Under the pieces are notes generated by a model. The model was given only the letters and a program-made list of their open reading frames with translations, made no database searches and was not told the origin of the DNA. The position numbers and the translations under genes were made by a program. Below, piece after piece: positions 1 to 64,000 of a stretch of DNA of 64,000 bases (the first letter of the stretch is position 1; every line of letters begins with the position of its first letter). The stretch is from assembly GCF_008728635.1 (NCBI RefSeq), contig NZ_CP044285.1:1116001-1180000 (forward strand), read 5' to 3'. The DNA comes from Hymenobacter baengnokdamensis (GTDB taxonomy: Bacteria > Bacteroidota > Bacteroidia > Cytophagales > Hymenobacteraceae).

Positions 1-990
1 GGCGCGGTCCCTAGTCCGGTAACCATGGCCAGCCTCTACGCCCAATGGCAACACGCTTACCGTGGGCGCCGCGCGGCCAAAACACTTAGCGGGCCCCAGG
101 GCCTGATTGACCAGCTCGAGCGCTTCCGGCCTGGCCTGACCCCACTTGACTTTAAGCCCGACGCCTCGGGCCGTTGCGAGGTGCTACAGGACTTCTGCGT
201 GTACTGCATGGAGCAAGCAAAGGGGCGCACCGGTGACGTGGGCCTATTCAACAATACCATTAGCTCCTACCTCAAGCGCCTGCGCAAGCTGCTCAAGTTT
301 GGCCGCTACGACTACGAGTGGATAGAGGACGAGTACAGCGAGGATGTCGACCGTGAGCCGCTCACGTTTTCAGAGGTGCTGCAGCTGGCCCAGCACGAGG
401 TGGTAGAGTGGCGGGAGGGCGGCAACAAGCACAGCCTGCGCGCCGGTATCCGGGATGTGTTCGTCTTCATCTGCCTAACGGGTCCGCGCTACGGCTCGCT
501 ACTCGAAGTCGGACCCGATGCCGTAGTGTTCGACCACTTGGCCGGCGCCGAGGTGCCGGTGCTGGAGTACTATACCTATAAGAACCGGCGCAACAAGGAA
601 AAAGTACGCGTGCCGCTCGACGAGCTGGCCTACGCCATCTGGCAGCGCTACGACGGGAAGCTGCCGGTGCCGAGCTTGGGGAAATTCAACGAGGCGATTA
701 AGCAGCTCTGCCGGGAGGCCGGGCTAACGCGCACGGTGAAGGTGCTGCGGGGGAGTGGCGCCAAACGGTTGGAGGAGCGCCAGCCGCTCTGGCAAACCGT
801 ATCCGCCCACATCGGCCGTTATACGTTCATTACCACCCAGCACGAGGGCGGGGCTGATATCGTGAGCATTCAGGATACTGTCGGGCACGCTGATATCAAC
901 ACCACCCGCAAGTACACGAAGTCGCGCGAAAAGGACCGTCTCACCACCACGCGCGGAGCCTTCACGACACTGCGTAACCGGCAGTCTTAG
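1..990 (+). CDS. Tyrosine recombinase (phage-integrase family), 5' end outside window
   Basis: Site-specific DNA recombinase. The catalytic half shows the first Arg in TGPRYGSL, a Lys in the YTYKNRRNK region, the HxxR box HIGRYTF, and the GHADINTTRKYT box with the nucleophilic Tyr near residue 298 (counted from the ATG at 25). Before it, residues of about 30-110 resemble the SAM-like core-binding domain of Bacteroidota integrases. The first ATG is at 25, but the frame stays open to base 1, and relatives are usually about 400 residues with an arm-binding domain, so the start is probably upstream of the window. All five catalytic positions seem present, so it may be active. A broken second recombinase follows 0.3 kb downstream, which suggests an integration hotspot or the end of a decayed mobile element. 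No tRNA or attachment site was recognised. Confidence 0.85.
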   Translation, partial: GAVPSPVTMASLYAQWQHAYRGRRAAKTLSGPQGLIDQLERFRPGLTPLDFKPDASGRCEVLQDFCVYCMEQAKGRTGDVGLFNNTISSYLKRLRKLLKFGRYDYEWIEDEYSEDVDREPLTFSEVLQLAQHEVVEWREGGNKHSLRAGIRDVFVFICLTGPRYGSLLEVGPDAVVFDHLAGAEVPVLEYYTYKNRRNKEKVRVPLDELAYAIWQRYDGKLPVPSLGKFNEAIKQLCREAGLTRTVKVLRGSGAKRLEERQPLWQTVSAHIGRYTFITTQHEGGADIVSIQDTVGHADINTTRKYTKSREKDRLTTTRGAFTTLRNRQS

Positions 991-1154
991 TCCGGTGTGC
1001 CCGCCTGGTGTGCCCGTTTGACGGTAAATATGTGCCGGAACGTGCTGACAATAGGTTGAGCAAGGCAGGTGCTTTCTAGCGATGGTCAAAAGTGGCGGCA
1101 GGTTCCGGCAGGGACCAGAAAAGCGGTTAGTCCAGGAGGGAGCGCTACTACCTT

Positions 1155-1182
1155 GAATGCCCGCCCTAACCGGTGGGCATTC
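1155..1182. terminator. Hairpin downstream of recombinase
   Basis: GAATGCCCGCC and GGTGGGCATTC form an 11-base stem with one G-T apposition around a 6-base loop, followed by TTCGTTT. This is a plausible rho-independent terminator for the recombinase. The rest of the interval between 991 and about 1310 shows no gene I can support. Confidence 0.45.
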
Positions 1183-1309
1183 TTCGTTTCCAGGCTGTAG
1201 GGGCCCTTTTCGGGGTTGGTTAGTCGGGTGTTATCGGTTATCTTTGGTTCATAACAAGGGCGGAAACTGAGGCGAAAGCCAGGGCGATGTCATATAGCTT
1301 AGCATATGA

Positions 1310-1864
1310 GCCGGGCGCCTGGCAGAGGAGCGGGACCGGTGGCTGTTTCAGTTATTCAGCGGGCGGCGGTACGAAGACCTGGAGAAGTTCGACAAGCGCG
1401 AGCGAATCAGCCTGACGCTGGAAGATAGCAGCCAAGTGTCGGCGCTACTGCATGCGCAGGGAAAGACGGGCAATGATGCGACGGTACCGCTGCCACCCAT
1501 TTCGGTGAAGATTGAGGAGCGGTGGGGCTGGAAATTTTCGGCCCGCAACTGGCAGCAGCGCGGCGAATGGATTAAGGAAATTGCGAAAGGTACAGGACTA
1601 ACCCGAGAGTGAGATGACCGATTGATTACGGGCGGCAAAGTGGTGCACAACTGGCGGCCCATCTGGCAGGTCATTGGCACCCACACGGCGCGGCACACGG
1701 CCGGCACGCTGCTCAAGCAGGTGAGTAATGGAAGTAAGGCGCTGGCTAAGCTTGTGCTCGGGCACGCCGATGAGAGCGTAACGGACCGGTACACGAAGGA
1801 TAGGGCCCGGCTACTGGCGCCGGCGATACTAGATGCGACAGGCGGAGCTGGGCGGGTGGTATGA
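1310..1864 (+). pseudogene. Broken tyrosine recombinase with in-frame TGA
   Basis: One reading frame continues across 1310-1864 and is interrupted only by TGA at 1610-1612. Upstream of the stop are residues typical of the recombinase core, including LFSGRRYEDL, which carries the catalytic Arg. Downstream are HTARHTAG (HxxR) and LGHADESVTDRYTKD (His and Tyr nucleophile). The frame is closed on the left by TGA at 1307, and no N-terminal core-binding domain can be read in this frame, so the gene is both truncated and carries a nonsense codon. The downstream piece could start at TTG 1622 as an 80-residue protein, but it would lack the first Arg and is unlikely to be functional. It is a different lineage from the recombinase ending at 990. 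Confidence 0.7.
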
Positions 1865-2086
1865 TGCCGACCCGCCGCGGTAGGACGGCACAGCGGAAGG
1901 CTCAAGGGGAACCAAGCATCGCATCCGCTTGGTTGGCCAGAAGCCTGCTGCTTTCCGTTTCAATCGACTACTTTTAAGGCGAGGTTCGCGTTAGAGAAAA
2001 GCACTTGGCAGCGAAATCATCGTGCCGCGCTGGCTTTCTTTTTCCCGGACTCGTATAGCCCCCTCATTACCTATTCACACCCTGCA

Positions 2087-3241
2087 ATGCCCCTGGAACA
2101 CCTGCTTGCCACCGTCGGGCACATTGCGGCCACCACCGTTACCGAAGAAGCCCCGAGTATTGATGGCAATGGGCAATGGCCCGAGCACAGCATTCGGGCG
2201 CTGCAGCACGCCGGGCTGGGCGGCCTGGTGGTGGCGCCGGAGTTCGGTGGGCACGGGCAGGGCCTGTTTGCCCTCACGCGGGCCTGCGAGCTGCTGGGCG
2301 AGGTGTCGGCCTCGGCGGCGCTGTGCTATGGCATGCACTGCGTGGGCACGGCCGTTATCGGCTCGAAGGCCACGCCGCGGCAGCAGCAGGAGTTTCTGCG
2401 GCCCATTGCGGCCGGCGAGCACCTGACCACGCTGGCCCTGAGCGAGCCGGGCACGGGCGCGCATTTTTATTTTCCGCAGACGCAGCTGCTGGCGTTGTCG
2501 GAAGACGAATACCTGGTGAACGGCAGCAAAAGCTTTGTGACCAACGGCGGACGCGCCGATTCCTACGTGCTGTCGACGGTGGGCGTGGACCCCGAGGCGG
2601 CCCGTGATGGATTTTCCTGCCTGGTGGTGCCCAACACCACGGCGGGGCTGGAGTGGGGCCCGGAGTGGAAGGGTATTGGTATGCGCGGCAACTCGTCGCG
2701 CTCGTTGCTGCTCAAGGACGTGCCGGTGCCGGCGCAGTACTTGCTGGGAGAGCACGGCGACCAACTCTGGTACATTTTTCAGGTGGTGGCGCCGTATTTC
2801 CTGACGGCGATGGCCGGTACTTACCTGGGCATTGCGCAGGCGGCATTCAACGAGGCGCGGCAGTACTTGGTGGAGCGCGCCTACCGCCACAGTGGGGCCA
2901 CGCTGAGCCAGAACGGGCTGCTGCAGCACCGGCTGGGCATGATGTGGTCGAACATCGAGCGCACGCGCCAGCTGCTCTACCACGCCACCCGCCTGGGCGA
3001 TGCCGGCGATCCGGGGGCGGTGCTGCCCATCCTCTCGGCCAAGGCGGAAATGGGGCACTGCTGCGTGGAGGTGGTGAACGAGGCCATGACCCTGATGGGG
3101 GGCAGCTCCTACGGGCAAAGCTCGCGGCTGGAAGTGCTGCTGCGCGACTCGCGCGCCGCGCACGTAATGGCGCCCACCACCGACATTCTGTACACGTGGC
3201 TGGGCCGGGCCCTGCTGGGCCAACCCCTGCTGGAAGAGTAA
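2087..3241 (+). CDS. Acyl-CoA dehydrogenase-fold flavoprotein
   Basis: 384 residues, the normal length for acyl-CoA dehydrogenases (FAD enzymes that desaturate acyl-CoA between C2 and C3). N-terminal helical domain (about 1-115), middle beta domain with LALSEPGTGA and FVTNGGRADSY (about 118-225), and C-terminal helical domain (about 230-375). The usual catalytic Glu near the C-terminus (YEG in MCAD) aligns with the Ala of HVMAPTTDIL, and I see no Glu at the alternative position used by isovaleryl- and long-chain enzymes. It may therefore be a non-dehydrogenating relative, such as a flavin monooxygenase-like or regulatory protein. Its TAA overlaps the ATG of the following kinase by one base, so translation is probably coupled. 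That pairing with a signalling gene is unusual for a beta-oxidation enzyme. Confidence 0.85.
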   Translation: MPLEHLLATVGHIAATTVTEEAPSIDGNGQWPEHSIRALQHAGLGGLVVAPEFGGHGQGLFALTRACELLGEVSASAALCYGMHCVGTAVIGSKATPRQQQEFLRPIAAGEHLTTLALSEPGTGAHFYFPQTQLLALSEDEYLVNGSKSFVTNGGRADSYVLSTVGVDPEAARDGFSCLVVPNTTAGLEWGPEWKGIGMRGNSSRSLLLKDVPVPAQYLLGEHGDQLWYIFQVVAPYFLTAMAGTYLGIAQAAFNEARQYLVERAYRHSGATLSQNGLLQHRLGMMWSNIERTRQLLYHATRLGDAGDPGAVLPILSAKAEMGHCCVEVVNEAMTLMGGSSYGQSSRLEVLLRDSRAAHVMAPTTDILYTWLGRALLGQPLLEE

Positions 3242-4764
3242 TGCCGGCGGGACGCATCCTGTACGCGGGCCTGCGCGACGACACCCTGGCGCTGCTGCAA
3301 CAGCGGCTGGCCGACGCGGTGCTGGAGCCCCTGGCGCCCGGGCAGTCGGTGGGCGACGGGCCGCTGCTGCGGCAATACGACCTGCTGCTGCTTGGCCCGG
3401 CAATGGAAATGCCCATTCGCGTGGCGCAGGAAGCGTATGCGGTGGACAAGCTCTTGTCGGTGCTGCTGCTGGCCGAAGCCAGCCTGCACGAGAAACTTAA
3501 GCAGGCGCTGCTGTTTTCGCCGTTTGTGGGGCCTACCGTGCAGAGCGCGTCGGTGGCGGTGGGCGCGAGGCTGGCGCCCATCGTGGAAGACGCCGTGCAG
3601 CGCACGGTGCAGCGCCGCAGCTTTGCCAAGCTCAAAAGCATCTCGCTCTCGGGGCTGCAGTTTGAGCCGCAGGTGGTGGCCAAGGTGCGGGCCGACTTTT
3701 CGACCAAGGTGCTGGAAGAGGCCCCGATGGGGGCCGTGCTGGTATCCGGGGCCGGCACGGTGGCCAGCATCAACCGCTACGCGCTGGAGCTGTTTGGCCG
3801 CCCCGAAACGCAGGTGCTCGGCACTGCCCTCAGCCAGCAGTTTCCGGCGGCCGTACGCCCCGCGCTGGAGGCGTTTCTGCACGACGGCTACCTGGGGGCG
3901 CCCAAGCAGCTGTTTGCCGTACCCTGGCCGGCGGGCACGTTGTACCTGGAAGTGTCGGTGACGGCCATTGACACGCCCGTGACGGGCGAGTACCACCTGG
4001 TGATGCTGAACGACACCACGGCCACGGTGCTGGCGCAGCAGCAGGCGCAGGCCGACGTGCAAGCCCTGCAACGCGCTAATGCGGACCTGGACAACTTTAT
4101 TTATTCGGCCTCGCACGACCTCAAAGCGCCCATCAGCAACATCGAGGGCCTGCTGACGGCGCTGCGCGAAGAGCTGGCCGCGCCCGCGACGGCCGCCACC
4201 GAGGTGCCGCCCCTGCTCGAGCTGATGCAGGGCGCGGTGGAGCGGTTTAAGCGCACCATCGACCACCTGACGGACCTGACCAAGCTGCAGAAAGTGCACC
4301 TGCAGCCCGCCGACGTCGTGGACCTAGCCGCCGTGGTGGAGGACGTGCGGCTGGATTTGCTGGCGCAGTTGCAAGCCACCGCGGCCCGGCTGGACGTGGA
4401 CCTGGCGCAGGCACCCACGCTGTCGTTCTCGCCCAAAAACCTGCGCTCGGTGGTGTACAACCTGCTCAGCAACGCCCTCAAATACCACCACCCTGACCGT
4501 GCGCCGCACGTGTGGCTGCGAAGCTACCCGGCCGATGTCTGCCACGTGCTGGAAGTGCAGGACAATGGCCTGGGGCTGGACGCGGGACAGCAGGCCAAGC
4601 TGTTTGGGCTGTTTCAGCGCCTGCACGACCACGTGGAGGGCTCCGGCGTGGGCTTGTACATGGTGCGCAAAATCATGGAAAACGCCGGCGGGCGCGTTGA
4701 AGTGGCAAGCCGGGTGGGCGAGGGGTCCACGTTTCGCGTCTATTTCCCCCGTGAGCCGTATTAG
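3241..4764 (+). CDS. Soluble PAS-domain sensor histidine kinase
   Basis: 507 residues. Residues 5-80 look like a receiver-type alpha/beta fold without a clear phosphoacceptor Asp. Residues of about 155-260 form a PAS-like sensor domain. The HisKA box is SASHDLKAPISN with phosphorylated His at 292. The ATPase domain has an N box (YNLLSNALKYHHPD), a G1 box (DNGLGLD), an F box (LFGLFQRLH) and a G2 box (GSGVGLYMVRKIMENAGG). There is no transmembrane segment, so it senses something in the cytoplasm. The start ATG overlaps the stop of the upstream flavoprotein gene. The single-domain response regulator 53 bases downstream is the obvious phosphotransfer partner. Inference: the redox or acyl-CoA state of the upstream flavoprotein could be part of the input. 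Confidence 0.9.
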   Translation: MPAGRILYAGLRDDTLALLQQRLADAVLEPLAPGQSVGDGPLLRQYDLLLLGPAMEMPIRVAQEAYAVDKLLSVLLLAEASLHEKLKQALLFSPFVGPTVQSASVAVGARLAPIVEDAVQRTVQRRSFAKLKSISLSGLQFEPQVVAKVRADFSTKVLEEAPMGAVLVSGAGTVASINRYALELFGRPETQVLGTALSQQFPAAVRPALEAFLHDGYLGAPKQLFAVPWPAGTLYLEVSVTAIDTPVTGEYHLVMLNDTTATVLAQQQAQADVQALQRANADLDNFIYSASHDLKAPISNIEGLLTALREELAAPATAATEVPPLLELMQGAVERFKRTIDHLTDLTKLQKVHLQPADVVDLAAVVEDVRLDLLAQLQATAARLDVDLAQAPTLSFSPKNLRSVVYNLLSNALKYHHPDRAPHVWLRSYPADVCHVLEVQDNGLGLDAGQQAKLFGLFQRLHDHVEGSGVGLYMVRKIMENAGGRVEVASRVGEGSTFRVYFPREPY

Positions 4765-4817
4765 TTATTCAGGGCCTTGTTTTTGCCTAGGTACCTGCCC
4801 AACTCACGCCCGTTGCT

Positions 4818-5234
4818 ATGTCTTTGCTGCCCGCTATCTTATTGGTTGATGATGACTCCACGACCAACTTCATTAACCAACGGCTGCTGCGCCGCATGCA
4901 GGTCAGCCAGGAGGTGCTGGTGGCCGGCAACGGTCAGGAAGCGCTGGCGGTGCTGGAAGAATGCGGGGCGGAGCCAGCCCGGTGCCCGGCTTTGATTTTA
5001 CTGGACGTGAACATGCCCGTGATGAACGGCTTCGAGTTTCTCGAAGCCCTAGCGCGGCGGCCGAAGGCAACCGACGCGGCCGTGGTAGTGATGCTGACCA
5101 CATCGCGGCTGGACCGCGACCTGACGCGCCTGGAAAACCTATCAGTGGTCGATTTTCTGCAGAAGCCGCTGACCCAGGAGGCGATGCAGCAGGTGTTGGA
5201 GCGGCACTTTGGCCACGAGTTAAAGAGCAATTAA
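4818..5234 (+). CDS. Single-domain response regulator (CheY-like)
   Basis: 138 residues forming one receiver domain with no output domain. The acidic pocket is VDDD near residues 10-13, the phosphoacceptor Asp63 lies in LLDVNMPVMNG, Thr94/Thr95 follow in MLTTS, and Lys116 is in LQKP. It lies 53 bases after the histidine kinase on the same strand and is its likely partner. With no DNA-binding domain, it probably acts by protein contact or as a phosphorelay intermediate, as is common in Cytophagales. Confidence 0.93.
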   Translation: MSLLPAILLVDDDSTTNFINQRLLRRMQVSQEVLVAGNGQEALAVLEECGAEPARCPALILLDVNMPVMNGFEFLEALARRPKATDAAVVVMLTTSRLDRDLTRLENLSVVDFLQKPLTQEAMQQVLERHFGHELKSN

Positions 5235-5337
5235 AAAATGCGGGGAGGCTGGCCCCAACGCTTATCAGGAAGGGTGCGGGAAGTGCCTGTAGGCTACCTC
5301 CGTTCTGCCTACAGCCCCGGTTGGCTGACGTCGACTT

Positions 5338-5508
5338 TCCGTTGAGGGCGGCGGTTACTTCGGCCTCGGAGAGGCTGGTGTACTGGCAGAATTCGGCGAC
5401 GGAGACGTGGGTAGGCTTGCGCAGTTGGGTGCGGATACGCTGTAGCAGGCGCTTGCCGACGTCGTAGCCGGTGCCAGTGAGTTGGCAACGTCTTTGGGAT
5501 AGAGGCAA
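5338..5508 (-). pseudogene. Small helical-domain remnant
   Basis: The minus-strand frame beginning at ATG 5508 encodes about 57 residues that look like real protein (KRLLQRIRTQLRKP, then VAEFCQYTSLSEAEV), resembling a small helix-turn-helix-type unit. Beyond about 5338 the frame runs on as low-quality sequence antisense to the regulator gene at 4818-5234, so the original 3' end seems lost. I do not recognise a named family. It could be a decayed DNA-binding accessory gene of a mobile element, given the recombinase remnants 4 kb away. Low confidence. Confidence 0.3.
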
Positions 5509-5549
5509 GCCTGGGGCATGTGGGGGCGAATTGGGACTATTTGGACCGA

Positions 5550-5585
5550 CGAACCTACAACTGCGAAAGGCCGGCTGTAGGTTCG
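5550..5585. repeat. Perfect 10-bp inverted repeat
   Basis: CGAACCTACA (5550-5559) and TGTAGGTTCG (5576-5585) are exact reverse complements around a 16-base spacer. There is no T-run, so an intrinsic terminator is not clear. It lies directly before a short tandem repeat in a gene-poor interval. Confidence 0.6.
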
Positions 5586-5586
5586 T

Positions 5587-5631
5587 GTTATGAAATATAA
5601 AGCGCTGTTGTTATGAAATATAAAGCGCTGT
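5587..5631. repeat. Two-copy 23-bp tandem repeat
   Basis: GTTATGAAATATAAAGCGCT begins at 5587 and again at 5610 with period 23. The unit is AT-rich compared with its surroundings. The interval from 5235 to 6229 holds this repeat, the adjacent inverted repeat, one remnant gene and one copy of a dispersed palindrome. I see no intact gene there. Confidence 0.7.
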
Positions 5632-6007
5632 ATTTCAGTGGGCAGTTGCTAATGATTGCGGCTGGTTTCGGCGTGGACCCGTACGGGCGGACGCTGGCCT
5701 CGGTGCGACTGCCAGTAGCCGGCGGCCCGGCTCTGGCACTTGATTCTTTGCTGGTGGTGCGCGGCTGGGCCTGGGACCCGGAGCATCGAGCAGGGCGTAG
5801 CGCGCAGCAAACAGCGGCTGTAGCGACCCGGCGGGGGAGCCCCCGGAGTGCTCACGCCGCGCCAGTGGCGGCAATTCAATTACAAAAATAAGCGGCGTTA
5901 TGAGGTGGGCTGCACCTGGTAGCAAGGTCGCAGAGTACAAGCAGCCATTTTCAGCGACTTTTTCAACTTGTAGACTCGTCGTGAAGTGAAAAGCGAAAGT
6001 AGCTAGC

Positions 6008-6110
6008 GCGGATTCTGGGTCGGTGTACGCTTTTTGACCGACTGGCTCCCCCTCTCAGTTGAGGAGAGGAGGCCAGCCTCAAAGGGGGCTCGTGAGGCGC
6101 CCACCAGAAC
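6008..6110. repeat. Dispersed palindromic element, family A copy 1
   Basis: Starts GCGGATTCTGGGTC, then a poly-T stretch and TGGCTCCCCCTCTC. The same order of words recurs at 36936-37056, where the element is complete with inverted ends. Here the right-hand inverted end is not recognisable, so this copy looks decayed or 3'-truncated. It is probably a non-coding MITE- or REP-like repeat. Confidence 0.6.
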
Positions 6111-6229
6111 GAGTAGGTAAGCAACTTGGCTGACTAAGCACTAGTTGAAAAATTCCGGGAGGCGATAGCTTTCTGGCTGCTACTTTTAAAGCGAGAAGCG
6201 CCTGCCACCGGCGTATCCTTCTTTTTCCC

Positions 6230-7618
6230 ATGACTTTCCTTTCGAAGACTGGCTTGCTGACTACCTGCGCGGTTTCCTTGCTGTTGCTGTCCTTTTTGCC
6301 CAGGCCCCGGCTCGCAACTGATGGTGGCTGGCATAGTCTATTTGATGGGAAAACGCTGGCTGGCTGGAAAAAACTGGGTGGTACCGCCAGCTACACCGTT
6401 GAAAATGGTGCTATCGTCGGGACGACAGTCCTGAATTCGGGCAACACGTTTTTGGTGATGGAGCGGGAGTACAGTGATTTTGACCTGGAATTGGACGTCA
6501 AAATTGAGGGTTCACAAAACAACTCGGGCATACAGACGCGCAGTCACTTCGACTCATCGGCCCAGCCTGGTAAAGTGTACGGGCGGCAAGTAGAAATTGA
6601 CCCCTCGGCGCGGGGCTGGTCGGGCGGTATCTACGACGAGGCACGCCGCCAGTGGCTCTACCCACTCGATTTGCACCCGCAGGCCAAAACGGCATTTAAG
6701 GCAGGCGAGTACAACCACCTCAAGATAGAATGCTTGGGCAACGAGACGAAAACGTGGCTGAACAATGTGCCCTTAGCCTACGTGGTAGACCCGGTAGACC
6801 CTAAAGGCTTTATTGGCTTACAGGTACACGGCATTACCGAGGCGGCGCAGGCGGGTAAGAAGGTGTACTTCAAAAATATTCGCATCAAAACGGCGAACCT
6901 GCAACCGAGTGCCTTTCCGGCCGACATCTATGTGGCCAACTTCGTACCCAACTACTTAACTGCCTACGAGCAGCAACACGGTTGGAAGCTCTTATTTGAT
7001 GGGAAAACCAGCCGGGGCTGGCGCAGCGCCAGGGAAAAGAACTTTCCGGCGCAGGGCTGGCAGATAGCCCACGGCGCCCTGACGGTGCTGCCCTCGGAAG
7101 GGAAGGAGGCGGCCAACGGTGGCGATATCGTGACCACCGACGAATATAAGGCGTTCGACTTGTCGTTTGAGTTTAAGCTGACGCCGGGAGCCAACAGCGG
7201 GGTAAAGTATTTTGTGACACTGGCCGAGAAAACCGAGGGCTCGGCCATTGGCCTGGAATACCAGGTGCTCGACGATGCCCTGCACCCCGATGCCAAGCTG
7301 GGCCGCGATGGCGACCGTACCCTGGCCTCCCTCTACGATTTGAAAACGGCCGACAAGCCGGCGCGCTTCGTGCACCCCATCGGGGAGTGGAACGTGGGCC
7401 GCGTGGTAGTGTATCCGAATAACCACGTCGAGCACTACCTCAACGGGGCCAAAGTGCTGGAGTATGAGCGGGGCTCGGCCGAGTTTCGCAGTCTGGTAGC
7501 CCAGAGCAAATACCATGTGTGGCCCAACTTCGGCGAGGCCCCAGCCGGCCACTTGCTGCTGCAAGACCACGGCAACCGGGTATCGTTTCGCAGCATCAAG
7601 CTCAAAGAGCTGCGCTAA
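6230..7618 (+). CDS. Secreted protein with two DUF1080 (3-keto-disaccharide hydrolase) domains
   Basis: 462 residues with an N-terminal signal sequence (hydrophobic segment about 8-25). Two DUF1080 beta-sandwich domains follow in tandem. The first begins at WHSLFDGKTLAGW (about 33-225) and the second at GWKLLFDGKTSRGW (about 247-460). Each carries the family's F-DGK-x-GW opening and a later NSGI or NSGV segment (QNNSGIQTRSH and GANSGVKYFV). The family includes concanavalin-like proteins that cleave 3-keto-glycosides and is common in polysaccharide-degrading Bacteroidota. The substrate cannot be deduced. Its 3' end is 6 bases from the convergent regulator at 7625. The duplication suggests two binding or catalytic modules in one polypeptide. 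Confidence 0.88.
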   Translation: MTFLSKTGLLTTCAVSLLLLSFLPRPRLATDGGWHSLFDGKTLAGWKKLGGTASYTVENGAIVGTTVLNSGNTFLVMEREYSDFDLELDVKIEGSQNNSGIQTRSHFDSSAQPGKVYGRQVEIDPSARGWSGGIYDEARRQWLYPLDLHPQAKTAFKAGEYNHLKIECLGNETKTWLNNVPLAYVVDPVDPKGFIGLQVHGITEAAQAGKKVYFKNIRIKTANLQPSAFPADIYVANFVPNYLTAYEQQHGWKLLFDGKTSRGWRSAREKNFPAQGWQIAHGALTVLPSEGKEAANGGDIVTTDEYKAFDLSFEFKLTPGANSGVKYFVTLAEKTEGSAIGLEYQVLDDALHPDAKLGRDGDRTLASLYDLKTADKPARFVHPIGEWNVGRVVVYPNNHVEHYLNGAKVLEYERGSAEFRSLVAQSKYHVWPNFGEAPAGHLLLQDHGNRVSFRSIKLKELR

Positions 7619-7624
7619 TGCCGC

Positions 7625-8023
7625 TTAAGCTGGGCGCTCGCCTTGCAGCTGCGAGTAGATAGCCTGTATTTCCAGACGGTCTATGGGCTTATGAATGAGG
7701 CGCGTAACCAAGGCATAGGTTTTCGCCTTTTCCATGTCGGTCAGCGCCAAAGAAGAGGTAAGAATAAAAATATGGCAATGGCCGCGCAATAGATTCTCGT
7801 GCGGAGCCAACGCATCCAGAAATTGCCAGCCATTCATAAGGGGCATATTCAAATCCAGAAAGATGACGGCCGGCGTCTCGGCCGGGGGCTGCTGCAAAAG
7901 CACGGCCAGCGCTGCCTCCGCCGACTCGAAGGTGGAGATAGTAGTGGAAAACTGCTCTATTCGTAAAAGCCTTTTGGTAAGGTAGTTGGCTAGCGGGTCG
8001 TCGTCAATCAGGAACGTTTTCAT
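7625..8023 (-). CDS. Single-domain response regulator (CheY-like)
   Basis: 132 residues from ATG 8023. A TTG at 8038 would add five residues and overlap the upstream kinase stop, so the ATG is preferred. It is a receiver domain only: acidic triad DDD at 7-9, phosphoacceptor Asp57 in FLDLNMPLMNG, Thr89 in LTSS, Lys112 in HKP. It starts 7 bases after the stop of the histidine kinase at 8031-9890 and is clearly its operon partner. There is no output domain. It is similar in design to the regulator at 4818-5234, so the two kinase/regulator pairs look like paralogous modules. Confidence 0.93.
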   Translation of the reverse strand: MKTFLIDDDPLANYLTKRLLRIEQFSTTISTFESAEAALAVLLQQPPAETPAVIFLDLNMPLMNGWQFLDALAPHENLLRGHCHIFILTSSLALTDMEKAKTYALVTRLIHKPIDRLEIQAIYSQLQGERPA

Positions 8024-8030
8024 ACGTAGC

Positions 8031-9890
8031 TCAGCCAAAGTTCAGGGTAAAGCGCGTTCCCTCCTCGACTCGACTATGCACCTTTACGTAGCCACCCATG
8101 GCTTCGACGTGCGCTTTAACCAGAAACAAGCCGATACCCCGGCCTTCGGAAGTAGTATGAAAGCGCTTATATAGCTCAAACACACTATTGCCGGCTTTTT
8201 CGAGGTCGAACCCTAAGCCGTTGTCAGTCACCGTTACCTGGGTGCCCCGGCCGGGTGTGTGGGTAGCTGCGACCTCTATGCGTAGCGGACGCTGCTCGGA
8301 GCGGTACTTGATGGAGTTAGCCAGTAGATTATAAAAAATGCTGTGGAAATAAGCCCGGTTGCCGGGCAGCCGCAGCTCATCGGAAATCGCGCAGGTAATG
8401 CGGCCACCGCAGTCGAGCAGGGCCTGGGCCAGCGTCTGGCGCACTTGCTCGCACACGGCGGCCAGGTGCACGGGCTCGGGGCGACTTATCCGCGCCTTGC
8501 TGCGAATGGAGAGAATGGTATTAACATCGGCAATAATGGTGTCGAGCTGCTGCAAGCTGGTTTGTAGATGCCGCAGGGAGGTATCGAAGGCCGCTGAGTC
8601 TTTTATTTCGTGAGCAAGCAGGGTGGCAAAGCCTCGGGCATTGGCCAGCGGAGCCCGTAGGTTGTGCGAAACAATGTATCCGAATTGCTGCAAATCAGAA
8701 TTTTGCTCAGACAGCTCCTGCGCCATCTGGCGTTGCCTTTCTTCCGCTTCCTTGCGTTCGGTAATATCCTGCATAGAGCCAATCATGCGCACGGCCCGGC
8801 CCGCTGCATCGCGGATAATATGGCCCCGGTCAAATACACTGGCCCAGGAGCCGTTGGCTCGCTGAAAGCGGTATTCCTTCTGCCAGTGCGTGCGGCGCGT
8901 TTCATGGACTATGCGCAGCAGGTCATGAACGGAGTGGGCCACATCGTCGGGGTGCACAAAGTCGGACCACTGCCGAAATTCGGTGGGGTTGCGGACCAGG
9001 TGATGGCCAAACAGGGCTTCGAAGCCTTCGCCCCAAAGCAAAGTGTTGGCGGCTATATTCCAATCGTAAATAGCATCGGTCGTAGCTTTCAGCACGTACA
9101 TAAACCGCTCGTTGCTGGCCCGCAGGTCTTCTTCTATCTTTTTCTGCGCCGTCAGGTCGTACACATTGCCAACCAGCTGGATGCAGACACCAGCCTCGTT
9201 AAAAACCGGCGTCACCGACACTTCGCCTATCCGGCTGCCGGTAGGATACTCGGTCGTTTCCTGCCAGGTCACCCGCTGCCGGGTAGTAATAGCCTGGTGG
9301 TAATAGCGCAGCACCAGGCTCAGCGATGGCTCAGGGATAATTTCCTGCACCAGTCGGCCAACAACTTGAGCAACCGGCAAGCCGGTTGCCTTCTCAAAAG
9401 CCTGGTTGACCACTAAAAACCGGTACTGCTGCCGGGGCGATACGTCCAGTACAAAAAGCACGTCGGAGACGCTCTGGAAAATGACGGCCAGCTGCGATTG
9501 CTCCGGCTCTTTAAGCGCCGGAGCTGCCGGGGGCGCCGTTGGCGCGGGCCGGGCCTGCACCCCGATGCCGGTAAGCTCATGTGCATGGCCGAGCACCGGA
9601 AACGACGTAAGCAGCACCTTATGTGCCCGGCTGCCAAGGCCCGGCCAGTCTACTTCCAGGGTGAGCGCAGTGCCCTGCTGCGCTTTTTCAAGCCAGGCTT
9701 CGGCCGACGTGCGCTCGGCGGGGCCGAGCAGCCCGGTAAAGGCCCGCCCCCGAAGCGCCTCCGTGGTATAGCCAGTAAGATGAGTAAAGGCCTCGTTGAG
9801 CACCGTGAACTCACCCTGGCTATTCAACCAGAAGGCGGCTTCCCGGTAGAGCCTCGGCTGGGTATCTGAAGGCGTTGCGTCAAAGCTCAT
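8031..9890 (-). CDS. Multi-PAS sensor histidine kinase
   Basis: 619 residues without a membrane segment. Three PAS-type units can be read: about 15-115, 133-255 and 260-380. The last ends in the PAC-like segment MIGSMQDITERKEAEERQ, followed by a short coiled coil. The HisKA box is YIVSHNLRAPLANARG with His409. The ATPase domain shows an N box (FYNLLANSIKYRS), a G1 box (DNGLGFDLE) and a G2 box (GRGIGLFLVKAHVEAMGG). The SHNLRAPL variant of the H box is typical of Bacteroidota kinases that pair with separate CheY-like regulators, and one follows at 7625-8023. A Bacteroidota-type promoter lies about 110 bases upstream. Its ligand is unknown. Confidence 0.92.
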   Translation of the reverse strand: MSFDATPSDTQPRLYREAAFWLNSQGEFTVLNEAFTHLTGYTTEALRGRAFTGLLGPAERTSAEAWLEKAQQGTALTLEVDWPGLGSRAHKVLLTSFPVLGHAHELTGIGVQARPAPTAPPAAPALKEPEQSQLAVIFQSVSDVLFVLDVSPRQQYRFLVVNQAFEKATGLPVAQVVGRLVQEIIPEPSLSLVLRYYHQAITTRQRVTWQETTEYPTGSRIGEVSVTPVFNEAGVCIQLVGNVYDLTAQKKIEEDLRASNERFMYVLKATTDAIYDWNIAANTLLWGEGFEALFGHHLVRNPTEFRQWSDFVHPDDVAHSVHDLLRIVHETRRTHWQKEYRFQRANGSWASVFDRGHIIRDAAGRAVRMIGSMQDITERKEAEERQRQMAQELSEQNSDLQQFGYIVSHNLRAPLANARGFATLLAHEIKDSAAFDTSLRHLQTSLQQLDTIIADVNTILSIRSKARISRPEPVHLAAVCEQVRQTLAQALLDCGGRITCAISDELRLPGNRAYFHSIFYNLLANSIKYRSEQRPLRIEVAATHTPGRGTQVTVTDNGLGFDLEKAGNSVFELYKRFHTTSEGRGIGLFLVKAHVEAMGGYVKVHSRVEEGTRFTLNFG

Positions 9891-9998
9891 ACCTCTTCAA
9901 AAAACTGCGTGACAGGCGAAGCTGCGCCAGAAATGCAGATGCCTTTAAGTAGCCCCGCAAACTACAGGGTAGCCAGGGTGGCAGAATGAACGACTTAT

Positions 9999-10028
9999 CA
10001 AAGGTAATTTATGACTAAAAGAGGACAA
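9999..10028 (-). promoter_or_regulatory. Bacteroidota-type promoter for the multi-PAS kinase
   Basis: On the minus strand, TACCTTTG (10006 to 9999) matches the Bacteroidota -7 consensus TAnnTTTG. A TTG at 10028-10026 lies 19 bases upstream, the expected -33 spacing. The start site would fall near 9992, giving a leader of about 100 bases before ATG 9890. Confidence 0.55.
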
Positions 10029-10071
10029 GCCGGCTGGGGCGCACCGCTGAGCAAACCCTACCCCGGCCGGC
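10026..10071. repeat. GC-rich inverted repeat
   Basis: CAAGCCGGCTGGGG and CCCCGGCCGGCTTG pair with a single G-T apposition across a loop of about 18 bases. It sits upstream of the kinase promoter and downstream of the symporter, so it could be a secondary terminator or an insulating hairpin. Confidence 0.45.
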
Positions 10072-10128
10072 TTGCGCCGGGCCCCCATGCTATAAGCCGC
10101 TCAGCAGCCTGTGCTGTTGAAAAACAAA

Positions 10129-10168
10129 GAACCCGCCCTGGCTGCGGCAACGCAGCGCAGACGGGTTC
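10129..10168 (-). terminator. Terminator-like hairpin after the symporter
   Basis: GAACCCG and CGGGTTC close a longer structure containing CTGCG-gcaa-CGCAG. It lies 25 bases past the symporter stop. On the minus strand it is followed by a T-rich stretch (complement of AAAAACAAA), consistent with an intrinsic terminator. Confidence 0.55.
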
Positions 10169-10192
10169 CTGCTAAAAGGCTATGCGCGTGGC

Positions 10193-11872
10193 TTACCAGA
10201 ATACCGAGTACAGCGCCACAATAAGGCCCACCACCAGGGTGGCGCCGGCCGTGAACGTGGGGTTGGGGCGGAACATGCTGCGCTCGATTTCGAGGCCGTT
10301 GGTTTTTACGCCGCGAGCGTTTTCAAGCAGGCTGATGAGAACCATGCCGATAATGCAGAACACGAACACAAAGCCCATGCGGTCGAGGAAGGGAATCTCG
10401 TAGCGGCCGGCCACCGGCACCGAAAAGCCAAACGGCGCCAGAAACGAGAGGTCCATCATGCCCGGCAAAAACTTGAGCAGCACCGACAGCAGGAAGCCGC
10501 CGATGGTAGCAAACAGCGCCGCGCTCGACGTGGCTTTCTTCCAGAAAAAGCCCAGGATGAACATGGCGAAAATACCCGGCGACACGAAGCCCGTGTATTC
10601 CTGAATGTACTGGAAGCCGCCTTTCTTGTCGATGCCCAGGTTGGGCGCGATGAGTACGCCCAGAATCATAGCCACCACTACCGCGATTTTGCCCACGGCC
10701 ACCATGCGCTTCTCCGAGGCATCCACGTTGAGCACCTTCTTGTACACGTCGAGGGTGAAGATGGTGGCGATGGAGTTGGCTTTGCCGGCCAGCGAGGCTA
10801 CCACGGCCGCCGTGAGCGCCGCGAACGAAAGGCCTTTCAAGCCCACAGGCAAAATATTGAGCAGCACCGGGTAAGCGCGGTCGGGATTTAGCTCGCCGCC
10901 CTGCATCATCTCCGAGCCAAATACGTTTTGCTTGTACAGCACGTAGGCTGCAATGCCCGGCAGCACCACGATAACCGGCATCAGCAGCTTCAGAAAAGCC
11001 GCGAACAGCAAGCCGCCGCGGGCCGTGGGCAGGTCGGCCCCCAGCGCCCGCTGCGTGATGTACTGGTTGCAGCCCCAGTAGTTGAGGTTCACAATCCACA
11101 TGCCGCCGAGCAGCACCGTGAGGCCCGGCAGGTCGATGTAGTTGGGATTATCCCGCTTGAAAATCATGTGGAAGTGGTCGTTGGCCTGCGTGGTGAGCAG
11201 GTGGAAGCCGTTGAGCACGCCGGTAGTGCCGTTGTGCTTCGCCACCAGATTCAGGGCCAGATAGGTAGTAGCCAGGCCGCCCAGAATAAGGAAAAACACC
11301 TGGATAACGTCGGTGAAGCCAATTACCTTCATGCCGCCCAGCGTGATAATGACGGCGAAGATGGCCAGCGCGTACATGCAGAAATTCAGGTTCAGGCCCG
11401 CGATGCTGCTCACGGCAATGGCCCCGAGGTAAAGAATCGAAGTCAGGTTGACCACCACATACAGCAGCAGCCAAAAAATAGCCATAATCATGGCCACCGT
11501 GCCGTTGTAGCGCTGGTGCAGAAACTGCGGCATGGTGAATATTCGGTTTTTAAGATATACCGGAATGAAAAACACCGCCACGATAATGAGCGTGATGGAG
11601 GCCATCCATTCGTAGGTGGCAATGGCCAGGCCCATCTTGAAGCCCGAGCCCGACATGCCCACAAACTGCTCGGCCGAGATGTTGGAGGCGATGAGCGACG
11701 AGCCGATGGCCCACCACGTCAGCGACCCTTCCGCCAGAAAGTAGTCCTTGGAATCGCCTTCGATAGTGCCGTCGTGGCCGGTCTTGCGGTTGTAAATCCA
11801 GATGCCGTAGCCGGCAACTATCAGAAAATAAACGAAAAAGACTATGTAGTCTAGCGTAGCCAGCTGGTGCAT
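10193..11872 (-). CDS. Sodium/solute symporter (SSS family), probably sugar
   Basis: 559 residues from ATG 11872. An ATG at 11935 would add 21 residues, but the first membrane helix (LATLDYIVFFVYFLIVAGYGIWIY) fits a start at 11872. About 14 hydrophobic segments cover the protein, the SSS (SLC5-like) fold with inner-membrane location and Na+-coupled uptake. Family features include GSSLIASNISAEQFVGMSGSGF near the N-terminus and the GGMWIVNLNYWGCNQYITQRALGA segment typical of sugar-type members such as vSGLT. It lies just downstream of a GH43 glycosidase on the same strand (about 90 bases), so a pentose or galactose released by that enzyme is a reasonable substrate guess. A LacI-type palindrome precedes the start. 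Confidence 0.9.
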   Translation of the reverse strand: MHQLATLDYIVFFVYFLIVAGYGIWIYNRKTGHDGTIEGDSKDYFLAEGSLTWWAIGSSLIASNISAEQFVGMSGSGFKMGLAIATYEWMASITLIIVAVFFIPVYLKNRIFTMPQFLHQRYNGTVAMIMAIFWLLLYVVVNLTSILYLGAIAVSSIAGLNLNFCMYALAIFAVIITLGGMKVIGFTDVIQVFFLILGGLATTYLALNLVAKHNGTTGVLNGFHLLTTQANDHFHMIFKRDNPNYIDLPGLTVLLGGMWIVNLNYWGCNQYITQRALGADLPTARGGLLFAAFLKLLMPVIVVLPGIAAYVLYKQNVFGSEMMQGGELNPDRAYPVLLNILPVGLKGLSFAALTAAVVASLAGKANSIATIFTLDVYKKVLNVDASEKRMVAVGKIAVVVAMILGVLIAPNLGIDKKGGFQYIQEYTGFVSPGIFAMFILGFFWKKATSSAALFATIGGFLLSVLLKFLPGMMDLSFLAPFGFSVPVAGRYEIPFLDRMGFVFVFCIIGMVLISLLENARGVKTNGLEIERSMFRPNPTFTAGATLVVGLIVALYSVFW

Positions 11873-11930
11873 AGGGCGGGAAAAAACGAATGGAAAACGA
11901 AAGTAGGGGAAATTTTGGCGGACCGGGCTA

Positions 11931-11944
11931 TGCAATCGATTGCA
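11931..11944. promoter_or_regulatory. LacI/GalR-type operator palindrome
   Basis: TGCAATCGATTGCA is a perfect 14-bp palindrome centred on a CG step, the usual shape of LacI-family operators. It lies 59 bases upstream of the symporter ATG and after the GH43 stop. It suggests that sugar-responsive repression controls the symporter separately from the glycosidase. No LacI-family regulator gene is present in the window. Confidence 0.5.
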
Positions 11945-11962
11945 ATCGGATAAAGCCGGGTG

Positions 11963-13594
11963 TTAAGGCTCCAGGTGCCACCAGTCGACCAGCGCCGCGC
12001 CGGGCTTGGGGGCGCCCGCCGTGCCCAGGCAAAACAGGCCCAGCTTGGCGCCTACCCACTTGCCCTTGCGGGCAGTAAACTCGGTGCCCAGCGGCTGAAA
12101 CCGGTTGCCGTCGAGGCTGTAGCTGAACTGGCACCGGGCCCCCGGCTGCACCGCCACCCGCAGGTACAGTGGCTGGCCGGCGGGCACTGTTACGGGCGCT
12201 GTGCTGACTTCGGGGCTGCCTTTGTCGGCCTGGAGGCAGGTGCGCTGGCTTAGCTGAATCTGGCCGCCCTGGCGGGTAAGCACGAGGCTGGCGTAGTCCA
12301 TGCCCAGCACAACGAGGCCCGCCTGCTCGCCCTCATTTTGGGGGTGAAAGCTGAGCTTGGCCGTTGCCGTAAACTGCGGCGCCGGCAACTTTTGCAGCAG
12401 CAGATTGGGCACCAGCCATAGGTTCTTGGCCTCGGCGGGCGCGGGCACCGCGTTGAGTGTCAGCACGCCGGCGGTGGGAGAGGGTAGGGTGAGCCAGCCG
12501 GGCTGCGGGTCGGCCTGCCACTGCCATTGCAGGCCCAGCGTTTGGCTGGCAAACTCATCCGACGTGGCGGGCACGGCCACCGCTACCCTGGCCTGCACGG
12601 CGGGCTTGCGGTACGTGAGCACCGGCTCGCCGGTGCCGTCGCCGTCGGGGTCGAGGCCGATAACGGGCCAGTCGTTTTTCCAGGTCATGGGCTGCAGGTG
12701 CACCACCCGGCCGTAGGCGTCCTGGTCCTGGAAGTGCAGAAACCAGTCTTCCTTGCCATCGGGTGTATCGACCCACGCGCCCTGGTGCGGGCCGTTGATA
12801 GGGCTTTTGCCCTGCGCCAGCACGATTTTATCCTCATAAGGCCCGAATACGCTCTTGCTGCGCAGCGCCACCTGCCAGCCCGTGGGCACGCCGCCGCCCG
12901 GCGCGAAGATGTAGTAGTAGCCGTGGCGCTTGTAAAACTTGGGCCCCTCGATGGTCGGGTGGTGCTGGTGCCCGTCAAACACCAGCTTGTCGTCGCCCAT
13001 AAGGCTCAGCCCGTCGGGGGCCATCTCACTGACGTTAATAACGCTCTTGATGCCCGCGCGGCTGCCCGCAAAGGCATGCACGAGGTAGGCACGGCCGTCG
13101 TCGTCCCAGAGCGGGCAGGGGTCAATCCAGCCTTTGGCAGCCTTTACGCACACCGGCGCCGACCACGGGCCGGCCGGGTTGCGGGCCCGCGTCACAAAAA
13201 TGCCAAGGTCGGGGTCGGGATAATAGAGATAAAACTCTTTGTTGTGGTAGCGCAGCGCGGGGGCCCACACGCCGTTGCCGGGCTGCACCTGGTCGTAGCG
13301 CGAGCGCGGCAGCTGCACCGGCAGCGCGGTGCCGATAATGGTCCAGTTAACCAGGTCTTTGGAATGCAGAAGCTGCAGGCCCGGCACCGAGCTGAAGCTC
13401 GACGAAGTGAGATAATAGTCGTCGCCCACCCGCACCACGTCGGGGTCAGAGTAATCGGCGTACAGCACCGGGTTTTTATACTGGCCGTTGCCCAGGTCGG
13501 GCACCCAGGGCCCGGGGCTGGCAGGAGTTTGGGCAAAGGCCGTTAGCGCCAGGCTCGCAGCAGCCAGCGTAAAAAGCAGCGAAAAAAAGCGCAT
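11963..13594 (-). CDS. Secreted GH43 glycoside hydrolase (beta-xylosidase/arabinofuranosidase type)
   Basis: 543 residues from ATG 13594, where a clean signal peptide begins (MRFFSLLF through LTAFAQ, cleavage near 21-22). An upstream ATG at 13774 would put 60 unlikely residues before it. A five-bladed propeller GH43 domain spans about 38-340. The general base is Asp50 in ADYSDPD, the pKa-modulating Asp is in GWIDPCPLWDDDG, and the acid Glu is in TIEGPKFYKRHGYYY. A C-terminal beta-sandwich (about 355-540, ending VDWWHLEP) resembles the XynB-like GH43 accessory domain. It likely removes xylose or arabinose from oligosaccharides in the periplasm or outside. The symporter gene follows on the same strand. 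No SusC/SusD pair is present, so this is a minimal utilisation locus. Confidence 0.92.
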   Translation of the reverse strand: MRFFSLLFTLAAASLALTAFAQTPASPGPWVPDLGNGQYKNPVLYADYSDPDVVRVGDDYYLTSSSFSSVPGLQLLHSKDLVNWTIIGTALPVQLPRSRYDQVQPGNGVWAPALRYHNKEFYLYYPDPDLGIFVTRARNPAGPWSAPVCVKAAKGWIDPCPLWDDDGRAYLVHAFAGSRAGIKSVINVSEMAPDGLSLMGDDKLVFDGHQHHPTIEGPKFYKRHGYYYIFAPGGGVPTGWQVALRSKSVFGPYEDKIVLAQGKSPINGPHQGAWVDTPDGKEDWFLHFQDQDAYGRVVHLQPMTWKNDWPVIGLDPDGDGTGEPVLTYRKPAVQARVAVAVPATSDEFASQTLGLQWQWQADPQPGWLTLPSPTAGVLTLNAVPAPAEAKNLWLVPNLLLQKLPAPQFTATAKLSFHPQNEGEQAGLVVLGMDYASLVLTRQGGQIQLSQRTCLQADKGSPEVSTAPVTVPAGQPLYLRVAVQPGARCQFSYSLDGNRFQPLGTEFTARKGKWVGAKLGLFCLGTAGAPKPGAALVDWWHLEP

Positions 13595-13698
13595 AAAGAA
13601 CCAGAAATTGCCGGAATAACGGCTCAAGGTAGAAAAGCCACTGCATAAGCTGCCAGGAGCGCAGTAGGAGCACAGGACTACGCATTGGCCTGGCGTTG

Positions 13699-13706
13699 TA
13701 ATTTTG
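13699..13706 (+). promoter_or_regulatory. Candidate -7 promoter element of the sugar locus
   Basis: TAATTTTG matches TAnnTTTG. It lies 18 bases before the GTG start of the first gene of the 13.7-21.6 kb locus. No good -33 TTTG is seen at the expected distance, so confidence is limited. Confidence 0.35.
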
Positions 13707-13724
13707 TAGGCATACCTAATTTCT

Positions 13725-14804
13725 GTGCTTGTGAAAAAAGCGTTGTACCTCATCGGCTCGCCCAACCAAACCACGCAGATGCACCGCGTGGCCCAGCTGC
13801 TGGAAGATGAGTACGAGCCTTACTTCAGCCAGCTGTACTACGATGGCTGGATGCGGGGCTTCTACGAGTGGCTGCTGCGCAACAACATCCTGGATAAGAC
13901 CATTGTGCAGGGCCTGGTAAAGGAGAAGGCCGACCGCTACGTGGCCCAGCACCAGCTGCGCCGTGACTTCGAAAACCGCGAGCTGGGGTATGCCTATGAC
14001 CTTATCGTGTGCTGCTCCGACATTGTGGTGCCCTGGCCGCTGCTGAAGAAAACCAAGTCGGTGTTTGTGCAGGAAGGAATGACCGACCCGCTCAACCTGT
14101 GGGCGCGGCTCGTGAAACGCTTCACCAATTTTCCCATTCTGGCCATCGGCACCGCGCTCAATGGCATGAACAACTGCTGCGACATTTATTGCGTGGCCTC
14201 GCCCGGCTACGCCGAGCATTTCGAGAAAATCGGGGTCGATAAGGACAAGCTCGTCGTAACGGGCATTCCCAACTTCGACGACGTAGAAAAGCTGCGCAAC
14301 AATAACTTTCCGCACCGCGGCTACGTGCTGGTGGCCACCACCGACATGCGCGAAACCTTTCGGCGCGACAACCGCAAAAAGTTTATCCGCCACGCCACGC
14401 GCATTGCGGCCGGCCGGCCCATGATTTTCAAGTTTCACCCCAACGAAGACATGGCCCGCGCCACGGCCGAGGTGCGCCAGTACGCGCCGCCCGGCACCCT
14501 CATCTTCACCGAAGGCAACACCGAGGAGATGATTGCCAACTCTGTGGAGCTGATAACGCAATACAGCACCGTGGCCTACGTTGGGCTGGCGCTGGGTATT
14601 CCGGTGCATTCCTACTTCGATGTCGAAGACCTCAAGCGTAAGCTGCCTATTCAGAACGGCGGCACCAGCGCCCGGCGCATTGCCGACATCTGCCGGCAGT
14701 TCGGGCGGTTTGAGGGGTCGGGCCCGCAGTTTTTAAAGCAGTACAAACCCCAGCCCGCACCTGAGCGCCAGGCGGAGCTCACCGAAGCCCGGCATTCCCG
14801 CTAG
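13725..14804 (+). CDS. GT-B-like surface-polysaccharide transferase
   Basis: 359 residues, starting at GTG 13725 (a second GTG is at 13731; no ATG is available near the promoter). There is no signal peptide. The N-terminal half has alternating hydrophobic strands and DLIVCCSDIVVP. The C-terminal half holds MIFKFHPNEDM and the LITQYSTVAYVGLALGIPVHSYFD segment. The HPNE and S-T-V-A-x-x-GL-x-LG-I-P pattern is like that of CDP-glycerol/polysialyl/capsule transferases and UDP-GlcNAc 2-epimerase-fold proteins, where it binds the sugar nucleotide. It is the first gene of the locus and 13 bases before the cytidylyltransferase. I infer that it transfers the CMP-sugar made by the following genes, but an epimerase-like role cannot be excluded. 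Confidence 0.7.
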   Translation: MLVKKALYLIGSPNQTTQMHRVAQLLEDEYEPYFSQLYYDGWMRGFYEWLLRNNILDKTIVQGLVKEKADRYVAQHQLRRDFENRELGYAYDLIVCCSDIVVPWPLLKKTKSVFVQEGMTDPLNLWARLVKRFTNFPILAIGTALNGMNNCCDIYCVASPGYAEHFEKIGVDKDKLVVTGIPNFDDVEKLRNNNFPHRGYVLVATTDMRETFRRDNRKKFIRHATRIAAGRPMIFKFHPNEDMARATAEVRQYAPPGTLIFTEGNTEEMIANSVELITQYSTVAYVGLALGIPVHSYFDVEDLKRKLPIQNGGTSARRIADICRQFGRFEGSGPQFLKQYKPQPAPERQAELTEARHSR

Positions 14805-14817
14805 TAGCTAGTATTTT

Positions 14818-15612
14818 ATGCTTACGCTCATTCAGGCCCGGCGCGGCTCTTCGCGCCTCCCCGATAAAGTCAGCCTCGACCTCTGCGGCCGGCCGCTGCT
14901 GGTGCGCCAGGTCGAGCGCATGCAGCGGGCCCGGCTGGCGGGCCATGTGGCCGTCATCACCACCGACGAGCCCGGCGATGACGCACTCGTTGAAATATGC
15001 AATAAGTACGATATTAGCGTTTTTCGTGGCAATGCCCTCGACCTGCTCGACCGCCACTACCAGGCCGCCCGGCACTTCGGCGAAACTGAGGCGGTAGTAA
15101 AAATACCGAGCGACTGCCCGCTCATCGACCCGGCTATTATTGACAAAGTGCTGTCACTATATACGGAAACTGTTGGGCAGTATGATTTCGTGAGCAATCT
15201 GCACCCCGCCACCTATCCCGATGGCAACGATGTAGAGGTAATGACCTTCGCGGCTCTCGAAACCGCCTGGCGCGAGGCGCGCCGCCCGCTGGAGCGCGAG
15301 CATACCACGCCGTTTTTTTGGGAGAATCCCGACCGCTTTCGCCTCGCCAACGTGACGTGGGAGACCGGCCTGGATTATTCCATGTCGCACCGGTTTACCA
15401 TTGACTATCCGGCTGACTATGAGTTTATAAAAGCGGTATACGAAGCGCTTTATCCAGCAAATCCTCATTTTGGGCTGGAAGATATTCTGACTTTATTAAA
15501 ACAAAGGCCGGACATTTACGCCTTAAACGCCGACTTGGCCGGTGTAAACTGGTACCGCAACCACCTCGACGAATTGAAAACCGTGGATGCGGGCAATACA
15601 AAGCAAGTATAA
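14818..15612 (+). CDS. SpsF-type cytidylyltransferase
   Basis: 264 residues. The N-terminus LTLIQARRGSSRLPDKVSLDLCGRPLL is the nucleotide-binding signature of the CMP-NeuAc/CMP-Kdo synthetase family in its SpsF (spore coat polysaccharide F) version. An acidic metal-binding segment follows in KIPSDCPLIDP, and FTIDYPADYEF is in the C-terminal third. The enzyme would load a sugar acid or related sugar with CTP, giving the CMP-activated donor. It lies 13 bases after the transferase and upstream of the transketolase subunits. The pairing with a NeuB-like synthase at 20696 supports an ulosonic-acid-type product. Confidence 0.85.
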   Translation: MLTLIQARRGSSRLPDKVSLDLCGRPLLVRQVERMQRARLAGHVAVITTDEPGDDALVEICNKYDISVFRGNALDLLDRHYQAARHFGETEAVVKIPSDCPLIDPAIIDKVLSLYTETVGQYDFVSNLHPATYPDGNDVEVMTFAALETAWREARRPLEREHTTPFFWENPDRFRLANVTWETGLDYSMSHRFTIDYPADYEFIKAVYEALYPANPHFGLEDILTLLKQRPDIYALNADLAGVNWYRNHLDELKTVDAGNTKQV

Positions 15613-15619
15613 ACCATTC

Positions 15620-15725
15620 TGTCATGCTGACGAAGGAAGCATCTTATCACGGCTGCCTTCGCCAGAATTAGTTAGCCCCCGAGTGCTGTGAGCGTGATAA
15701 GATGCTTCGCAGGCTCAGCATGACA
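15620..15725. repeat. Intergenic palindromic element, family B copy 1
   Basis: The left arm 15620-15650 begins TGTCATGCTGA and ends GCATCTTATCAC. The right arm 15694-15725 mirrors it, from GTGATAAGATGC to TCAGCATGACA, with mismatches only in the middle. It fills almost the whole gap between the cytidylyltransferase and transketolase genes. A second copy of the same word order is at 21604-21708. Confidence 0.8.
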
Positions 15726-15733
15726 ATTGCCTT

Positions 15734-16591
15734 ATGACTACCGAAAAAAAACAAGCGCTCTCCGAGCTCGCCCTGCGCGTGCGCGAGCACATCGTTCGCC
15801 TCAGCACCGATGGCGGCTGCTTTACCGGGGCTTCGCTGAGCTGCGCCGACCTGCTGGTGTATCTCTACGCCGACTTCCTCAATGTAAATCCGGGTAACCT
15901 CCAGGACCCCGAGCGCGACTATCTTTTCCTGAGCAAGGGCCACGACGTGCCGGCCCTTTATGGCACCTTTGCCGAGCTGGGCTTCATGCCGAAGGAGCGG
16001 CTGCAAAACCACCTGAAGTCGAACGACTCCATCTATTGGCACCCCAACCGGAATGTGCCGGGCGTCGAGTTTCACTCGGGCTCGCTGGGCCACCTGCCGA
16101 GCGTAGCGCTGGGCGTGGCGCTGGATGCCCGCCTGCGCGGCCAGCAGCAGCACGTCATCGTCATCACCGGCGACGGCGAGCTGAACGAGGGCACCTGCTG
16201 GGAAGCCCTGCTCGTAGCCAGCGCCCACAAGGTGAACAACCTGACTATCGTGGTGGACCGCAACCACTTCCAGGCCAACATCGCCACCGAAGACCTCATT
16301 CCGCTCGAGCCGCTGGCCCCCAAGTTTGAGGCGTTTGGCGCCGTGGTAAAGCGCATCGACGGCCACGACTTTACGGCCCTGGAAGAGGCCTTTACGGCCC
16401 TGCCGTTCAGCCCCGACAAGCCCTCGGTTATCATCTGCGACACGGTGCGCGGCCGGGGCCTGCCCAGCATCGAGCGCCGGGCCGACCGCTGGTTCTGCAA
16501 TTTCTCGAGTGAGGAAATCACGTCGCTGCTCAAGGAGCTGCACAGCCAGGAAGCCACCAAGCTCACGAGCGAAACCCTGACCGTCCGATAA
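15734..16591 (+). CDS. Transketolase, N-terminal (TPP-binding) subunit
   Basis: 285 residues, matching the N-terminal half of a split transketolase. Family landmarks are YLFLSKGHDVPALYG, GSLGHLPSVALGVALDARL, and the thiamine-diphosphate motif GDGELNEGTCWEAL through NLTIVVDRNHFQ. With the subunit at 16783 it would move two-carbon ketol units between sugar phosphates using TPP and Mg2+. The genomic setting, between a cytidylyltransferase and a PLP enzyme, points to a dedicated role in surface-sugar synthesis rather than the pentose-phosphate pathway. The two subunit genes are separated by a 187-base palindromic element. Confidence 0.93.
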   Translation: MTTEKKQALSELALRVREHIVRLSTDGGCFTGASLSCADLLVYLYADFLNVNPGNLQDPERDYLFLSKGHDVPALYGTFAELGFMPKERLQNHLKSNDSIYWHPNRNVPGVEFHSGSLGHLPSVALGVALDARLRGQQQHVIVITGDGELNEGTCWEALLVASAHKVNNLTIVVDRNHFQANIATEDLIPLEPLAPKFEAFGAVVKRIDGHDFTALEEAFTALPFSPDKPSVIICDTVRGRGLPSIERRADRWFCNFSSEEITSLLKELHSQEATKLTSETLTVR

Positions 16592-16592
16592 T

Positions 16593-16779
16593 CGCAGATT
16601 TAACGGATTTAACGGATTGCGCAGATACGCTTGGCTGCGCCAAGCTGACTACGCGGACGTTACCCGTTAAGCTGCGAGCGTGGCTCAGCCAGTCGCTTAC
16701 CCATTACCTGCCATTGTCAGCGTAGTCAGCTTGCGCAGCAAGCGTATCCGCGCAATCCGTTAAATCCGTTAAATCTGCG
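16593..16779. repeat. Intergenic palindromic element, family C
   Basis: The arms at 16593-16658 and 16716-16779 are near-exact reverse complements over about 64 bases. The outer ends are CGCAGATTTAACGG and its mirror CCGTTAAATCTGCG, and the inner ends carry AGCTGACTACGC and its mirror. It contains a short direct repeat, ATTTAACGG twice. It occupies the entire gap between the two transketolase subunit genes, so an RNA spanning both would form a very long stem. Confidence 0.85.
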
Positions 16780-16782
16780 GTC

Positions 16783-17736
16783 ATGAATTACGAACAGCTT
16801 ATCCACGAAACCGCCCTGGCCGACGAGCGCCTGCTGGTGATGACGGCCGAAAACCGCGCCCTTATCCGCAACCTGCCCGGCCCACTGGGGCCGCGCTTCA
16901 TCGACACCGGCATTACCGAGCAAACCATGATTGGCGCGGCGGCCGGCCTGGCCCTGCGCGGGCGCGTGCCGGTAGTGCACGCCCTGGCGACGTTCCTCAC
17001 GCTGCGGGCGTTTGAGTTTATCCGGACCGATGTGGGAATTCCGCACTTACCGGTGAAAATCAGCGCGTTCGTACCCGGCTTTCTCTCCGACGGCAACGGC
17101 CCGACCCACCAGGCCATTGAGGATGTTTCGCTCATGCGCGGCATTCCGGGCATGACGGTTTTCGCCCCCGCCGACGAGCAGGATATGCTGGCCATGCTGC
17201 CCGCTATCTGGGCCTCGCCCGACCCCGCTTACCTGCGCGTCAATACCCGGCCCGCTACTTACCAGCACACCCCGTTTGAAATCGGTAAGGCTGAGATTGT
17301 GAGCGAAGGCAAGGACATCACCATCCTCACCTACGGGATGCTGTTTGAGCAGGCGCTCATTGCCAAAGACTTACTCACCCAGGCGGGCTACTCGGTGGGT
17401 CTCGTTAACCTGCGCAGCCTCAAGCCCTTGGATGAGGCCGCCGTACTGAACGTAGTGAAAGCCGGCAGCCTGGTCGTGACCCTGGAAGACCATTTCCAGA
17501 CCGGCGGCCTCTACTCTATTCTGGCCGAGCTGCTGCTCGAACACGAACTGACCGCCAAGGTGCTGCCGCTGGCCCTGAAGGAGCGCTGGTACAAGCCCGG
17601 CCTGCTGAGCGAAGTGCTCGAATACGAAGGCTTTACCGGCCAGCACATTGCCCGCCGCATCGGCGAGCGCCTGGGCGGCGGCGCGCATACCTTTGGCGCC
17701 AAAACCAAAGTGGTTGAAAACGAATTTGCCGAGTAA
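16783..17736 (+). CDS. Transketolase, C-terminal subunit
   Basis: 317 residues covering the pyrimidine-binding and C-terminal domains of transketolase. It opens with residues that pack on TPP (LLVMTAENRALIRNLPGPLGPRFIDTGITEQTMIGAAAGLALRG), where the Glu of GITEQ is the conserved cofactor-activating Glu. GNGPTHQAIEDVSLMRGIPGMTVFAPAD follows, with the conserved His and Asp, and the transketolase C domain is from about 190. It is the partner of the subunit at 15734. Two-subunit transketolases recur in archaea and in bacterial polysaccharide loci. Confidence 0.93.
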   Translation: MNYEQLIHETALADERLLVMTAENRALIRNLPGPLGPRFIDTGITEQTMIGAAAGLALRGRVPVVHALATFLTLRAFEFIRTDVGIPHLPVKISAFVPGFLSDGNGPTHQAIEDVSLMRGIPGMTVFAPADEQDMLAMLPAIWASPDPAYLRVNTRPATYQHTPFEIGKAEIVSEGKDITILTYGMLFEQALIAKDLLTQAGYSVGLVNLRSLKPLDEAAVLNVVKAGSLVVTLEDHFQTGGLYSILAELLLEHELTAKVLPLALKERWYKPGLLSEVLEYEGFTGQHIARRIGERLGGGAHTFGAKTKVVENEFAE

Positions 17737-17752
17737 TTTTTCAGATGTGAAG

Positions 17753-17847
17753 ATGTGTGGAATGTGGGAATGTGAAAATATTCTTTAACAGGAAGCAGGT
17801 AGCGATAGCCAACTAATTCATTTTCACATTTCCCACATTCCGCACAT
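17753..17847. repeat. Intergenic palindromic element, family D
   Basis: The left arm 17753-17779 (ATGTGTGGAATGTGGGAATG onward) and the right arm 17820-17847 (ATTTTCACATTTCCCACATT onward) are reverse complements apart from one substitution and one single-base indel. The spacer is about 40 bases. It fills the gap between transketolase and the PLP enzyme and is unrelated in sequence to families B, C and E. Confidence 0.75.
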
Positions 17848-17862
17848 TTCCACCTTTAAAAG

Positions 17863-19164
<1,302 letters not shown>

Positions 19165-19186
19165 GCTTTTGCTGCCCGTTAACGCA

Positions 19187-19241
19187 GGTGCCTCACCCCT
19201 AGCCCCTATCCGACAAGGAGATGGGCTAAGGGTGAGGCACC
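19187..19241. repeat. Intergenic palindromic element, family E
   Basis: GGTGCCTCACCC (19187-19198) and GGGTGAGGCACC (19230-19241) are perfect mirrors, with an inner AGCCC/GGGCT pair. The loop is about 17 bases. It lies in the gap between the PLP enzyme and the SDR and resembles the GAGGGG-rich hairpins seen between genes in this lineage. Confidence 0.7.
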
Positions 19242-19260
19242 ACGTAAAAACGACAACCAT

Positions 19261-20067
19261 ATGAATTTCTTCGACTTAACCAATAAAACGGCCATCGTAA
19301 CGGGCGCGTGCGGCCTTATTGGCCAGAAGCACTGCGAAGCCCTGGCCCTGGCCGGCGCCAACGTGGTCGTGGCCGACCTGCACCTCGACAAAGCCCGCGA
19401 AGTAGCCGCCGGTCTGCCCGGCGGGATTCACTTGCCGCTGGCCGTAGACGTAACCTCGCCCGAGTCGCTGGCCGCCGCCCGCGACGCCATTATCGAGCGC
19501 TTCGGCCACCTCGATATTCTGGTGAATAATGCCGCCATCAACGACATGTTTGAGAACCCGGCCCTGGCTGCCGACCTCAGCAAGTTTGAGAATTTTCCAC
19601 TCGCTACGTTTCGGCAGGTGCTGGACGTGAACGTGACCGGTATTTTCCTCGCCGCGCAGGTATTCGGCACGCCGATGGCCGAGCAAGGCAGCGGCTCTAT
19701 CATCAACGTGGCCAGTACTTATGGTATCGTGGGCCCCGACCAGAGCATCTACCGCAACGAAGCCGGCGAGCAAACCTTTTATAAATCACCATCTTATCCC
19801 ATGACCAAGGGCGCGGTGGTGAATTTTACCCGCTACCTGGCCGCCTATTGGGGCGCCAAGGGCGTGCGCGTGAATACGCTCTCGCCGGGCGGCGTCGAAA
19901 ACAGCCAGGATGCCTTCTTCGTGAAGCAGTACAGCGCCAAAACCCCCCTAGGCCGCATGGCCCTGCCCACCGACTACCAGGGCGCGGTGGTATTCCTCGC
20001 GTCCGATGCCTCGGCCTACATGACCGGCGCCAACCTGGTGGTAGATGGCGGCTGGACCGCCATTTAG
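19261..20067 (+). CDS. Short-chain dehydrogenase/reductase (SDR)
   Basis: 268 residues, classical SDR. The dinucleotide-binding site is VTGACGLIGQKHCEAL with VVVADL after it. The active site has NNAAIND, the Ser of INVASTYG, and Tyr/Lys in YPMTKGAVV. The C-terminus GANLVVDGGW is typical of the family. It would reduce a keto group or oxidise a hydroxyl on a sugar-derived intermediate with NAD(P)(H). Relatives of this general type are found beside NeuB-like synthases in legionaminic-type loci (PtmA-like). The next gene starts 36 bases later. Confidence 0.92.
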   Translation: MNFFDLTNKTAIVTGACGLIGQKHCEALALAGANVVVADLHLDKAREVAAGLPGGIHLPLAVDVTSPESLAAARDAIIERFGHLDILVNNAAINDMFENPALAADLSKFENFPLATFRQVLDVNVTGIFLAAQVFGTPMAEQGSGSIINVASTYGIVGPDQSIYRNEAGEQTFYKSPSYPMTKGAVVNFTRYLAAYWGAKGVRVNTLSPGGVENSQDAFFVKQYSAKTPLGRMALPTDYQGAVVFLASDASAYMTGANLVVDGGWTAI

Positions 20068-20103
20068 GTGTTAATTTCGGCTATTATTTCACCAGAATTT
20101 TAT

Positions 20104-20637
20104 ATGAAGCACGCTGACCTGGCTGCCAAAGCCCGCCGCATCAAGCTGCTACTTACTGATTGCGACGGCGTGCTGACCGATGGAGGCGTGTATTACGGCG
20201 AAAGTGGTGAAGTATTAAAAAGATTTAATATTCGCGATGGAATGGGTGTGGAGCGCCTGCGGGCCGTGGGCGTCGAAACGGGTATCGTGACCGGCGAGCG
20301 CTCACCTTCGGTGCAGAAGCGGGCCGATAAGCTGAAAATCAGTGAGTTGCACCTCGGCATCAAGGACAAGGCTACTTTGCTGGGTGAGATTCTGGCCCGC
20401 CTTGGCCTCACGGCCGAGCAGGTGGCTTTCCTGGGTGATGATACCAACGACGTGGAAATTCTGGGCCTGGTGGGTCTGGCGGCCTGCCCCGGCGATGCCA
20501 CGGTTTTTGCCCGTAGCGCCGCCGACTACCGCTGCCAGGCGCACGGCGGGCACGGCGCTTTCCGCGAGCTGGCCGAGCTGATTATCAGCTGCCAGACCGG
20601 CGGGCAGCCTGCCACCCACGACGAACATTCTGAATAA
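20104..20637 (+). CDS. KdsC/NeuNAc-9-phosphatase-like HAD phosphatase
   Basis: 177 residues from ATG 20104. An ATG at 20068 is too close to the SDR stop and adds 12 poor residues. HAD motif I is LLTDCDGVLTDGGVYY, motif II lies at TGERS, and the acidic motif III is FLGDDTNDVEIL. The absence of a cap and the length fit KdsC-type phosphatases, which remove the phosphate after a KdsA/NeuB-type condensation. In this locus it would act on the phosphorylated product of the synthase at 20696, before CMP activation. This implies that the NeuB-like step uses a sugar phosphate. Confidence 0.9.
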   Translation: MKHADLAAKARRIKLLLTDCDGVLTDGGVYYGESGEVLKRFNIRDGMGVERLRAVGVETGIVTGERSPSVQKRADKLKISELHLGIKDKATLLGEILARLGLTAEQVAFLGDDTNDVEILGLVGLAACPGDATVFARSAADYRCQAHGGHGAFRELAELIISCQTGGQPATHDEHSE

Positions 20638-20695
20638 TTTTGACCGGTGGGCGCGCCGACTATTTCTTCCACTCATTTTCTCTTCATTCTACCCA

Positions 20696-21580
20696 ATGAG
20701 TATCGTTCAAATCAAGAAAAACCGCGCTATCGGCCCCGGCCAGCCGTGCTACATCATTGCCGAAATCGGCATCAACCACAACGGCTCGCTCGATATTGCC
20801 AAGCAGCTGATTGACGCGGCCGTAACCGCCGGCTGCGACGCGGTGAAGTTTCAGAAGCGCACCCCCGAGCTGTGCGTCCCCAAAGACCAGTGGGAGAAAA
20901 TGCGCGATACCCCCTGGGGCCGCATGAGCTACATCGACTACAAGCGCAAAACCGAGTTTGGCCAGCAGGAATACACGGCCATCGACGATTACTGCAAGGC
21001 GCGCGGCATCGACTGGTTTGCCTCGTGCTGGGATGAGCCGTCGGTCGATTTTATGGAGCAGTTTCAGCCGGTGCTCTACAAAATGGCCTCCGCTTCGCTC
21101 ACCGACAAGCCCCTGCTCGACCGCGTGCGCGCCACCGGCCGCCCGCTAATGCTGAGCACCGGCATGAGTACCCAGCAGGAAATCACCGACGCCGTGGCCT
21201 ACGTGGGGCTTGATAACCTGATGATTGCCCACTCTACCTCGGCTTACCCCTGCCCGCCCCAGGAGCTGAACCTGCGCATGGTGCAGACCCTGATGGCGCA
21301 GTTTCCGGGCACGCCCATCGGCTACTCGGGCCACGAAACCGGCCTCAGCACCACCGTAACGGCCGTGGCGCTGGGTGCCACCTTCGTCGAGCGCCACTTC
21401 ACCCTCGACCGCGCCATGTGGGGTTCCGACCACGCGGCCAGCGTAGAGCCCGGCGGCATGGCCAAGCTCGTGCGCGACATCCGCGACACCGAAGCCGGCC
21501 TCGGCGACGGCGTGAAAGTGGTGTACGAAAGCGAGAAAGAGCCCCTGCGTCGCCTGCGCCGCGAGGTGTCGGCCGCGTAG
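20696..21580 (+). CDS. NeuB/SpsE-family PEP-dependent sugar-acid synthase, SAF domain missing
   Basis: 294 residues. TIM-barrel landmarks of the NeuNAc synthase family are AEIGINHNGSLDIAKQLIDAA, CDAVKFQKRTPE, FASCWDE, KMASASLTDKPLL, LSTGMSTQQEI and GYSGHETG, followed by VERHFTLDRAMWGSDHAASVEP. Such enzymes condense phosphoenolpyruvate with an aldose or amino-sugar. Usual members have about 340-350 residues and end in an antifreeze-like SAF domain that closes over the active site of the dimer partner. Here the protein stops right after the barrel, at the Glu-rich linker. The stop is clean and I see no SAF coding sequence in the next 200 bases, which hold a palindromic repeat. The substrate is unknown. 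Confidence 0.88.
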   Translation: MSIVQIKKNRAIGPGQPCYIIAEIGINHNGSLDIAKQLIDAAVTAGCDAVKFQKRTPELCVPKDQWEKMRDTPWGRMSYIDYKRKTEFGQQEYTAIDDYCKARGIDWFASCWDEPSVDFMEQFQPVLYKMASASLTDKPLLDRVRATGRPLMLSTGMSTQQEITDAVAYVGLDNLMIAHSTSAYPCPPQELNLRMVQTLMAQFPGTPIGYSGHETGLSTTVTAVALGATFVERHFTLDRAMWGSDHAASVEPGGMAKLVRDIRDTEAGLGDGVKVVYESEKEPLRRLRREVSAA

Positions 21581-21603
21581 AGTGCTTTAATCCTGAGGTT
21601 AAA

Positions 21604-21708
21604 AAGAACGTCATGCTGAGCCTGCCGCAGCATCTCTACCTCGCCGTTAGAATTACTACTCTATACGGCGCGAGCGAGATGCTTCGGCAAGCTCAGCATG
21701 ACGTTCTT
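21604..21708. repeat. Intergenic palindromic element, family B copy 2
   Basis: The arms 21604-21636 and 21676-21708 mirror each other over 33 bases, beginning AAGAACGTCATGCTGAGC. It shares GTCATGCTGA, GCATCT and TCAGCATGAC with the copy at 15620-15725. The hairpin follows the last gene of the sugar locus and may also act as its transcription end. Confidence 0.8.
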
Positions 21709-21815
21709 ATTTAGAGCGTTCTTATTTTTACAGCAAAGCCTATTCCCTGGCCGCCAGGCGAACATTCCAGTGCGCCCGGCAGTTAGGCCCATAGTTATCA
21801 CGTAGTTTAGTTGCT

Positions 21816-22859
21816 ATGTTAGCGTCGATAAGCGAGTTTTATCACAGCCTCAACGCCGTAGGGCGCACTACCTTCATTACCACGCCCATTCTGCTGCTGG
21901 CGGTGGCGGTTCTGCTGGTGCTGGAGCGCAAAATCCCGTATCGCAAGGGTCTGCCGTTTTTCCGCGAGGGCTTGTTCGTCGACTTGTTCTGGTACACGCT
22001 GGTGCAGAGCTACTTTCTGCAAATAGTAATTTTTGGCTTCATCATCGCGCCGCTGGCCGCGCACTTCGGGGCGCGGTTTCACCTGCTGAGCAGCTGGCCG
22101 GTGGCGGCGCAGGTGGGCTTTTTTGTGATAACCCACGACTTTTACATCTACTGGTTTCACCGCTTCCAGCACAGCAGCGCATTTTTCTGGCGCACCCACG
22201 AGGCGCACCACTCGGGCAAGCAGGTAGACTGGCTGGCCGGCTCGCGCTCGCACATCATGGAGATTGTCATCAATCAGACCATTGAGTTTGCGCCCATTAT
22301 TTTGCTGGGTGCGAACCCGATAGTGGTGCCCATTAAGGCGCTGATTGATGCAGTCTGGGGCATGTACATTCATGCCAACATCGACGTGAAATCGGGTAAG
22401 CTGCAGTATGTTGTCAATGGCCCCGAGATGCACCTCTGGCACCACGCCGACCACGAGGAAGTGTACTATGCCAACTTCTCGACCAAGTTCGCGGTCTGGG
22501 ACTGGCTGTTTGGTACCGCTTTTTTGCCCCAGAACCGCAAGCCCGAGCGTTGGGGCCTGCCCTATGCTTTTCCGAAAGACTATTTTGCCCAGCATGCCTT
22601 TTCCGTAGTTCGCTTCGATGAAGCCGCGCTGGCCGAAAAATCGAGGCTGTTTCGCTATTACCACGGCCTGCGCTGGCGCGTATTGGGCTGGCTGGGCAAC
22701 CGAATGCCCGCCGCCAAAGTATTGCAGGGCTGGGAGGTGCCCGAGGAGGTGCATACTACTGTGCCCGCCCCGCGCCCCGGTGGCAACCCTTCCGGGGCTG
22801 CGCCCGTTGCTCCTGCCTTAGCCGATTCTTCTCGCCCCGTTGCCACTGCCGCCTCTTGA
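21816..22859 (+). CDS. Sterol desaturase/fatty-acid hydroxylase family membrane protein
   Basis: 347 residues. Four or more hydrophobic segments lie in the first 200 residues. The three histidine clusters that bind the di-iron centre are present: HDFYIYWFHRFQH, THEAHHSG, and HLWHHADHEE. Such enzymes hydroxylate or desaturate lipids in the inner membrane using O2. The C-terminal 50 residues are Pro/Ala/Gly-rich and probably unstructured. The stop TGA overlaps the TTG start of the SMR transporter, so the two are co-translated. The lipid substrate cannot be named from sequence. Confidence 0.9.
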   Translation: MLASISEFYHSLNAVGRTTFITTPILLLAVAVLLVLERKIPYRKGLPFFREGLFVDLFWYTLVQSYFLQIVIFGFIIAPLAAHFGARFHLLSSWPVAAQVGFFVITHDFYIYWFHRFQHSSAFFWRTHEAHHSGKQVDWLAGSRSHIMEIVINQTIEFAPIILLGANPIVVPIKALIDAVWGMYIHANIDVKSGKLQYVVNGPEMHLWHHADHEEVYYANFSTKFAVWDWLFGTAFLPQNRKPERWGLPYAFPKDYFAQHAFSVVRFDEAALAEKSRLFRYYHGLRWRVLGWLGNRMPAAKVLQGWEVPEEVHTTVPAPRPGGNPSGAAPVAPALADSSRPVATAAS

Positions 22860-23239
22860 CTTTCAGCTTCAACCCCGCCTGGCTTTACCTGCTGCTGGCT
22901 TCCGTGATGGAAGTGTGCTGGAACTACAGCCTCAAATACACGAGTGTGGCCAAGATTAAGGCCATCGACTGGTCGCATTTCTTCGCCGCTCCGGCTGGTA
23001 TTACTACTCTGCTGCCCGCTATCGGCTACGTGGGCTTTGGTGTAGCCAACGTATTCTTTTTCTCCAAGGCCCTCAACGTAATACCCGCCTCCACGGCCTT
23101 CGCTATCTGGATGGGCATCGCCCTGGTAGGCATCAAAATCGTGGATACGCTGGTACTCAAAGAAGCTTTCCAGTGGGCGCACGTCTTCTATATTGGCTGC
23201 ATTCTGGTTGGCATCATCGGACTGAAACGAACTTCGTAA
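22856..23239 (+). CDS. Small multidrug resistance (SMR/EmrE-like) transporter
   Basis: 127 residues with four membrane helices. The start is TTG 22856, overlapping the preceding stop by four bases. The next Met would cut into helix 1, so the TTG is needed. The essential membrane Glu of the family is present in LLASVMEVCWNYSLKY, and the fourth helix ends GIIGLKRTS. SMR proteins exchange protons for cationic drugs or guanidinium-type compounds as antiparallel dimers. Its overlap with the hydroxylase gene suggests joint expression, perhaps flipping or exporting a lipid-related product, but this is inference. Confidence 0.88.
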   Translation: MTFSFNPAWLYLLLASVMEVCWNYSLKYTSVAKIKAIDWSHFFAAPAGITTLLPAIGYVGFGVANVFFFSKALNVIPASTAFAIWMGIALVGIKIVDTLVLKEAFQWAHVFYIGCILVGIIGLKRTS

Positions 23240-23279
23240 CAAGCTCAGTTAGCGAGTAGTTAATGATTGCCATGTCCGC

Positions 23280-23287
23280 TACCTTTG
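23280..23287 (+). promoter_or_regulatory. -7 promoter element deciding the next start
   Basis: TACCTTTG matches TAnnTTTG. It would place transcription start near 23292-23295. That favours ATG 23309 for the following gene over the more upstream TTG 23267 or ATG 23291. Confidence 0.45.
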
Positions 23288-23308
23288 GCGATGGATAACC
23301 GCGCCGCT

Positions 23309-23737
23309 ATGAAAAAGGACCTGCACAACATATTTGGCAAGGTATCGCTGTCTATTGAGTATGACCGCGCCAACCACCTCATTTACAATGATTGGCAGGG
23401 GTACCAAACGCTCGAAAGCATCATACTCGGGGCCAATGCCTACCTCGATGAGCTGGTGCGCTACAAGTGCCCCTACCTGCTCAACGACAATACCAACCTG
23501 ATGGGTCCCTGGGACCACGCCGTAACCTGGATTGCCGAAGACTGGACGCCCCGCGCCATTGCCCTGGGCCTCACGCACTTCGCGCACGTCGTCAGCTCCG
23601 AGTCGTTTGCCGCCCTTTCGGCCGAAGCCATGTTTACCAGCATCGGCACCAGCTTTCAAATGCGCATCTTCGGCAGCCGCACCCAGGCCCGCCAGTGGCT
23701 ACGCGATGCGCAGCAGGCCGCCAAAGTATTGGGCTAG
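23309..23737 (+). CDS. Conserved hypothetical protein (STAS-like fold possible)
   Basis: 142 residues from ATG 23309, chosen because a TACCTTTG promoter element ends at 23287. It is soluble with no signal peptide. The layout is a beta-strand pair at the N-terminus (VSLSIEYDRANHLIYNDW), helix GANAYLDELV, then CPYLLNDNTNLMGPWDHAVTWIAEDW and a helical end. The order recalls SpoIIAA/STAS-like proteins of Cytophagales, often annotated hypothetical. Function is not known. It ends before a strong bidirectional terminator. Confidence 0.75.
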   Translation: MKKDLHNIFGKVSLSIEYDRANHLIYNDWQGYQTLESIILGANAYLDELVRYKCPYLLNDNTNLMGPWDHAVTWIAEDWTPRAIALGLTHFAHVVSSESFAALSAEAMFTSIGTSFQMRIFGSRTQARQWLRDAQQAAKVLG

Positions 23738-23773
23738 CGTAAGAAAGTGGATATAATATAGTAAATATACTAT

Positions 23774-23813
23774 ATAACAAAAGGCTGCCTCTTACGGGGC
23801 AGCCTTTTGTTAT
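23774..23813. terminator. Bidirectional terminator
   Basis: A perfect 16-bp stem (ATAACAAAAGGCTGCC and its mirror) with an 8-base loop. T- and A-runs on each side let it work for both the + gene ending at 23737 and the - gene ending at 23832. A smaller AT palindrome, TATAGTA/TACTATA, lies just before it at about 23757-23774. Confidence 0.8.
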
Positions 23814-23831
23814 AAGGTGCAGGCGGGCAAA

Positions 23832-24371
23832 TTAAGCCGCGGCCTGCTTGGCAAACTGCACGTTGATGGTCAGCTTCACGTCGTCGCCGAGCACGATGGC
23901 GCCGGCTTCGGTGATGCCGCCCCAGGTCAGGCCGTATTCCTTGCGGTTTACTTTGCCCGTGATTTCGAAGCCGGCCTTGGTGTTGCCGTAGAAATCGACG
24001 GCCGTGCCGCCGTATTCCACGTCGAGAGTAACCGGCTTGGTGACGTCCTTCATGGTGAGGTTGCCCACAAGCTTGTACTCATTGCCGCCCGTTTTGGTAA
24101 ACGAAGTCGACTCAAACTTAATCTGCGGATACTGCGCGGCATTGAAGAAGTCTTCGCCTTTCAGGTGCTGGTCGCGCTGCTCCTGATTCGTGTCAACGCT
24201 GTTCACATCGAGCGTAAACTCAATCCGGGCATTCGAGAAGTCATCGCCCTCGGTCTGGGCCGTGCCCTGAAACGTTTTGAACGAGCCGGTAACGGTAGAA
24301 ATTACCAGGTGCTTGATTTTAAACTGCACTTCGGAGTGCATCGGGTCCAGGACCCATTTGGTAGTAGCCAT
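23832..24371 (-). CDS. YceI-family lipid-binding protein
   Basis: 179 residues from ATG 24371. YceI proteins are lipocalin-like barrels that bind isoprenoid-type lipids. The pattern is complete: TKWVLDPMHSEVQFKIKHLVISTVTGSF, then RIEFTLDVNSVDTNQEQRDQHLKGEDFF, YPQIKFEST, and LTMKDVTKPVTLDVEY. No signal peptide is present from this start. An upstream in-frame ATG at 24440 is disfavoured because the promoter element TATCTTTG lies between (24408-24401). So this is a cytoplasmic member, whereas E. coli YceI is periplasmic. Confidence 0.92.
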   Translation of the reverse strand: MATTKWVLDPMHSEVQFKIKHLVISTVTGSFKTFQGTAQTEGDDFSNARIEFTLDVNSVDTNQEQRDQHLKGEDFFNAAQYPQIKFESTSFTKTGGNEYKLVGNLTMKDVTKPVTLDVEYGGTAVDFYGNTKAGFEITGKVNRKEYGLTWGGITEAGAIVLGDDVKLTINVQFAKQAAA

Positions 24372-24400
24372 GCTGAAAAGGAAAAGGGTGAAAAGTTGAC

Positions 24401-24408
24401 CAAAGATA
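24401..24408 (-). promoter_or_regulatory. -7 promoter element for the YceI gene
   Basis: TATCTTTG on the minus strand matches TAnnTTTG. The start site would be near 24394, about 23 bases before ATG 24371. No TTG at the ideal -33 spacing was found. Confidence 0.45.
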
Positions 24409-24475
24409 CGCCTTTTTTTTAAATCATGTACCAACATCAATTATTTATTTCACGTGCTTACTGTAACTTGCTCCT

Positions 24476-27388
24476 ATGCGAAAATTGCTTGCGGCGCTGG
24501 CTTGCTGGATTTCTATTAGCACCTCGGCTTTTGCCCAGAGTTTGCCTGTCCTTAGCCAAAACCCACCGCCGCTGCACTGGCGCGAGCTGCGGAGCCCGCA
24601 CTTCCGGGTACTGTACCCGGCCGGCCTCGATACGGCGGCCCAGCGCACGGCCAGCCGGCTGGAGGCCGCGCACGACCCGGAAGGGGCCACGCTGGGTGTG
24701 CGGGCCCGGCCCATTGCGGTGGTGATGCAAAACCAGACGACCGTCAGCAACGCGTTCGTGACGTTTTTGCCGCGCCACGCCGAGTTTTTTATAACCCCCG
24801 ACCAGGGGCAGGGCCTGGGCACCGTCGACTGGCTCGATGGGCTGGTGGTGCACGAGTTTCGGCACGTCAATCAGTTCGACAAGGCGCGGCAGGGTTTTGG
24901 GCGGGTGGTGGTGCCGCTGCTGGGCGATGGCGGGCTGGGCGTGGCGGCGGTGGGCGTGCCGCAGTGGTTTTTTGAGGGCGACGCGGTGGGTTCCGAAACG
25001 GCGCTCACGCGCAGCGGGCGCGGGCGCATTCCGTATTTTGGCCTGGGCCTGCGGGCCAACTTGCTCGATGGGCGGCTCTACAGCTACCAGAAGGCGGTGA
25101 ATGGCTCGCTGCGCGATAACGTGCCCGACTGGTACGTGCTGGGCTATTACTTAACTTCTTATGCCAAAGCACACTACGGCCCCGCTGTATGGAGCCAGGT
25201 GCTGGACCGGTACTACCGGTTTCCGTTTTATCCTTTTTCCTTTTCCAACAGCCTGCGGCGAACTACGGGCTTGCGCGTCGAGGACCTTTACGCCCGCACT
25301 ATGCACGAGCTGGACTCGACCTGGCGCGGGGCCCAGGCTGCGCGCCTTGCCAGGGAGCCGGCTTTCCCGCCGGTGCACGAGCTGGCCGGACAGGCCGTAA
25401 CGCGGGTATTTACGCAGTATCAATACCCGCAGTACGTGAATGACAGCACGGTGCTGGCCCTGAAAAGTGGCCTCGGCGACATTCAGCGCCTGGTGCTGCT
25501 GGGCCGCCACGGGCGTGAGCGCCGGGTGTTTACGGTAGGCTCGCTCAATATTCCGGAGATGCTGTCGGTTGGTGGCGGCAGGGTCGTGTGGCCCGAATTT
25601 CGGCAAAATCCCCGCTGGGGGCAGCAAATATATTCAGAATTAAAGATATTCGACCTGGCTACCGGCCACCTCAGGCGCCTGGGCAAGGGCCAGCGCTACG
25701 CGGCGGCCGCCCTCTCACCCGATGGGGCACGCCTGGTGGCCGTGCGCACCGATGAGGCCTATCACCACGCGCTGGTAATTCTGGATGCCACGAACGGCGC
25801 TGTTATCACTACGCTGCCCAACCCGCATAATGATTTTTACCAGCAGCCGCGCTTCACGCCCGATGGCCGCCGCGTGGTGGTGGTAGCGCTCAGCGCCGCC
25901 GGCAAAACCCTGAAGCTGCTCGACACTACTACCGGGCAGTCGGCCAACCTGCTGCCGGTGGCCAATGTCAACCTGGCTAATCCGCAGCCCTGGGGCGACT
26001 ACGTGCTGTACAATTCGCCCCAGTCGGGGGTAGATAATATCTATGCCGTGCGCCTCAGTACGGGCCAGACCTACCAGGTAACGAGCCGGCCGGTGGGCGC
26101 CTACCACGCCGCAGTATCTCCCGATGGCCGCCACCTGGCCCTGCACGACTACCGCGCCACCGGGGCCCGCGTGGTCGAAATGCCCCTTGACCCGGCTACC
26201 TGGACGGCCCTTACCGCGCCGGCCCGCACCGATGAGCCCGAGCCCTACGCCGATGCCCTGACGGCCGGCGAACCCGGCGCGGCGCGTATGCGCCAGCTGC
26301 TGGCTTCGCCCGACTCGGCGGGGCCGCGCTACGGGGTGCGGCGCTACCGCCCGCTGGCGCACGCCTTCCGGGTGTTTAGCTATGGGGTAGTGCAGAGCCC
26401 GGCCGGCAACACGGTGAGCGCAGGGCTGCGCTCGCAGGATTTTTTAAGCACTACCCAGCTATTTGCCGGGCTGAGCTTTGACCAGACCGAGCGCACGCTG
26501 GCCGCGACCGGTGCGCTCAGCTATCAGGGGCGCTTTCCGGTGCTGGATGTGGAGGCGACTTACGGCGGGCGCAATGCCGCGCGCTACTTCGACCGCAACC
26601 AGAGCCGCAGCAATCCGCTCGATAGCCTGCGCACTACCCGGTGGCAGTATGCCCGCCTGCTGGCCGGGGTGCGCATTCCGCTGGTGCTCACGCGCTCCAA
26701 GTATTTGCAGGCGCTTACGCTGGGCGCGTATTACCTGCACGAGCAGGTGTATAACTACGAGCCGACCTTCCGCAGTATCAGCGAAACCGGCCCGACTACG
26801 CCGCTGCACGCCATTCAAGCCAGCCTGAGCTATGCCAGTCAGCTCAAGCAGAGTGCCCGCGACGTGGCTCCGCGCGCCGGGGCTACGCTGCTGGCTACGT
26901 ACCGCACCACGCCTTTCACTACCAACCTGCAGGCAACGCAGGTGGGCGTGCAGGCGGCGGTGTACCTGCCGGGCCTGGCCCGGCACCAGGCGCTGCGGCT
27001 GCGCGGCGGCTACCAGTACCAGCAGCAGAACCAGTACAGCTTTGCGGCGGCCATCTCCTTTCCGCGAGCCGAAACCAGCTACGTCAGCTTCGACCGCCTG
27101 GCCGTGGGCAGTGCCGATTATTACCTGCCGCTGGCCTTCGTGCACTGGTCGGTGGGGCGGGTATTGTACGTGCAGCGCCTGCGGGCTACGGCGTTTGTGG
27201 ATGTGGCGCAGGGCCAGCTGCTGCGGCAGCAGGCCACCATAAACTACTGCAACAGCGGCGCCGATTTGATGGCCCTGTTCAACGTCTTTCACCTGCGCAC
27301 GCCCATCGAAGCCGGCGTGCGGGTGGCGTACAGCAATATTTTGCAGGGCTGGGTGGTGCAGCCGCTGGCGTTTAATGTGCGGCTGTGA
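24476..27388 (+). CDS. Metallopeptidase-like / TolB-propeller / outer-membrane barrel fusion
   Basis: 970 residues. The signal peptide is residues 1-21. Residues of about 35-280 look like a gluzincin metallopeptidase: HEFRH at 126-130 (zinc His126 and His130, catalytic Glu127) and a third-ligand candidate Glu167 in PQWFFEGDA. Residues of about 310-580 hold TolB/WD-like propeller repeats (AAALSPDGARLVAVRTDE, PRFTPDGRRVVVV, AAVSPDGRHLALHD). From about 650 to the C-terminal NVRL there are alternating amphipathic strands and a terminal aromatic/hydrophobic strand typical of an outer-membrane beta-barrel. It should sit in the outer membrane with the peptidase-like part periplasmic or exposed. Substrate unknown. 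Another reading is a catalytically inert scaffold, but the zinc motif is intact. Confidence 0.8.
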   Translation: MRKLLAALACWISISTSAFAQSLPVLSQNPPPLHWRELRSPHFRVLYPAGLDTAAQRTASRLEAAHDPEGATLGVRARPIAVVMQNQTTVSNAFVTFLPRHAEFFITPDQGQGLGTVDWLDGLVVHEFRHVNQFDKARQGFGRVVVPLLGDGGLGVAAVGVPQWFFEGDAVGSETALTRSGRGRIPYFGLGLRANLLDGRLYSYQKAVNGSLRDNVPDWYVLGYYLTSYAKAHYGPAVWSQVLDRYYRFPFYPFSFSNSLRRTTGLRVEDLYARTMHELDSTWRGAQAARLAREPAFPPVHELAGQAVTRVFTQYQYPQYVNDSTVLALKSGLGDIQRLVLLGRHGRERRVFTVGSLNIPEMLSVGGGRVVWPEFRQNPRWGQQIYSELKIFDLATGHLRRLGKGQRYAAAALSPDGARLVAVRTDEAYHHALVILDATNGAVITTLPNPHNDFYQQPRFTPDGRRVVVVALSAAGKTLKLLDTTTGQSANLLPVANVNLANPQPWGDYVLYNSPQSGVDNIYAVRLSTGQTYQVTSRPVGAYHAAVSPDGRHLALHDYRATGARVVEMPLDPATWTALTAPARTDEPEPYADALTAGEPGAARMRQLLASPDSAGPRYGVRRYRPLAHAFRVFSYGVVQSPAGNTVSAGLRSQDFLSTTQLFAGLSFDQTERTLAATGALSYQGRFPVLDVEATYGGRNAARYFDRNQSRSNPLDSLRTTRWQYARLLAGVRIPLVLTRSKYLQALTLGAYYLHEQVYNYEPTFRSISETGPTTPLHAIQASLSYASQLKQSARDVAPRAGATLLATYRTTPFTTNLQATQVGVQAAVYLPGLARHQALRLRGGYQYQQQNQYSFAAAISFPRAETSYVSFDRLAVGSADYYLPLAFVHWSVGRVLYVQRLRATAFVDVAQGQLLRQQATINYCNSGADLMALFNVFHLRTPIEAGVRVAYSNILQGWVVQPLAFNVRL

Positions 27389-27395
27389 GGCAGGG

Positions 27396-27881
27396 CTACG
27401 CCGGGGGCGCAAGCCGGATAAGGTAAGCGGTTTCCTCGGCTACGTCGGCTCGGGCCAGGGCCGATTCCTTTATCAGCAGCACGCTCGAAAACAAGAGCAG
27501 CGTGGCTCCCAGCACGCTCAGCAGCGCGATTATCCAGGTAGCCGAGCTGTTGACCAGCTCAAAGACCCCGATGCTGAAAATGCTGGCAATGAATATGCTG
27601 AGCGTCAGGTGCAGGGTAGTCATGGCTTGCTGAAGCAGGCGGGCGCGCCGGGCGGCAAATACAAGCTGCTGGGTGAGGTGCGCGCGCTCGGCCGGGTCGG
27701 GCGTAGAAGTAGCTGCCTGCTGCTGGTGCTGGCGCAGCTGCTGGGCCACTTCGCGCTGCCGGTCGAGGCTCCGGCTCAGGCGCTGCGAGGTGGTAAGAAT
27801 AAGCGAGCCGCACGCCGACACCAGGATGGCCGGCGTAAACATGGCCGAGAGAATCGAGAGCGTGCCGGAAAGATTGGCCAT
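27396..27881 (-). CDS. DUF2721 membrane protein
   Basis: 161 residues. Membrane helices at about 10-30, 88-108 and 115-140. Between the first and second is a basic, Gln-rich helix (SLDRQREVAQQLRQHQQQ). The pattern MFTPAILVSACGSLILTTSQRL at the start and LIKESALARADV at the end fit the DUF2721 family of inner-membrane proteins of unknown function. It converges with the barrel gene ending at 27388. Confidence 0.85.
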   Translation of the reverse strand: MANLSGTLSILSAMFTPAILVSACGSLILTTSQRLSRSLDRQREVAQQLRQHQQQAATSTPDPAERAHLTQQLVFAARRARLLQQAMTTLHLTLSIFIASIFSIGVFELVNSSATWIIALLSVLGATLLLFSSVLLIKESALARADVAEETAYLIRLAPPA

Positions 27882-27935
27882 AGCAGCAAAGCAGAAATAA
27901 TACGTGGGGGCGTTGGGCAGCCAGTGCCGGCGGGC

Positions 27936-29267
27936 CTACACAATCGCTTTCTCCTCTACTTCCCGCTCTTTGAGCCGCGACTTCGTTTTGCCGATGATGT
28001 AGCGCATGCCTTTGTCCTGGGTTACGTAGTTCCAGGCCCAGGTCAGGAACACGGCCAGGCGGTTGCGGAAGCTCACCAGGGCCAGCACGTGAATAAAGCT
28101 CCAGGTGAGCCAGCCGAGCCAGCCCGTGAGGTGATACTGCTTGTTAAATAGCTGAATGTCGGCCACGGCGCGGTGCCGGCCAATGGTGGCCATGGCCCCC
28201 TTGTCGTCGTAGACAAAAGGCTGCATCGGCTGCCCGGCAATGGCCCGCTTGATGTTTGCCCCCAGCGTCTCGCCTTGCTGAATGGCGGGCTGCGCTACTT
28301 GCGGGTGGCCTTCGGGATAGGTGGGCGTGGCCATCTGGGCAATATCGCCAATGGCGAATATACTGCTATACCCGGCCACCCGGTTAAACTCGTCTACCTG
28401 ATAGCGGTTGGAGCGCAGCAGCGCGGCCGGGTCGAGGCCCGCCACCGGAGCGCCCGTAACACCCGCCGCCCAGATGAGGGTGCGCGTGATGAGCTTGTCG
28501 CCGCTTTTGAGCGTTACGGTGTAGCCGTCGTAAGACGTTACCCGGTTGTCGAGCCACACCTGCACCCCCAAATCCTTCAGGTATTCGAGCGATTTGGCCG
28601 AAGCTTCGGCCGACATGCCTTTCAGCAGCACCGGCCCGCTCTGGATGAGGTGGATGTCCATCTCCTTGAAATCCAGCTCGCGGTAATCGCGCGGAAATAC
28701 GTGGGCCCGCAGCTCGCTCAGCGCCCCGGCCATTTCGACGCCCGTGGGGCCGCCGCCCACAATCACAAAGTCGAGCAGGCTGTTGAGCTGCTCCACATCG
28801 CCTATTTGCAGCGCCTGCTCGAAGTTGGAGAGCAGCGTGTTGCGCAGCTCAATGGCATCGCTGACACTCTTGAGGCTGATGGAGTTGCGCTCCATCTCCT
28901 TATCGCCAAAGTAATTGGACGTGGCGCCGGTAGCCAGCACCAGGTAGTCGAAGCGCAGCAGCCCGATGGTGGTTTCAACCACCTGCGCCGTGGCGTCTAT
29001 CGACTTTACTTCGGCCAGCCGGAAGTAAAAATTCTCCTGCTCACTCAAAATCTTGCGAAACGGCGACACGATGCTGTCCGCATCGAGCCCGGCCGTAGCC
29101 ACCTGGTAGAGAAGGGGCTGAAAGGCGTGATAGTTCTGCTTATCGATAAGCACTACCTGCACCGGCGCATCGGCCAGGGCCTTGGCCAGCGCCAGTCCGC
29201 CAAAGCCGCCGCCCACAATAACAACGCGGGGCTTGCCCAGGTCTTCAATTTTGGTGAGTCCTTCCAT
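27936..29267 (-). CDS. Type II NADH:quinone dehydrogenase (NDH-2)
   Basis: 443 residues. An FAD-binding Rossmann motif near residue 15 (VVIVGGGFGGLALAKAL) and an NADH-binding motif at about 165-185 (FVIVGGGPTGVEMAGALSEL). QPLLYQVATAGLDADSIVSPFR is typical of NDH-2, as are FAIGDIAQM and the quinone-region QPAIQQGETLGANI. A C-terminal hydrophobic pair of segments (GWLGWLTWSFIHVLALVSFRNR) anchors it to the inner membrane. It passes electrons from NADH to the quinone pool without pumping protons. Single gene, divergent from the DUF4136 lipoprotein. Confidence 0.93.
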   Translation of the reverse strand: MEGLTKIEDLGKPRVVIVGGGFGGLALAKALADAPVQVVLIDKQNYHAFQPLLYQVATAGLDADSIVSPFRKILSEQENFYFRLAEVKSIDATAQVVETTIGLLRFDYLVLATGATSNYFGDKEMERNSISLKSVSDAIELRNTLLSNFEQALQIGDVEQLNSLLDFVIVGGGPTGVEMAGALSELRAHVFPRDYRELDFKEMDIHLIQSGPVLLKGMSAEASAKSLEYLKDLGVQVWLDNRVTSYDGYTVTLKSGDKLITRTLIWAAGVTGAPVAGLDPAALLRSNRYQVDEFNRVAGYSSIFAIGDIAQMATPTYPEGHPQVAQPAIQQGETLGANIKRAIAGQPMQPFVYDDKGAMATIGRHRAVADIQLFNKQYHLTGWLGWLTWSFIHVLALVSFRNRLAVFLTWAWNYVTQDKGMRYIIGKTKSRLKEREVEEKAIV

Positions 29268-29435
29268 GATTAAGCAAAGATGCGGACGCGGCGGCTCACC
29301 GCCCGGTAATTGCCAGCCAATACGCGCGGCCCCGGCTTCGCGTTGGGCTGCGCCGGGCCAATAAGCTCGACATAACCCGGGGCCGCCGGAAACGGTATGC
29401 AGCTAGCTCACCATCTTTTCCTTTTCCTGTTTCTT

Positions 29436-30038
29436 ATGAAAAACCTACTGCTGGGCCTGGCCCTGGCTTGCGGAGCCGGGCTAAGCGCCTGCACGTCTGC
29501 CGTCAATGTGGAGCAGCGTGCCGATGTTAACTTCAGCAAGTATCGCACTTTTGACTTTGCCGATACGGAAGTAAAAACCAATGGCGACCATAACCCGCTG
29601 CTGCGTAGCCCTATCGCCCAAGACCATATCAAGCAGGCTATTGCCAGCGAACTAGCTAAGCGCGGGCTGCGGCAGGTCGACAGCAATCCCGACTTTCTCA
29701 TCACCACCCATACCTACGTGGAGCAGGCCGAGCGCACCGTGACCGATAACCTGCCGCCGGCCGGCTATGCTTATCCGTATGCCATGTCGTACCGGGGCCG
29801 GTTTTTGCCCATCAACTACGGGGCGTGGTATACGCCGGCCTATTACCAGACTGCCCACACCGAGCAGTACCGCGAAGGCACTTTGGTGCTCGATTTCATC
29901 GATGCCCGCACCAATAACCTCGTGTGGCGCGGCTCCATAGCCGACCCGGTCGATGACCCCGCCCGCCTGGGCAGCGACTTCAGCAAAGCAGCCAAGGAGA
30001 TTCTGGATAAGTTTCCGGCGGGCGATAAGAAGTCTTAA
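29436..30038 (+). CDS. DUF4136 lipoprotein
   Basis: 200 residues from ATG 29436. An upstream ATG at 29397 would put 13 residues before the signal sequence. The lipobox is GLSAC with Cys19, so it is a lipid-anchored envelope protein. It then shows the DUF4136 pattern: VNVEQRADVNFSKYRTFDFAD, the helix IKQAIASELAKRGLRQV, NPDFLITTHTYVE, and GTLVLDFIDARTNNLVWRGS. Function of the family is unknown. It is followed by a stable hairpin. Confidence 0.9.
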   Translation: MKNLLLGLALACGAGLSACTSAVNVEQRADVNFSKYRTFDFADTEVKTNGDHNPLLRSPIAQDHIKQAIASELAKRGLRQVDSNPDFLITTHTYVEQAERTVTDNLPPAGYAYPYAMSYRGRFLPINYGAWYTPAYYQTAHTEQYREGTLVLDFIDARTNNLVWRGSIADPVDDPARLGSDFSKAAKEILDKFPAGDKKS

Positions 30039-30061
30039 TATATAAAAAACAACATGTTTGG

Positions 30062-30091
30062 CGCGTCGCTGGCCCGAAGGCCGGCGACGCG
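30062..30091. terminator. Hairpin between convergent genes
   Basis: Arms 30062-30074 (CGCGTCGCTGGCC) and 30079-30091 pair with one G-T apposition around the loop CGAA. It lies between the DUF4136 gene and the convergent MscS gene. There is no long T-run on the plus side, so it may be a rho-assisted or RNA-stabilising hairpin. Confidence 0.5.
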
Positions 30092-30118
30092 TTTGCGTTC
30101 AGGGCTGTCCAGGCCGGC

Positions 30119-32515
30119 TCAGCTGCTCAGCTGCAGGCCGTGGGCCATAAAGCGCCGGTAGATGCCGGCCAGGATTTCGCTCTTGGTGAGCTGCTCCTGC
30201 CGGATATTCATCACCCAGAACAGCACTTTCAGCTCATAGTCTTTGCCGTTGATGTCGTTGAGCAATATCTCGGGCGGCAGGTTAGGCATGGTGTAGGGGC
30301 TGCTTTTGATTTCTTCCTGAATTTGCTCGCGGGCGGTTTGCAGGTCGGTTTCGAGGTCGGTGCCGGGGGCCAGCTTCAGTACCAGGTCTACGCGAATGTG
30401 GTCGTTGGTGCGCGTCCAGTTGATGACGTGGCTCGACAGCAGGTCGCCGTTGGGCACGATAATCTCGGAGCCCGTGGGCGAGGTAAGCTTGCTGGAGCGG
30501 ATGCCGATATCCTGCACCCGGCCCGACTTGCCAGCCACCTCAATAAAGTCGCCCACGTGAAACGGCCGCTCAAAAATGAGAATAATACCCGAAACCAGAT
30601 TGTTGACAATGCTTTGCAAGCCCAGGCCGATACCGACGCTCAAGGCCCCGAACACGATGGCAATCTTGCTCAGGGGTAGCCCCGAGGCCGTGACGGCCAG
30701 GCCCACCCCGACCAGCACCAGAAACAGCCGCAGGGCTACCAGCCACGAGCCCCGGTGGCGCGCGTTGGTGTCAGCCTCTTCACCGATTTCGCCAAAAAAG
30801 TAGCCGATGTACTGCTGGAGCCGCGCCGAAACGTAGAGAATAAAAAAGAACAGCGCCACGTTGCCCAGCGTAAACTGCGTGCTGCCCAGCACCCGCGGGG
30901 CCGTGAGCAGGTTGCTAATGGCCTTATAAAGCACGCCTTGCAGCGCGAGGTTGGCCGTGAAAACCAGCAGCCACATGCCTCCCACCACCACGGAGAGCAG
31001 GCGCATCAGGCTGGCCCCGATTTTATCGTAGTCGAAGCCTGGGCCATTGGCCACGCTGCGGCTGGCCAGCATTTGCAGGTGAAAGGCTTCGGTAAGCAGC
31101 TGAATAAGCACCGCCAGCCCAATGCCTTGGGTGAGGCCAAAAATAGCAGCCGTGCTCAGCAGTTTGGCCAGGCTCAAGCGGCCCAGAATATTAGCCCCGC
31201 CCGCCACCACATTCAGCCCAATGAAGAAGAAGGTAATGGGAACGACAAAATGCGGCAGCTGAACCCGCCGCCGGATGCGGAGTAAAAAATAGATGCCCAT
31301 GAAAGGCGCTAACCCATTGAGCAGCAGCAAGCCGCCGCGGGTGCCCAGGCTGGCCCCGTCGCCGGCATTGGAAACGGCCAGTACCGCGAAAAAGCCTACC
31401 AAAGCCAGCCACGACCAAAAAGACGAGCGGGGCCATGAGCGCCAAAAGACGCCCGTAAGGGTTAGCAGCAGCAGCCCCTGCAGCACATCGAGATACACCG
31501 GCGGCGGGCGCAGCTCCAGGGCCGGCGCCAGGCTAAACATCACGACCCCGGTGGCTGCCAGCGGCCAGGGCCGCAGGTAGCGCAAGGGCTGCGCCAGAGC
31601 CAAGTGCTCGCCCTGGGCCGGTACCCGGCGGTAGTTGTAAGTGACCCAGCCAAAAAATACCAGCCCCATCAGGGCCATGTAAACCCAGTTGTCCCAGTTT
31701 GTGCCAAAATAAAAAGCAATGATGCGCTGGCGGGCTTCCCGCAGGTGCGGCGACACGGGTGGTACTACCACCTCGCGGGCCGCCCGCGTCCACAAATACG
31801 GGTATTGGCCGGCAAAAGTGCGCCGCCCAAACCCGCGCAACTGCCCGCTTACCTGGTCCTGCAATTCCAGCGTTTGGATATAGCTGGTCGATACCTGCGA
31901 CTGGAGCCGGGCCACTGCTTGCAGCCGCTGCGCCAACACGCGGGTTGTGCGCTGTTTTTTATCGCTTAGCGCCGCATCGGCTTCGGCCAGCGTTTGGGCG
32001 GCGCTGGAGTCGGTAGCAGTAGACAGCACCGGTAGCAGCGTCAGCGCCTTCAGGCGGCTTTGCACGGCGCTGTACTGCTGCCGCGCCAGGCTAAGCTCGG
32101 CGCGCCAGGCGGTGAGCTGTTCCTGAATATTGTCGAGCATCAGCTGGCACATCTGCACCTGCTTCACATCAAACACCCGGCCGGTTTCGGCCACGCTGTG
32201 CCGGATTGCGTGCAGGTTTTCGGCAAGCTCGGGCAATTCGGTAGCTATGGGCTTGGTATCAAATAAGTTGTAGGTCTGGCTGGTGAGCGCATCGAGGGTG
32301 AGGTACGCAGATTCCAGCCGTTCTGAGCTATCCAGGCCCACGCCGACTTTGGTTGAGTCGGCGGGCTGCGCCGGGCGGTGCGGCTGGGCGGCCCCGTCGG
32401 CTACGCTTAGCAGGCTTACCAGCACTAGGCCAAAGCTAACGCGCCAGCGCAGCGGCCAGGTAGCAGGCCCAAGCCTGGCCCGGCAGGCTGCCGGAAAGTA
32501 TTCCGAAAAAAACAT
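30119..32515 (-). CDS. Large MscS-family mechanosensitive channel
   Basis: 798 residues. N-terminal signal or first helix at about 25-43, then a periplasmic Gln-rich helical region (about 60-250). A string of about 10 membrane segments follows (260-610), then the MscS core. The pore helix region reads SVGIGLGLQSIVNNLVSGIILIFERPFHVGDFIEV, followed by the beta domain GRVQDIGIRSSKLTSPTGSEIIVPNGDLLSSHVINWT and the C-terminal cage. The size and layout resemble MscK/YbdG-like large channels, which release solutes on hypo-osmotic shock from the inner membrane. Potassium or ion regulation cannot be inferred. Confidence 0.92.
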   Translation of the reverse strand: MFFSEYFPAACRARLGPATWPLRWRVSFGLVLVSLLSVADGAAQPHRPAQPADSTKVGVGLDSSERLESAYLTLDALTSQTYNLFDTKPIATELPELAENLHAIRHSVAETGRVFDVKQVQMCQLMLDNIQEQLTAWRAELSLARQQYSAVQSRLKALTLLPVLSTATDSSAAQTLAEADAALSDKKQRTTRVLAQRLQAVARLQSQVSTSYIQTLELQDQVSGQLRGFGRRTFAGQYPYLWTRAAREVVVPPVSPHLREARQRIIAFYFGTNWDNWVYMALMGLVFFGWVTYNYRRVPAQGEHLALAQPLRYLRPWPLAATGVVMFSLAPALELRPPPVYLDVLQGLLLLTLTGVFWRSWPRSSFWSWLALVGFFAVLAVSNAGDGASLGTRGGLLLLNGLAPFMGIYFLLRIRRRVQLPHFVVPITFFFIGLNVVAGGANILGRLSLAKLLSTAAIFGLTQGIGLAVLIQLLTEAFHLQMLASRSVANGPGFDYDKIGASLMRLLSVVVGGMWLLVFTANLALQGVLYKAISNLLTAPRVLGSTQFTLGNVALFFFILYVSARLQQYIGYFFGEIGEEADTNARHRGSWLVALRLFLVLVGVGLAVTASGLPLSKIAIVFGALSVGIGLGLQSIVNNLVSGIILIFERPFHVGDFIEVAGKSGRVQDIGIRSSKLTSPTGSEIIVPNGDLLSSHVINWTRTNDHIRVDLVLKLAPGTDLETDLQTAREQIQEEIKSSPYTMPNLPPEILLNDINGKDYELKVLFWVMNIRQEQLTKSEILAGIYRRFMAHGLQLSS

Positions 32516-32568
32516 GGAAAGGGGGCGAAGCTGACTTAAACAGGTACCAATTGTCGCTGATGCAGTAG

Positions 32569-34272
32569 TTAGCGTGCTTGGTCAGGTACGTAAAAAAACT
32601 CAGTTGCCCCGGCTGCCTCGTGCCGGGGCTGGGCGGCCCGGGCCCGCAGCTCCACCCGCCTGATTTTACCGCTGATGGTCTTGGGCAGCTCGGCTACAAA
32701 CTCCAGCACGCGGGGCATCTTGTAGGGCGAGAGCTGCGCGCGGCTGAACGCAAATAGCTCCTGCGCCAGCGCGGCAGTGCCGTCGATACCTGGCCTGAGC
32801 AGTACAAAAGCCTTGATTTCGTGGCCCTTGATGGGGTGCGGCACGCCCACCACGGCGGCTTCTACCACGGCCGGGTGCTCGATAAGCGCGCTCTCGACCT
32901 CAAACGGCCCCACGCGGTAATCGCTCGACTTTATCACATCATCGTCGCGGCCCACAAACCAGAGGTAGCCGTCGGCATCGCGGTAGGCCTTGTCGCCGGT
33001 ATAGTACAGGCCGTGCCGAAATACGCTGGCCCGGCGCTCGGGCTCGCCATAATATTCCTTAAACAAGCCATTGGGCTGGCCCGTGTTGGTGCGCACCACG
33101 ATGTGGCCTTCGGCCAGGTCGGGTTGAATGTTGCCCTCCTCGTCGGCAATGGCAATGCGGTACATAAACGACGGCTTGCCCATGCTGCCCAGGCGCACGG
33201 CGCTGCCGGGCAGGTTATAAATCATGGCCGTACTTTCGGTCTGGCCGTAGCCGTCGCGCAGCAACCTGCCCGTGCCGCGCTGCCAGGCCTCAATCACTTC
33301 GGGGTTTAGCGGCTCGCCCGCACTCACGCACTCGCGAAAGGCAAACTTATAGGCGGCCAGGTCTTCCAGAATAAGCAGCCGCAGTACCGTAGGCGGCGCG
33401 CAAAACGTAGTTACCTGCTCGCGGGCCAGCGCGGCCAGCAGTGGCCCCGCCGCAAAGCGCCCGCTGCTCTGGTAGGCTACCAGCGTCGCGCCTACGCTGA
33501 GCGGCGCAAAAAAGCTGCTCCAGGCAAACTTTGCCCAGCCCGACTGCGAGATGTTGCAGTGCCGGTCGGAGGGGCGCAGGCCAATCCAGGCAGCTGTGCT
33601 GAGATGCCCCACCGGATACGAAAAATGCGTGTGCGTCACTACTTTGGGTAAGCCCGTAGTGCCCGAGGTGAAGAATAGAAACAGCGGGTCGTCGGGCCGG
33701 GTTGGGGCGGCCTCCGCCAGGCTGGGCAGGGCGGCCGTACCCGCAAAGCCTACCCAGCCCGGCCGGCTGGGCCCGCCCACCAGCATCTTCAGCCGAATGG
33801 GCTGGCCCAGCGCCTGCTCGGCCGCGTCAATTTTAGCGGCATTCTCGGGGTCGGCCACCACCACTGCGGGCAATAGCTTGCTAAACCTATATTCCAAATC
33901 CTTGGCCGTGAGCACGCTGGCGGCCGGAATCAGCAGCTGCCCGCCTTTGATACCGGCTATGTAAGTATCCCACAGCTCGGCGCATACGGGCATCATCAGC
34001 AGCACGGCCTGGGTGGCCTGTACACCGGCGGCGCGCCAGAAATTGAGCAGGCGGTTGGCACGGGTGGCCAGCTCGGCATACGTTATCTCCTGGTGGCCAG
34101 CATCATCGGCGAGCACCAGGGCGGGCTTGTCGGGATGAGCGGCCACGTGCAGGCCTTCGAAGATGTCGGCCGTCCAGTTGAAAAAAGCAGGCTGCGGAAT
34201 GGGCAGTGTATCCAGCTCGTGGTACGTGCCAGCTTCGGCTATGCGCTGAAAATGCCGGAAGTAAGCTTGCAT
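32569..34272 (-). CDS. AMP-forming acyl-CoA synthetase (medium-chain type)
   Basis: 567 residues from ATG 34272. An ATG at 34329 adds 19 residues that do not fit. Adenylation motifs: LFFTSGTTGLPKVVTHTH (phosphate loop), YGQTESTAM, YYTGDKAYRDADGYLWFVGRDDDVIKSSDYRVGPFEVE (hinge), and the catalytic Lys in LPKTISGKIRRVELR. The overall pattern fits medium-chain or acetyl-CoA-synthetase-like enzymes that activate carboxylic acids with ATP and CoA in the cytoplasm. Monocistronic by position, with the MscS gene 54 bases downstream on the same strand. Confidence 0.93.
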   Translation of the reverse strand: MQAYFRHFQRIAEAGTYHELDTLPIPQPAFFNWTADIFEGLHVAAHPDKPALVLADDAGHQEITYAELATRANRLLNFWRAAGVQATQAVLLMMPVCAELWDTYIAGIKGGQLLIPAASVLTAKDLEYRFSKLLPAVVVADPENAAKIDAAEQALGQPIRLKMLVGGPSRPGWVGFAGTAALPSLAEAAPTRPDDPLFLFFTSGTTGLPKVVTHTHFSYPVGHLSTAAWIGLRPSDRHCNISQSGWAKFAWSSFFAPLSVGATLVAYQSSGRFAAGPLLAALAREQVTTFCAPPTVLRLLILEDLAAYKFAFRECVSAGEPLNPEVIEAWQRGTGRLLRDGYGQTESTAMIYNLPGSAVRLGSMGKPSFMYRIAIADEEGNIQPDLAEGHIVVRTNTGQPNGLFKEYYGEPERRASVFRHGLYYTGDKAYRDADGYLWFVGRDDDVIKSSDYRVGPFEVESALIEHPAVVEAAVVGVPHPIKGHEIKAFVLLRPGIDGTAALAQELFAFSRAQLSPYKMPRVLEFVAELPKTISGKIRRVELRARAAQPRHEAAGATEFFYVPDQAR

Positions 34273-34585
34273 AAGTGATAGCAGGTGAAAGGCTAAGCGC
34301 CGTGAAGGTAAAGGAGGCTGCACTATCACTACCGACGTTGCTAGTCAAAGCGGCCAACAGGCAAATAAGGCTACCTGCCCGGCCCCGTTGCTCCTTACTT
34401 ACTGACTAGGTTTATAGCTTGGTTAAACTTGCTAAAGTGCAAATTCGTGCTGTTTGTTTGGTTTTCAGACCTTCGGCTAGAGCGGAGTGACCGGCGCCGT
34501 CAGTCGGCATAAGAAAATGATTTGTTGGATAAATAATAAAAAAACGCATTAAAATTAAAAAACCCTTATACAATAAGCAGAGAGG

Positions 34586-34605
34586 CTTTTTTCAGCTGAA
34601 AAAAG
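34586..34605. promoter_or_regulatory. 20-bp perfect palindrome in an AT-rich leader
   Basis: CTTTTTTCAGCTGAAAAAAG is fully self-complementary. It lies about 150 bases upstream of the T9SS protein gene in the AT-rich stretch 34273-34753, which otherwise holds no gene. It could be a protein-binding site or fold as a hairpin. The stretch stands out from the roughly 65% GC of its neighbours. Confidence 0.4.
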
Positions 34606-34753
34606 ATCTTCGGGTAGCCAAACAGCCGTGGTTGAGTGAGGTGAGAACTTGCTGCAGCAGGAAACTTTTATTACATTTAAAATGGAGATTTTTCGCTGAT
34701 AGCTAATTGATTATCTCGTTTAGTGTCCGGCTTCATTTCTTTCTATTTTCTGC

Positions 34754-36439
34754 ATGAACTTTTTTACGAAAAAAAGCCTGGCCCAGGGCGCTGGGCTACT
34801 ACTCTTGGTGGGGCTGAGCGTAGGGAATAGAAGCGTTTGGGCTCAGTGCGCCTGTAGCACTACAGTGAGTGGCGCAGCTAACCTCACGCCTGGCCCCAAT
34901 TCAACGGTGTGCATTGCGGCCGGCACTACCTATACGGGGCAGCTTACTATTAACAAGAGCGGGGTAGTAATCTGTAACAGCGGCACTATCACCGGTACCA
35001 TTAAGGTTAATAGTGGCGGAGGGGGCGCCATTATTAATAACCTGGGCACCATATCTACCAATACCATCAGCCTGAGCGCTGCGGCTACCCTCAATAATGG
35101 GAGTAGCGATGGTGGTGCCACGGTGGTAGCCGCAGCTACCTGGGCGGGCTATATTGGCACGGGAATAACCGTAGCCCCGGTCATCAACAATTACGCTACC
35201 TGGCAGGCAGGGCTACAGCCCATTCCGGGCGGCACTATCAATAATAAGGGGGGGGCTACCTGGAATAGCTACCTCAACACGAATGCCAACCTAACCATCA
35301 ACAATGCCGGCACCTGGAGCACGCAGGTGCAGGAGGGAGGCAACAGCCCTACCATTACCATCAACAACACCGGCACCTGGAACGGTGGCGTAGGCGGCGG
35401 CTCCGGCTCCTTGATTATCAGTAATAACACTACCTGGACGCAGGGCTTCAATTTTCCGGGCGGCTCGGCTAATTCCTTTACCAATGCCGTGGGCGCTTCG
35501 GCCCCGCTTGCCGGCTACCTGGGCCTGGCCGGCAAAGTGTTGCTCATTAATAATGGCTCCATGAATCTGGGCAGCGGTATGAGCACCATCCCAACTGGCT
35601 CGACCCTGCAAAATGGGGCGGGCAGCACGTTCGCGCTCACGGGCGACTTTGTAAACCAGGGCACGGTAATGCAGCAGGGCACGCTTACCATTTCGAATAA
35701 CTTTACCAACAGCGGCACTATTACGGGGCCACCGGCGCTACCCCGCGGTATCATCCGTGCCGGGAGCTATACGGTTAATAGCGGCAACTTCGGGGCCGAT
35801 GGCAGCTACCTTAGCTTTTGCGATGCGGGTGCGCCCAGCACTGGCTTCGATTCGCGCGGAGGCACTATCGGCAACAACGTAATCTTTTGCAGTGCCGGGC
35901 CTTTGCCGGTTACGCTCACCAGCTTTACGGCGCAGCTGCGCCAGGGCCAGGTGCAGCTGCGCTGGACTACGGCCTCAGAGCTGGGCAATGAGAAGTTTGT
36001 GCTGGAGCGCAGCGCCACCGGCGCAGACTTTGCCGCCATTGGGGAGGTGGCCGGGCAGGGCACGGTGCCCACTGCCAGCAGCTACGCCTTCCTCGATGCG
36101 CAGCCGCTGCCCGGCCGCAGCTACTACCGCCTGCGCCAGTTCGACCTTGATGGCAACAGCACGCTTTCGCCCGTGGTGAGCGTGAGCCGCGAGCAGGCCC
36201 CCGTGCAGCTGTATCCTAACCCTACCGATGAGCTGCTGACCCTTGACCTGCGCTCGCTGCCCGCTACTGCCTGCCCGGTACGCCTGCTGAGCCTGGCCGG
36301 CCAGGTGCAGCTCACCCAAACCCTGCTGGGGGGCCAGCTGCAGCCGCTCAGCCTGCGTGCGGTGCCGGCGGGTAGCTACCTGCTCGAAATAAATGCTGCC
36401 GCGCCCGGTCGCAGCGTGCAGCGCGTGGTAAAGTATTAG
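34754..36439 (+). CDS. Secreted T9SS-sorted protein with Asn/Thr/Gly-rich repetitive body
   Basis: 561 residues. The signal peptide is about 1-31 (SVGNRSVWAQC). Residues of about 35-370 are low-complexity strands with repeated NN, TW and G turns (TINNAGTWS, TINNTGTWN, ISNNTTW), as in right-handed parallel beta-helix or adhesin-like surface proteins. Residues of about 385-475 form a fibronectin-like module (LPVTLTSFTAQLRQGQVQLRWTTASELGNEKFVLERS). The last 75 residues are a type A T9SS sorting domain (VQLYPNPTDELLTLDL through LLEINAAAPGRSVQRVVKY). It is exported by the type IX system and attached to or released from the surface. Its stop overlaps that of the convergent YdeI-like gene by four bases. 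Confidence 0.85.
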   Translation: MNFFTKKSLAQGAGLLLLVGLSVGNRSVWAQCACSTTVSGAANLTPGPNSTVCIAAGTTYTGQLTINKSGVVICNSGTITGTIKVNSGGGGAIINNLGTISTNTISLSAAATLNNGSSDGGATVVAAATWAGYIGTGITVAPVINNYATWQAGLQPIPGGTINNKGGATWNSYLNTNANLTINNAGTWSTQVQEGGNSPTITINNTGTWNGGVGGGSGSLIISNNTTWTQGFNFPGGSANSFTNAVGASAPLAGYLGLAGKVLLINNGSMNLGSGMSTIPTGSTLQNGAGSTFALTGDFVNQGTVMQQGTLTISNNFTNSGTITGPPALPRGIIRAGSYTVNSGNFGADGSYLSFCDAGAPSTGFDSRGGTIGNNVIFCSAGPLPVTLTSFTAQLRQGQVQLRWTTASELGNEKFVLERSATGADFAAIGEVAGQGTVPTASSYAFLDAQPLPGRSYYRLRQFDLDGNSTLSPVVSVSREQAPVQLYPNPTDELLTLDLRSLPATACPVRLLSLAGQVQLTQTLLGGQLQPLSLRAVPAGSYLLEINAAAPGRSVQRVVKY

Positions 36440-36921
36440 CTCGTCCGAAACGGGTGCCCCCCGCGGGCCAGCCGCCCGGCCAGCTCTACGGCGTAGCGGG
36501 CGCGGGTTTCGGGGCGCCGGGCATCAGCTACTTTGCGGGCCATGGCGCGGCGCATCGCGCCGGTATGCGCCAAAAACGCCAGCTCGGCCTCGGGCCAGGC
36601 AGCCAGGGCGTCGGCCAGCTCATCGGGCAGGTCAACGTAGTCGGGGTTGGGGTCAGGATATAGTGTTAAGGCTATGTGCTGGCCAATTTGCAGCCCGAGC
36701 CGCTGGCACAACGCCTTGCGCAGCAGCAGGTAGCGGCCGCCGCCTTCCAGCGGCAACAGGCCCAGCCGCTCGGTATGGCCGTTGAGGGTAGCAACGACTC
36801 GCTTAACAGCCTTGCCACCCAGCGCCTGCCAGGCCTGCTGCGGCACCACCACCAGCTGCGTTGGCATAAAGCTGGGCCCACCAGCTTCGAGCACGGCGCT
36901 AAAGCGAACGAGTGGCTGCAT
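36436..36921 (-). CDS. DUF1905 / YdeI (OmdA)-like protein
   Basis: 161 residues. The N-terminal part to about residue 95 (VRFSAVLEAGGPSFM through IGQHIALTLYPDPNPD) fits the DUF1905 beta-domain. The C-terminal part (LPDELADALAAWPEAELAFLAHTGAMRRAMARKVADARRPETRARYAVELAGRLARG) fits the YdeI/OmdA domain described as bacteriocin-protection in enterobacteria. It is cytoplasmic, and its function here is unknown. It overlaps the convergent T9SS gene, the two stop codons sharing bases 36436-36439. Confidence 0.85.
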   Translation of the reverse strand: MQPLVRFSAVLEAGGPSFMPTQLVVVPQQAWQALGGKAVKRVVATLNGHTERLGLLPLEGGGRYLLLRKALCQRLGLQIGQHIALTLYPDPNPDYVDLPDELADALAAWPEAELAFLAHTGAMRRAMARKVADARRPETRARYAVELAGRLARGGHPFRTS

Positions 36922-36935
36922 AAGCTGACTGTTAA

Positions 36936-37056
36936 AGCGGATTCTGGGTCAGTGTACGTTTTTTGCCATAATGGCTCCCCCTCTCCTTTTCGGAGAGGGG
37001 GCCGGGGGGTGAGGCGAACGCAAGAACAGAACCCGTATACTGACCCAGAATTCGCT
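36936..37056. repeat. Dispersed palindromic element, family A copy 2 (complete)
   Basis: The outer inverted ends 36936-36958 (AGCGGATTCTGGGTCAGTG onward) and 37034-37056 match as reverse complements with two mismatches in 23. Inside is a perfect 10-bp hairpin, CCCCCTCTCC/GGAGAGGGGG (36977-37001). It is non-coding and resembles a MITE without a clear target duplication. Copy 1 is at 6008-6110. Confidence 0.75.
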
Positions 37057-37106
37057 CTAATATGGGTATCCCGGCAAAAGTAGCTCAGGCAATCAGCTGC
37101 CGCGGC

Positions 37107-38099
37107 TTAGCTCAGCTGCACTTGCGCCAGCTGCTTGTTGATAAAGTCAATCTCCTCGAAGCTCAGCTGCACGTCGATTGCCTTGGCGTTTTGTACGGCC
37201 TGCTCGGGGTTGCGAGCGCCCACCAGCGCCACCGAGATGCCGGGCTGGGCCAGCGTCCAGCGCAGCACAAGCTGGCCGAGGGTCGCGTTTTTGGTTTCGG
37301 CCAGCGGCCGGATTTTGTGCAGAAAGTCGTTGACTTTCGTCACCGCCTCGGGCTTGAAAAGGCGGTTGGTGCTGCGCAGGTCGCTGGCATCAAAATGCTG
37401 ACCGGGCTTGATTTTGCCCGTCAGCAAACCCAGCTGGAGCGGACTATATATCAAAATGGCTTTGTTGTGCTCCTGGCAGTACGGCACAATGTCTTTTTCA
37501 ATGTCGCGCCGCAACATGCTGTAAGGCACTTGGTTGGACGCCAGCGCCAGCGTCTGCTCGGCTTCCTGCATCTGGGCTACCGAATAGTTGCTGACGCCCG
37601 CGGCCCGCACCTTGCCCTGCTCGATAAGACGCTGCACGGCCTCCATCGTTTCGGCGATAGGCGTGGTCACGTCGGGCCAGTGCTGCTGGTAAAGGTCGAT
37701 GTAATCGGTGCCCAAGCGCCGCAGGCTGTCCTCACACTCCTTGATGATGCTAGCGCGGCTGGCATACTTATACACGTCGAGGTCGTGGCCGCTGTTATCC
37801 TTGGTTTTCATGGCGAAATCGCCTTCTGCCAAATCCCAGCGCATGCCAAACTTGGTGAGCACCTGCACTTTGTCGCGCGGCAGGCTCTTGATGGCCTCGC
37901 CCACAATCTGCTCGCTCAGGCCCATGCCGTATACGGGTGCCGTGTCGATGCTCGTGACGCCCAGGTCGTAGGCCGCGTGAATAGCCCCCACCGCGTCGTT
38001 TTGCTCGGTGCCGCCCCACATCCAGCCGCCCGCCGCCCAGCTGCCGAAGGCGATGCGCGATACGCGCACGTCGGAGCTGCCTACTTTCTGATATTCCAT
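37107..38099 (-). CDS. Aldo/keto reductase
   Basis: 330 residues, the standard AKR TIM barrel. Catalytic Asp and Tyr are in SIDTAPVYGMGLSEQIVGEAI, Lys in VLTKFGM, and His in IDLYQQHWPD. The NADP-binding end is VALVGARNPEQAVQNAKAI. The pattern is of the AKR11/YajO-like general oxidoreductase type, which reduces aldehydes or ketones with NADPH. The upstream region (38100-38351), shared with the divergent FrnE-like gene, carries a 30-bp direct repeat. Confidence 0.93.
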   Translation of the reverse strand: MEYQKVGSSDVRVSRIAFGSWAAGGWMWGGTEQNDAVGAIHAAYDLGVTSIDTAPVYGMGLSEQIVGEAIKSLPRDKVQVLTKFGMRWDLAEGDFAMKTKDNSGHDLDVYKYASRASIIKECEDSLRRLGTDYIDLYQQHWPDVTTPIAETMEAVQRLIEQGKVRAAGVSNYSVAQMQEAEQTLALASNQVPYSMLRRDIEKDIVPYCQEHNKAILIYSPLQLGLLTGKIKPGQHFDASDLRSTNRLFKPEAVTKVNDFLHKIRPLAETKNATLGQLVLRWTLAQPGISVALVGARNPEQAVQNAKAIDVQLSFEEIDFINKQLAQVQLS

Positions 38100-38104
38100 A
38101 AGCT

Positions 38105-38199
38105 ACGTAAACTAGATATCGTAAAACGTCTACCGCATTTAGTGACCTACACGGCTGTAGTGCCAGTGCACGTAAACTAGATATCGTAAAACGTCTACC
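38105..38199. repeat. Perfect 30-bp direct repeat in a divergent promoter region
   Basis: Bases 38105-38134 (starting ACGTAAACTAGATATCGTAA) recur exactly at 38170-38199, separated by 35 bases. The repeat begins five bases upstream of the aldo/keto reductase ATG. It may be paired binding sites or the trace of a local duplication. Confidence 0.8.
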
Positions 38200-38351
38200 C
38201 TTAACCCCGCGGCCTGGCCGAAGGTTACGCTCCGGCCGGCTGGGGCTGGCTGAACGAGGGCCGCCCCCTGTGCGTTAGCCAGGTAAGAAAAACAAACATT
38301 TCGCCAGGCTTGCGGCTTCGTGCCTATCCATTGCCTTTGCTTTTTAATTCT

Positions 38352-39050
38352 ATGAAAGTTGAAATCTGGTCCGACGTAGTATGCCCTTTTTGCTATATTG
38401 GCAAGCGCAAGTTTGAGAAGGCGCTGGGCGAGTTTGCGCACCGCGCCGAGGTGCAAGTTGAGTGGAAAAGCTTCGAGCTGACGCCCGACTTTGTACCCGT
38501 GCCCGGCGAAAGCATCCATGCCTCGCTGGCCAAGAAAAAAGGCGTGCCGGAAGCCGAAGGCCGCCGCATGAACGACTACATGACGCAGGCTGCCAAAGAG
38601 GTAGGCCTTAGCTATCAGTTCGATAAAGCCATTCCGGCCAACACCTTCCTGGCCCACCAGCTCATTCACTTCGGGGCGCAGCACGGCCGCCAGGATGCCA
38701 CTAAGGAGCGCCTGTTTGCTGCCTATTACCTCGAAGGCCGCGACCTGAACTCGGTAGATACGCTCACCAACCTGGCGGCCGAAATCGGCCTCGATGCCGA
38801 GGCGGCGCGCCAGGCGCTACTGGCCGGCACCTACGCCGAAGCCGTCCGCCGCGACGAGTACGAAGCCCAGCAGATTCAGGTACGCGGCGTGCCATTCTTC
38901 GTATTCGATGATAAGTACGCCGTATCGGGCGCACAGCCCAGCGAGGTATTTGCCCAGGTGCTGAATACCGTGTGGCAGGAAGCGCACCCCAAAGCCCAGC
39001 CCGCGGTACTGGCCGATGGCCCCGCCTGTGGCCCCGATGGCTGCGACTAG
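38352..39050 (+). CDS. FrnE-like DsbA-family oxidoreductase
   Basis: 232 residues from ATG 38352. An upstream ATG at 38310 adds 14 weak residues. The thioredoxin-fold active site is CPFC in IWSDVVCPFCYIGKRKF, with the helical insertion and the cis-Pro segment VRGVPFFVFDDKYAVSGAQP. The family (FrnE/2-hydroxychromene-2-carboxylate isomerase-like) includes cytoplasmic thiol-disulfide enzymes linked to oxidative-stress tolerance. No signal peptide. The C-terminus has an extra Cys pair (GPACGPDGCD), which may act as a secondary redox pair. Confidence 0.9.
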   Translation: MKVEIWSDVVCPFCYIGKRKFEKALGEFAHRAEVQVEWKSFELTPDFVPVPGESIHASLAKKKGVPEAEGRRMNDYMTQAAKEVGLSYQFDKAIPANTFLAHQLIHFGAQHGRQDATKERLFAAYYLEGRDLNSVDTLTNLAAEIGLDAEAARQALLAGTYAEAVRRDEYEAQQIQVRGVPFFVFDDKYAVSGAQPSEVFAQVLNTVWQEAHPKAQPAVLADGPACGPDGCD

Positions 39051-39234
39051 CCGAGCGAACACGCCGCGCACGAATCCGGAAAGCGAAAGGTCCACTTAAC
39101 CAGCCTTGGTTTTGCCTTCTGCTTTCCGGATTCCTGTTTTTTCTCTTCATACTTTCGCCACCCGGCCGGGCGTAGGCTTGTAAAAGAGGAGGCTGGCCAA
39201 ATTACTAAAGTATGCCAAGGGCTCTTGCGAACCG

Positions 39235-41787
39235 ATGAATAACTTGAAAGGTAACTCTTACACCAGTAAGGCTTTAGGTATTTTGGCCTTGCCCGCCGTG
39301 GCCGGGCTGTTGGCAGTAGCGGCCTTTCGCAGCCCTGCCGATGGCAATCCTATTCAAGCGATTGCGGAAAAGCTAAGTGAGTATTACGCCCTTACGCGGC
39401 CCGAAAAGGTATATCTGCACCTTGACCGCCCGGCCTATGGCACCGGCGAAACCATCTGGTTTAGTGCCTATGTAGTAGATGCCCTCCGCCACCACCCTGA
39501 TACCCTGAGCCGGGTGCTACACGTAGACCTGCTCTCGCCCGAGCGCCGGGTAGTAGTGCGCCGCACCCTGCGGCTGGCGGGTGGCCGCGCCTACGGCGAC
39601 CTCGATATCAGCGACACGCTGCAGGCCGGCACCTACCTGCTGCGGGCTTACACCAACTGGATGCGCAATGCCGGACACTCGGAGTATATCTACGAGCGTC
39701 GCCTGCAGGTGTGGCCGGCTGCCCCCAATCAGCCCGAAGAAACCGGCGGCGCGGCCAGCTCGGCCAAGTCTTCTACTCACGCCGCTACCGCCGCTGGTAA
39801 GGTCGACGTGCAGTTTTTCCCCGAAGGTGGGAGCCTGGTAGCCGGCCTGCCCTCTACGGTCGGCTTTAAGGCCCAGGCACCCGGCGGCCGGGGCGCGGCC
39901 ATTAGTGGGCAGGTGCTCGATGAGCAGAACAAGCCGGTGGTGGCTGCCTTCAGCAGCCAGCACGCGGGCATGGGGCGCCTGAGCTTTACGCCCGCCGCCG
40001 GTCAGCACTACCATGCCCGCGTGAAACTGGCCGATGGCAGTAGCGCCGATTACCCGCTGCCAGCCGTGCAGGCTACCGGCTATAGCCTGCGCGTGCTCGA
40101 CGCCGGCGATAGCTATACCGTGGAGGCCCGCTACCGCGGAGTGCCTGGTGCCCCGGTGCCCGGCCCGGTGATGCTGCTTACCGAAGTACGCGGCTACCTG
40201 GTAGGGCTGGTGCCCCGGTCTATTACCGATGATGGTACGCCCGTGAGCTGGAAGCTTGGCAAGGCGCGCTACCCAAATGGCATTCTGCATATTACCCTGT
40301 TTGATGCCCAGCGCACCGCGCAGGCCGAGCGGCTGGCGTTTATCCTGAACGGGCCGCCGGCGCTGCGCGTGGTGCTTACGCCTGATAAGGCTTCGTACGC
40401 TCCGCACGACCCCGTGCACGTGAAAGTGCAGGTGAGCGATGCCGCGGGCCAGCCGATAGCTACCAACTTGTCGGTGACGGTGGCCGAGGCCGGCGCGGCC
40501 AGCCTCGACCCCGACGCCGGTACAGTAGCCACCAACCTGCTGCTGACCTCCGACCTGGCCGGCTACGTCGAAAACCCTGGCTATTACTTTCAGACTGCTA
40601 CGCCCGAAACTACCCGTGCCCTCGACGACCTGCTGCTTACCCAGGGCTGGCGGCGCTACGTGTGGAAGGAAGTACTGAGTGGCACCCCGCCCGCTCTGCC
40701 GTACGGCGTAGAGCAGAGTCTGACCCTGGCCGGCCAGGTTACTGGTATGGGCCAGAAAGGCATTGCAAACAGTCAGCTCACCTTTATTCAGGCCCGACCC
40801 ACTCGTAACGTCCTTACGGCCAGCACCGATGCTGATGGCCGATTTCGCTTCACGGGCTTTCCGGGTAAAGACACTTCGGTGGTGACGTTGCAGGCGCGGC
40901 GCATCGGCGGCGGCAGCAACGTAATCATCCGGCCCGACCTGGGCCCTCCTACTTTTGGGGCACCCTTGCCGCCGCTGCCGCCCGTGTCGGCAGCTCCGCC
41001 GGGTGTGGCCGACTACCTGCGCCGTAGCCGCCAGCAGCAGGTGCAGGAGCGCCAGGGCCGCCCTGAAGGTGATATTCGCAATGTGCAGCTGGGCAACGTA
41101 GCCGTAACCGGCAAAAAAGCCCTAGTGCCGCCCGACGACCCCCGCCGCCTGTACCCTGGCGTAGTGGCCAATACGATACTAGACTTTGCCAGTATGCCCG
41201 CCGCGCAATCAGGCCTTTCTATTTTTCAGCTGCTTCAGGGCCGGGTGGCCGGCCTCACGGTCACGGGTAATCCGCCCGATGTAACCGTCCAGATTCGGGG
41301 CAGCGGCACGCCCATGTTTTTGCTCGATGGCATGAAGGTAGACGATGACGTAATCAATACTATTCCCTCCAACCAGGTAGAGGCGGTAGAAGTCTTTAAA
41401 GGCCCCGAGGCGGCTATTTTTGGAGGGGGCTCGGGCGGCGTGATTGCGGTATACACCAAGCGCGGCGACAAAAACTATAAGGGGGACGATGCTAATACCC
41501 CCAGCCCCGGCATTATTACGGTGCGCCTCCCCGGTTTTTATCAGGCCCGGGAGTTTTATCAGCCGCGCTACGGCGCGCCCGTACTGAATGCCCCCGCTTC
41601 CGACCCACGCCGCCTCACCCTGTACTGGGACCCGCAGATGACGACCAGCATCCTGGGCAAAACCGAGTTTACGTTCTTCACGGCCGATGGCAGCGGCAAC
41701 TACCAAATCAGTGTCGAAGGCATTAGCGTGAATGGCGACCCCAGCCGGGGCTCCAGCACCATCTACGTAGCCCCTAAAGGCAGGTAA
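39235..41787 (+). CDS. MG2-domain / TonB-plug protein without barrel (paralogue 1)
   Basis: 850 residues. Membrane or signal segment at about 15-32. An alpha-2-macroglobulin MG2-like domain comes at about 55-160 (RPEKVYLHLDRPAYGTGETIWFSAYVVD and AGTYLLRAYTNWMRNA), then further beta-sandwich modules with carboxypeptidase-regulatory-like strands. A TonB-receptor plug is at about 650-745 (FQLLQGRVAGLTVTG, VTVQIRGSGTPMFLLDGMKVDDD, VEAVEVFKGPEAAIFGGGSGGVIAVYTKRG). About 100 residues follow, far too few for a 22-strand barrel, so it cannot be a receptor by itself. It likely acts in the periplasm or with a separate barrel. It is paralogous to the protein at 57635-60148. Confidence 0.88.
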   Translation: MNNLKGNSYTSKALGILALPAVAGLLAVAAFRSPADGNPIQAIAEKLSEYYALTRPEKVYLHLDRPAYGTGETIWFSAYVVDALRHHPDTLSRVLHVDLLSPERRVVVRRTLRLAGGRAYGDLDISDTLQAGTYLLRAYTNWMRNAGHSEYIYERRLQVWPAAPNQPEETGGAASSAKSSTHAATAAGKVDVQFFPEGGSLVAGLPSTVGFKAQAPGGRGAAISGQVLDEQNKPVVAAFSSQHAGMGRLSFTPAAGQHYHARVKLADGSSADYPLPAVQATGYSLRVLDAGDSYTVEARYRGVPGAPVPGPVMLLTEVRGYLVGLVPRSITDDGTPVSWKLGKARYPNGILHITLFDAQRTAQAERLAFILNGPPALRVVLTPDKASYAPHDPVHVKVQVSDAAGQPIATNLSVTVAEAGAASLDPDAGTVATNLLLTSDLAGYVENPGYYFQTATPETTRALDDLLLTQGWRRYVWKEVLSGTPPALPYGVEQSLTLAGQVTGMGQKGIANSQLTFIQARPTRNVLTASTDADGRFRFTGFPGKDTSVVTLQARRIGGGSNVIIRPDLGPPTFGAPLPPLPPVSAAPPGVADYLRRSRQQQVQERQGRPEGDIRNVQLGNVAVTGKKALVPPDDPRRLYPGVVANTILDFASMPAAQSGLSIFQLLQGRVAGLTVTGNPPDVTVQIRGSGTPMFLLDGMKVDDDVINTIPSNQVEAVEVFKGPEAAIFGGGSGGVIAVYTKRGDKNYKGDDANTPSPGIITVRLPGFYQAREFYQPRYGAPVLNAPASDPRRLTLYWDPQMTTSILGKTEFTFFTADGSGNYQISVEGISVNGDPSRGSSTIYVAPKGR

Positions 41788-41809
41788 GCGAGTTCAAATC
41801 AGCGAAAAA

Positions 41810-41848
41810 GGCCGGCTACTATACTCGCAGGGAGTAGGGTAGCCGGCC
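41810..41848. terminator. Hairpin between convergent genes
   Basis: GGCCGGCTAC (41810-41819) and GTAGCCGGCC (41839-41848) are perfect mirrors, with an inner TACTC/GAGTA pair. It is preceded by AAAAA, so it would work best as a terminator on the minus strand for the coiled-coil gene. Confidence 0.6.
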
Positions 41849-41875
41849 TCGCATTTACCGAGCGCACTGCAGCCG

Positions 41876-42427
41876 CTAGCTGGCAGCTCGAAAAACCTCG
41901 TCTTCCAAACGCTTGAGGCGCGGCTCCTGGTCTTCCAAAGGAGCCAGGCGACGGGCCAGGTCCTCGGCTTTGTCATTGCCGGCACGCATAAGCTGAAGCA
42001 TTTGCAGCTGTACATTCAGGGTGTCATCCAGCCGGCGCCCGTGTTCTTTCAGCGCCACGCCCTGCTCAATAATGGCTCGGCCGTGCTCCCTTATTTCGGT
42101 TAGCATGGCTTCTTGCCGCTGCTCGGTCTGCGTATGGCGGGCCTCCGAAATTTTAAAGATGTTGATGATATCACCAATATGCTCATCAATGTTATCCAGC
42201 CGCCGCTCAATGCGGCCGATAACCACACCTTGCTGACCGATAACCTCGCCCTGTTGACGGATAGCCTCGCTCTGCTGACGGATAGCCTCGCCCTGCTGAC
42301 GGATAGCCTCGCTCTGCTGACGGATAGCCTCGCCCTGCTGACTGACTATAGTAAGCAGTTGGTCCTGCTTGCGGGCTAAGTCCACGAGGAAGCTTTCTAA
42401 TTGGTCGAAGCGTTTGTTGACATCCAT
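41876..42427 (-). CDS. Coiled-coil protein with heptad tandem repeats
   Basis: 183 residues, soluble, no recognised domain. Six 7-residue units (QQGEAIR, QQSEAIR and variants) span residues 30-71, encoded by 21-bp repeats, then RRLDNIDEHIGDIINIFKI and a further helical C-terminus. The whole protein reads as a long coiled coil. It lies 30 bases downstream of mfd on the same strand and is probably co-transcribed. A role with Mfd is not established. Confidence 0.75.
   Translation of the reverse strand: MDVNKRFDQLESFLVDLARKQDQLLTIVSQQGEAIRQQSEAIRQQGEAIRQQSEAIRQQGEVIGQQGVVIGRIERRLDNIDEHIGDIINIFKISEARHTQTEQRQEAMLTEIREHGRAIIEQGVALKEHGRRLDDTLNVQLQMLQLMRAGNDKAEDLARRLAPLEDQEPRLKRLEDEVFRAAS
42215..42340. 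repeat. 21-bp tandem repeat array inside the coiled-coil gene
   Basis: About six units of 21 bp with alternating Gly/Ser codon variants (units read QQGEAIR or QQSEAIR on the minus strand). Copy number can change in frame, so the coiled-coil length may vary between strains. Confidence 0.8.
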
Positions 42428-42457
42428 AGGGCAAAGTTTTTTGCGAATATATAGCTG

Positions 42458-45400
42458 TTAAGCCAGCACAGCTTCATCGGCCCCCAGCTCTACCAGCAGC
42501 TGGTGGGCCATGCCCACGTTGCGAATGCCATCGATGGTTAGCTGAAGCTTGTCTTTCTGGTCTTTCATGCGGGCCGTGCGCGGGTGAGTCTGCACAAAGT
42601 TGAGCAGTCGCCCAAAGCCTTCCCCTTGAAAGTAAGCCTCGTGTCCCGGCCCGGCGGGCAGGTAGGCACGCAGGGTTTCGCGCTTCAACGTCAGCTTCTC
42701 GAAGCCCAGCTTGCCGGCCTGCCAGCGCAGCTTCACAATATCAACAAGCTGCTGCACCTGTTCGGGCAGCGGCCCAAAGCGGTCGGTCATGCTGCTCACC
42801 AGCTTAGCCAGCTCCTCCGGCTTCTGGGCCCGGTCGAGCTTGGCATACAGCTGGAGGCGCTCCGACACGTTGTTCACGTAAGTATCGGGGATGAGCACCG
42901 GCAGGTCGGTTTCAATCTGGGTGTCGCGCGGGCCGCCGGCGCCATTCAGCGCCCCGGCAGCCACCTGCAGGCGCTGCTGGCTGGTGCTGCCTTCGCCCAG
43001 AAACAGGTCTTTAAACTCGGTTTCCTTCAACTCCTGCACTGCCTCGTCGAGCACCTGGTGGTAGGCCTCGTAGCCCAGGTCGTTGATGAAGCCCGACTGC
43101 TCGCCGCCCAGCAAATTGCCCGCCCCGCGAATGTCGAGGTCGCGCATGGCCACGTTAAAGCCCGCGCCGAGGTCTGAAAACTCCTCCAGCGTGTGCAGGC
43201 GCTTGCGGGCGTCGGCGGGCAGGTTGGCCACCGGCGGCGTCAGCAGGTAGCAGTAGGCCTTGCGGTTCGAGCGGCCCACCCGGCCGCGCATCTGGTGCAG
43301 GTCGCTCAGGCCGGTGAGGTGCGCCCGGTTGATAATGATGGTGTTCGCATTCGGAATGTCGAGGCCGCTCTCAATAATATTGGTCGAAACCAATACGTCA
43401 TACTCGCCCTCCACAAACTTCATCATGCGCTTTTCGAGCTGGTCGCCGTCCATCTGCCCGTGGGCAAACGTGACGCGGGCATTGGGCACGAGGCGCAGTA
43501 TCATGGCCGCCATCTCCTCAATATCGCTCACGCGGTTGTGCACAAAAAACGCCTGCCCGCCGCGCTTCAGCTCCCGCGCAATGGCGTCGCGCACGATGGT
43601 TTCGTCAAATACGTGCAGCTCGGTCTGTACCGGCTGGCGGTTGGGCGGCGGCGTGGCAATCACGCTCAAATCGCGGGCGCCCATCAGCGAAAAGTGCAGG
43701 GTGCGCGGTATCGGGGTGGCCGACAGCGTAAGCGTATCCACGTTAACCTTTATCTCCTTGAGCTTGTCCTTGGTTTTAACGCCGAATTTTTGCTCTTCGT
43801 CAATGATAAGCAGGCCTAAATCCTTGAATTGAAGCTTCTTGTTGGTCAGCGCGTGCGTGCCGATGAGAATATCGGTGCGGCCGGCCGCCACGCGCTCCAT
43901 CGTTTCCTTCACCTGCTTCGGCGACTTAAACCGGTTGATATATTCCACCGTCACCGGCAGGTTGGCCAGCCGGTCCCGAAAGGTTTTGTAGTGCTGCATG
44001 GCCAGGATGGTTGTCGGCACCAGCACCGCCACCTGCTTGCCATCGGCGGCCGCCTTGAAGGCCGCCCGAATGGCCACTTCCGTCTTGCCAAAGCCCACGT
44101 CGCCGCACACGAGCCGGTCCATGGGGTGGGGCTGCTGCATGTCGTTTTTCACGTCTTCCGTAGCCTTGGCCTGGTCGGGCGTGTCTTCGTAGATAAACGA
44201 CGATTCCAGCTCGGCCTGCATAAAGCCATCCTTGGAAAAGGCAAAGCCCGGCGCACTCTTGCGCTTAGCATACAGCCGGATAAGGTCGGCCGCGATATCC
44301 TTTACTTTCTTCTTGACTGACTTTTTCTTATTCTCCCACTCCGGCGAGCCAAGCTTGCTCATGGTGGGCGGCGAGCCCTCCGCGCCGCTGTACTTCGCAA
44401 TCTTGTGCAGGGCGTGAATGCTCACCGTCAGCACGTCGTCGTCGCGGTACACCAGCCGGATAGCCTCCTGCACGTGCCCGTTTATCTCGACCTGCGTCAG
44501 CCCCGCAAAACGGGCAATGCCGTAGTCCTGGTGCGTCACGTAGTCGCCGGGCTGCAAGGTCTTTAGCTCGCGCAGCGTCAGGGCTTTCTTCTTCGAAAAC
44601 TTGCGCGTCTCCTGCGCCCGGTAATAGCGCTCAAATAACTGATGGTCGGTATATACAGCCAGCCCGAGTTGTTCGTCAATATAGCCTTCGCGCAGGGCAA
44701 TGAGCAGGTGCTGAAACTGCACGTTGGGGTCCAGCTCGTCGAAAATAGTGCGGAGCCGGTCGGCCTGCCGCACCGAGTCGGCCGCGATGATGGTGGTAAA
44801 GTCCCGCACCTTATTCTCCCGAATGTTCTTCAGCAGGCGGTCAAAATCCTTGTGAAAGCTCGGCTGCGGCTTGGCCGTAAACTGAAATTCCTGGCTGTTT
44901 TTGAAATAAAACCGCTTGCCGAACTCCACAATGGCAAACTCATCGAGGCATTTTTTCAGGCTCTTGCCGTTCTCAAACAAGTCGGCGGGCTTGGATACAA
45001 TCTGCATACCGCCGGCCTCGTCCAGCACTTTTTTGAAGTTGCTTTCGGCCTTGTCAAACAGCTCCGTTACCACGTCCAGCGTCTGGCGCAGGTCCTTCAC
45101 CCACAGGCAGCTGGTGCGCGGCAAAAACTCCAGAAACGACTCGCGCCGCTCCTGCAGCAGCTTGGTTTGCACATTGGGGATAATGCTGACGCTGGTGCGC
45201 GGCTCTACCGAAAGCTGCGTTTCCGGGTTGAACGTGCGAATGCTCTCAATCTCATCGCCAAACAATTCCAGGCGATACGGCAGCTCATTGGCGTAGCTAA
45301 ACACGTCCACGATACCGCCGCGCACCGCATATTGCCCGGCCTCGTACACAAAATCGCTCTTCTCGAAGTCGTACTGCCCCAGCAGCTCGCCCAGGAAATT

Positions 45401-45934
45401 TACGTCCAGCTTGTCGCCCACTTTAGCCGAAAATGTGTTCTGCACCAGGCTTTGGCGGTTAATCACCTTCTCGCTCAGCGCCTCGGGGTAAGTGACGATG
45501 AGCGGAGCCGTACCCAGGGTTGCTACGCTGGCCTGCCGGCTGGCATTGAGCTGGTTAAGCACCTCGGCGCGCATCAGCACGTTGGCGTTTTCCGTCTCGT
45601 CAAACTCGTACGGCCGTTTATACGAGCTGGGGAAAAGCAGCGCCTCCGGCCCGTCGGGCAGCAGGTGGCGCAGGTCGGCCATGAAGAGCGTCGCCTCGTC
45701 TTTATCGTGCAAAATGAATATATTGGGGTGCGCATAATGCGCGCTGGCTGCCGCTACAACGGCATCCTGCGAGCCTACCAGGCCACGCAGCTGCACCCGC
45801 AGCTCCCCGCCCCGCGCCGCATCATCGGCCGGGCGCGTGGGGTCGGCAGGCTTGGCCGCGCCGTGCAGGCGGGCACTCAGGGTTTGCAGCTCGGCATCGA
45901 GGCGATAAAGGCGAAGAAAATCAGCTACTTGCAC
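42458..45934 (-). CDS. mfd: Transcription-repair coupling factor Mfd
   Basis: 1158 residues starting at GTG 45934. Mfd removes RNA polymerase stalled at DNA lesions and recruits UvrA. Visible parts, in order: the UvrB-homology N-terminal region, the RNA-polymerase-interaction domain (LKTLQPGDYVTHQDYGIARFAGL, about 480-545), the RecG-like helicase with Walker A GDVGFGKTEVAIRAA and DEEQ box LLIIDEEQKFGV, SATPIPRTL, motif VI region QMRGRVGRSNRKAYCYLL, and the C-terminal TRCF domain. Length matches the family. The small coiled-coil gene follows 30 bases downstream. Confidence 0.97.
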   Translation of the reverse strand: MQVADFLRLYRLDAELQTLSARLHGAAKPADPTRPADDAARGGELRVQLRGLVGSQDAVVAAASAHYAHPNIFILHDKDEATLFMADLRHLLPDGPEALLFPSSYKRPYEFDETENANVLMRAEVLNQLNASRQASVATLGTAPLIVTYPEALSEKVINRQSLVQNTFSAKVGDKLDVNFLGELLGQYDFEKSDFVYEAGQYAVRGGIVDVFSYANELPYRLELFGDEIESIRTFNPETQLSVEPRTSVSIIPNVQTKLLQERRESFLEFLPRTSCLWVKDLRQTLDVVTELFDKAESNFKKVLDEAGGMQIVSKPADLFENGKSLKKCLDEFAIVEFGKRFYFKNSQEFQFTAKPQPSFHKDFDRLLKNIRENKVRDFTTIIAADSVRQADRLRTIFDELDPNVQFQHLLIALREGYIDEQLGLAVYTDHQLFERYYRAQETRKFSKKKALTLRELKTLQPGDYVTHQDYGIARFAGLTQVEINGHVQEAIRLVYRDDDVLTVSIHALHKIAKYSGAEGSPPTMSKLGSPEWENKKKSVKKKVKDIAADLIRLYAKRKSAPGFAFSKDGFMQAELESSFIYEDTPDQAKATEDVKNDMQQPHPMDRLVCGDVGFGKTEVAIRAAFKAAADGKQVAVLVPTTILAMQHYKTFRDRLANLPVTVEYINRFKSPKQVKETMERVAAGRTDILIGTHALTNKKLQFKDLGLLIIDEEQKFGVKTKDKLKEIKVNVDTLTLSATPIPRTLHFSLMGARDLSVIATPPPNRQPVQTELHVFDETIVRDAIARELKRGGQAFFVHNRVSDIEEMAAMILRLVPNARVTFAHGQMDGDQLEKRMMKFVEGEYDVLVSTNIIESGLDIPNANTIIINRAHLTGLSDLHQMRGRVGRSNRKAYCYLLTPPVANLPADARKRLHTLEEFSDLGAGFNVAMRDLDIRGAGNLLGGEQSGFINDLGYEAYHQVLDEAVQELKETEFKDLFLGEGSTSQQRLQVAAGALNGAGGPRDTQIETDLPVLIPDTYVNNVSERLQLYAKLDRAQKPEELAKLVSSMTDRFGPLPEQVQQLVDIVKLRWQAGKLGFEKLTLKRETLRAYLPAGPGHEAYFQGEGFGRLLNFVQTHPRTARMKDQKDKLQLTIDGIRNVGMAHQLLVELGADEAVLA

Positions 45935-46163
45935 AGGAAGTTAATGGGTGCAGCGTGGCGAATGTGGAAATAAGTAAGTGGCTACTACGGCCTTGCTCAT
46001 CCCAGCCTATCCACGTTTTCACATTTTTAAATTTGCATATTTATTAAAAACGGCCAGCCCGGCCGGGAGTGATTCCGGTCGGGCCAGGCGCTCAGACAAT
46101 ACCGCTGCAAAGCTCCGAAAGTTTCCGCCGTAACTTAGCCCAATAATTTTAGTAAGATAGTTT

Positions 46164-46478
46164 ATGAATCCGCGCGACCTGCCCGAAGTAGTAGCCGAGT
46201 TAATTATCGAAATGCACGAGGTGCGCTCGGAGCTGAGAGATATACGCGCTGAAATGGCTGGCCTGCGCGAGGATATGCGCACCGAAGTAGGTGGCCTACG
46301 TGAGGATATGCGCACCGAAGTAGGCGGCCTGCGCGAGGATATGCGGGCCATTCCGGAGCAGCTTGGCATTTCGGTAATGCGGGCGCTGGAACCTTTTCTC
46401 AACCGCCTGCTCGAGCGCGACGACCAAATCAAAAGCCACGAAGGCCGTCTGAATACTCTCGAAAAGCCTGCGGTTTAA
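46164..46478 (+). CDS. Small coiled-coil protein with 11-residue repeats
   Basis: 104 residues, fully helical by eye. The N-terminus is MNPRDLPEVVAELIIEMHEVRSELRDIRAEMAG. Then come hendecad repeats GLREDMRTEVG (about 2.6 copies), and the end is LLERDDQIKSHEGRLNTLEKPAV. No known domain. The repeats are encoded by a 33-bp tandem array from 46260 to about 46345. Four bases separate it from the TTG start of the next gene, so they form an operon. It is similar in style, though not clearly in sequence, to the coiled-coil protein at 41876 on the other side of mfd. Confidence 0.7.
   Translation: MNPRDLPEVVAELIIEMHEVRSELRDIRAEMAGLREDMRTEVGGLREDMRTEVGGLREDMRAIPEQLGISVMRALEPFLNRLLERDDQIKSHEGRLNTLEKPAV
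46260..46345. repeat. 33-bp tandem repeat
   Basis: Units start GGCCTGCGCGAGGATATGCG at 46260, 46293 and 46326, with a few third-base differences. The array encodes the 11-residue repeat of the small coiled-coil protein. Confidence 0.8.
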
Positions 46479-46482
46479 GTCC

Positions 46483-47223
46483 TTGCGCGGTTCTGCTCAC
46501 CTGGCCATTGGCCTCATCACGGGCGTGGCGGTAGCCGGCCTCGTGCGCGGTATTCCGTTTTCGCTGCCCGGCATTGCGCTGGCCGGCTTCTCGGCTCTCG
46601 CCCCCGACCTCGACCACCCCGAAAGCCGGCTGAGCCAGCGCCTGGGCTTTGTGCAGGGCTACGTGCGCTGGGCCTTTGGCGCGGCGGCGCTGGGCCTGGC
46701 GGCCTATGCCTACTTTATGCTGCGGCCCGGCCCCGACCAACGCCTGAGCTACGTGGCCGCGCTGGCCTTCGGGCTGCTGGGTATCGGCCTGCAGGGCGGC
46801 TCGGCCCGGAAGCTGGCGCTGCTGTTTACGGGCCTGGGCACGGTGCTGGCGGGCCTCTACGCCCAGTTTCTGTGGCTGAGTCTGCTGGGCACGTTCATCT
46901 CGCTGGCCCCCTTTACCTCGCACCGAACCTGGACGCACACGCTCTGGGCCACGGCATTCTGGACGTATATCGGCTACCTGGCCAACCAGGCGCTGGGTTG
47001 GCACGGCGTGGCCTACTACGCCGGGGCGGGCTACGCCTCGCACCTGCTGGCCGACTCACTGACCAAATCGGGGGTGCGCTGGCTGATGCCGCTGACCGAT
47101 TTCAGCTTCAAAATACCCGTGCTCAGCACTGGCACCAAGACCGGCAATGTGTTGGAAGCGGCCATCTGCCTGGGCTACGGACTGCTGGTGCTGGGCCTCG
47201 TGATTGGGCGGGTAGGGTTTTGA
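46483..47223 (+). CDS. YdjM-like membrane-bound metal-dependent hydrolase family protein
   Basis: 246 residues from TTG 46483. The family's first residues, Gly then an early His (RGSAHLAIGLITG), support this non-ATG start. Later metal-ligand candidates are PDLDHPES and TSHRTWTHTLWA. About seven membrane segments. The family (DUF457, LexA-regulated YdjM in enterobacteria) is found in the inner membrane, with proposed phospholipid- or stress-linked hydrolase activity. Position near mfd might hint at a DNA-damage link, but no LexA box was seen. Confidence 0.85.
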   Translation: MRGSAHLAIGLITGVAVAGLVRGIPFSLPGIALAGFSALAPDLDHPESRLSQRLGFVQGYVRWAFGAAALGLAAYAYFMLRPGPDQRLSYVAALAFGLLGIGLQGGSARKLALLFTGLGTVLAGLYAQFLWLSLLGTFISLAPFTSHRTWTHTLWATAFWTYIGYLANQALGWHGVAYYAGAGYASHLLADSLTKSGVRWLMPLTDFSFKIPVLSTGTKTGNVLEAAICLGYGLLVLGLVIGRVGF

Positions 47224-47454
47224 AATGAATAACTTGTGTATGTTGCTGTTCTGTCTTAGCTTCGCGTCGGAGCGAATGGCATGGTGGCGGGAAAAGTATC
47301 CTGCCTAAGTCATACCAGGGCGGTGAATTTATCGCCATGCCCCCCGTTATTCATTGTTTTTTAATGTGTTAGTCTGCCAGACTTTTATTCGGCGGGCTTT
47401 ATTCCAACTGCTACCCATTCTCAAAATTTTACCCCCACCAACTTACCAGTTTTT

Positions 47455-48534
47455 ATGAACCAGATGAATAGTCCGCTCATCCGGGTCGGCGTTTTCTACG
47501 ACGGCAATTATTTCCTTAAAATAAGCGATTATTATTATTTTCAGCATGAGCGTAAGGCCCGTATCAGTCTCGAAGGCCTGCACGAATTTATTAGGCATCA
47601 GGTAGCTGAGGAAGAAGACGTTGACGTACGTCTGGCGCAGATAACTACTTCCCATTTTTTCCGGGGCCGGCTATCGGCAACCGAAGCCCGCGACAAAGAC
47701 CGACTCTTTCACGACCGCCTGCTCGACGATATTCTGATGAACCTGGGCGTGTGCACGCACTACATGCCCCTCAAAACCCGCGACGGCCGCCTGCAAGAGA
47801 AAGGCATCGACGTGTGGCTCAGCCTCGAAGCGCTCGAAATGGCGCTGCACAAAACCCTCGATGTGGTCGTGCTCATTGCCGGGGACTCCGATTACGTGCC
47901 CCTCATTCGCAAGCTCAACACCGTGGGTACCCGCGTGATGCTGCTCAACTGGGATTTCAAATACGAAGATTTCAAGGGGGAAACCCGCGTAACCCGCGCC
48001 TCGCAGCACCTGCTTGAGCAGGCCACTTACCCGGTAGCTATGCACGCCGTTATCGACCGCGGCTTGCAGGAGCAGGATGAAGTGGTGGAGAATATGTTTG
48101 TGACGCAAAGCGAGCCGGCCGCGTTTGCTACCCTGCCGGCCCCCGCAGCCACCAATGGCAGCGCCAATGGGTTTGCAGCGGCTGCTACTACAGCTGCCGC
48201 AGCCGCCGCAAGCCGGGCCGTGCGCCCCACCGGCCCCACGGCGGCCGGCCCGGTTGGCACCATCGGCATCAGCACTATTAAGAATCTGAAAAACGGCTTC
48301 GGATTTGTCGTAATGCCCCCTAACAACTTGTTTTTCAGCTACGCAGATTTATCGGAAGGCGACTTCAACGACCTGCGCGAAGGCGATTGGGTAGAATTTA
48401 CCGTGGGGCGCAACCACCGCGATGAAGATTGCGCCCGCAACGTGCGCAAAGTTGCCGCTCCCAATATGGTCGGCGACGAAGAGGGTGACTACGAGCCCAG
48501 CGCCGTACCGCAGTCGGTAGGCGCAGAGCTGTAA
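47455..48534 (+). CDS. NYN-domain nuclease fused to a cold-shock domain
   Basis: 359 residues. An NYN (PIN-like, LabA/DUF88 type) domain covers about 8-195. The acidic metal site can be read as Asp16 (GVFYDGNYF), Asp119 (KGIDVWLSLEAL) and Asp144/Asp146 (IAGDSDYVPLIRKL). An Ala/Thr/Pro-rich linker covers 220-265. A divergent cold-shock OB domain is at 266-333: GTIGISTIKNLKNGFGFVVM in place of the usual RNP1, then LFFSYADL in place of RNP2. The protein probably binds single-stranded RNA through the C-terminal domain and cleaves it with the NYN domain, in the cytoplasm. A very long hairpin follows the stop. Which RNA it targets is unknown. Confidence 0.88.
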   Translation: MNQMNSPLIRVGVFYDGNYFLKISDYYYFQHERKARISLEGLHEFIRHQVAEEEDVDVRLAQITTSHFFRGRLSATEARDKDRLFHDRLLDDILMNLGVCTHYMPLKTRDGRLQEKGIDVWLSLEALEMALHKTLDVVVLIAGDSDYVPLIRKLNTVGTRVMLLNWDFKYEDFKGETRVTRASQHLLEQATYPVAMHAVIDRGLQEQDEVVENMFVTQSEPAAFATLPAPAATNGSANGFAAAATTAAAAAASRAVRPTGPTAAGPVGTIGISTIKNLKNGFGFVVMPPNNLFFSYADLSEGDFNDLREGDWVEFTVGRNHRDEDCARNVRKVAAPNMVGDEEGDYEPSAVPQSVGAEL

Positions 48535-48547
48535 GGCCATCCACGTA

Positions 48548-48607
48548 CCAAAAAGCAGCAAAGGAAATGGCCGCCGCCCGGCGGCCATTTCCTTTGCTGC
48601 TTTTTGG
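48548..48607. terminator. 29-bp perfect hairpin terminator
   Basis: Arms 48548-48576 and 48579-48607 are exact reverse complements across all 29 bases, ending in TTTTTGG on the plus side and AAAAA on the other. It serves the NYN gene and the convergent thioesterase gene. The stem is much longer than a usual intrinsic terminator. Confidence 0.85.
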
Positions 48608-48618
48608 AAAGCGCCCGG

Positions 48619-49077
48619 TTAGAGCTGCCGCTTGGTGGCGGGGTAGCGGTTGAAGGTGCCCATGCCCTGCGCTACGGCGAGGGGGTGGGCATCGGCAGGG
48701 TCGGCCTGGCGATAAATGCTGCCGCTTACTACCACAATAGACTTGCCGGCGTGCTGCACCTGCGCCACGGCCCGCAGCTCGTCGCCGAGGTGTACCGGGC
48801 GCAGGTAGTTGATTTTAAACTCCACCGTCGATACGAGGTCGCCGGCGGTGAAGGCCTGCGTAAGCGCCGCCGCGCCCAACACTGCATCCATAAGCCCGGC
48901 CAGCACGCCGCCGTGCGCCGTGCCCGGCGATGACAAATGCGCCTCCTGAATGCGCATCCGGTACTCGGCCTGGCCAGGGGCCGGCACGGTGAGCTCCATG
49001 CCATTGGCCCGGCCATATAGATTAATTTGATTGTAACGGGCTACTAAGTCAGTCCAGTCGGTGGGTTGGGAAGGCAT
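48619..49077 (-). CDS. PaaI-family hot-dog thioesterase
   Basis: 152 residues, single hot-dog fold. The active-site helix region is TAHGGVLAGLMDAVLGAAAL, preceded by EYRMRIQEAHLSSPG and followed by VSTVEFKINYLRPVHLGDELRAVAQVQHAGKSIVVVSGSIY. The family hydrolyses acyl- or aryl-CoA thioesters in the cytoplasm as tetramers. Substrate not deducible. Confidence 0.92.
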   Translation of the reverse strand: MPSQPTDWTDLVARYNQINLYGRANGMELTVPAPGQAEYRMRIQEAHLSSPGTAHGGVLAGLMDAVLGAAALTQAFTAGDLVSTVEFKINYLRPVHLGDELRAVAQVQHAGKSIVVVSGSIYRQADPADAHPLAVAQGMGTFNRYPATKRQL

Positions 49078-49189
49078 TGGTGGGAAGTAAAGAGTACAGG
49101 AGGCGGCCAGTATATAGCGTAACCGTAAGCCTCACGTAAACGGCCGCCTGCCTGCAAGCTAACGCCGCCGGTCGGCCGCTACCTTTGCC

Positions 49190-49197
49190 GGGCTTAA
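49190..49197 (+). promoter_or_regulatory. -7 promoter element upstream of yajQ-like gene
   Basis: TACCTTTG matches TAnnTTTG and lies 77 bases before ATG 49275, giving a leader of about 65 bases. No -33 TTTG at the right distance, so the call is tentative. It argues against the in-frame upstream start at 49185. Confidence 0.4.
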
Positions 49198-49274
49198 ATT
49201 GGCGGGCAGTAGCTGGTATTACCTGGTTTGCCAGCCTCCTGAGCGGCTGTTTTCACCTTCTATTTCAGATAACC

Positions 49275-49766
49275 ATGCCTTCCTTCGACATCGTCAGCAA
49301 AGTAGATTCGCAAACGCTGGAAAACGCGGTAAATACCGCGAAGAAAGAGCTGGCCACCCGTTACGACCTGCGCGATACCAAGGGTGGCCTGGAACTCGAC
49401 AAAAAAGGGAATACCATTCAGCTCAGCTCCGAAAACTCCATGCGTATCAAGGCCCTGGAGGATATTCTGCTTACCCGCATCGTAAAGCAGGGTATCGACG
49501 GCACGGCGCTCGACTTCACGGCCGAAGAGCAACCCAGCGGCGCGCTCGTTAAGAAAACCATTAAGGTGCGCGCCGGGGTCGATAAAGATGCTGGCCGCAA
49601 GATTATCAAAACTATCAAGGATAGCAAACTAAAGGTCGAAGCTCAGATGCAGGACGACCAGATTCGCGTAACGGCCAAGAAAATAGATGACTTGCAGGCC
49701 GTTATTGCCCTGCTGCGCCGCTCCGACAACGGCCAGCCGCTGCAATTTGTTAATATGAAGTCGTAG
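49275..49766 (+). CDS. YajQ-family nucleotide-binding protein
   Basis: 163 residues from ATG 49275, the exact start of the family signature MPSFDIVSKVDSQTLENAVN. The rest follows the family closely (YDLRDTKGGLEL, ALEDILLTRIVKQGID, KVRAGVDKDAGRKIIKTIKDSKLKVEAQMQDDQIRVTAKKIDDLQAVIALLR), with two ferredoxin-like halves. YajQ proteins bind nucleotides, and in some bacteria cyclic di-GMP, but the ligand here is unknown. Cytoplasmic. Confidence 0.95.
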   Translation: MPSFDIVSKVDSQTLENAVNTAKKELATRYDLRDTKGGLELDKKGNTIQLSSENSMRIKALEDILLTRIVKQGIDGTALDFTAEEQPSGALVKKTIKVRAGVDKDAGRKIIKTIKDSKLKVEAQMQDDQIRVTAKKIDDLQAVIALLRRSDNGQPLQFVNMKS

Positions 49767-49901
49767 TGGCAGCTGCCGCGCTGAAGCAGCCGACCTGAAC
49801 AAACGAGCGGCAGACGCTGACAGCCGGGCCGGGGCAGTTGACTTTTGCCCCGTTGCCGTTTCATGTAGCTTACATTCGCCCTATTTCCCTGGTTAGAAAA
49901 T

Positions 49902-50693
49902 TTGTCACCTTTCGCTGCCTTTTCCTCCGAGCACTTTGCCGCCTTCTCACAGTTGCAGACCTGGGTAAGCCTGCTCACGCTCACGCTGATGGAAATCGTA
50001 TTAGGTATAGATAATATTATATTTATATCTATTACCGTTAATCGTCTGGCACCGGCTGAGCAGGCGCGGGGCCGCACCATTGGCTTGCTGCTGGCGCTGG
50101 TGTTCCGCATCGGGCTGCTAATGAGCATCTCCTGGATTGTGAGCCTGCGCTCGGCGCTGTTCACGCTCAACCTGCCGCCGCTGGTCGAGCACTTTGGCGT
50201 GAGCGGCCGCGACCTGATTTTGCTGGCCGGGGGCTTATTTCTGATGTACAAAAGCACCACCGAAATACACACCAAGCTTCAGGGCGAGGAAGAGGAGGTG
50301 CGTGCGGGTGCCGCGCATGCCATGCTGCCGGCCATCATCCTGCAAATCATCATTATTGATATCGTATTCAGCTTCGACTCTATCCTGACGGCCGTGGGGC
50401 TGGTAGATAATGTGCTGGTGATGATAGCCGCCGTTATCTGCGCCATGGGTATTATGCTGGCCTTTAGCGGGGCAGTGGCCAACTTTGTCAACCGCAACCC
50501 GACCATCAAGATGCTGGCGCTGTCCTTTCTCATTATGATTGGCTTTATGCTGGTAATGGAGGCGGCCCACAAAGAAGTGGAGAAAGGCTATCTCTATTTT
50601 GCTATGGCCTTTTCCTTCGTGGTGGAGCTGCTGAATATGCGGCTGCGCCGTAAAGCCAAGCCGGTGTCGCTCCGCGATTCACCCTACGACTAG
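49902..50693 (+). CDS. TerC-family integral membrane protein
   Basis: 263 residues from TTG 49902; no ATG precedes the first conserved segment, so a TTG start is needed. Family signature: LTLMEIVLGIDNIIFISITVNRLAP in the first helix, then IGLLMSISWIVSL, LLAGGLFLMYKSTTEIH, IIIIDIVFSFDSILTAVGL and FLIMIGFMLVMEA. About eight membrane segments, with acidic residues within helices 1 and 5 typical of metal binding. TerC-like proteins of this group are implicated in manganese/metal export in several bacteria. Convergent with the hypothetical gene ending at 50704. Confidence 0.92.
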   Translation: MSPFAAFSSEHFAAFSQLQTWVSLLTLTLMEIVLGIDNIIFISITVNRLAPAEQARGRTIGLLLALVFRIGLLMSISWIVSLRSALFTLNLPPLVEHFGVSGRDLILLAGGLFLMYKSTTEIHTKLQGEEEEVRAGAAHAMLPAIILQIIIIDIVFSFDSILTAVGLVDNVLVMIAAVICAMGIMLAFSGAVANFVNRNPTIKMLALSFLIMIGFMLVMEAAHKEVEKGYLYFAMAFSFVVELLNMRLRRKAKPVSLRDSPYD

Positions 50694-50703
50694 GGCAGCT
50701 GCC

Positions 50704-51132
50704 TTATTCGGAAAGGCAGCGCAGCAGCTCGGGCACGCTGCTGAGCACGCGCTGCTGCGCCAGGTCGAGCAGCCGGCGGTTGAGCTCGCGGCGGTGCCGG
50801 CGATAAAACGCCAGCTCGGCCAGCGTTAGCTGGCCCGTTATCAGGCCAATGATACTGGCCCGCAGGCGCGTGTGCCGGGCCAGCAGCTCGCCGAGCAGGC
50901 GGTTGGCCTCGGTGGCATCGGCCGTGGCCAGGGGCAGGCGGTAGTCGAGGGCGACATCGGCCACGGCGGCCAGCAGCACCGGCTGCTGAAGCTTTAGGAG
51001 GGGCCGCAGCACCTGCTGCTGAAAATCGGCCACCGTGGCCGGGGTAGGAATAGCGGCCGGCTGGCCGGCAATGGCGGGGCGCAGGGCCAGCAGCGCCGCA
51101 TCGGGCCGCGTGAAGGGAATAGAAGCAGACAT
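50704..51132 (-). CDS. Hypothetical soluble helical protein
   Basis: 142 residues, rich in Leu and Ala, with helices throughout. The N-terminus is SIPFTRPDAALLALRPAIAG, the middle FQQQVLRPLLKLQQPVLLAAVADVALDYRL, and the C-terminus AFYRRHRRELNRRLLDLAQQRVLSSVPELL. No signal peptide or membrane helix. I do not recognise a family. The gene has a normal codon pattern, an ATG at 51132, and a terminator of the upstream gene 23 bases before its start. Confidence 0.6.
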   Translation of the reverse strand: MSASIPFTRPDAALLALRPAIAGQPAAIPTPATVADFQQQVLRPLLKLQQPVLLAAVADVALDYRLPLATADATEANRLLGELLARHTRLRASIIGLITGQLTLAELAFYRRHRRELNRRLLDLAQQRVLSSVPELLRCLSE

Positions 51133-51154
51133 AGGAAAAGTAGTTTACGTGCAT

Positions 51155-51185
51155 AAAAAAAGCCCGGCCGAAGCCGGGCTTTTTT
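51155..51185 (-). terminator. Intrinsic terminator of the M36 protease gene
   Basis: GCCCGGC-CGAA-GCCGGGC flanked by seven A and six T residues. It is 18 bases past the protease stop on the minus strand, a classic intrinsic terminator in both directions. Confidence 0.85.
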
Positions 51186-51202
51186 GTAACTGTTCGGGCC
51201 GC

Positions 51203-54034
51203 TTAGTGCTGAATGGTCACTTTGGTGGTGAAGTTGCCTTCAGTGGTCGTAACGCGAATTACGTAGAGGCCGGTGGCCAGGCGGCTGGTATTCAGCTCTA
51301 CGCCGCTCTGCTGCATCTGCGCCGCGGCTACCGAGGCTTGCAGCACCGTTTTGCCGAGCAGGTCAATTACTGCTACCTGAATTGGGGCAGCGCTGTTGAG
51401 CTGCGTACGCACAGTGAGGCGGTCCTGGGCCGGGTTCGGATAGGCTTCCAGCGCCGGGCCTACTCCCGTGGTGTTCTTGCTGGCCAGCGCCACCAGCTTC
51501 ACATTGGGCGGCAGGTCAAACGCTTCCTTCACGTTGGTGAAGCGCACCGTTCCATTTACCCGGTCGCCGGTTACGGCGCTGTAGCCCATACCCCGGCGGG
51601 CAAACACGTTCCAGATGAGGGCCGAGTTGGCCGCACGGTTGGTGAGCGAGTCGGCCCGCAGAATAGCGTCGCGGCCGTCAAGGAAGCCTGGGTTGCAGAC
51701 CTGAATTTTGCAGCCGTCGAGCACCAGCTTCAGCGCTTTGTTGTTGCCGCCCGTAGTGCCATAAATGTCAGTATTGTAGCCATACTTATAAATAAACTGC
51801 CAGTTGAGGTCCCAGAGCACGGCGGCCCAGATTTCGCCCAGGCTGTGCGACTCCTGGTAGCTGGTGCCAAACTTGCCGGTGCTTGAAACCAGCCCGTAGG
51901 TAAGCGACGAACTGCTGAACTTAGTGGTGTAGGGCTGGGTACGAATGCCCGGGCCGACGGCGCTGGTCTGTCCTTCTACATAGGTGCCCATGTAGCGGTT
52001 GGCGCTGCCATCATCGCCGGGCTTGGTGGTCATCCAGAGAGCAAAGAAGTCGCTCCAGCCTTCGCCCATCTGCTGGGTGTAGACGGGGGCCGCCGAAGTA
52101 CCTACGTTGGCAATGAGACAGCTGGAGTTGGCCGGGCCGCCCGTGAGGCGGTTACTGATACCGTGGCCGTATTCGTGCGACATAATACCATTATCAAACG
52201 AGCCGTCCCAGTCAGCATTTACTACGGTTACGGCCGAGCCGTTGAGGGTAGCGCCCCCAAGCATGGCAGCCCGCAGCTTAAAGCCATCGGCGCCGCTAAT
52301 GAAGACAGCCGGAATGCGGATACCAACCGTGTCGGTACCGCCAAAGCTAACCTGGTTGGTAGTGGCCAGCGAGTCGAATACGATAACGCCGGTGGCCCCG
52401 TTAGCCTGCGCCAGCTTCACTTTGGTGGCGAAGGCGTTGGTCATTTTGGGGGTAAGCTGCAGTTGCGGGCAGCCACCCCGCTGAATGAACGCAATGTTGC
52501 CACTGACGGCAGCCGCGTTAACATACGTTTTGCAGCCGTGGTCGCCGCCGTCGGCCGATACGCCGTCATTTACGAGCACCAGCTTGCCGTTAAGCGGCTT
52601 TTTAGTCAGTGAAGGGCCGAAAGCAACGGTAGAGAATGGGTAGGTGCCTACTACTCCCGAGGCCCCGGTACCCGTGCCAGTGATGGTAAGTACGTTCTTC
52701 TGGTTGTCCCAGAGGTACATCTGCATGGTGCCGCTGCTACCATCGTTCGGCGTCGAGAAGTTGGCGTTGTTGCGGCCGCTACCGTCCTGCGACTCCGCTC
52801 GCACGGGGTCGAGGCCAGCGCCCTGGCCAGTCAGGTTCTTATACTGAAAGTTGCCCGATACCTCGTCAAACCCGTGAGCCATCATGACGTCGTGCATCAT
52901 GTTGTTCACGTAAAACAGGTTAGTAGTGGCGGCGTCCAGGTTTTGGCGGGCCCCTGTCGACTGCACAAACGGGAAGTCGAAGCTCAGCGTGGGGCCGCCA
53001 TCGGGGGCCGAAGTCGCCAGGGCGTAGTTGGCCGCGCCGGGGCCACTGGTTGTGTTGCTGTTGTCGTCATAAGCCGCTACGTTGTTGCCCCGCGTGATGT
53101 ACCGGCCAGTCGACAGAAACGAGTAGGAGTCGGCAAAGGTGCCGGTTGGTGCCTGCGCCACGTGCCAGCCAATGGGCGAGTAGGTAGAGCCTACCGGCGC
53201 CAGTGGAATGGCTGTGCGGGCCCCCTGGTTAGGGCTTTCCAGCGGAAACGGAATAGCAGTCAGGCTACTGGCTGCACTGGTGCTGCTCACGCTCAGGGGC
53301 GCGGTGGGCGCCTGGGCCATGCCGAAGGCCAGCGCCTGCTGCTTCTTACGCTGAGCATTCAGCCGAAACTGGTTAAACGTGGTTTGCTCACTGACCGTGT
53401 AGTCGTTCTGCTCCACCAGGCGGCCGGTTTGGGCGTCCACCCGGGCATTCCAGTGGTGCTGCTGGTCGAGCTGCGCGATGGTTACGTTCCACACGAGCAC
53501 GAGCTTGTCATCAACTCGCGTATACATCAGGCGTACCGGAATATCGTTCTCCGAAATACCACCATTGTTAAATACTACTCCGTCGGCGGCGCGGGCGTCC
53601 GTTACGGTGCGCAGGGCTACCGGCCGGGGCAGGCCCAGGCCCAGGGCTGCCGCCGCTACCGCTTGGTCGGGTGTGAGCGCCGGCGTGGCCGAGGGCGCAA
53701 TTACCGCCGCGCCCTTTACAAAGTCCTGCGTCGAGAACACAACCTTACCCGTATTATCGGTGTGAATGGCCCCCGTGGCTCCAAACACGGCCAGGCCATT
53801 CACCTGCTGCTGCAAGTAGGTGTGGGTGAGGCCGGTGCTGGCGTCAAAGTATGAGCTGGTGATGATGGGGCTGGCTACATCAGCCGCTGTCAGGCCCTGC
53901 GCTTTGCCTTTGGCAGCAAAAGCCGATAGCGCGGCGGTAGGGGCCGGCTGCTGGGCAGCGGCCAGGCCCGGCAGGGCCAATGCCGTTGCCAGGACCAGTG
54001 CCCGGCGCCCGGAAGGAGTAGAGAACAATGTCAT
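51203..54034 (-). CDS. Secreted M36 (fungalysin-like) metalloprotease with PA domain and T9SS tail
   Basis: 943 residues from ATG 54034, where a signal peptide starts (ALVLATALALPGLAAAQ). An upstream ATG at 54136 is disfavoured by the promoter TATTTTTG at 54080-54073. Prodomain with FTP-like segment (about 40-230). A PA domain is inserted at about 470-600 (NGKLVLVNDGVSADGGDHGC through VGIRIPAVFISGADG). The zinc site HEYGH is in GIMSHEYGHGISNRLTGG, followed by the Glu of GEGWSDFFALW. The last 80 residues are a type A T9SS sorting domain (ALEAYPNPAQDRLTVR through VTIQH). It should be activated by prodomain removal and work at the cell surface or outside as an endopeptidase. Confidence 0.93.
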   Translation of the reverse strand: MTLFSTPSGRRALVLATALALPGLAAAQQPAPTAALSAFAAKGKAQGLTAADVASPIITSSYFDASTGLTHTYLQQQVNGLAVFGATGAIHTDNTGKVVFSTQDFVKGAAVIAPSATPALTPDQAVAAAALGLGLPRPVALRTVTDARAADGVVFNNGGISENDIPVRLMYTRVDDKLVLVWNVTIAQLDQQHHWNARVDAQTGRLVEQNDYTVSEQTTFNQFRLNAQRKKQQALAFGMAQAPTAPLSVSSTSAASSLTAIPFPLESPNQGARTAIPLAPVGSTYSPIGWHVAQAPTGTFADSYSFLSTGRYITRGNNVAAYDDNSNTTSGPGAANYALATSAPDGGPTLSFDFPFVQSTGARQNLDAATTNLFYVNNMMHDVMMAHGFDEVSGNFQYKNLTGQGAGLDPVRAESQDGSGRNNANFSTPNDGSSGTMQMYLWDNQKNVLTITGTGTGASGVVGTYPFSTVAFGPSLTKKPLNGKLVLVNDGVSADGGDHGCKTYVNAAAVSGNIAFIQRGGCPQLQLTPKMTNAFATKVKLAQANGATGVIVFDSLATTNQVSFGGTDTVGIRIPAVFISGADGFKLRAAMLGGATLNGSAVTVVNADWDGSFDNGIMSHEYGHGISNRLTGGPANSSCLIANVGTSAAPVYTQQMGEGWSDFFALWMTTKPGDDGSANRYMGTYVEGQTSAVGPGIRTQPYTTKFSSSSLTYGLVSSTGKFGTSYQESHSLGEIWAAVLWDLNWQFIYKYGYNTDIYGTTGGNNKALKLVLDGCKIQVCNPGFLDGRDAILRADSLTNRAANSALIWNVFARRGMGYSAVTGDRVNGTVRFTNVKEAFDLPPNVKLVALASKNTTGVGPALEAYPNPAQDRLTVRTQLNSAAPIQVAVIDLLGKTVLQASVAAAQMQQSGVELNTSRLATGLYVIRVTTTEGNFTTKVTIQH

Positions 54035-54072
54035 AAAGGGAGGAAAAAGGGAAAGAAAGCAGTGAAACTTAC

Positions 54073-54080
54073 CAAAAATA
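54073..54080 (-). promoter_or_regulatory. -7 promoter element of the M36 protease
   Basis: TATTTTTG on the minus strand matches TAnnTTTG, about 40 bases before ATG 54034. No TTG at ideal spacing upstream. Confidence 0.4.
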
Positions 54081-54158
54081 ACCAAGTAATCGCAATTTTC
54101 AGCCCCAATGATAGGGAAAAAAACCAGAATGTTCACAAATTATTCAAAAACGCATCTT

Positions 54159-54710
54159 TTATTCCTGCCCGTACGGTCCGAATACGTCTAGCTTGGTTAA
54201 TATATCCCAAAGTACCACGCCCGCGGCCACGCTCACATTAAGCGAATGCTTGGTACCCAGCTGCGGTACTTCAACCGAAATATCGCATAAGGCTAATATT
54301 TCATCAGCTACTCCGAAAACCTCATTGCCCAGCACCAGGGCCAGCGGCTGGCCAGGCCGCGGCCGAAACTGCGGCAGCACTACGGAGCCGGTAGTTTGCT
54401 CCACCGCTACCAGCTGGTAGCCGGCGGCTTTCAGCTCCTGCACGGCTTGCAGGGTAGTGGCAGTATGCTCCCAGGCTACCGACTCGGTACTGCCCAAGGC
54501 AGTTTTGGTGATTTCGCGGTGCGGGGGCTGGCCCGTAACGCCGCAGAGGTAAATTTTTTCGAGGGCGAAGGCATCGGCCGTCCGAAAAACGGCTCCCACG
54601 TTGTGCAGCGAGCGCACGTTGTCGAGCACCAGTACGACCGGGCTTTTGGGAGTAGCTTTGAAATCGGCCACGGGCAGGCGGTTCAGCTCCTGCATGGTGA
54701 GTTTGCGCAT
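54159..54710 (-). CDS. SpoU/TrmH-family RNA 2'-O-methyltransferase
   Basis: 183 residues with SPOUT-knot motifs. Motif 1 is VLDNVRSLHNVGAVFRTADAFALEKIYLCG (Asn and Arg conserved). Motif 2 is LALVLGNEVFGVADEIL. Motif 3 is SVEVPQLGTKHSLNVSVAAGVVLWDI. It lacks the extra N-terminal domain of 23S rRNA RlmB-type enzymes, so a tRNA or small rRNA target is likely. It uses S-adenosylmethionine in the cytoplasm. Divergent from mutS, with a short palindrome between. Confidence 0.92.
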   Translation of the reverse strand: MRKLTMQELNRLPVADFKATPKSPVVLVLDNVRSLHNVGAVFRTADAFALEKIYLCGVTGQPPHREITKTALGSTESVAWEHTATTLQAVQELKAAGYQLVAVEQTTGSVVLPQFRPRPGQPLALVLGNEVFGVADEILALCDISVEVPQLGTKHSLNVSVAAGVVLWDILTKLDVFGPYGQE

Positions 54711-54718
54711 AGAAGAAG

Positions 54719-54738
54719 CGCGAACTTTGTAGTTCGCG
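54719..54738. promoter_or_regulatory. Palindrome between trmH-like gene and mutS
   Basis: CGCGAACT-TTGT-AGTTCGCG has perfect 8-bp arms. It lies eight bases upstream of the methyltransferase ATG, and the AACTTTG inside resembles a -7 element. It could be an operator or an RNA hairpin at the 5' end of either transcript. Confidence 0.4.
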
Positions 54739-54821
54739 GTGATGGTTTAAAAAAGCTGTACTAGCCGCGCTGCTTACCTTTTCTGCTTTCTAACGCGAGC
54801 CTCAAAGTTCGTGCTTCTGCC

Positions 54822-57599
54822 TTGTCTACCACGCCTGCTCCCGCCGCCCCCGTCAAGTTTGCCATTAAGTCGCTGGGGCCCGACCACATCAAGCCCGAGT
54901 CGGTAGCCGATACGCCGCTCATGCGGCAGTACTACCAGCTCAAGCAGCAGCACCCCGGCGCGGTGCTCTTGTTCCGGGTGGGCGATTTTTACGAAACCTT
55001 TGGCGAAGACGCCGTTACGGCCGCCCGTATTCTCGACATCACGCTCACCAAGCGCGGGGCGGGCACGGCTAGTGAGGTGGCGCTGGCCGGCTTCCCGCAC
55101 CATGCCCTCGACAACTACCTGCCCAAGCTGGTGCGCGCCGGCCAGCGCGTGGCCATCTGCGACCAGCTCGAAGACCCCAAGCAGGCTAAAGGGTTGGTGA
55201 AAAGGGGGATAACCGAGCTGGTGACGCCCGGCGTGAGCCTGCACGACAATACCCTGGAGCGTCGCCAGAACAACTACCTGGCTGCCGTGCATTTTGGCAA
55301 AACGGAAGCCGGTATCTCGTTTCTGGATATCAGCACCGGCGAGTTTCTGGCCGCCCAGGGCACGCTCGAGTACCTGGGCAAGCTGCTGCAGAATTTCCGG
55401 CCCGCCGAGGTATTGTTCTGCAAGCGCAGCCGCGCCGAGTTTGAGGGCAATTTTGGCCCCGACTTCTGCACCTATGCGCTCGATGAGTGGGTATTCGGCA
55501 CCGACTATGCCCACGACACGCTCACGCGGCACTTCCGCACTACCTCGCTCAAAGGCTTTGGGGTCGATAACCTGAAGGAGGGCGTGATTGCGGCCGGCTG
55601 CATCCTGCACTACCTGGCCGAAACCAAGCATACTGATATTCAGCACATAGCCAGCCTGGGTCGGCTTGAGGAGGACAAGTACGTGTGGCTCGACCGCTTT
55701 ACGGTGCGCAACCTCGAGCTGGTGCAGGCCCAGCACCCCGGCGGCGTGCCGCTGATTGATATCCTGGACCAGACTATTACGCCGATGGGCGCGCGGCTGC
55801 TGCGCAAGTGGGTGGTGCTGCCGCTAAAGGAAGTAAGCCAGATTCAGCGCCGCCTCGATACGGTAGCCGCTCTCGTGGCGGCCCCCGAGCTGCTGGAAGA
55901 GGTGCAAACCCACCTGCGGCCCATCAACGACCTGGAGCGGCTCATCTCGAAGGTGGCGGTGCGCCGCGTAAATCCGCGCGAGCTGCTGCAGCTGGCGCGG
56001 GCGCTCGAAAGCATGGCCCCGCTGCGCGAAAAGCTGGCCGCTTCGGGCGTGCGGGCCCTCGAAAAGCTGGCCGACCAGCTCAACCCCTGCGCCTCGCTGC
56101 GCCAGGAGATTCAGACCAAAATCAGGCCCGATGCGCCGCTGCTCACCAACCAGGGCCACGTCATTCTGGATGGCGTGGATGCGGAGCTCGATGAGCTGCG
56201 GGCGCTGGCTTTTTCGGGCAAAGACTACCTCCTGAAGCTGCAGCAGCGCGAGCAGGCCGCTACGGGTATCTCGTCGCTGAAAGTAGCTTATAACAAGGTG
56301 TTTGGCTATTACCTGGAAGTCAGCAACGCCCACAAAGCCAAAGTGCCGGCCGAGTGGATTCGCAAGCAGACCCTTGTAAACGCCGAGCGCTACGTTACCG
56401 AAGAGCTGAAAACCTATGAGGAGAAGATTCTCAATGCCGAGGAGCAGCTGTTCGTTATCGAAAGTCGCATTTACCAGGAGGTAGTGCTGGCGGCGCTCGA
56501 CTTCGTGAGCCAGGTGCAGCAAAATGCCCGGGCCATTGGCGTGCTCGATTGCCTCACCTCGTTTGCGGCCACGGCGCGGCAGCACCGCTACGCGCAGCCG
56601 GTGGTAAACGATGGGCCGATGCTCGACATCAAAGGCGGGCGGCATCCGGTGATTGAGCGCGGCCTGCCGCCGGGCGAAAGCTATATCCCGAATGATATAT
56701 GCCTGAGCCAGGACGACCAGCAGATAGTGGTGATAACCGGCCCGAACATGGCCGGCAAGTCGGCGCTGCTGCGCCAGACGGCCCTCATCGTGCTGCTGGC
56801 CCAGATTGGCTCGTTCGTGCCCGCTGATGCGGCCACGATTGGCATTATTGACAAGATTTTTACCCGCGTCGGCGCATCCGATAACCTGAGCAAGGGCGAA
56901 AGCACGTTTATGGTGGAGATGACCGAAACGGCTTCCATCCTGAATAATCTCTCCAATCGCAGCCTCGTGCTGATGGACGAAATCGGGCGCGGCACCAGTA
57001 CCTACGACGGCATCAGCATTGCCTGGGCTATTGTGGAGCACCTGCACAACAACCCTAAAGCGCGGGCCAAAACCCTGTTTGCCACTCACTACCATGAGCT
57101 CAACCAGCTGGCCGACGACTGCCCGCGGGTGCGCAACTACCACGTGGCCGTGCAGGAAGCCGATGGCCGGGTGCTGTTTTTGCGTAAGCTGCGGCCCGGC
57201 GGCTCCGAGCACAGCTTCGGCATTCATGTGGCCCGCATGGCTGGCATGCCGCCCGCCGTGGTGCTGCGGGCTAATGAGATTATGCACCACCTGGAGCAGG
57301 AGCGCACCCAAACCGGCCAGCCCGGCGCGGCGGACTCCGCCGCGCCTACCGAGTTTGACGACGTGCTGGCGGGCCTCGCCGACCAGCCCCAGCCGGCGCA
57401 GCCCCGGCCCCGCGCCACCACCGCCATGGCCACCCGGCCTACGGTGCAGCTTAGCATGTTTGAGCCCGGCGACCCGGCTTTAGAGCACCTGCGCGAATTA
57501 CTAAAAAGCCTTGACATTAATACCCTTACGCCCATTGAGGCCCTGCTTAAGCTTCAGGAGCTGAAAGGCGTAGCCGGAGTAGACGGGCGGGCCGGTTAA
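54822..57599 (+). CDS. mutS: DNA mismatch repair protein MutS
   Basis: 925 residues, starting at TTG 54822; no ATG lies before the first conserved region. The mismatch-reading motif is present as [12 protein letters not shown] (Phe-x-Glu). Connector, lever and clamp domains follow. The ATPase has Walker [16 protein letters not shown], Walker [16 protein letters not shown], and the signature loop [16 protein letters not shown] with ATHYHEL. It recognises mismatches and starts repair with MutL. The last six residues (VDGRAG) and stop are encoded within one arm of a long terminator stem. Confidence 0.97.
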
Positions 57600-57636
57600 T
57601 ATATTAAATATCGTATATTAACTGGCCCGCCCGTCT
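57581..57636. terminator. Bidirectional terminator inside both coding ends
   Basis: Arms 57581-57603 and 57614-57636 pair over 23 bases with one G-T apposition. The left arm covers the last codons and stop of mutS, and the right arm reaches the stop of the convergent MG2/plug gene at 57635. It is the only structure in the 35-base gap. Confidence 0.75.
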
Positions 57637-60148
57637 ATTTAATTTCCAGGGCATTGCTGCCCAGGGCGGGCTGGCCGGCGGGCGAAATACCTTCGGCCGA
57701 GAGGCGGAAGCTGCCCGTAGCTTCGGACGTATAGAAGGTAAGCTGCGCCTGGCCGCTGGCATCAATGCTGATATTCGGGTTCCAGTACAGGGTAGAGCGG
57801 CGGTTGTCGGGCCGGGTAAGGGGTGGAGCACCGGCCCCGTAGCGGGGCGCGTAAAACTGCCGGGGGCAGTTAAAAGCAGCCTGCCGCAGCGCAAGTACGC
57901 CGGGCACCAGGTCCTGGCGGTGGTCGTAGGTGGGGCTACCCCGGCGCGTATACACGGCCAGCACGCCCCCCGAGCCCCGGCTGCCGAAAATGGCGGCCTG
58001 TCCGCCTTTCAGCACTTCTACCCGCTCCACATCGGTGGCCGGGTAGAACGCCAGCGCATCTATCGTGACGGGCACGCCATCGAGCAGCACCAGCGGCGAG
58101 CTACCCGACAAAGAGGTAGTGCCCCGTATCTGGACCTGAATATTGGGCTCGGCTCCCGTAATGGTAAGCCCGGCTACCCGCCCCTGCAGCAGCTGCAGCA
58201 CTGTACTGCCGTTTGCCGCCGGTATCTGCGTAAAATCGACGACGGTAGCGTTGCCCGGCGAGTAAAGGCGGCGGGCATCGGCAGTTACTTCGCGCGTGCC
58301 TTGCACGCGTACCGTACCCAGGGCGATGGTAGTGGCACTGCGGTAGCGCTGCTCGTCGGCTTGCTGGGCCTGGCTGCGCTGAATAGCAGCGGCCAGCGAA
58401 GGCTCGGGAGTAGCGGGCAGCGGAGGTAGCGGCTGCGTGGGCAGGGCGGGGCCATTGTCGAGGTGAAAAGTGAGGTTGCGCCGCCCCTTGGCCGTGCGGG
58501 CCTGGAGGGTGGCCCGCAGGGTATCGCAGCCGCCCAGGCCATTGAGTAAAAACCGGCCCTCGTCGTCGGTCTCAACCGACAGAAACTGCTTGCTGGGCTT
58601 GGCTTGCAGGTAAGTCAGCACGCTGTGGGGCGAAGGCGTGCCGTTGGACTGAGTTATCTGGCCGCCAATACCCAGGCTACGCTCTACGCCAAAGTCACGA
58701 ACGGGCGCCTGGCCGGCCAGCACCGGCTCCCAGGCAAAGCGCCGCCAGCCCTGGGTAAGCAGCAGGTCGTCGAGCGCCTGGTCGGTTTCGGGCGAAGGAT
58801 TCTGAAAGTAATAGCCGGGGTCTTCTACATAGCCGGCCAGGTCGGCGGTCAGCAGCAGCCGGGCCGCAATATTGTCGGCAGCCGGGGCGGTGGCATTGGC
58901 ATTGGCATCGGCCACTGCCAGCGACAGCTGAGCGGCCGCCGGCCGGCCGCTGGCATCCGTTACGGCCACCAGCACCCGCACGGGCTCGTGGGCTCTGTAC
59001 ACTGCCCGGTCGGGCGTAAGGGTAATGTGCAGCGCCGCCTCGTTGCGGGCAAAAGCCAGCCGCTCGGCCAGCGGATGCCCCTGCCCATCGAACAGCGTAA
59101 AGTGTACCACGCCGCTGGCAAACTTGCTCTTCGGTACCCGTGCCATAAAGGCTTCCGGGCCCTGCACCTGGCCGCGGCCGATGTAGCCTACCGTGCTGCC
59201 TACCTGCCCCAGCAGCAGAATAGGGCCGCCGCTGCTGCCATGCTGCCGGATGCTTATCTCAAACGCGTCGGCGGTAGGCACCACCTGCAGCACGTAGCCT
59301 TTGGCTTGCACAGCCGGCAGCGGTACGCTCAGCCCGGCCAGCGCCGGAGTGCTAAAGGCGGCCCGGTAGCGCTGGCCTTCGGCCGGCGTAAAGCGCAGCG
59401 TCCCCATGCCGCCGTGGCGGCTCTGGAAGGCGGCCACGGGGTGGTTGTCGCTATCGAGCACCTGGCCGGCCACTGCCAGGCCCCGGCCGGTATAGTCCAC
59501 CGCCTTAAAAGCTACTACGTTACCGATGCCGGCTACCAGATTGCCCCCTTCCGGAAAAAACTGCACATCGGGCGGCAGGCTTTTCGGGGCGGGGGGCTGC
59601 TGGGCGTGCCTGGCCGGGCGGCGCTCCGATTTTGAGCTGCCGGGCGCTGCTTCGGCATCGGCTGCCGGCCACACTTGCAGGCGGCGGGTATAAAAAAAAT
59701 CAGGACCGGCATTGCGCATCCAGCCGGTGTAGGCCCGTAGCAGGTAGGTGCCGGGCGCCAGCGTATCGGGCAGGGCCAAATCACCCTGGCCGAGTCCCCC
59801 GGCCAGCTCCAGCGTGCGCCGGCTCACCAGCTGCTGCCGGGACGAGATGAGGTCTACGTGCAACACCTTGCTCAGCGTATCGAGGCGATGCTGCCCGGCG
59901 TCGGCCACGTAGGCGCGCAGCCAGATGGTTTCGCCGGCCGTGTAGGTATCCTTGTCGAGATGCAGGTAAACGGTTTCGGGGCGGGCCTTGTCATAAAACT
60001 GCTGCACGCTCAGCACTATGTGCCGAAGCACCTCCAGGTCGTCGGGTGGCAGCAGGCGAAAGCTAGCCAGGCTAAGCGCGAGGCCTGCCAGCAGCCAAAT
60101 TCGGGTAGTAGTGCTTCTAAAAGCAGGCAGATATCGACGTAATTCCAT
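57635..60148 (-). CDS. MG2-domain / TonB-plug protein without barrel (paralogue 2)
   Basis: 837 residues, signal or membrane segment at about 15-32. Same layout as the protein at 39235: an MG2-like domain (RPETVYLHLDKDTYTAGETIWLRAYVADAG, GTYLLRAYTGWMRNAG), beta-sandwich repeats, and a TonB plug at about 660-760 (VLQLLQGRVAGLTITG, IQVQIRGTTSLSGSSPLVLLDGVPV, VERVEVLKGGQAAIFGSRGSGGVLAVYTRRG). A short tail replaces the barrel. Both paralogues share YWNP or YWDP near the C-terminus followed by AQLTFYTSE- or EFTFFTAD-like strands. It is likely periplasmic or at the outer membrane. Role unknown. The pair suggests a family-specific expansion. Confidence 0.88.
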   Translation of the reverse strand: MELRRYLPAFRSTTTRIWLLAGLALSLASFRLLPPDDLEVLRHIVLSVQQFYDKARPETVYLHLDKDTYTAGETIWLRAYVADAGQHRLDTLSKVLHVDLISSRQQLVSRRTLELAGGLGQGDLALPDTLAPGTYLLRAYTGWMRNAGPDFFYTRRLQVWPAADAEAAPGSSKSERRPARHAQQPPAPKSLPPDVQFFPEGGNLVAGIGNVVAFKAVDYTGRGLAVAGQVLDSDNHPVAAFQSRHGGMGTLRFTPAEGQRYRAAFSTPALAGLSVPLPAVQAKGYVLQVVPTADAFEISIRQHGSSGGPILLLGQVGSTVGYIGRGQVQGPEAFMARVPKSKFASGVVHFTLFDGQGHPLAERLAFARNEAALHITLTPDRAVYRAHEPVRVLVAVTDASGRPAAAQLSLAVADANANATAPAADNIAARLLLTADLAGYVEDPGYYFQNPSPETDQALDDLLLTQGWRRFAWEPVLAGQAPVRDFGVERSLGIGGQITQSNGTPSPHSVLTYLQAKPSKQFLSVETDDEGRFLLNGLGGCDTLRATLQARTAKGRRNLTFHLDNGPALPTQPLPPLPATPEPSLAAAIQRSQAQQADEQRYRSATTIALGTVRVQGTREVTADARRLYSPGNATVVDFTQIPAANGSTVLQLLQGRVAGLTITGAEPNIQVQIRGTTSLSGSSPLVLLDGVPVTIDALAFYPATDVERVEVLKGGQAAIFGSRGSGGVLAVYTRRGSPTYDHRQDLVPGVLALRQAAFNCPRQFYAPRYGAGAPPLTRPDNRRSTLYWNPNISIDASGQAQLTFYTSEATGSFRLSAEGISPAGQPALGSNALEIK

Positions 60149-60370
60149 TGCTGGTTAGTTTAGAGACGCGAACATACTCAATGAAGTAGCTATGTATGGT
60201 TTTGGCTCCCAAAAACCCGCTCTGCCAGGAGTTAAACCAGGCAGTTTGCTGTTTCAATACTAATCAGTTACCCGTGAGGGCCGGGTGAAACCTCATGCCT
60301 CGCATTGGCTGGCCAGTAACCCCGGCATCCGGTAAGCAGGGTACTACGTATCTTCTTTTTTATTTTCCTT

Positions 60371-61054
60371 ATGCAAGTGTTTCTGAAAATTATTTCCGGT
60401 GCCGGGCTGCTGGCGCTGGTAGCCTGTGGCGCGCAGCAGCCGGCGCAGGCTCAGTCCCAGCCCGCCGCCTCTACAGCGGGCTTCGCTCCCAAAGACCTGA
60501 CCGGCCTGGCGCAGGCTACGTTTGCGGGCGGCTGCTTCTGGGCGCAGGAAGAGGCGTTTGAGGAGATAAAAGGCGTGAAGCAGGTGGTGAGCGGCTATGC
60601 CGGCGGCACGGTGCCTCATCCCAGCTACGAGCAGGTGGCCGGCCAGGCTACCGGCCACACCGAAACCGTGAATATTTACTACGACCCCAAAGAAGTCAGC
60701 TATAAAACCCTGGCCCAGATTTTCTTCCAGGCCAGCCACGACCCCACGCAGCTTAATCGCCAGGGGCCCGACACCGGCCCTGAGTATCGCTCGGCCGTGT
60801 TTTACCGCACGCCGGAAGAAAAGAAAATTATCGACGACGTGGTGGCGCAGGTAAATGCCTCCAAGGAGTACGATAGCAAAATCGTGACTCAGGTAGTGCC
60901 CTTTAAGCAGTTCTGGCCCGCCGAAGAGTATCACCAGGGCTATTATCGCCTGCACCCCGACAACCCCTACATTGCCACGGTATCCGAGCACAAGGTAGCC
61001 AGGGTGCGCAAGCTCTTTCCGCTCGATTTGAAGCCCGACCTGCCTAGCCTATAA
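60371..61054 (+). CDS. msrA: Lipoprotein peptide-methionine sulfoxide reductase MsrA
   Basis: 227 residues. The lipobox is ALVAC with Cys19, so the enzyme is exported and lipid-anchored, unlike the cytoplasmic MsrA of many bacteria. The active-site Cys is in FAGGCFWAQEEAFEEI. Other MsrA landmarks: VSGYAGGTVPHPSYEQVAGQATGHTETVNIYYDP, FFQASHDPTQLNRQGPDTGPEYRSAVFY, and FWPAEEYHQGYY. It reduces S-methionine sulfoxide in envelope proteins. No MsrB is seen nearby. An AT-rich upstream region of about 220 bases separates it from the divergent MG2/plug gene. Confidence 0.95.
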   Translation: MQVFLKIISGAGLLALVACGAQQPAQAQSQPAASTAGFAPKDLTGLAQATFAGGCFWAQEEAFEEIKGVKQVVSGYAGGTVPHPSYEQVAGQATGHTETVNIYYDPKEVSYKTLAQIFFQASHDPTQLNRQGPDTGPEYRSAVFYRTPEEKKIIDDVVAQVNASKEYDSKIVTQVVPFKQFWPAEEYHQGYYRLHPDNPYIATVSEHKVARVRKLFPLDLKPDLPSL

Positions 61055-61070
61055 GCGGTGAGGCAGGAAG

Positions 61071-61110
61071 AGAGGGTGATAAATAGGGTATTTACTATTT
61101 ATCGCCCTCT
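61071..61110. terminator. Bidirectional terminator
   Basis: AGAGGGTGATAAATAG (61071-61086) and CTATTTATCGCCCTCT (61095-61110) pair with one G-T apposition over 16 bases. The right arm overlaps the stop of the convergent barrel gene at 61099. Confidence 0.75.
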
Positions 61111-61584
61111 GATTTGGTCAAGCAGGTTGGTTTTACGCTTAATCAGCACGTAGCGGATGGAAAATGCGGTAGGAAAGCGCGCGTAATCGTCGCTATTAAA
61201 CTCCACAGTTGGCTTAAAGTCGAAGCTGAGCACCAGCGGTAAAAATGCCACCTTGTACTCCAGGCCTACCAGGCCATCGAGGCCGCCGAAATTGCTCGAA
61301 TCCTTGTTGTGGCCCACGTGTCCGCCCGCGCCAAAATAGTAGTTGAGGCTGGGACCCAGGATGCCAAAGTGGTATTCGCCCAGTACCGTGCCGCTTGCCT
61401 CCCTGGAGCCCAGGCCGGCAATGCCTTCCAGCGTAACGCGCGGGGCCACCAACTGCTGCACCGTGATGCCATAGTTGCCACCGCCCAGGCGCAGGCCCGC
61501 CGCCGTAATGTATTTCTGAGCGGCTGCCGGCCGGGCAAAAAAGCTGAGCAGCAACAGGCTGCCAAGTGAAAATCGAGTTGCCAT
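61099..61584 (-). CDS. Small outer-membrane beta-barrel protein
   Basis: 161 residues from ATG 61584, where a signal peptide starts (SLGSLLLLSFFARPAAAQ). An upstream ATG at 61713 adds 43 residues rich in Cys and Arg that look non-coding. The mature part alternates aromatic and glycine strands (YITAAGLRLGGGNYGITVQQLV, TLEGIAGLG, EYHFGILGPSLNYYFGAGGHVG, VGLEYKVAFLPLVLSFDFKPTVEF), as in eight-stranded outer-membrane barrels. Function unknown. Confidence 0.8.
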   Translation of the reverse strand: MATRFSLGSLLLLSFFARPAAAQKYITAAGLRLGGGNYGITVQQLVAPRVTLEGIAGLGSREASGTVLGEYHFGILGPSLNYYFGAGGHVGHNKDSSNFGGLDGLVGLEYKVAFLPLVLSFDFKPTVEFNSDDYARFPTAFSIRYVLIKRKTNLLDQIRGR

Positions 61585-61790
61585 GCGAGCGCCTAAACAA
61601 CGACCCTGCCAAAAGCGGCAAAATCGCCTGTTTAACGCCTTTGCCCGGCAGATAGTGCTTGCGCTAAGCAGCCGGCAGCGGTTTTGGAGCGTACAAGATT
61701 CCGGTTTTTGCACCCTTTTCTCGGGCCCTAACGTCTGTTAGCCGGACCTTTGCCCGTAGATTCTCAATCATCCCCCACATCCTACCCTCT

Positions 61791-62750
61791 GTGTATTTAC
61801 ACCACGTAGCGGCCTACTTGCCGGCAGCTGTCGTTACAAACGAACATTTCACCAAGCTAAATGGCTTAGCTTCGGACTGGATAATTGAGCGCACAGGCAT
61901 TCGGGAGCGGCGTAAAGCAGCGCCCGGCGAAAACGCCAATACGATGGCTATTGCCGCCACCCAGGCCCTGCTGGCGGAGGTCCCGACCTTTGCGGCCGAC
62001 AGCATCGACCTTATTGTGGTGGGCACCTATACGCCCCACGATACCATTTATACGGCTGCCCATGCCGTGCAGCGTGCTCTGAATATCAATGAGATACCCG
62101 TAGTTAGTGTCTCATCCGCCTGCTCTTCGCTGCTCAATGCCGTTGAGATAGTAGAAGGCTATTTTGCGCTTGGCAAGGCCAGCCGGGCGCTGGTAGTAGT
62201 GAGTGAGCACAATACGGCTTACAACAACGAGGAAGATACGATGGCCGGTCACCTCTGGGGCGATGGCGCGGCGGCGCTGCTTTTCAGCAAGGAGCGGCTG
62301 GCTGCTACCGATTTGCGCGTGGTGCAGGTCGTGACCGGCGGGGCCGCGCCAATGGGCAAGGCCGACGAAGCCGTGACCCTCAAGCCCATTGATAAAGGCA
62401 TTGTAATGCCCTACGGCCGCGACGTGTTTCAACAGGCCTGTACCTATATGGCCCGTATCACCCAGCAGCTGCTGGATGGCAATGGCCTTACCGTGAGGGA
62501 GCTGGACTACCTCATTCCGCACCAGGCCAATCTGCGAATCTCGGCCAACGTGGTAAAGCAGCTTGGTCTGGACCCCGCCCGGGCAGTTAATAATATCGAG
62601 CGCCTGGGCAATACCGGCTGCGCCGGCGCCGCCATCGGCCTGGCCGAGATATGGGACCAGATTCAGGAAGGTAATAAGCTTATCATCACCGTTTTCGGCG
62701 GTGGCTATTCTTACGGAGCCATGCTGCTGGAAAAGCACGCCACAGCCTAA
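61791..62750 (+). CDS. 3-oxoacyl-ACP synthase III (KAS III)-family enzyme
   Basis: 319 residues from GTG 61791. The catalytic triad is visible: Cys in SVSSACSSLLNAVEI, His in DYLIPHQANLRI, and Asn in RLGNTGCAGAAIGLAE. The glycine-rich end is FGGGYSYGAMLLEK. It resembles FabH, which starts fatty-acid synthesis from acyl-CoA and malonyl-ACP. The first-segment WIIERTGIRER matches. It may be the housekeeping FabH or a specialised starter enzyme; Bacteroidota often carry several. The gene after it (ArfB) starts 41 bases later on the same strand. Confidence 0.9.
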   Translation: MYLHHVAAYLPAAVVTNEHFTKLNGLASDWIIERTGIRERRKAAPGENANTMAIAATQALLAEVPTFAADSIDLIVVGTYTPHDTIYTAAHAVQRALNINEIPVVSVSSACSSLLNAVEIVEGYFALGKASRALVVVSEHNTAYNNEEDTMAGHLWGDGAAALLFSKERLAATDLRVVQVVTGGAAPMGKADEAVTLKPIDKGIVMPYGRDVFQQACTYMARITQQLLDGNGLTVRELDYLIPHQANLRISANVVKQLGLDPARAVNNIERLGNTGCAGAAIGLAEIWDQIQEGNKLIITVFGGGYSYGAMLLEKHATA

Positions 62751-62791
62751 GGCATATAGGGTTGCTTTTTATAGCCGTAAACTTGTGCCTG

Positions 62792-63196
62792 ATGCTTCCT
62801 CCTGCCGCTGCTTTCTTACCGGAGATTACGTTTCAGACCAGTCGCGCCAGCGGGCCGGGCGGGCAGAATGTGAATAAGGTAGAGAGCCGCGTAGAGCTGC
62901 GCTGGCAGCTCCAAGCCTCGCAGGTGCTCACCGAGGCCCAGAAGCAGCTCATCCTGGAAAAGCTGGCTGCGCAGCTGACTGCCGATGGCTACCTGCTGCT
63001 GGTGGCTCAGGACGACCGCAGCCAGCTGCGCAACAAGGAAATTGTCTTGACCCGCTTTCACCAGCTGCTCGAAAAAAGTTTGCACCGGCCCAAGCCCCGG
63101 CGGGCTACCCGGCCCAGTGCCGGGGCCGTGCGCCGGCGCCTGGAAGGTAAAAAAGTGCAAAGCGAAAAGAAAGCCAATCGGCGCCGGCTGGACTAA
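62792..63196 (+). CDS. arfB: Peptidyl-tRNA hydrolase ArfB (ribosome rescue)
   Basis: 134 residues from ATG 62792. A TTG at 62762 would add ten hydrophobic residues not expected in the family. The GGQ motif is in SRASGPGGQNVNKVESRVELRW. The basic C-terminal tail (RPKPRRATRPSAGAVRRRLEGKKVQSEKKANRRRLD) is the part that enters the empty mRNA channel of stalled ribosomes. The protein releases nascent chains without a stop codon. Typical length. Confidence 0.95.
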   Translation: MLPPAAAFLPEITFQTSRASGPGGQNVNKVESRVELRWQLQASQVLTEAQKQLILEKLAAQLTADGYLLLVAQDDRSQLRNKEIVLTRFHQLLEKSLHRPKPRRATRPSAGAVRRRLEGKKVQSEKKANRRRLD

Positions 63197-63233
63197 CCGG
63201 ACTTTATCGCCTGGTATAGAAATTTACCAATAA

Positions 63234-63269
63234 ATAATCCTTGCCCTATATAGGATAGGGCAAGGATTA
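63234..63269. terminator. Hairpin downstream of arfB
   Basis: AATCCTTGCCCTAT and its mirror ATAGGGCAAGGATT form a perfect stem of about 14 bases around ATAGG. The remaining interval to 63481 contains no gene I can support. A further small palindrome, CACGTAT-TT-ATACGTG, is at 63455-63470. Confidence 0.7.
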
Positions 63270-63481
63270 CGGGTGGTCGATTTTATAGCTGTAATTTTAG
63301 GGAGCAGCTAAGAGTACAGAGTAGCAGTAAGTTGTTTTCACAGTCAGAAAGAGAGCGGACTGCACGGGGCCGAAAGTCAGCCGGGTGCGTTTGATTACAA
63401 AGGTCGCCCTCGATTAGATGTAATTTAAACGTAGAAATGCCCAATTGTGAAAAACACGTATTTATACGTGGCGGCCGGTAG

Positions 63482-64000
63482 CTATGAGTCGAGCAGGCCG
63501 TGGCGGGCGGCGTACACTACCAGCCCCGCCGAATTAGGTGCGCTGGTTTTCTCCAGCAGCTTCTGGCGGTGGCCCTCCACGGTGCGCCGGCTGATAAAGA
63601 GCTGCTCGGCAATATCGGCGGCCGTGCAGCCCTGGCAGATAAGGCGGAGCACCTCGTGCTCACGGGTGGTAAGCTGCACCAGGTCGGGCAGCCTGGGAGT
63701 AGGGGTGCGCTCGGGGTGCTGCACGCCCCGGATAAGCGCGCGCGAGATGCGCGGCGTAAAGTGGAAGCCCGTGGTAAGCACTTCCTCGATAGTAAGCCGC
63801 AGCTGCTCCTGGTCCACGTCTTTGGGCAGGTAGCTGCGGGCTCCTACCTTCATCATCTGGGTAATGTATTTGTCGGCCGAAAACATCGATAGTACGATTA
63901 TTCTCAGGTCGGGAAACTCCTGCAGCAGTTGGCGGGCCGCTTCGGGGCCATCAATGTTGGGCATCTGCAGGTCGAGCAGCAGCACATCGGGCAGCCGCTG
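63482..64000 (-). CDS. NarL/FixJ-type LuxR response regulator, 5' end outside window
   Basis: At least 172 residues, running off the right edge. The receiver half has the phosphoacceptor Asp in LLLDLQMPNIDG (codons at the very edge), Ser/Thr in IVLSMFSADKYI, and Lys in SYLPKD. The C-terminal GerE/LuxR helix-turn-helix is LTTREHEVLRLICQGCTAADIAEQLFISRRTVEGHRQKLLEK. It is therefore a DNA-binding regulator, unlike the two single-domain ones at 4818 and 7625. Its kinase is likely outside the window. An internal Met at 63985 is not the start because the frame remains open beyond it with receiver sequence. Confidence 0.93.
   Translation of the reverse strand, partial: QRLPDVLLLDLQMPNIDGPEAARQLLQEFPDLRIIVLSMFSADKYITQMMKVGARSYLPKDVDQEQLRLTIEEVLTTGFHFTPRISRALIRGVQHPERTPTPRLPDLVQLTTREHEVLRLICQGCTAADIAEQLFISRRTVEGHRQKLLEKTSAPNSAGLVVYAARHGLLDS

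Follow-up and report, generated by a model that had tools for sequence, protein, structure and literature searches.

In the genome of Hymenobacter baengnokdamensis, a self-contained cassette probably directs both the synthesis and the use of a single CMP-activated 3-deoxy-ulosonic acid, likely in an aminated form, whose acceptor would lie in the membrane and may be a lipid. Ulosonic acids shape the outer appearance of many bacteria, and the routes to them that are known to us all have a nucleotide-activated hexosamine, mannose-6-phosphate or arabinose-5-phosphate as their starting compound. If our reading, drawn from sequence comparison, is true, a dedicated transketolase with an altered active site that builds the acceptor aldose would represent a new entry point to these sugars.

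The window, i.e., the whole stretch of DNA that was analyzed, comprises 64,000 nucleotides of contig NZ_CP044285.1. The initial annotation had recognized eight same-strand genes and their families, which were borne out by the ORFs, by Pfam and NCBIfam, and by the AlphaFold fold of the first gene. The eight ORFs all lie on the forward strand (13725..21580), separated by gaps of 0-191 bases, and a Pfam scan of 21 proteins of the window assigned seven of them to CTP_transf_3, Transketolase_N, Transket_pyr with Transketolase_C, Aminotran_3, adh_short_C2, HAD and NeuB, with best E-values of 1e-7 to 1e-77. The unit extends past these genes to position 23239, as an FA_hydroxylase-type gene and an SMR gene, whose ORFs overlap by 4 bases, are further members of the cassette, for a total of about ten genes (Table 1).

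Table 1. Genes of the cassette, with positions in the window and the evidence for each assignment.
Product	Position	Strand	Evidence
GT-B-fold protein, probable CMP-ulosonic acid transferase	13725..14804	+	AF2 fold; conserved EG, HP, S
SpsF-type cytidylyltransferase (CMP activation)	14818..15612	+	PF02348 88 bits; best PDB match 6oew
Split transketolase N (ThDP-binding) subunit, GGCF clade	15734..16591	+	PF00456; 6yak nearest solved
Split transketolase C subunit	16783..17736	+	PF02779 + PF02780; 6yaj nearest solved
Class-III PLP aminotransferase, GSA-like	17863..19164	+	PF00202; K26/H374 at GSA Arg/Glu positions
Short-chain dehydrogenase	19261..20067	+	PF13561 166 bits
KdsC-type HAD phosphatase	20068..20637	+	TIGR01670 144 bits, cut-off 106.95
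NeuB-type PEP-condensing synthase without SAF domain	20696..21580	+	PF03102 258 bits; 1vli SpsE, 6ncs
FA_hydroxylase-family membrane enzyme, OlsE-like	21816..22859	+	PF04116 95 bits; NF052566 OlsE 106.9 bits
SMR-family small membrane protein, SugE-like	22856..23239	+	PF00893 49 bits; NF008512 SugE 51.4 bits

The same order, GT-SpsF-TKN-TKC-GSA-SDR-(HAD)-NeuB-(FAH)-(SMR), recurs in Bacteroidota, Ignavibacteria, Chloroflexota and Holophagales as well as on a Methylomagnum plasmid, in dozens of loci whose flanks are unrelated, so that the grouping of these genes is not due to chance. All seven core genes were found in 36 of the 57 loci anchored on the transketolase N subunit (L015-L071), the 21 others being 12 stretches shorter than 13 kb and nine of 14.7-20.9 kb. 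Clustering of the ORFs of 54 loci and the window yielded, among families present in at least four loci, the ten families of the cassette and one further family, found in 5 loci, and pairwise-distance correlations between cassette genes ranged from 0.57 to 0.87 (55 loci). The distal genes were traced in 79 loci that have a NeuB of at least 50% identity and 2.5 kb beyond it, not all of which are independent genomes because two locus sets overlap. In 66 of them an FA_hydroxylase gene is encoded on the strand of NeuB, no more than 3.5 kb away from it, and in 13 it is missing; an SMR gene is no more than 4.5 kb from NeuB in 31 and was undetected in 48. HAD escaped detection in 21 of the 87 NeuB loci, so that neither HAD nor SMR is obligatory. 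Within a single genus, the N subunit was detected in 48 of 120 genomes and not found in the other 72, which offers lipidomics and glycan analysis a natural comparison. This patchy distribution, the unrelated flanks and the one plasmid suggest that the cassette moves between genomes. More distant relatives of SpsF, GSA, TK, SDR and NeuB (31-41% identity) are grouped in one other locus (L073).

Some lipopolysaccharide and exopolysaccharide loci had initially been named as a setting of such gene sets; as the usual setting, they are supported neither by ORF clustering, in which no such family is recurrent, nor by the commonest Pfam families of the neighbors. A Marinoscillum polysaccharide locus (L064) is the one exception, where a divergent version of the sugar module is located beside UDPG dehydrogenase, epimerase, Wzy_C and Polysacc_synt genes. 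The seven sugar genes stand there without the GT, hydroxylase and SMR genes, and the sugar module is therefore separable. This locus favors the view that the cassette sugar serves a surface polysaccharide or the LPS core, the hydroxylase and SMR genes being passengers, which we consider unlikely but worth retaining. Indeed, the hydroxylase gene accompanies NeuB in 66 of the 79 loci and stays with it in L046 and L057, where the cassette forms two convergent operons. Moreover, 192 Pfam families are represented in 110 neighbor proteins, and the 25 most frequent of them include no glycosyltransferase, flippase, polymerase, Wzx or Wzy; these proteins are the shorter ORFs of loci up to L134 in a set of 285 ORFs, drawn from loci that carry GT, SpsF, GSA and NeuB, 13 named loci apart.

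The split transketolase shares its two-subunit architecture with the split-chain transketolase of Carboxydothermus (6yak/6yaj), its nearest solved sequences. GDGEL.EG is invariant in the N subunit, so that the ThDP-binding motif is present, and the Glu of GITEQ is kept in the 12 split rows of the alignment; we take GDG to bind ThDP and this Glu to be catalytic. Two active-site histidines are lost, as the first (SGHPG) is replaced by F30 and the second (HG) corresponds to F254 or W253 depending on the alignment, a non-histidine in both. Where 6yak reads GHPGGSLS and WHG, the cassette clade thus reads CFTGASLS and RWFC. R358, H461 and R520 of the E. coli enzyme presumably form the donor-phosphate site; in the alignment against 6yaj the phosphate-contact histidine H461 is replaced by Val, the regions of R358 and R520 being aligned unreliably. 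The N subunit carries the GGCF motif in 93 of the 95 loci where its match is at least 50%, the other two being N-terminally truncated, and in 0 of 23 generic split transketolases. GGCF-type pairs also occur with no cassette nearby (L065, L066, and L068).

The split pair is replaceable by a single-chain transketolase. In 12 of 52 GSA-anchored loci other than that of the window, SpsF is followed directly by GSA with no split pair in between; of the nine weak GSA matches, the analysis covered the regions of eight, all except G286. Among cassette genomes, 11 of the 13 that lack the split pair encode an extra single-chain transketolase vs. none of the 36 that have it (Fisher 2.7e-9, kinship uncorrected), and in one genome (G505) this enzyme occupies the cassette slot. 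This replacing enzyme keeps the two histidines lost in the split pair, so that the two may not be equal in function, a point that counts against our preferred explanation.

The PLP lysine of the aminotransferase, K251, is aligned with that of GSA aminomutase and invariant in alignment A1, as are K26 and H374, located at the positions of Arg32 and Glu406, which we take to be the GSA-binding residues of the aminomutase. With Lys and His at these GSA-specific positions and a gating loop shorter than in GSA aminomutase, the enzyme is not a GSA aminomutase (HemL); it scores under the cut-offs of the GSA models listed, near that of PRK06209 (388 bits vs. 486) and far below that of hemL (233.9 vs. 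527.3). The SDR scores best, though under cut-off, with the NCBIfam models of the gluconate 5-dehydrogenase and glucose 1-dehydrogenase subfamilies. The initial annotation had proposed a CMP-ulosonic route with its own transketolase and a GSA-type PLP enzyme. A dedicated route still stands, because the genome encodes another, full-length transketolase (C1:3317530) and a true hemL (C1:3591832, 607 bits, over cut-off) and because the same genes co-occur in the same order across several phyla. What had to be revised is the nature of its enzymes, the PLP enzyme not being an aminomutase and the transketolase pair lacking two histidines.

NeuB (294 aa) has PF03102 as sole Pfam match, with no match to a SAF (antifreeze-like) domain in the Pfam scan, and matches the NeuB_NnaB model up to position 281 of 329. 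It is under the equivalog cut-offs of NnaB and PseI, and of its nearest solved structures, SpsE and 6ncs, the latter is a 290-aa chain. The phosphatase belongs to the KdsC/YrbI family and scores below cut-off with the KdsC equivalog NF007019 (149.7 bits vs. 208) and with the KDN-9-phosphate phosphatase model NF058599 (159.5 bits vs. 180). The kdsB models give 35-50 bits on the cytidylyltransferase vs. cut-offs of 155-281, so that a KdsB-type CMP-Kdo synthetase was not recognized. The closeness of the phosphatase to the KDN-9-phosphate model, together with the twelve loci without the split pair, would fit a transketolase that provides a central metabolite such as erythrose-4-phosphate in bulk, the product being an ordinary ulosonic acid (e.g., KDN or Kdo). 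This is improbable given the two lost histidines, the separate full-length transketolase, and two other genes of the PF02348 family elsewhere in the genome; besides, KDN synthesis needs no aminotransferase.

The first gene probably encodes the CMP-ulosonic acid transferase, as suggested by the AlphaFold model of its product (mean pLDDT 89.4), which adopts a GT-B fold, and by EG, HP and S residues invariant in 38 aligned sequences, which presumably correspond to the acidic-G, HP and S/T motifs of GT-B transferases. The protein matches no Pfam family, PF02350 included, and TIGR04396 weakly. Among the 50 fold matches listed, the nearest are NeuC/UDP-GlcNAc 2-epimerases, followed by MurG, TarL and TagF; KpsC, polysialyltransferase and other CMP-sugar transferases are absent from these 50, which is no evidence against them. 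The model is thus as close to NeuC as to any transferase, which counts against our preferred explanation and raises the question of a NeuC-like UDP-sugar 2-epimerase at the head of a diverged sialic-acid-type pathway from UDP-HexNAc, with transketolase and aminotransferase as side branches. We give this little credence, since PF02350 is not matched and what we take to be the epimerase motifs, GTRPE, HRREN and DSGG.QEE, read GS.NQ, D.RE and YS[ST] in the 38 sequences. Furthermore, the seven sugar genes of the Marinoscillum locus occur without the first gene, which is therefore dispensable for sugar synthesis there. Apart from this fold, no UDP/GDP-sugar dehydratase or 2-epimerase was recognized by Pfam among the ten genes.

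On the lipid side, OlsE (NF052566) is the only NCBIfam model matched by the hydroxylases, at 88-112 bits and far under its cut-off of 475, and their His clusters are kept in 33 sequences. The SMR protein is nearest to SugE (NF008512, cut-off 126) and closer to it than to lipid flippases, which counts against our preferred explanation; SugE exports small cations, unlike lipid flippases. In 8 distinct loci, OlsF-type genes, over cut-off in the two tested, follow NeuB on its strand at a distance of 1.8-3.7 kb, and the Methylomagnum cassette is followed by LplT and by OlsB-like and OlsA-like genes that score below cut-off. The likeness to the ornithine lipid system OlsE/OlsF ends with the low OlsE score and with PF13444, which has no match in the window's own genome, making an ornithine- or glycine-lipid acceptor via OlsF/OlsBA unlikely there. 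At the level of whole genomes, PF13444 is no more frequent where the cassette is present (18 of 53 genomes) than where it is absent (152 of 342). GH3-type aminolipid synthesis by OlsH (PMC12493201) is not supported as a general acceptor route, GH3 being matched in just 4 of the 53 cassette genomes (G000, with two matches, G032, G217, and G264) in a list of 152 genomes with a match, and nine of the twenty GH3-match-free genomes listed carrying the cassette. That transketolase and aminotransferase build the lipid part itself, by two-carbon transfer to a fatty aldehyde and then amination, NeuB making a sugar separately, would suit the changed substrate site and the lipid enzymes (hydroxylase and OlsF-type), and is very improbable because the Marinoscillum locus has transketolase, aminotransferase and SDR beside NeuB and SpsF with neither hydroxylase nor SMR.

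Under the preferred CMP-ulosonic route, the SDR and the class-III aminotransferase would oxidize and aminate a sugar or sugar phosphate, from which the split transketolase may form, by two-carbon transfer, the aldose that NeuB would condense with PEP. The HAD enzyme would then strip the phosphate, SpsF form the CMP-sugar and the GT-B enzyme pass the sugar to a membrane acceptor, most likely a lipid, prepared or moved by the hydroxylase-type enzyme and, where present, the SMR protein. We infer every reaction and the step order, as well as the amination, the chain length and the lipid acceptor. More tentatively, the cassette could specify a new class of membrane glycolipid, in which a zwitterionic amino-ulosonic acid made via a remodeled split transketolase is carried on a hydroxylated lipid and flipped outward, as a transferable trait common to Bacteroidota, Ignavibacteria, Chloroflexota and some others.

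Judging by its families, the cassette shares with the KDN and Kdo pathways the condensation with PEP, the removal of phosphate and the activation by CTP, whereas we know of no dedicated transketolase, aminotransferase or SDR in those pathways, and the cassette NeuB has no SAF domain. Among the genes listed for the Legionella Sg6 O-antigen locus are a GSA-type aminomutase, a cytidylyltransferase and NeuB; unlike in the cassette, the Sg6/12 O-antigen and legionaminic/pseudaminic loci have PseG and HisF/HisH partners, and the accessible part of the source mentions no transketolase (PMC3694923). In the literature searched, subscription papers apart, no title or abstract joins a split transketolase with NeuB/SpsF, which is no claim of absence from print. 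The aminoshikimate (AHBA) route ends in an aromatic acid via amino-DAHP synthase, whereas the cassette has a NeuB-family enzyme and an enzyme for CMP activation, with no DAHP-synthase-type condensation; none of its ten genes corresponds to kanosamine kinase or to the enzymes that later form the ring. In its logic, the AHBA route is nevertheless like the cassette, its two-subunit transketolase making an imino-tetrose phosphate for PEP condensation. The AHBA pathway (Rif15A/B, Sare_1272/1273) combines, as the cassette does, an oxidoreductase, a PLP aminotransferase, a two-subunit transketolase, a PEP-type condensation and a phosphatase, and a gene located elsewhere in the genome can provide for its transketolase step (PMC4551226).

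The eight same-strand genes that the initial annotation had proposed as a pathway for a CMP-activated ulosonic-type sugar are all present in the window (C1:1116001-1180000 of a 4.43-Mb genome, C1 being the contig). Profile searches confirmed their families, namely a GT-B-like transferase (GT), an SpsF cytidylyltransferase, the N (ThDP-binding) and C subunits of a split transketolase (TKN and TKC), a GSA-like class-III PLP enzyme (GSA), an SDR, a HAD phosphatase and a NeuB-like synthase. A membrane hydroxylase (FAH) and a small membrane protein (SMR) complete the cassette. Neither the split pair nor the GSA-like gene is the only one of its kind in the genome, as a PF00456 search retrieved a full-length transketolase (484 bits, and 88 bits for the cassette subunit) and a hemL gene scored over cut-off (607 bits, and 234 for the cassette gene). 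Since the genome thus has a separate transketolase and hemL, as well as two PF02348 genes besides the cassette SpsF, the gene set is accessory rather than housekeeping.

Positions of the cassette, of other genes of the genome and of features in compared loci
Feature	Sequence	Positions	Strand	Remark
Eight ORFs, GT to NeuB	window	13725-21580	+	gaps of 0-191 bases
FA_hydroxylase-family protein (FAH)	window	21816-22859	+	downstream of the eight genes
SMR protein	window	22856-23239	+	downstream of the eight genes
GH43 beta-xylosidase-type and sodium:solute symporter genes	window	10193-13774	-	side by side, divergent from cassette
Protein with two 3-keto-disaccharide hydrolase (PF06439) stretches	window	6230-7618
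NYN-domain protein	window	47455-48534		C-terminal cold-shock-domain match slightly below curated cut-off
Full-length transketolase	C1	3317530
hemL	C1	3591832
GGCF-type pair	L065	10001-11746		no cassette within ~10 kb; second split pair on contig carrying cassette L062
GGCF-type pair	L066	9980-11733		no cassette within ~10 kb
GGCF-type pair	L068	10001-11735		no cassette within ~10 kb
GT-B gene in two ORFs (Spirosoma telluris)	L071	8084-8958		other cassette genes match in part only; decay or sequencing error
GNAT, metallophosphoesterase and PhyH-type dioxygenase genes (Anaerolineae)	L042	15651-18676		after cassette; no hydroxylase match

The suggested co-occurrence of split transketolase, GSA-like, SpsF and NeuB-like genes was borne out across genomes. 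A TKN alignment scanned against genome contigs yielded 80 retained loci, 57 with a TKN match of at least 50% (L015-L071) and 23 with a match of 36-44% (L072-L094); the latter all lack the cassette, with weak relatives of at least one other cassette gene in L073, L087, L088 and L093. GT, SpsF, TKN, TKC, GSA, SDR and NeuB were all found in 36/57 loci, always in identical order, and in L046 and L057 NeuB, FAH and SMR form a second, convergent operon. The 21 incomplete loci comprise 12 stretches shorter than 13 kb, mostly ended by contig ends, and nine of 14.7-20.9 kb, of which L065, L066 and L068 contain nothing of the cassette but the transketolase pair. Taxa represented include Hymenobacter, Saprospiraceae, Mucilaginibacter, Spirosoma, Ignavibacteria, Kapaibacterium, Anaerolineae, Chloroflexia and Holophagales, and a Methylomagnum ishizawai plasmid carries the same eight genes. 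Clustering the ORFs of 54 loci and the window gave eleven families in at least four loci: the ten cassette families and one occurring in five. Within Hymenobacter, TKN at 81% identity or more was found in 48/120 genomes, own genome counted, the others reaching at most 41% among the matches listed.

Conversely, the GSA-like gene was matched (E ≤ 1e-70) in 62/395 genomes of the phylum, at 53% identity or more in 53 and at 35-40% in nine. The regions of 52 strong matches (the window's own left out) and eight weak ones were examined. No weak region contained the cassette, L183 having SpsF- and NeuB-like genes at 31-35%, and GT, SpsF, GSA, SDR and NeuB lay together in a single stretch in 45/52 strong loci. 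The seven incomplete ones comprise GT-SpsF-TKN-TKC-GSA (L126), TKN-TKC-GSA (L146, L151, L155, L169) or GSA alone (L141, L147); the L141, L146 and L147 genomes do encode an orthologous TKN (66-69%), which for L141 and L147 lies on a different contig.

The split transketolase appears replaceable. SpsF is directly followed by GSA in 12/52 loci (L127, L128, L131, L135, L139, L142, L143, L148, L149, L152, L158, L166), and in L170 a single-chain enzyme occupies the transketolase slot. None of these 13 genomes without the split pair had a TKN match above 41%, and 11 encode a single-chain transketolase of 652-663 aa, 38-41% identical to TKN; of the other two, G478 has one in pieces and G138 only a 256-aa relative. 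No equivalent was found in the 36 genomes carrying the split subunit, whose single-chain matches were 25-36% identical (36% over 62 residues only); in G325, the longer single-chain reading frame passes through a stop. The contrast of 11/13 with 0/36 gives a Fisher's exact value of 2.7e-9, uncorrected for kinship, and within family f17 it is 4/6 versus 0/13. Because an ordinary full-length transketolase is also present in 9/11 genomes with the extra enzyme (no second match was found in G353, and that of G505 is split), the latter is not merely a housekeeping copy. As described in the chaxamycin paper (PMC4551226), a two-subunit transketolase forms imino-erythrose-4-phosphate in AHBA synthesis, a step for which a different enzyme encoded in the genome can substitute; the swap seen here fits such a replaceable step.

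Where canonical transketolases have SGHPG at the active site, the split clade has GGCF.G, with F30 at the histidine position; GGCF occurs in 93/95 loci with a TKN match of at least 50% (the other two are truncated) and in 0/23 generic ones. The second histidine (WHG in 6yak, the Carboxydothermus split-chain transketolase) corresponds to F254 in one alignment and W253 in another, and RWF was found in 86/95 loci, RWY in one, with eight outside the pattern. Val and Asn stand at the positions of E. coli H461 and D469, which we take to be phosphate-site residues, when aligned to 6yaj, also from Carboxydothermus, other residues of that site being aligned unreliably. The single-chain substitute keeps both histidines, with Pro at the D469 position. 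These replacements make the split pair look like a ThDP two-carbon transferase with an altered substrate site. In the GSA-like enzyme the PLP lysine is retained, but K26 and H374 stand in place of the GSA-specific Arg32 and Glu406 of GSA aminomutase, and the gating loop is shortened by about eleven residues. No SAF domain was found on the cassette NeuB; among its nearest solved relatives is 6ncs, a chain of 290 aa. The phosphatase scores above cut-off as KdsC-type, but it went undetected in 21/87 NeuB loci.

A Marinoscillum locus (L064) points to a separation of functions. It holds SpsF-TKN-TKC-GSA-SDR-HAD-NeuB between UDPG-dehydrogenase and epimerase genes on one side and Wzy_C, Polysacc_synt and methyltransferase genes on the other, and nothing there matches GT-B, hydroxylase or SMR. 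The L064 copies have diverged (TKN 56%, NeuB 53%, GSA 36%, SDR 30%). This gene content suggests that the seven genes produce the sugar and that in the stand-alone cassette the remaining three (GT-B, hydroxylase and SMR) would put it to use. Distance correlations (TKC-GSA 0.87, TKC-SDR 0.86; GT, NeuB and FAH mutually 0.79) hint at two groups, but the split is weak since GSA also tracks NeuB (0.81).

FAH, which is OlsE-like, lies close to NeuB in 66/79 loci and its histidine clusters are conserved (33 sequences). An OlsF-type acyltransferase gene, in the same orientation as NeuB and 1.8-3.7 kb beyond it, occurs in L049 (behind an opposite-strand ORF), L053, L060 (counted as the same contig as L153 from its length and hits), L128, L134, L150, L160 and L161, and both proteins tested passed the OlsF cut-off of 620 (720, 737). 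In Methylomagnum, the cassette is followed by LplT and by OlsB-like and OlsA-like genes, the last two below cut-off. In ten loci (L050, L051, L054, L162, L167, L168, L171-L174), the hydroxylase is followed by a calcineurin-like metallophosphoesterase gene, which is co-directional with NeuB at a distance of about 1.4-1.7 kb. A fixed ornithine-lipid acceptor is counted against by PF13444, which has no match in the own genome and is not enriched genome-wide with the cassette (18/53 with, 152/342 without). Given these neighbours on the one hand and the PF13444 results on the other, the acceptor is likely a lipid, not fixed as ornithine lipid.

From the protein families we infer a route in which the SDR would oxidise the sugar, the class-III enzyme would aminate it, the nitrogen perhaps staying in the product, perhaps not, and the split transketolase would transfer a two-carbon unit, these three not necessarily in that order. 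NeuB would condense the sugar with PEP, the HAD enzyme would then dephosphorylate it, SpsF would activate the product with CMP and GT-B would carry out the final transfer. A search of the literature outside subscription papers found no comparable locus, and we rate the cassette among the CMP-ulosonic-acid systems, as a new form.
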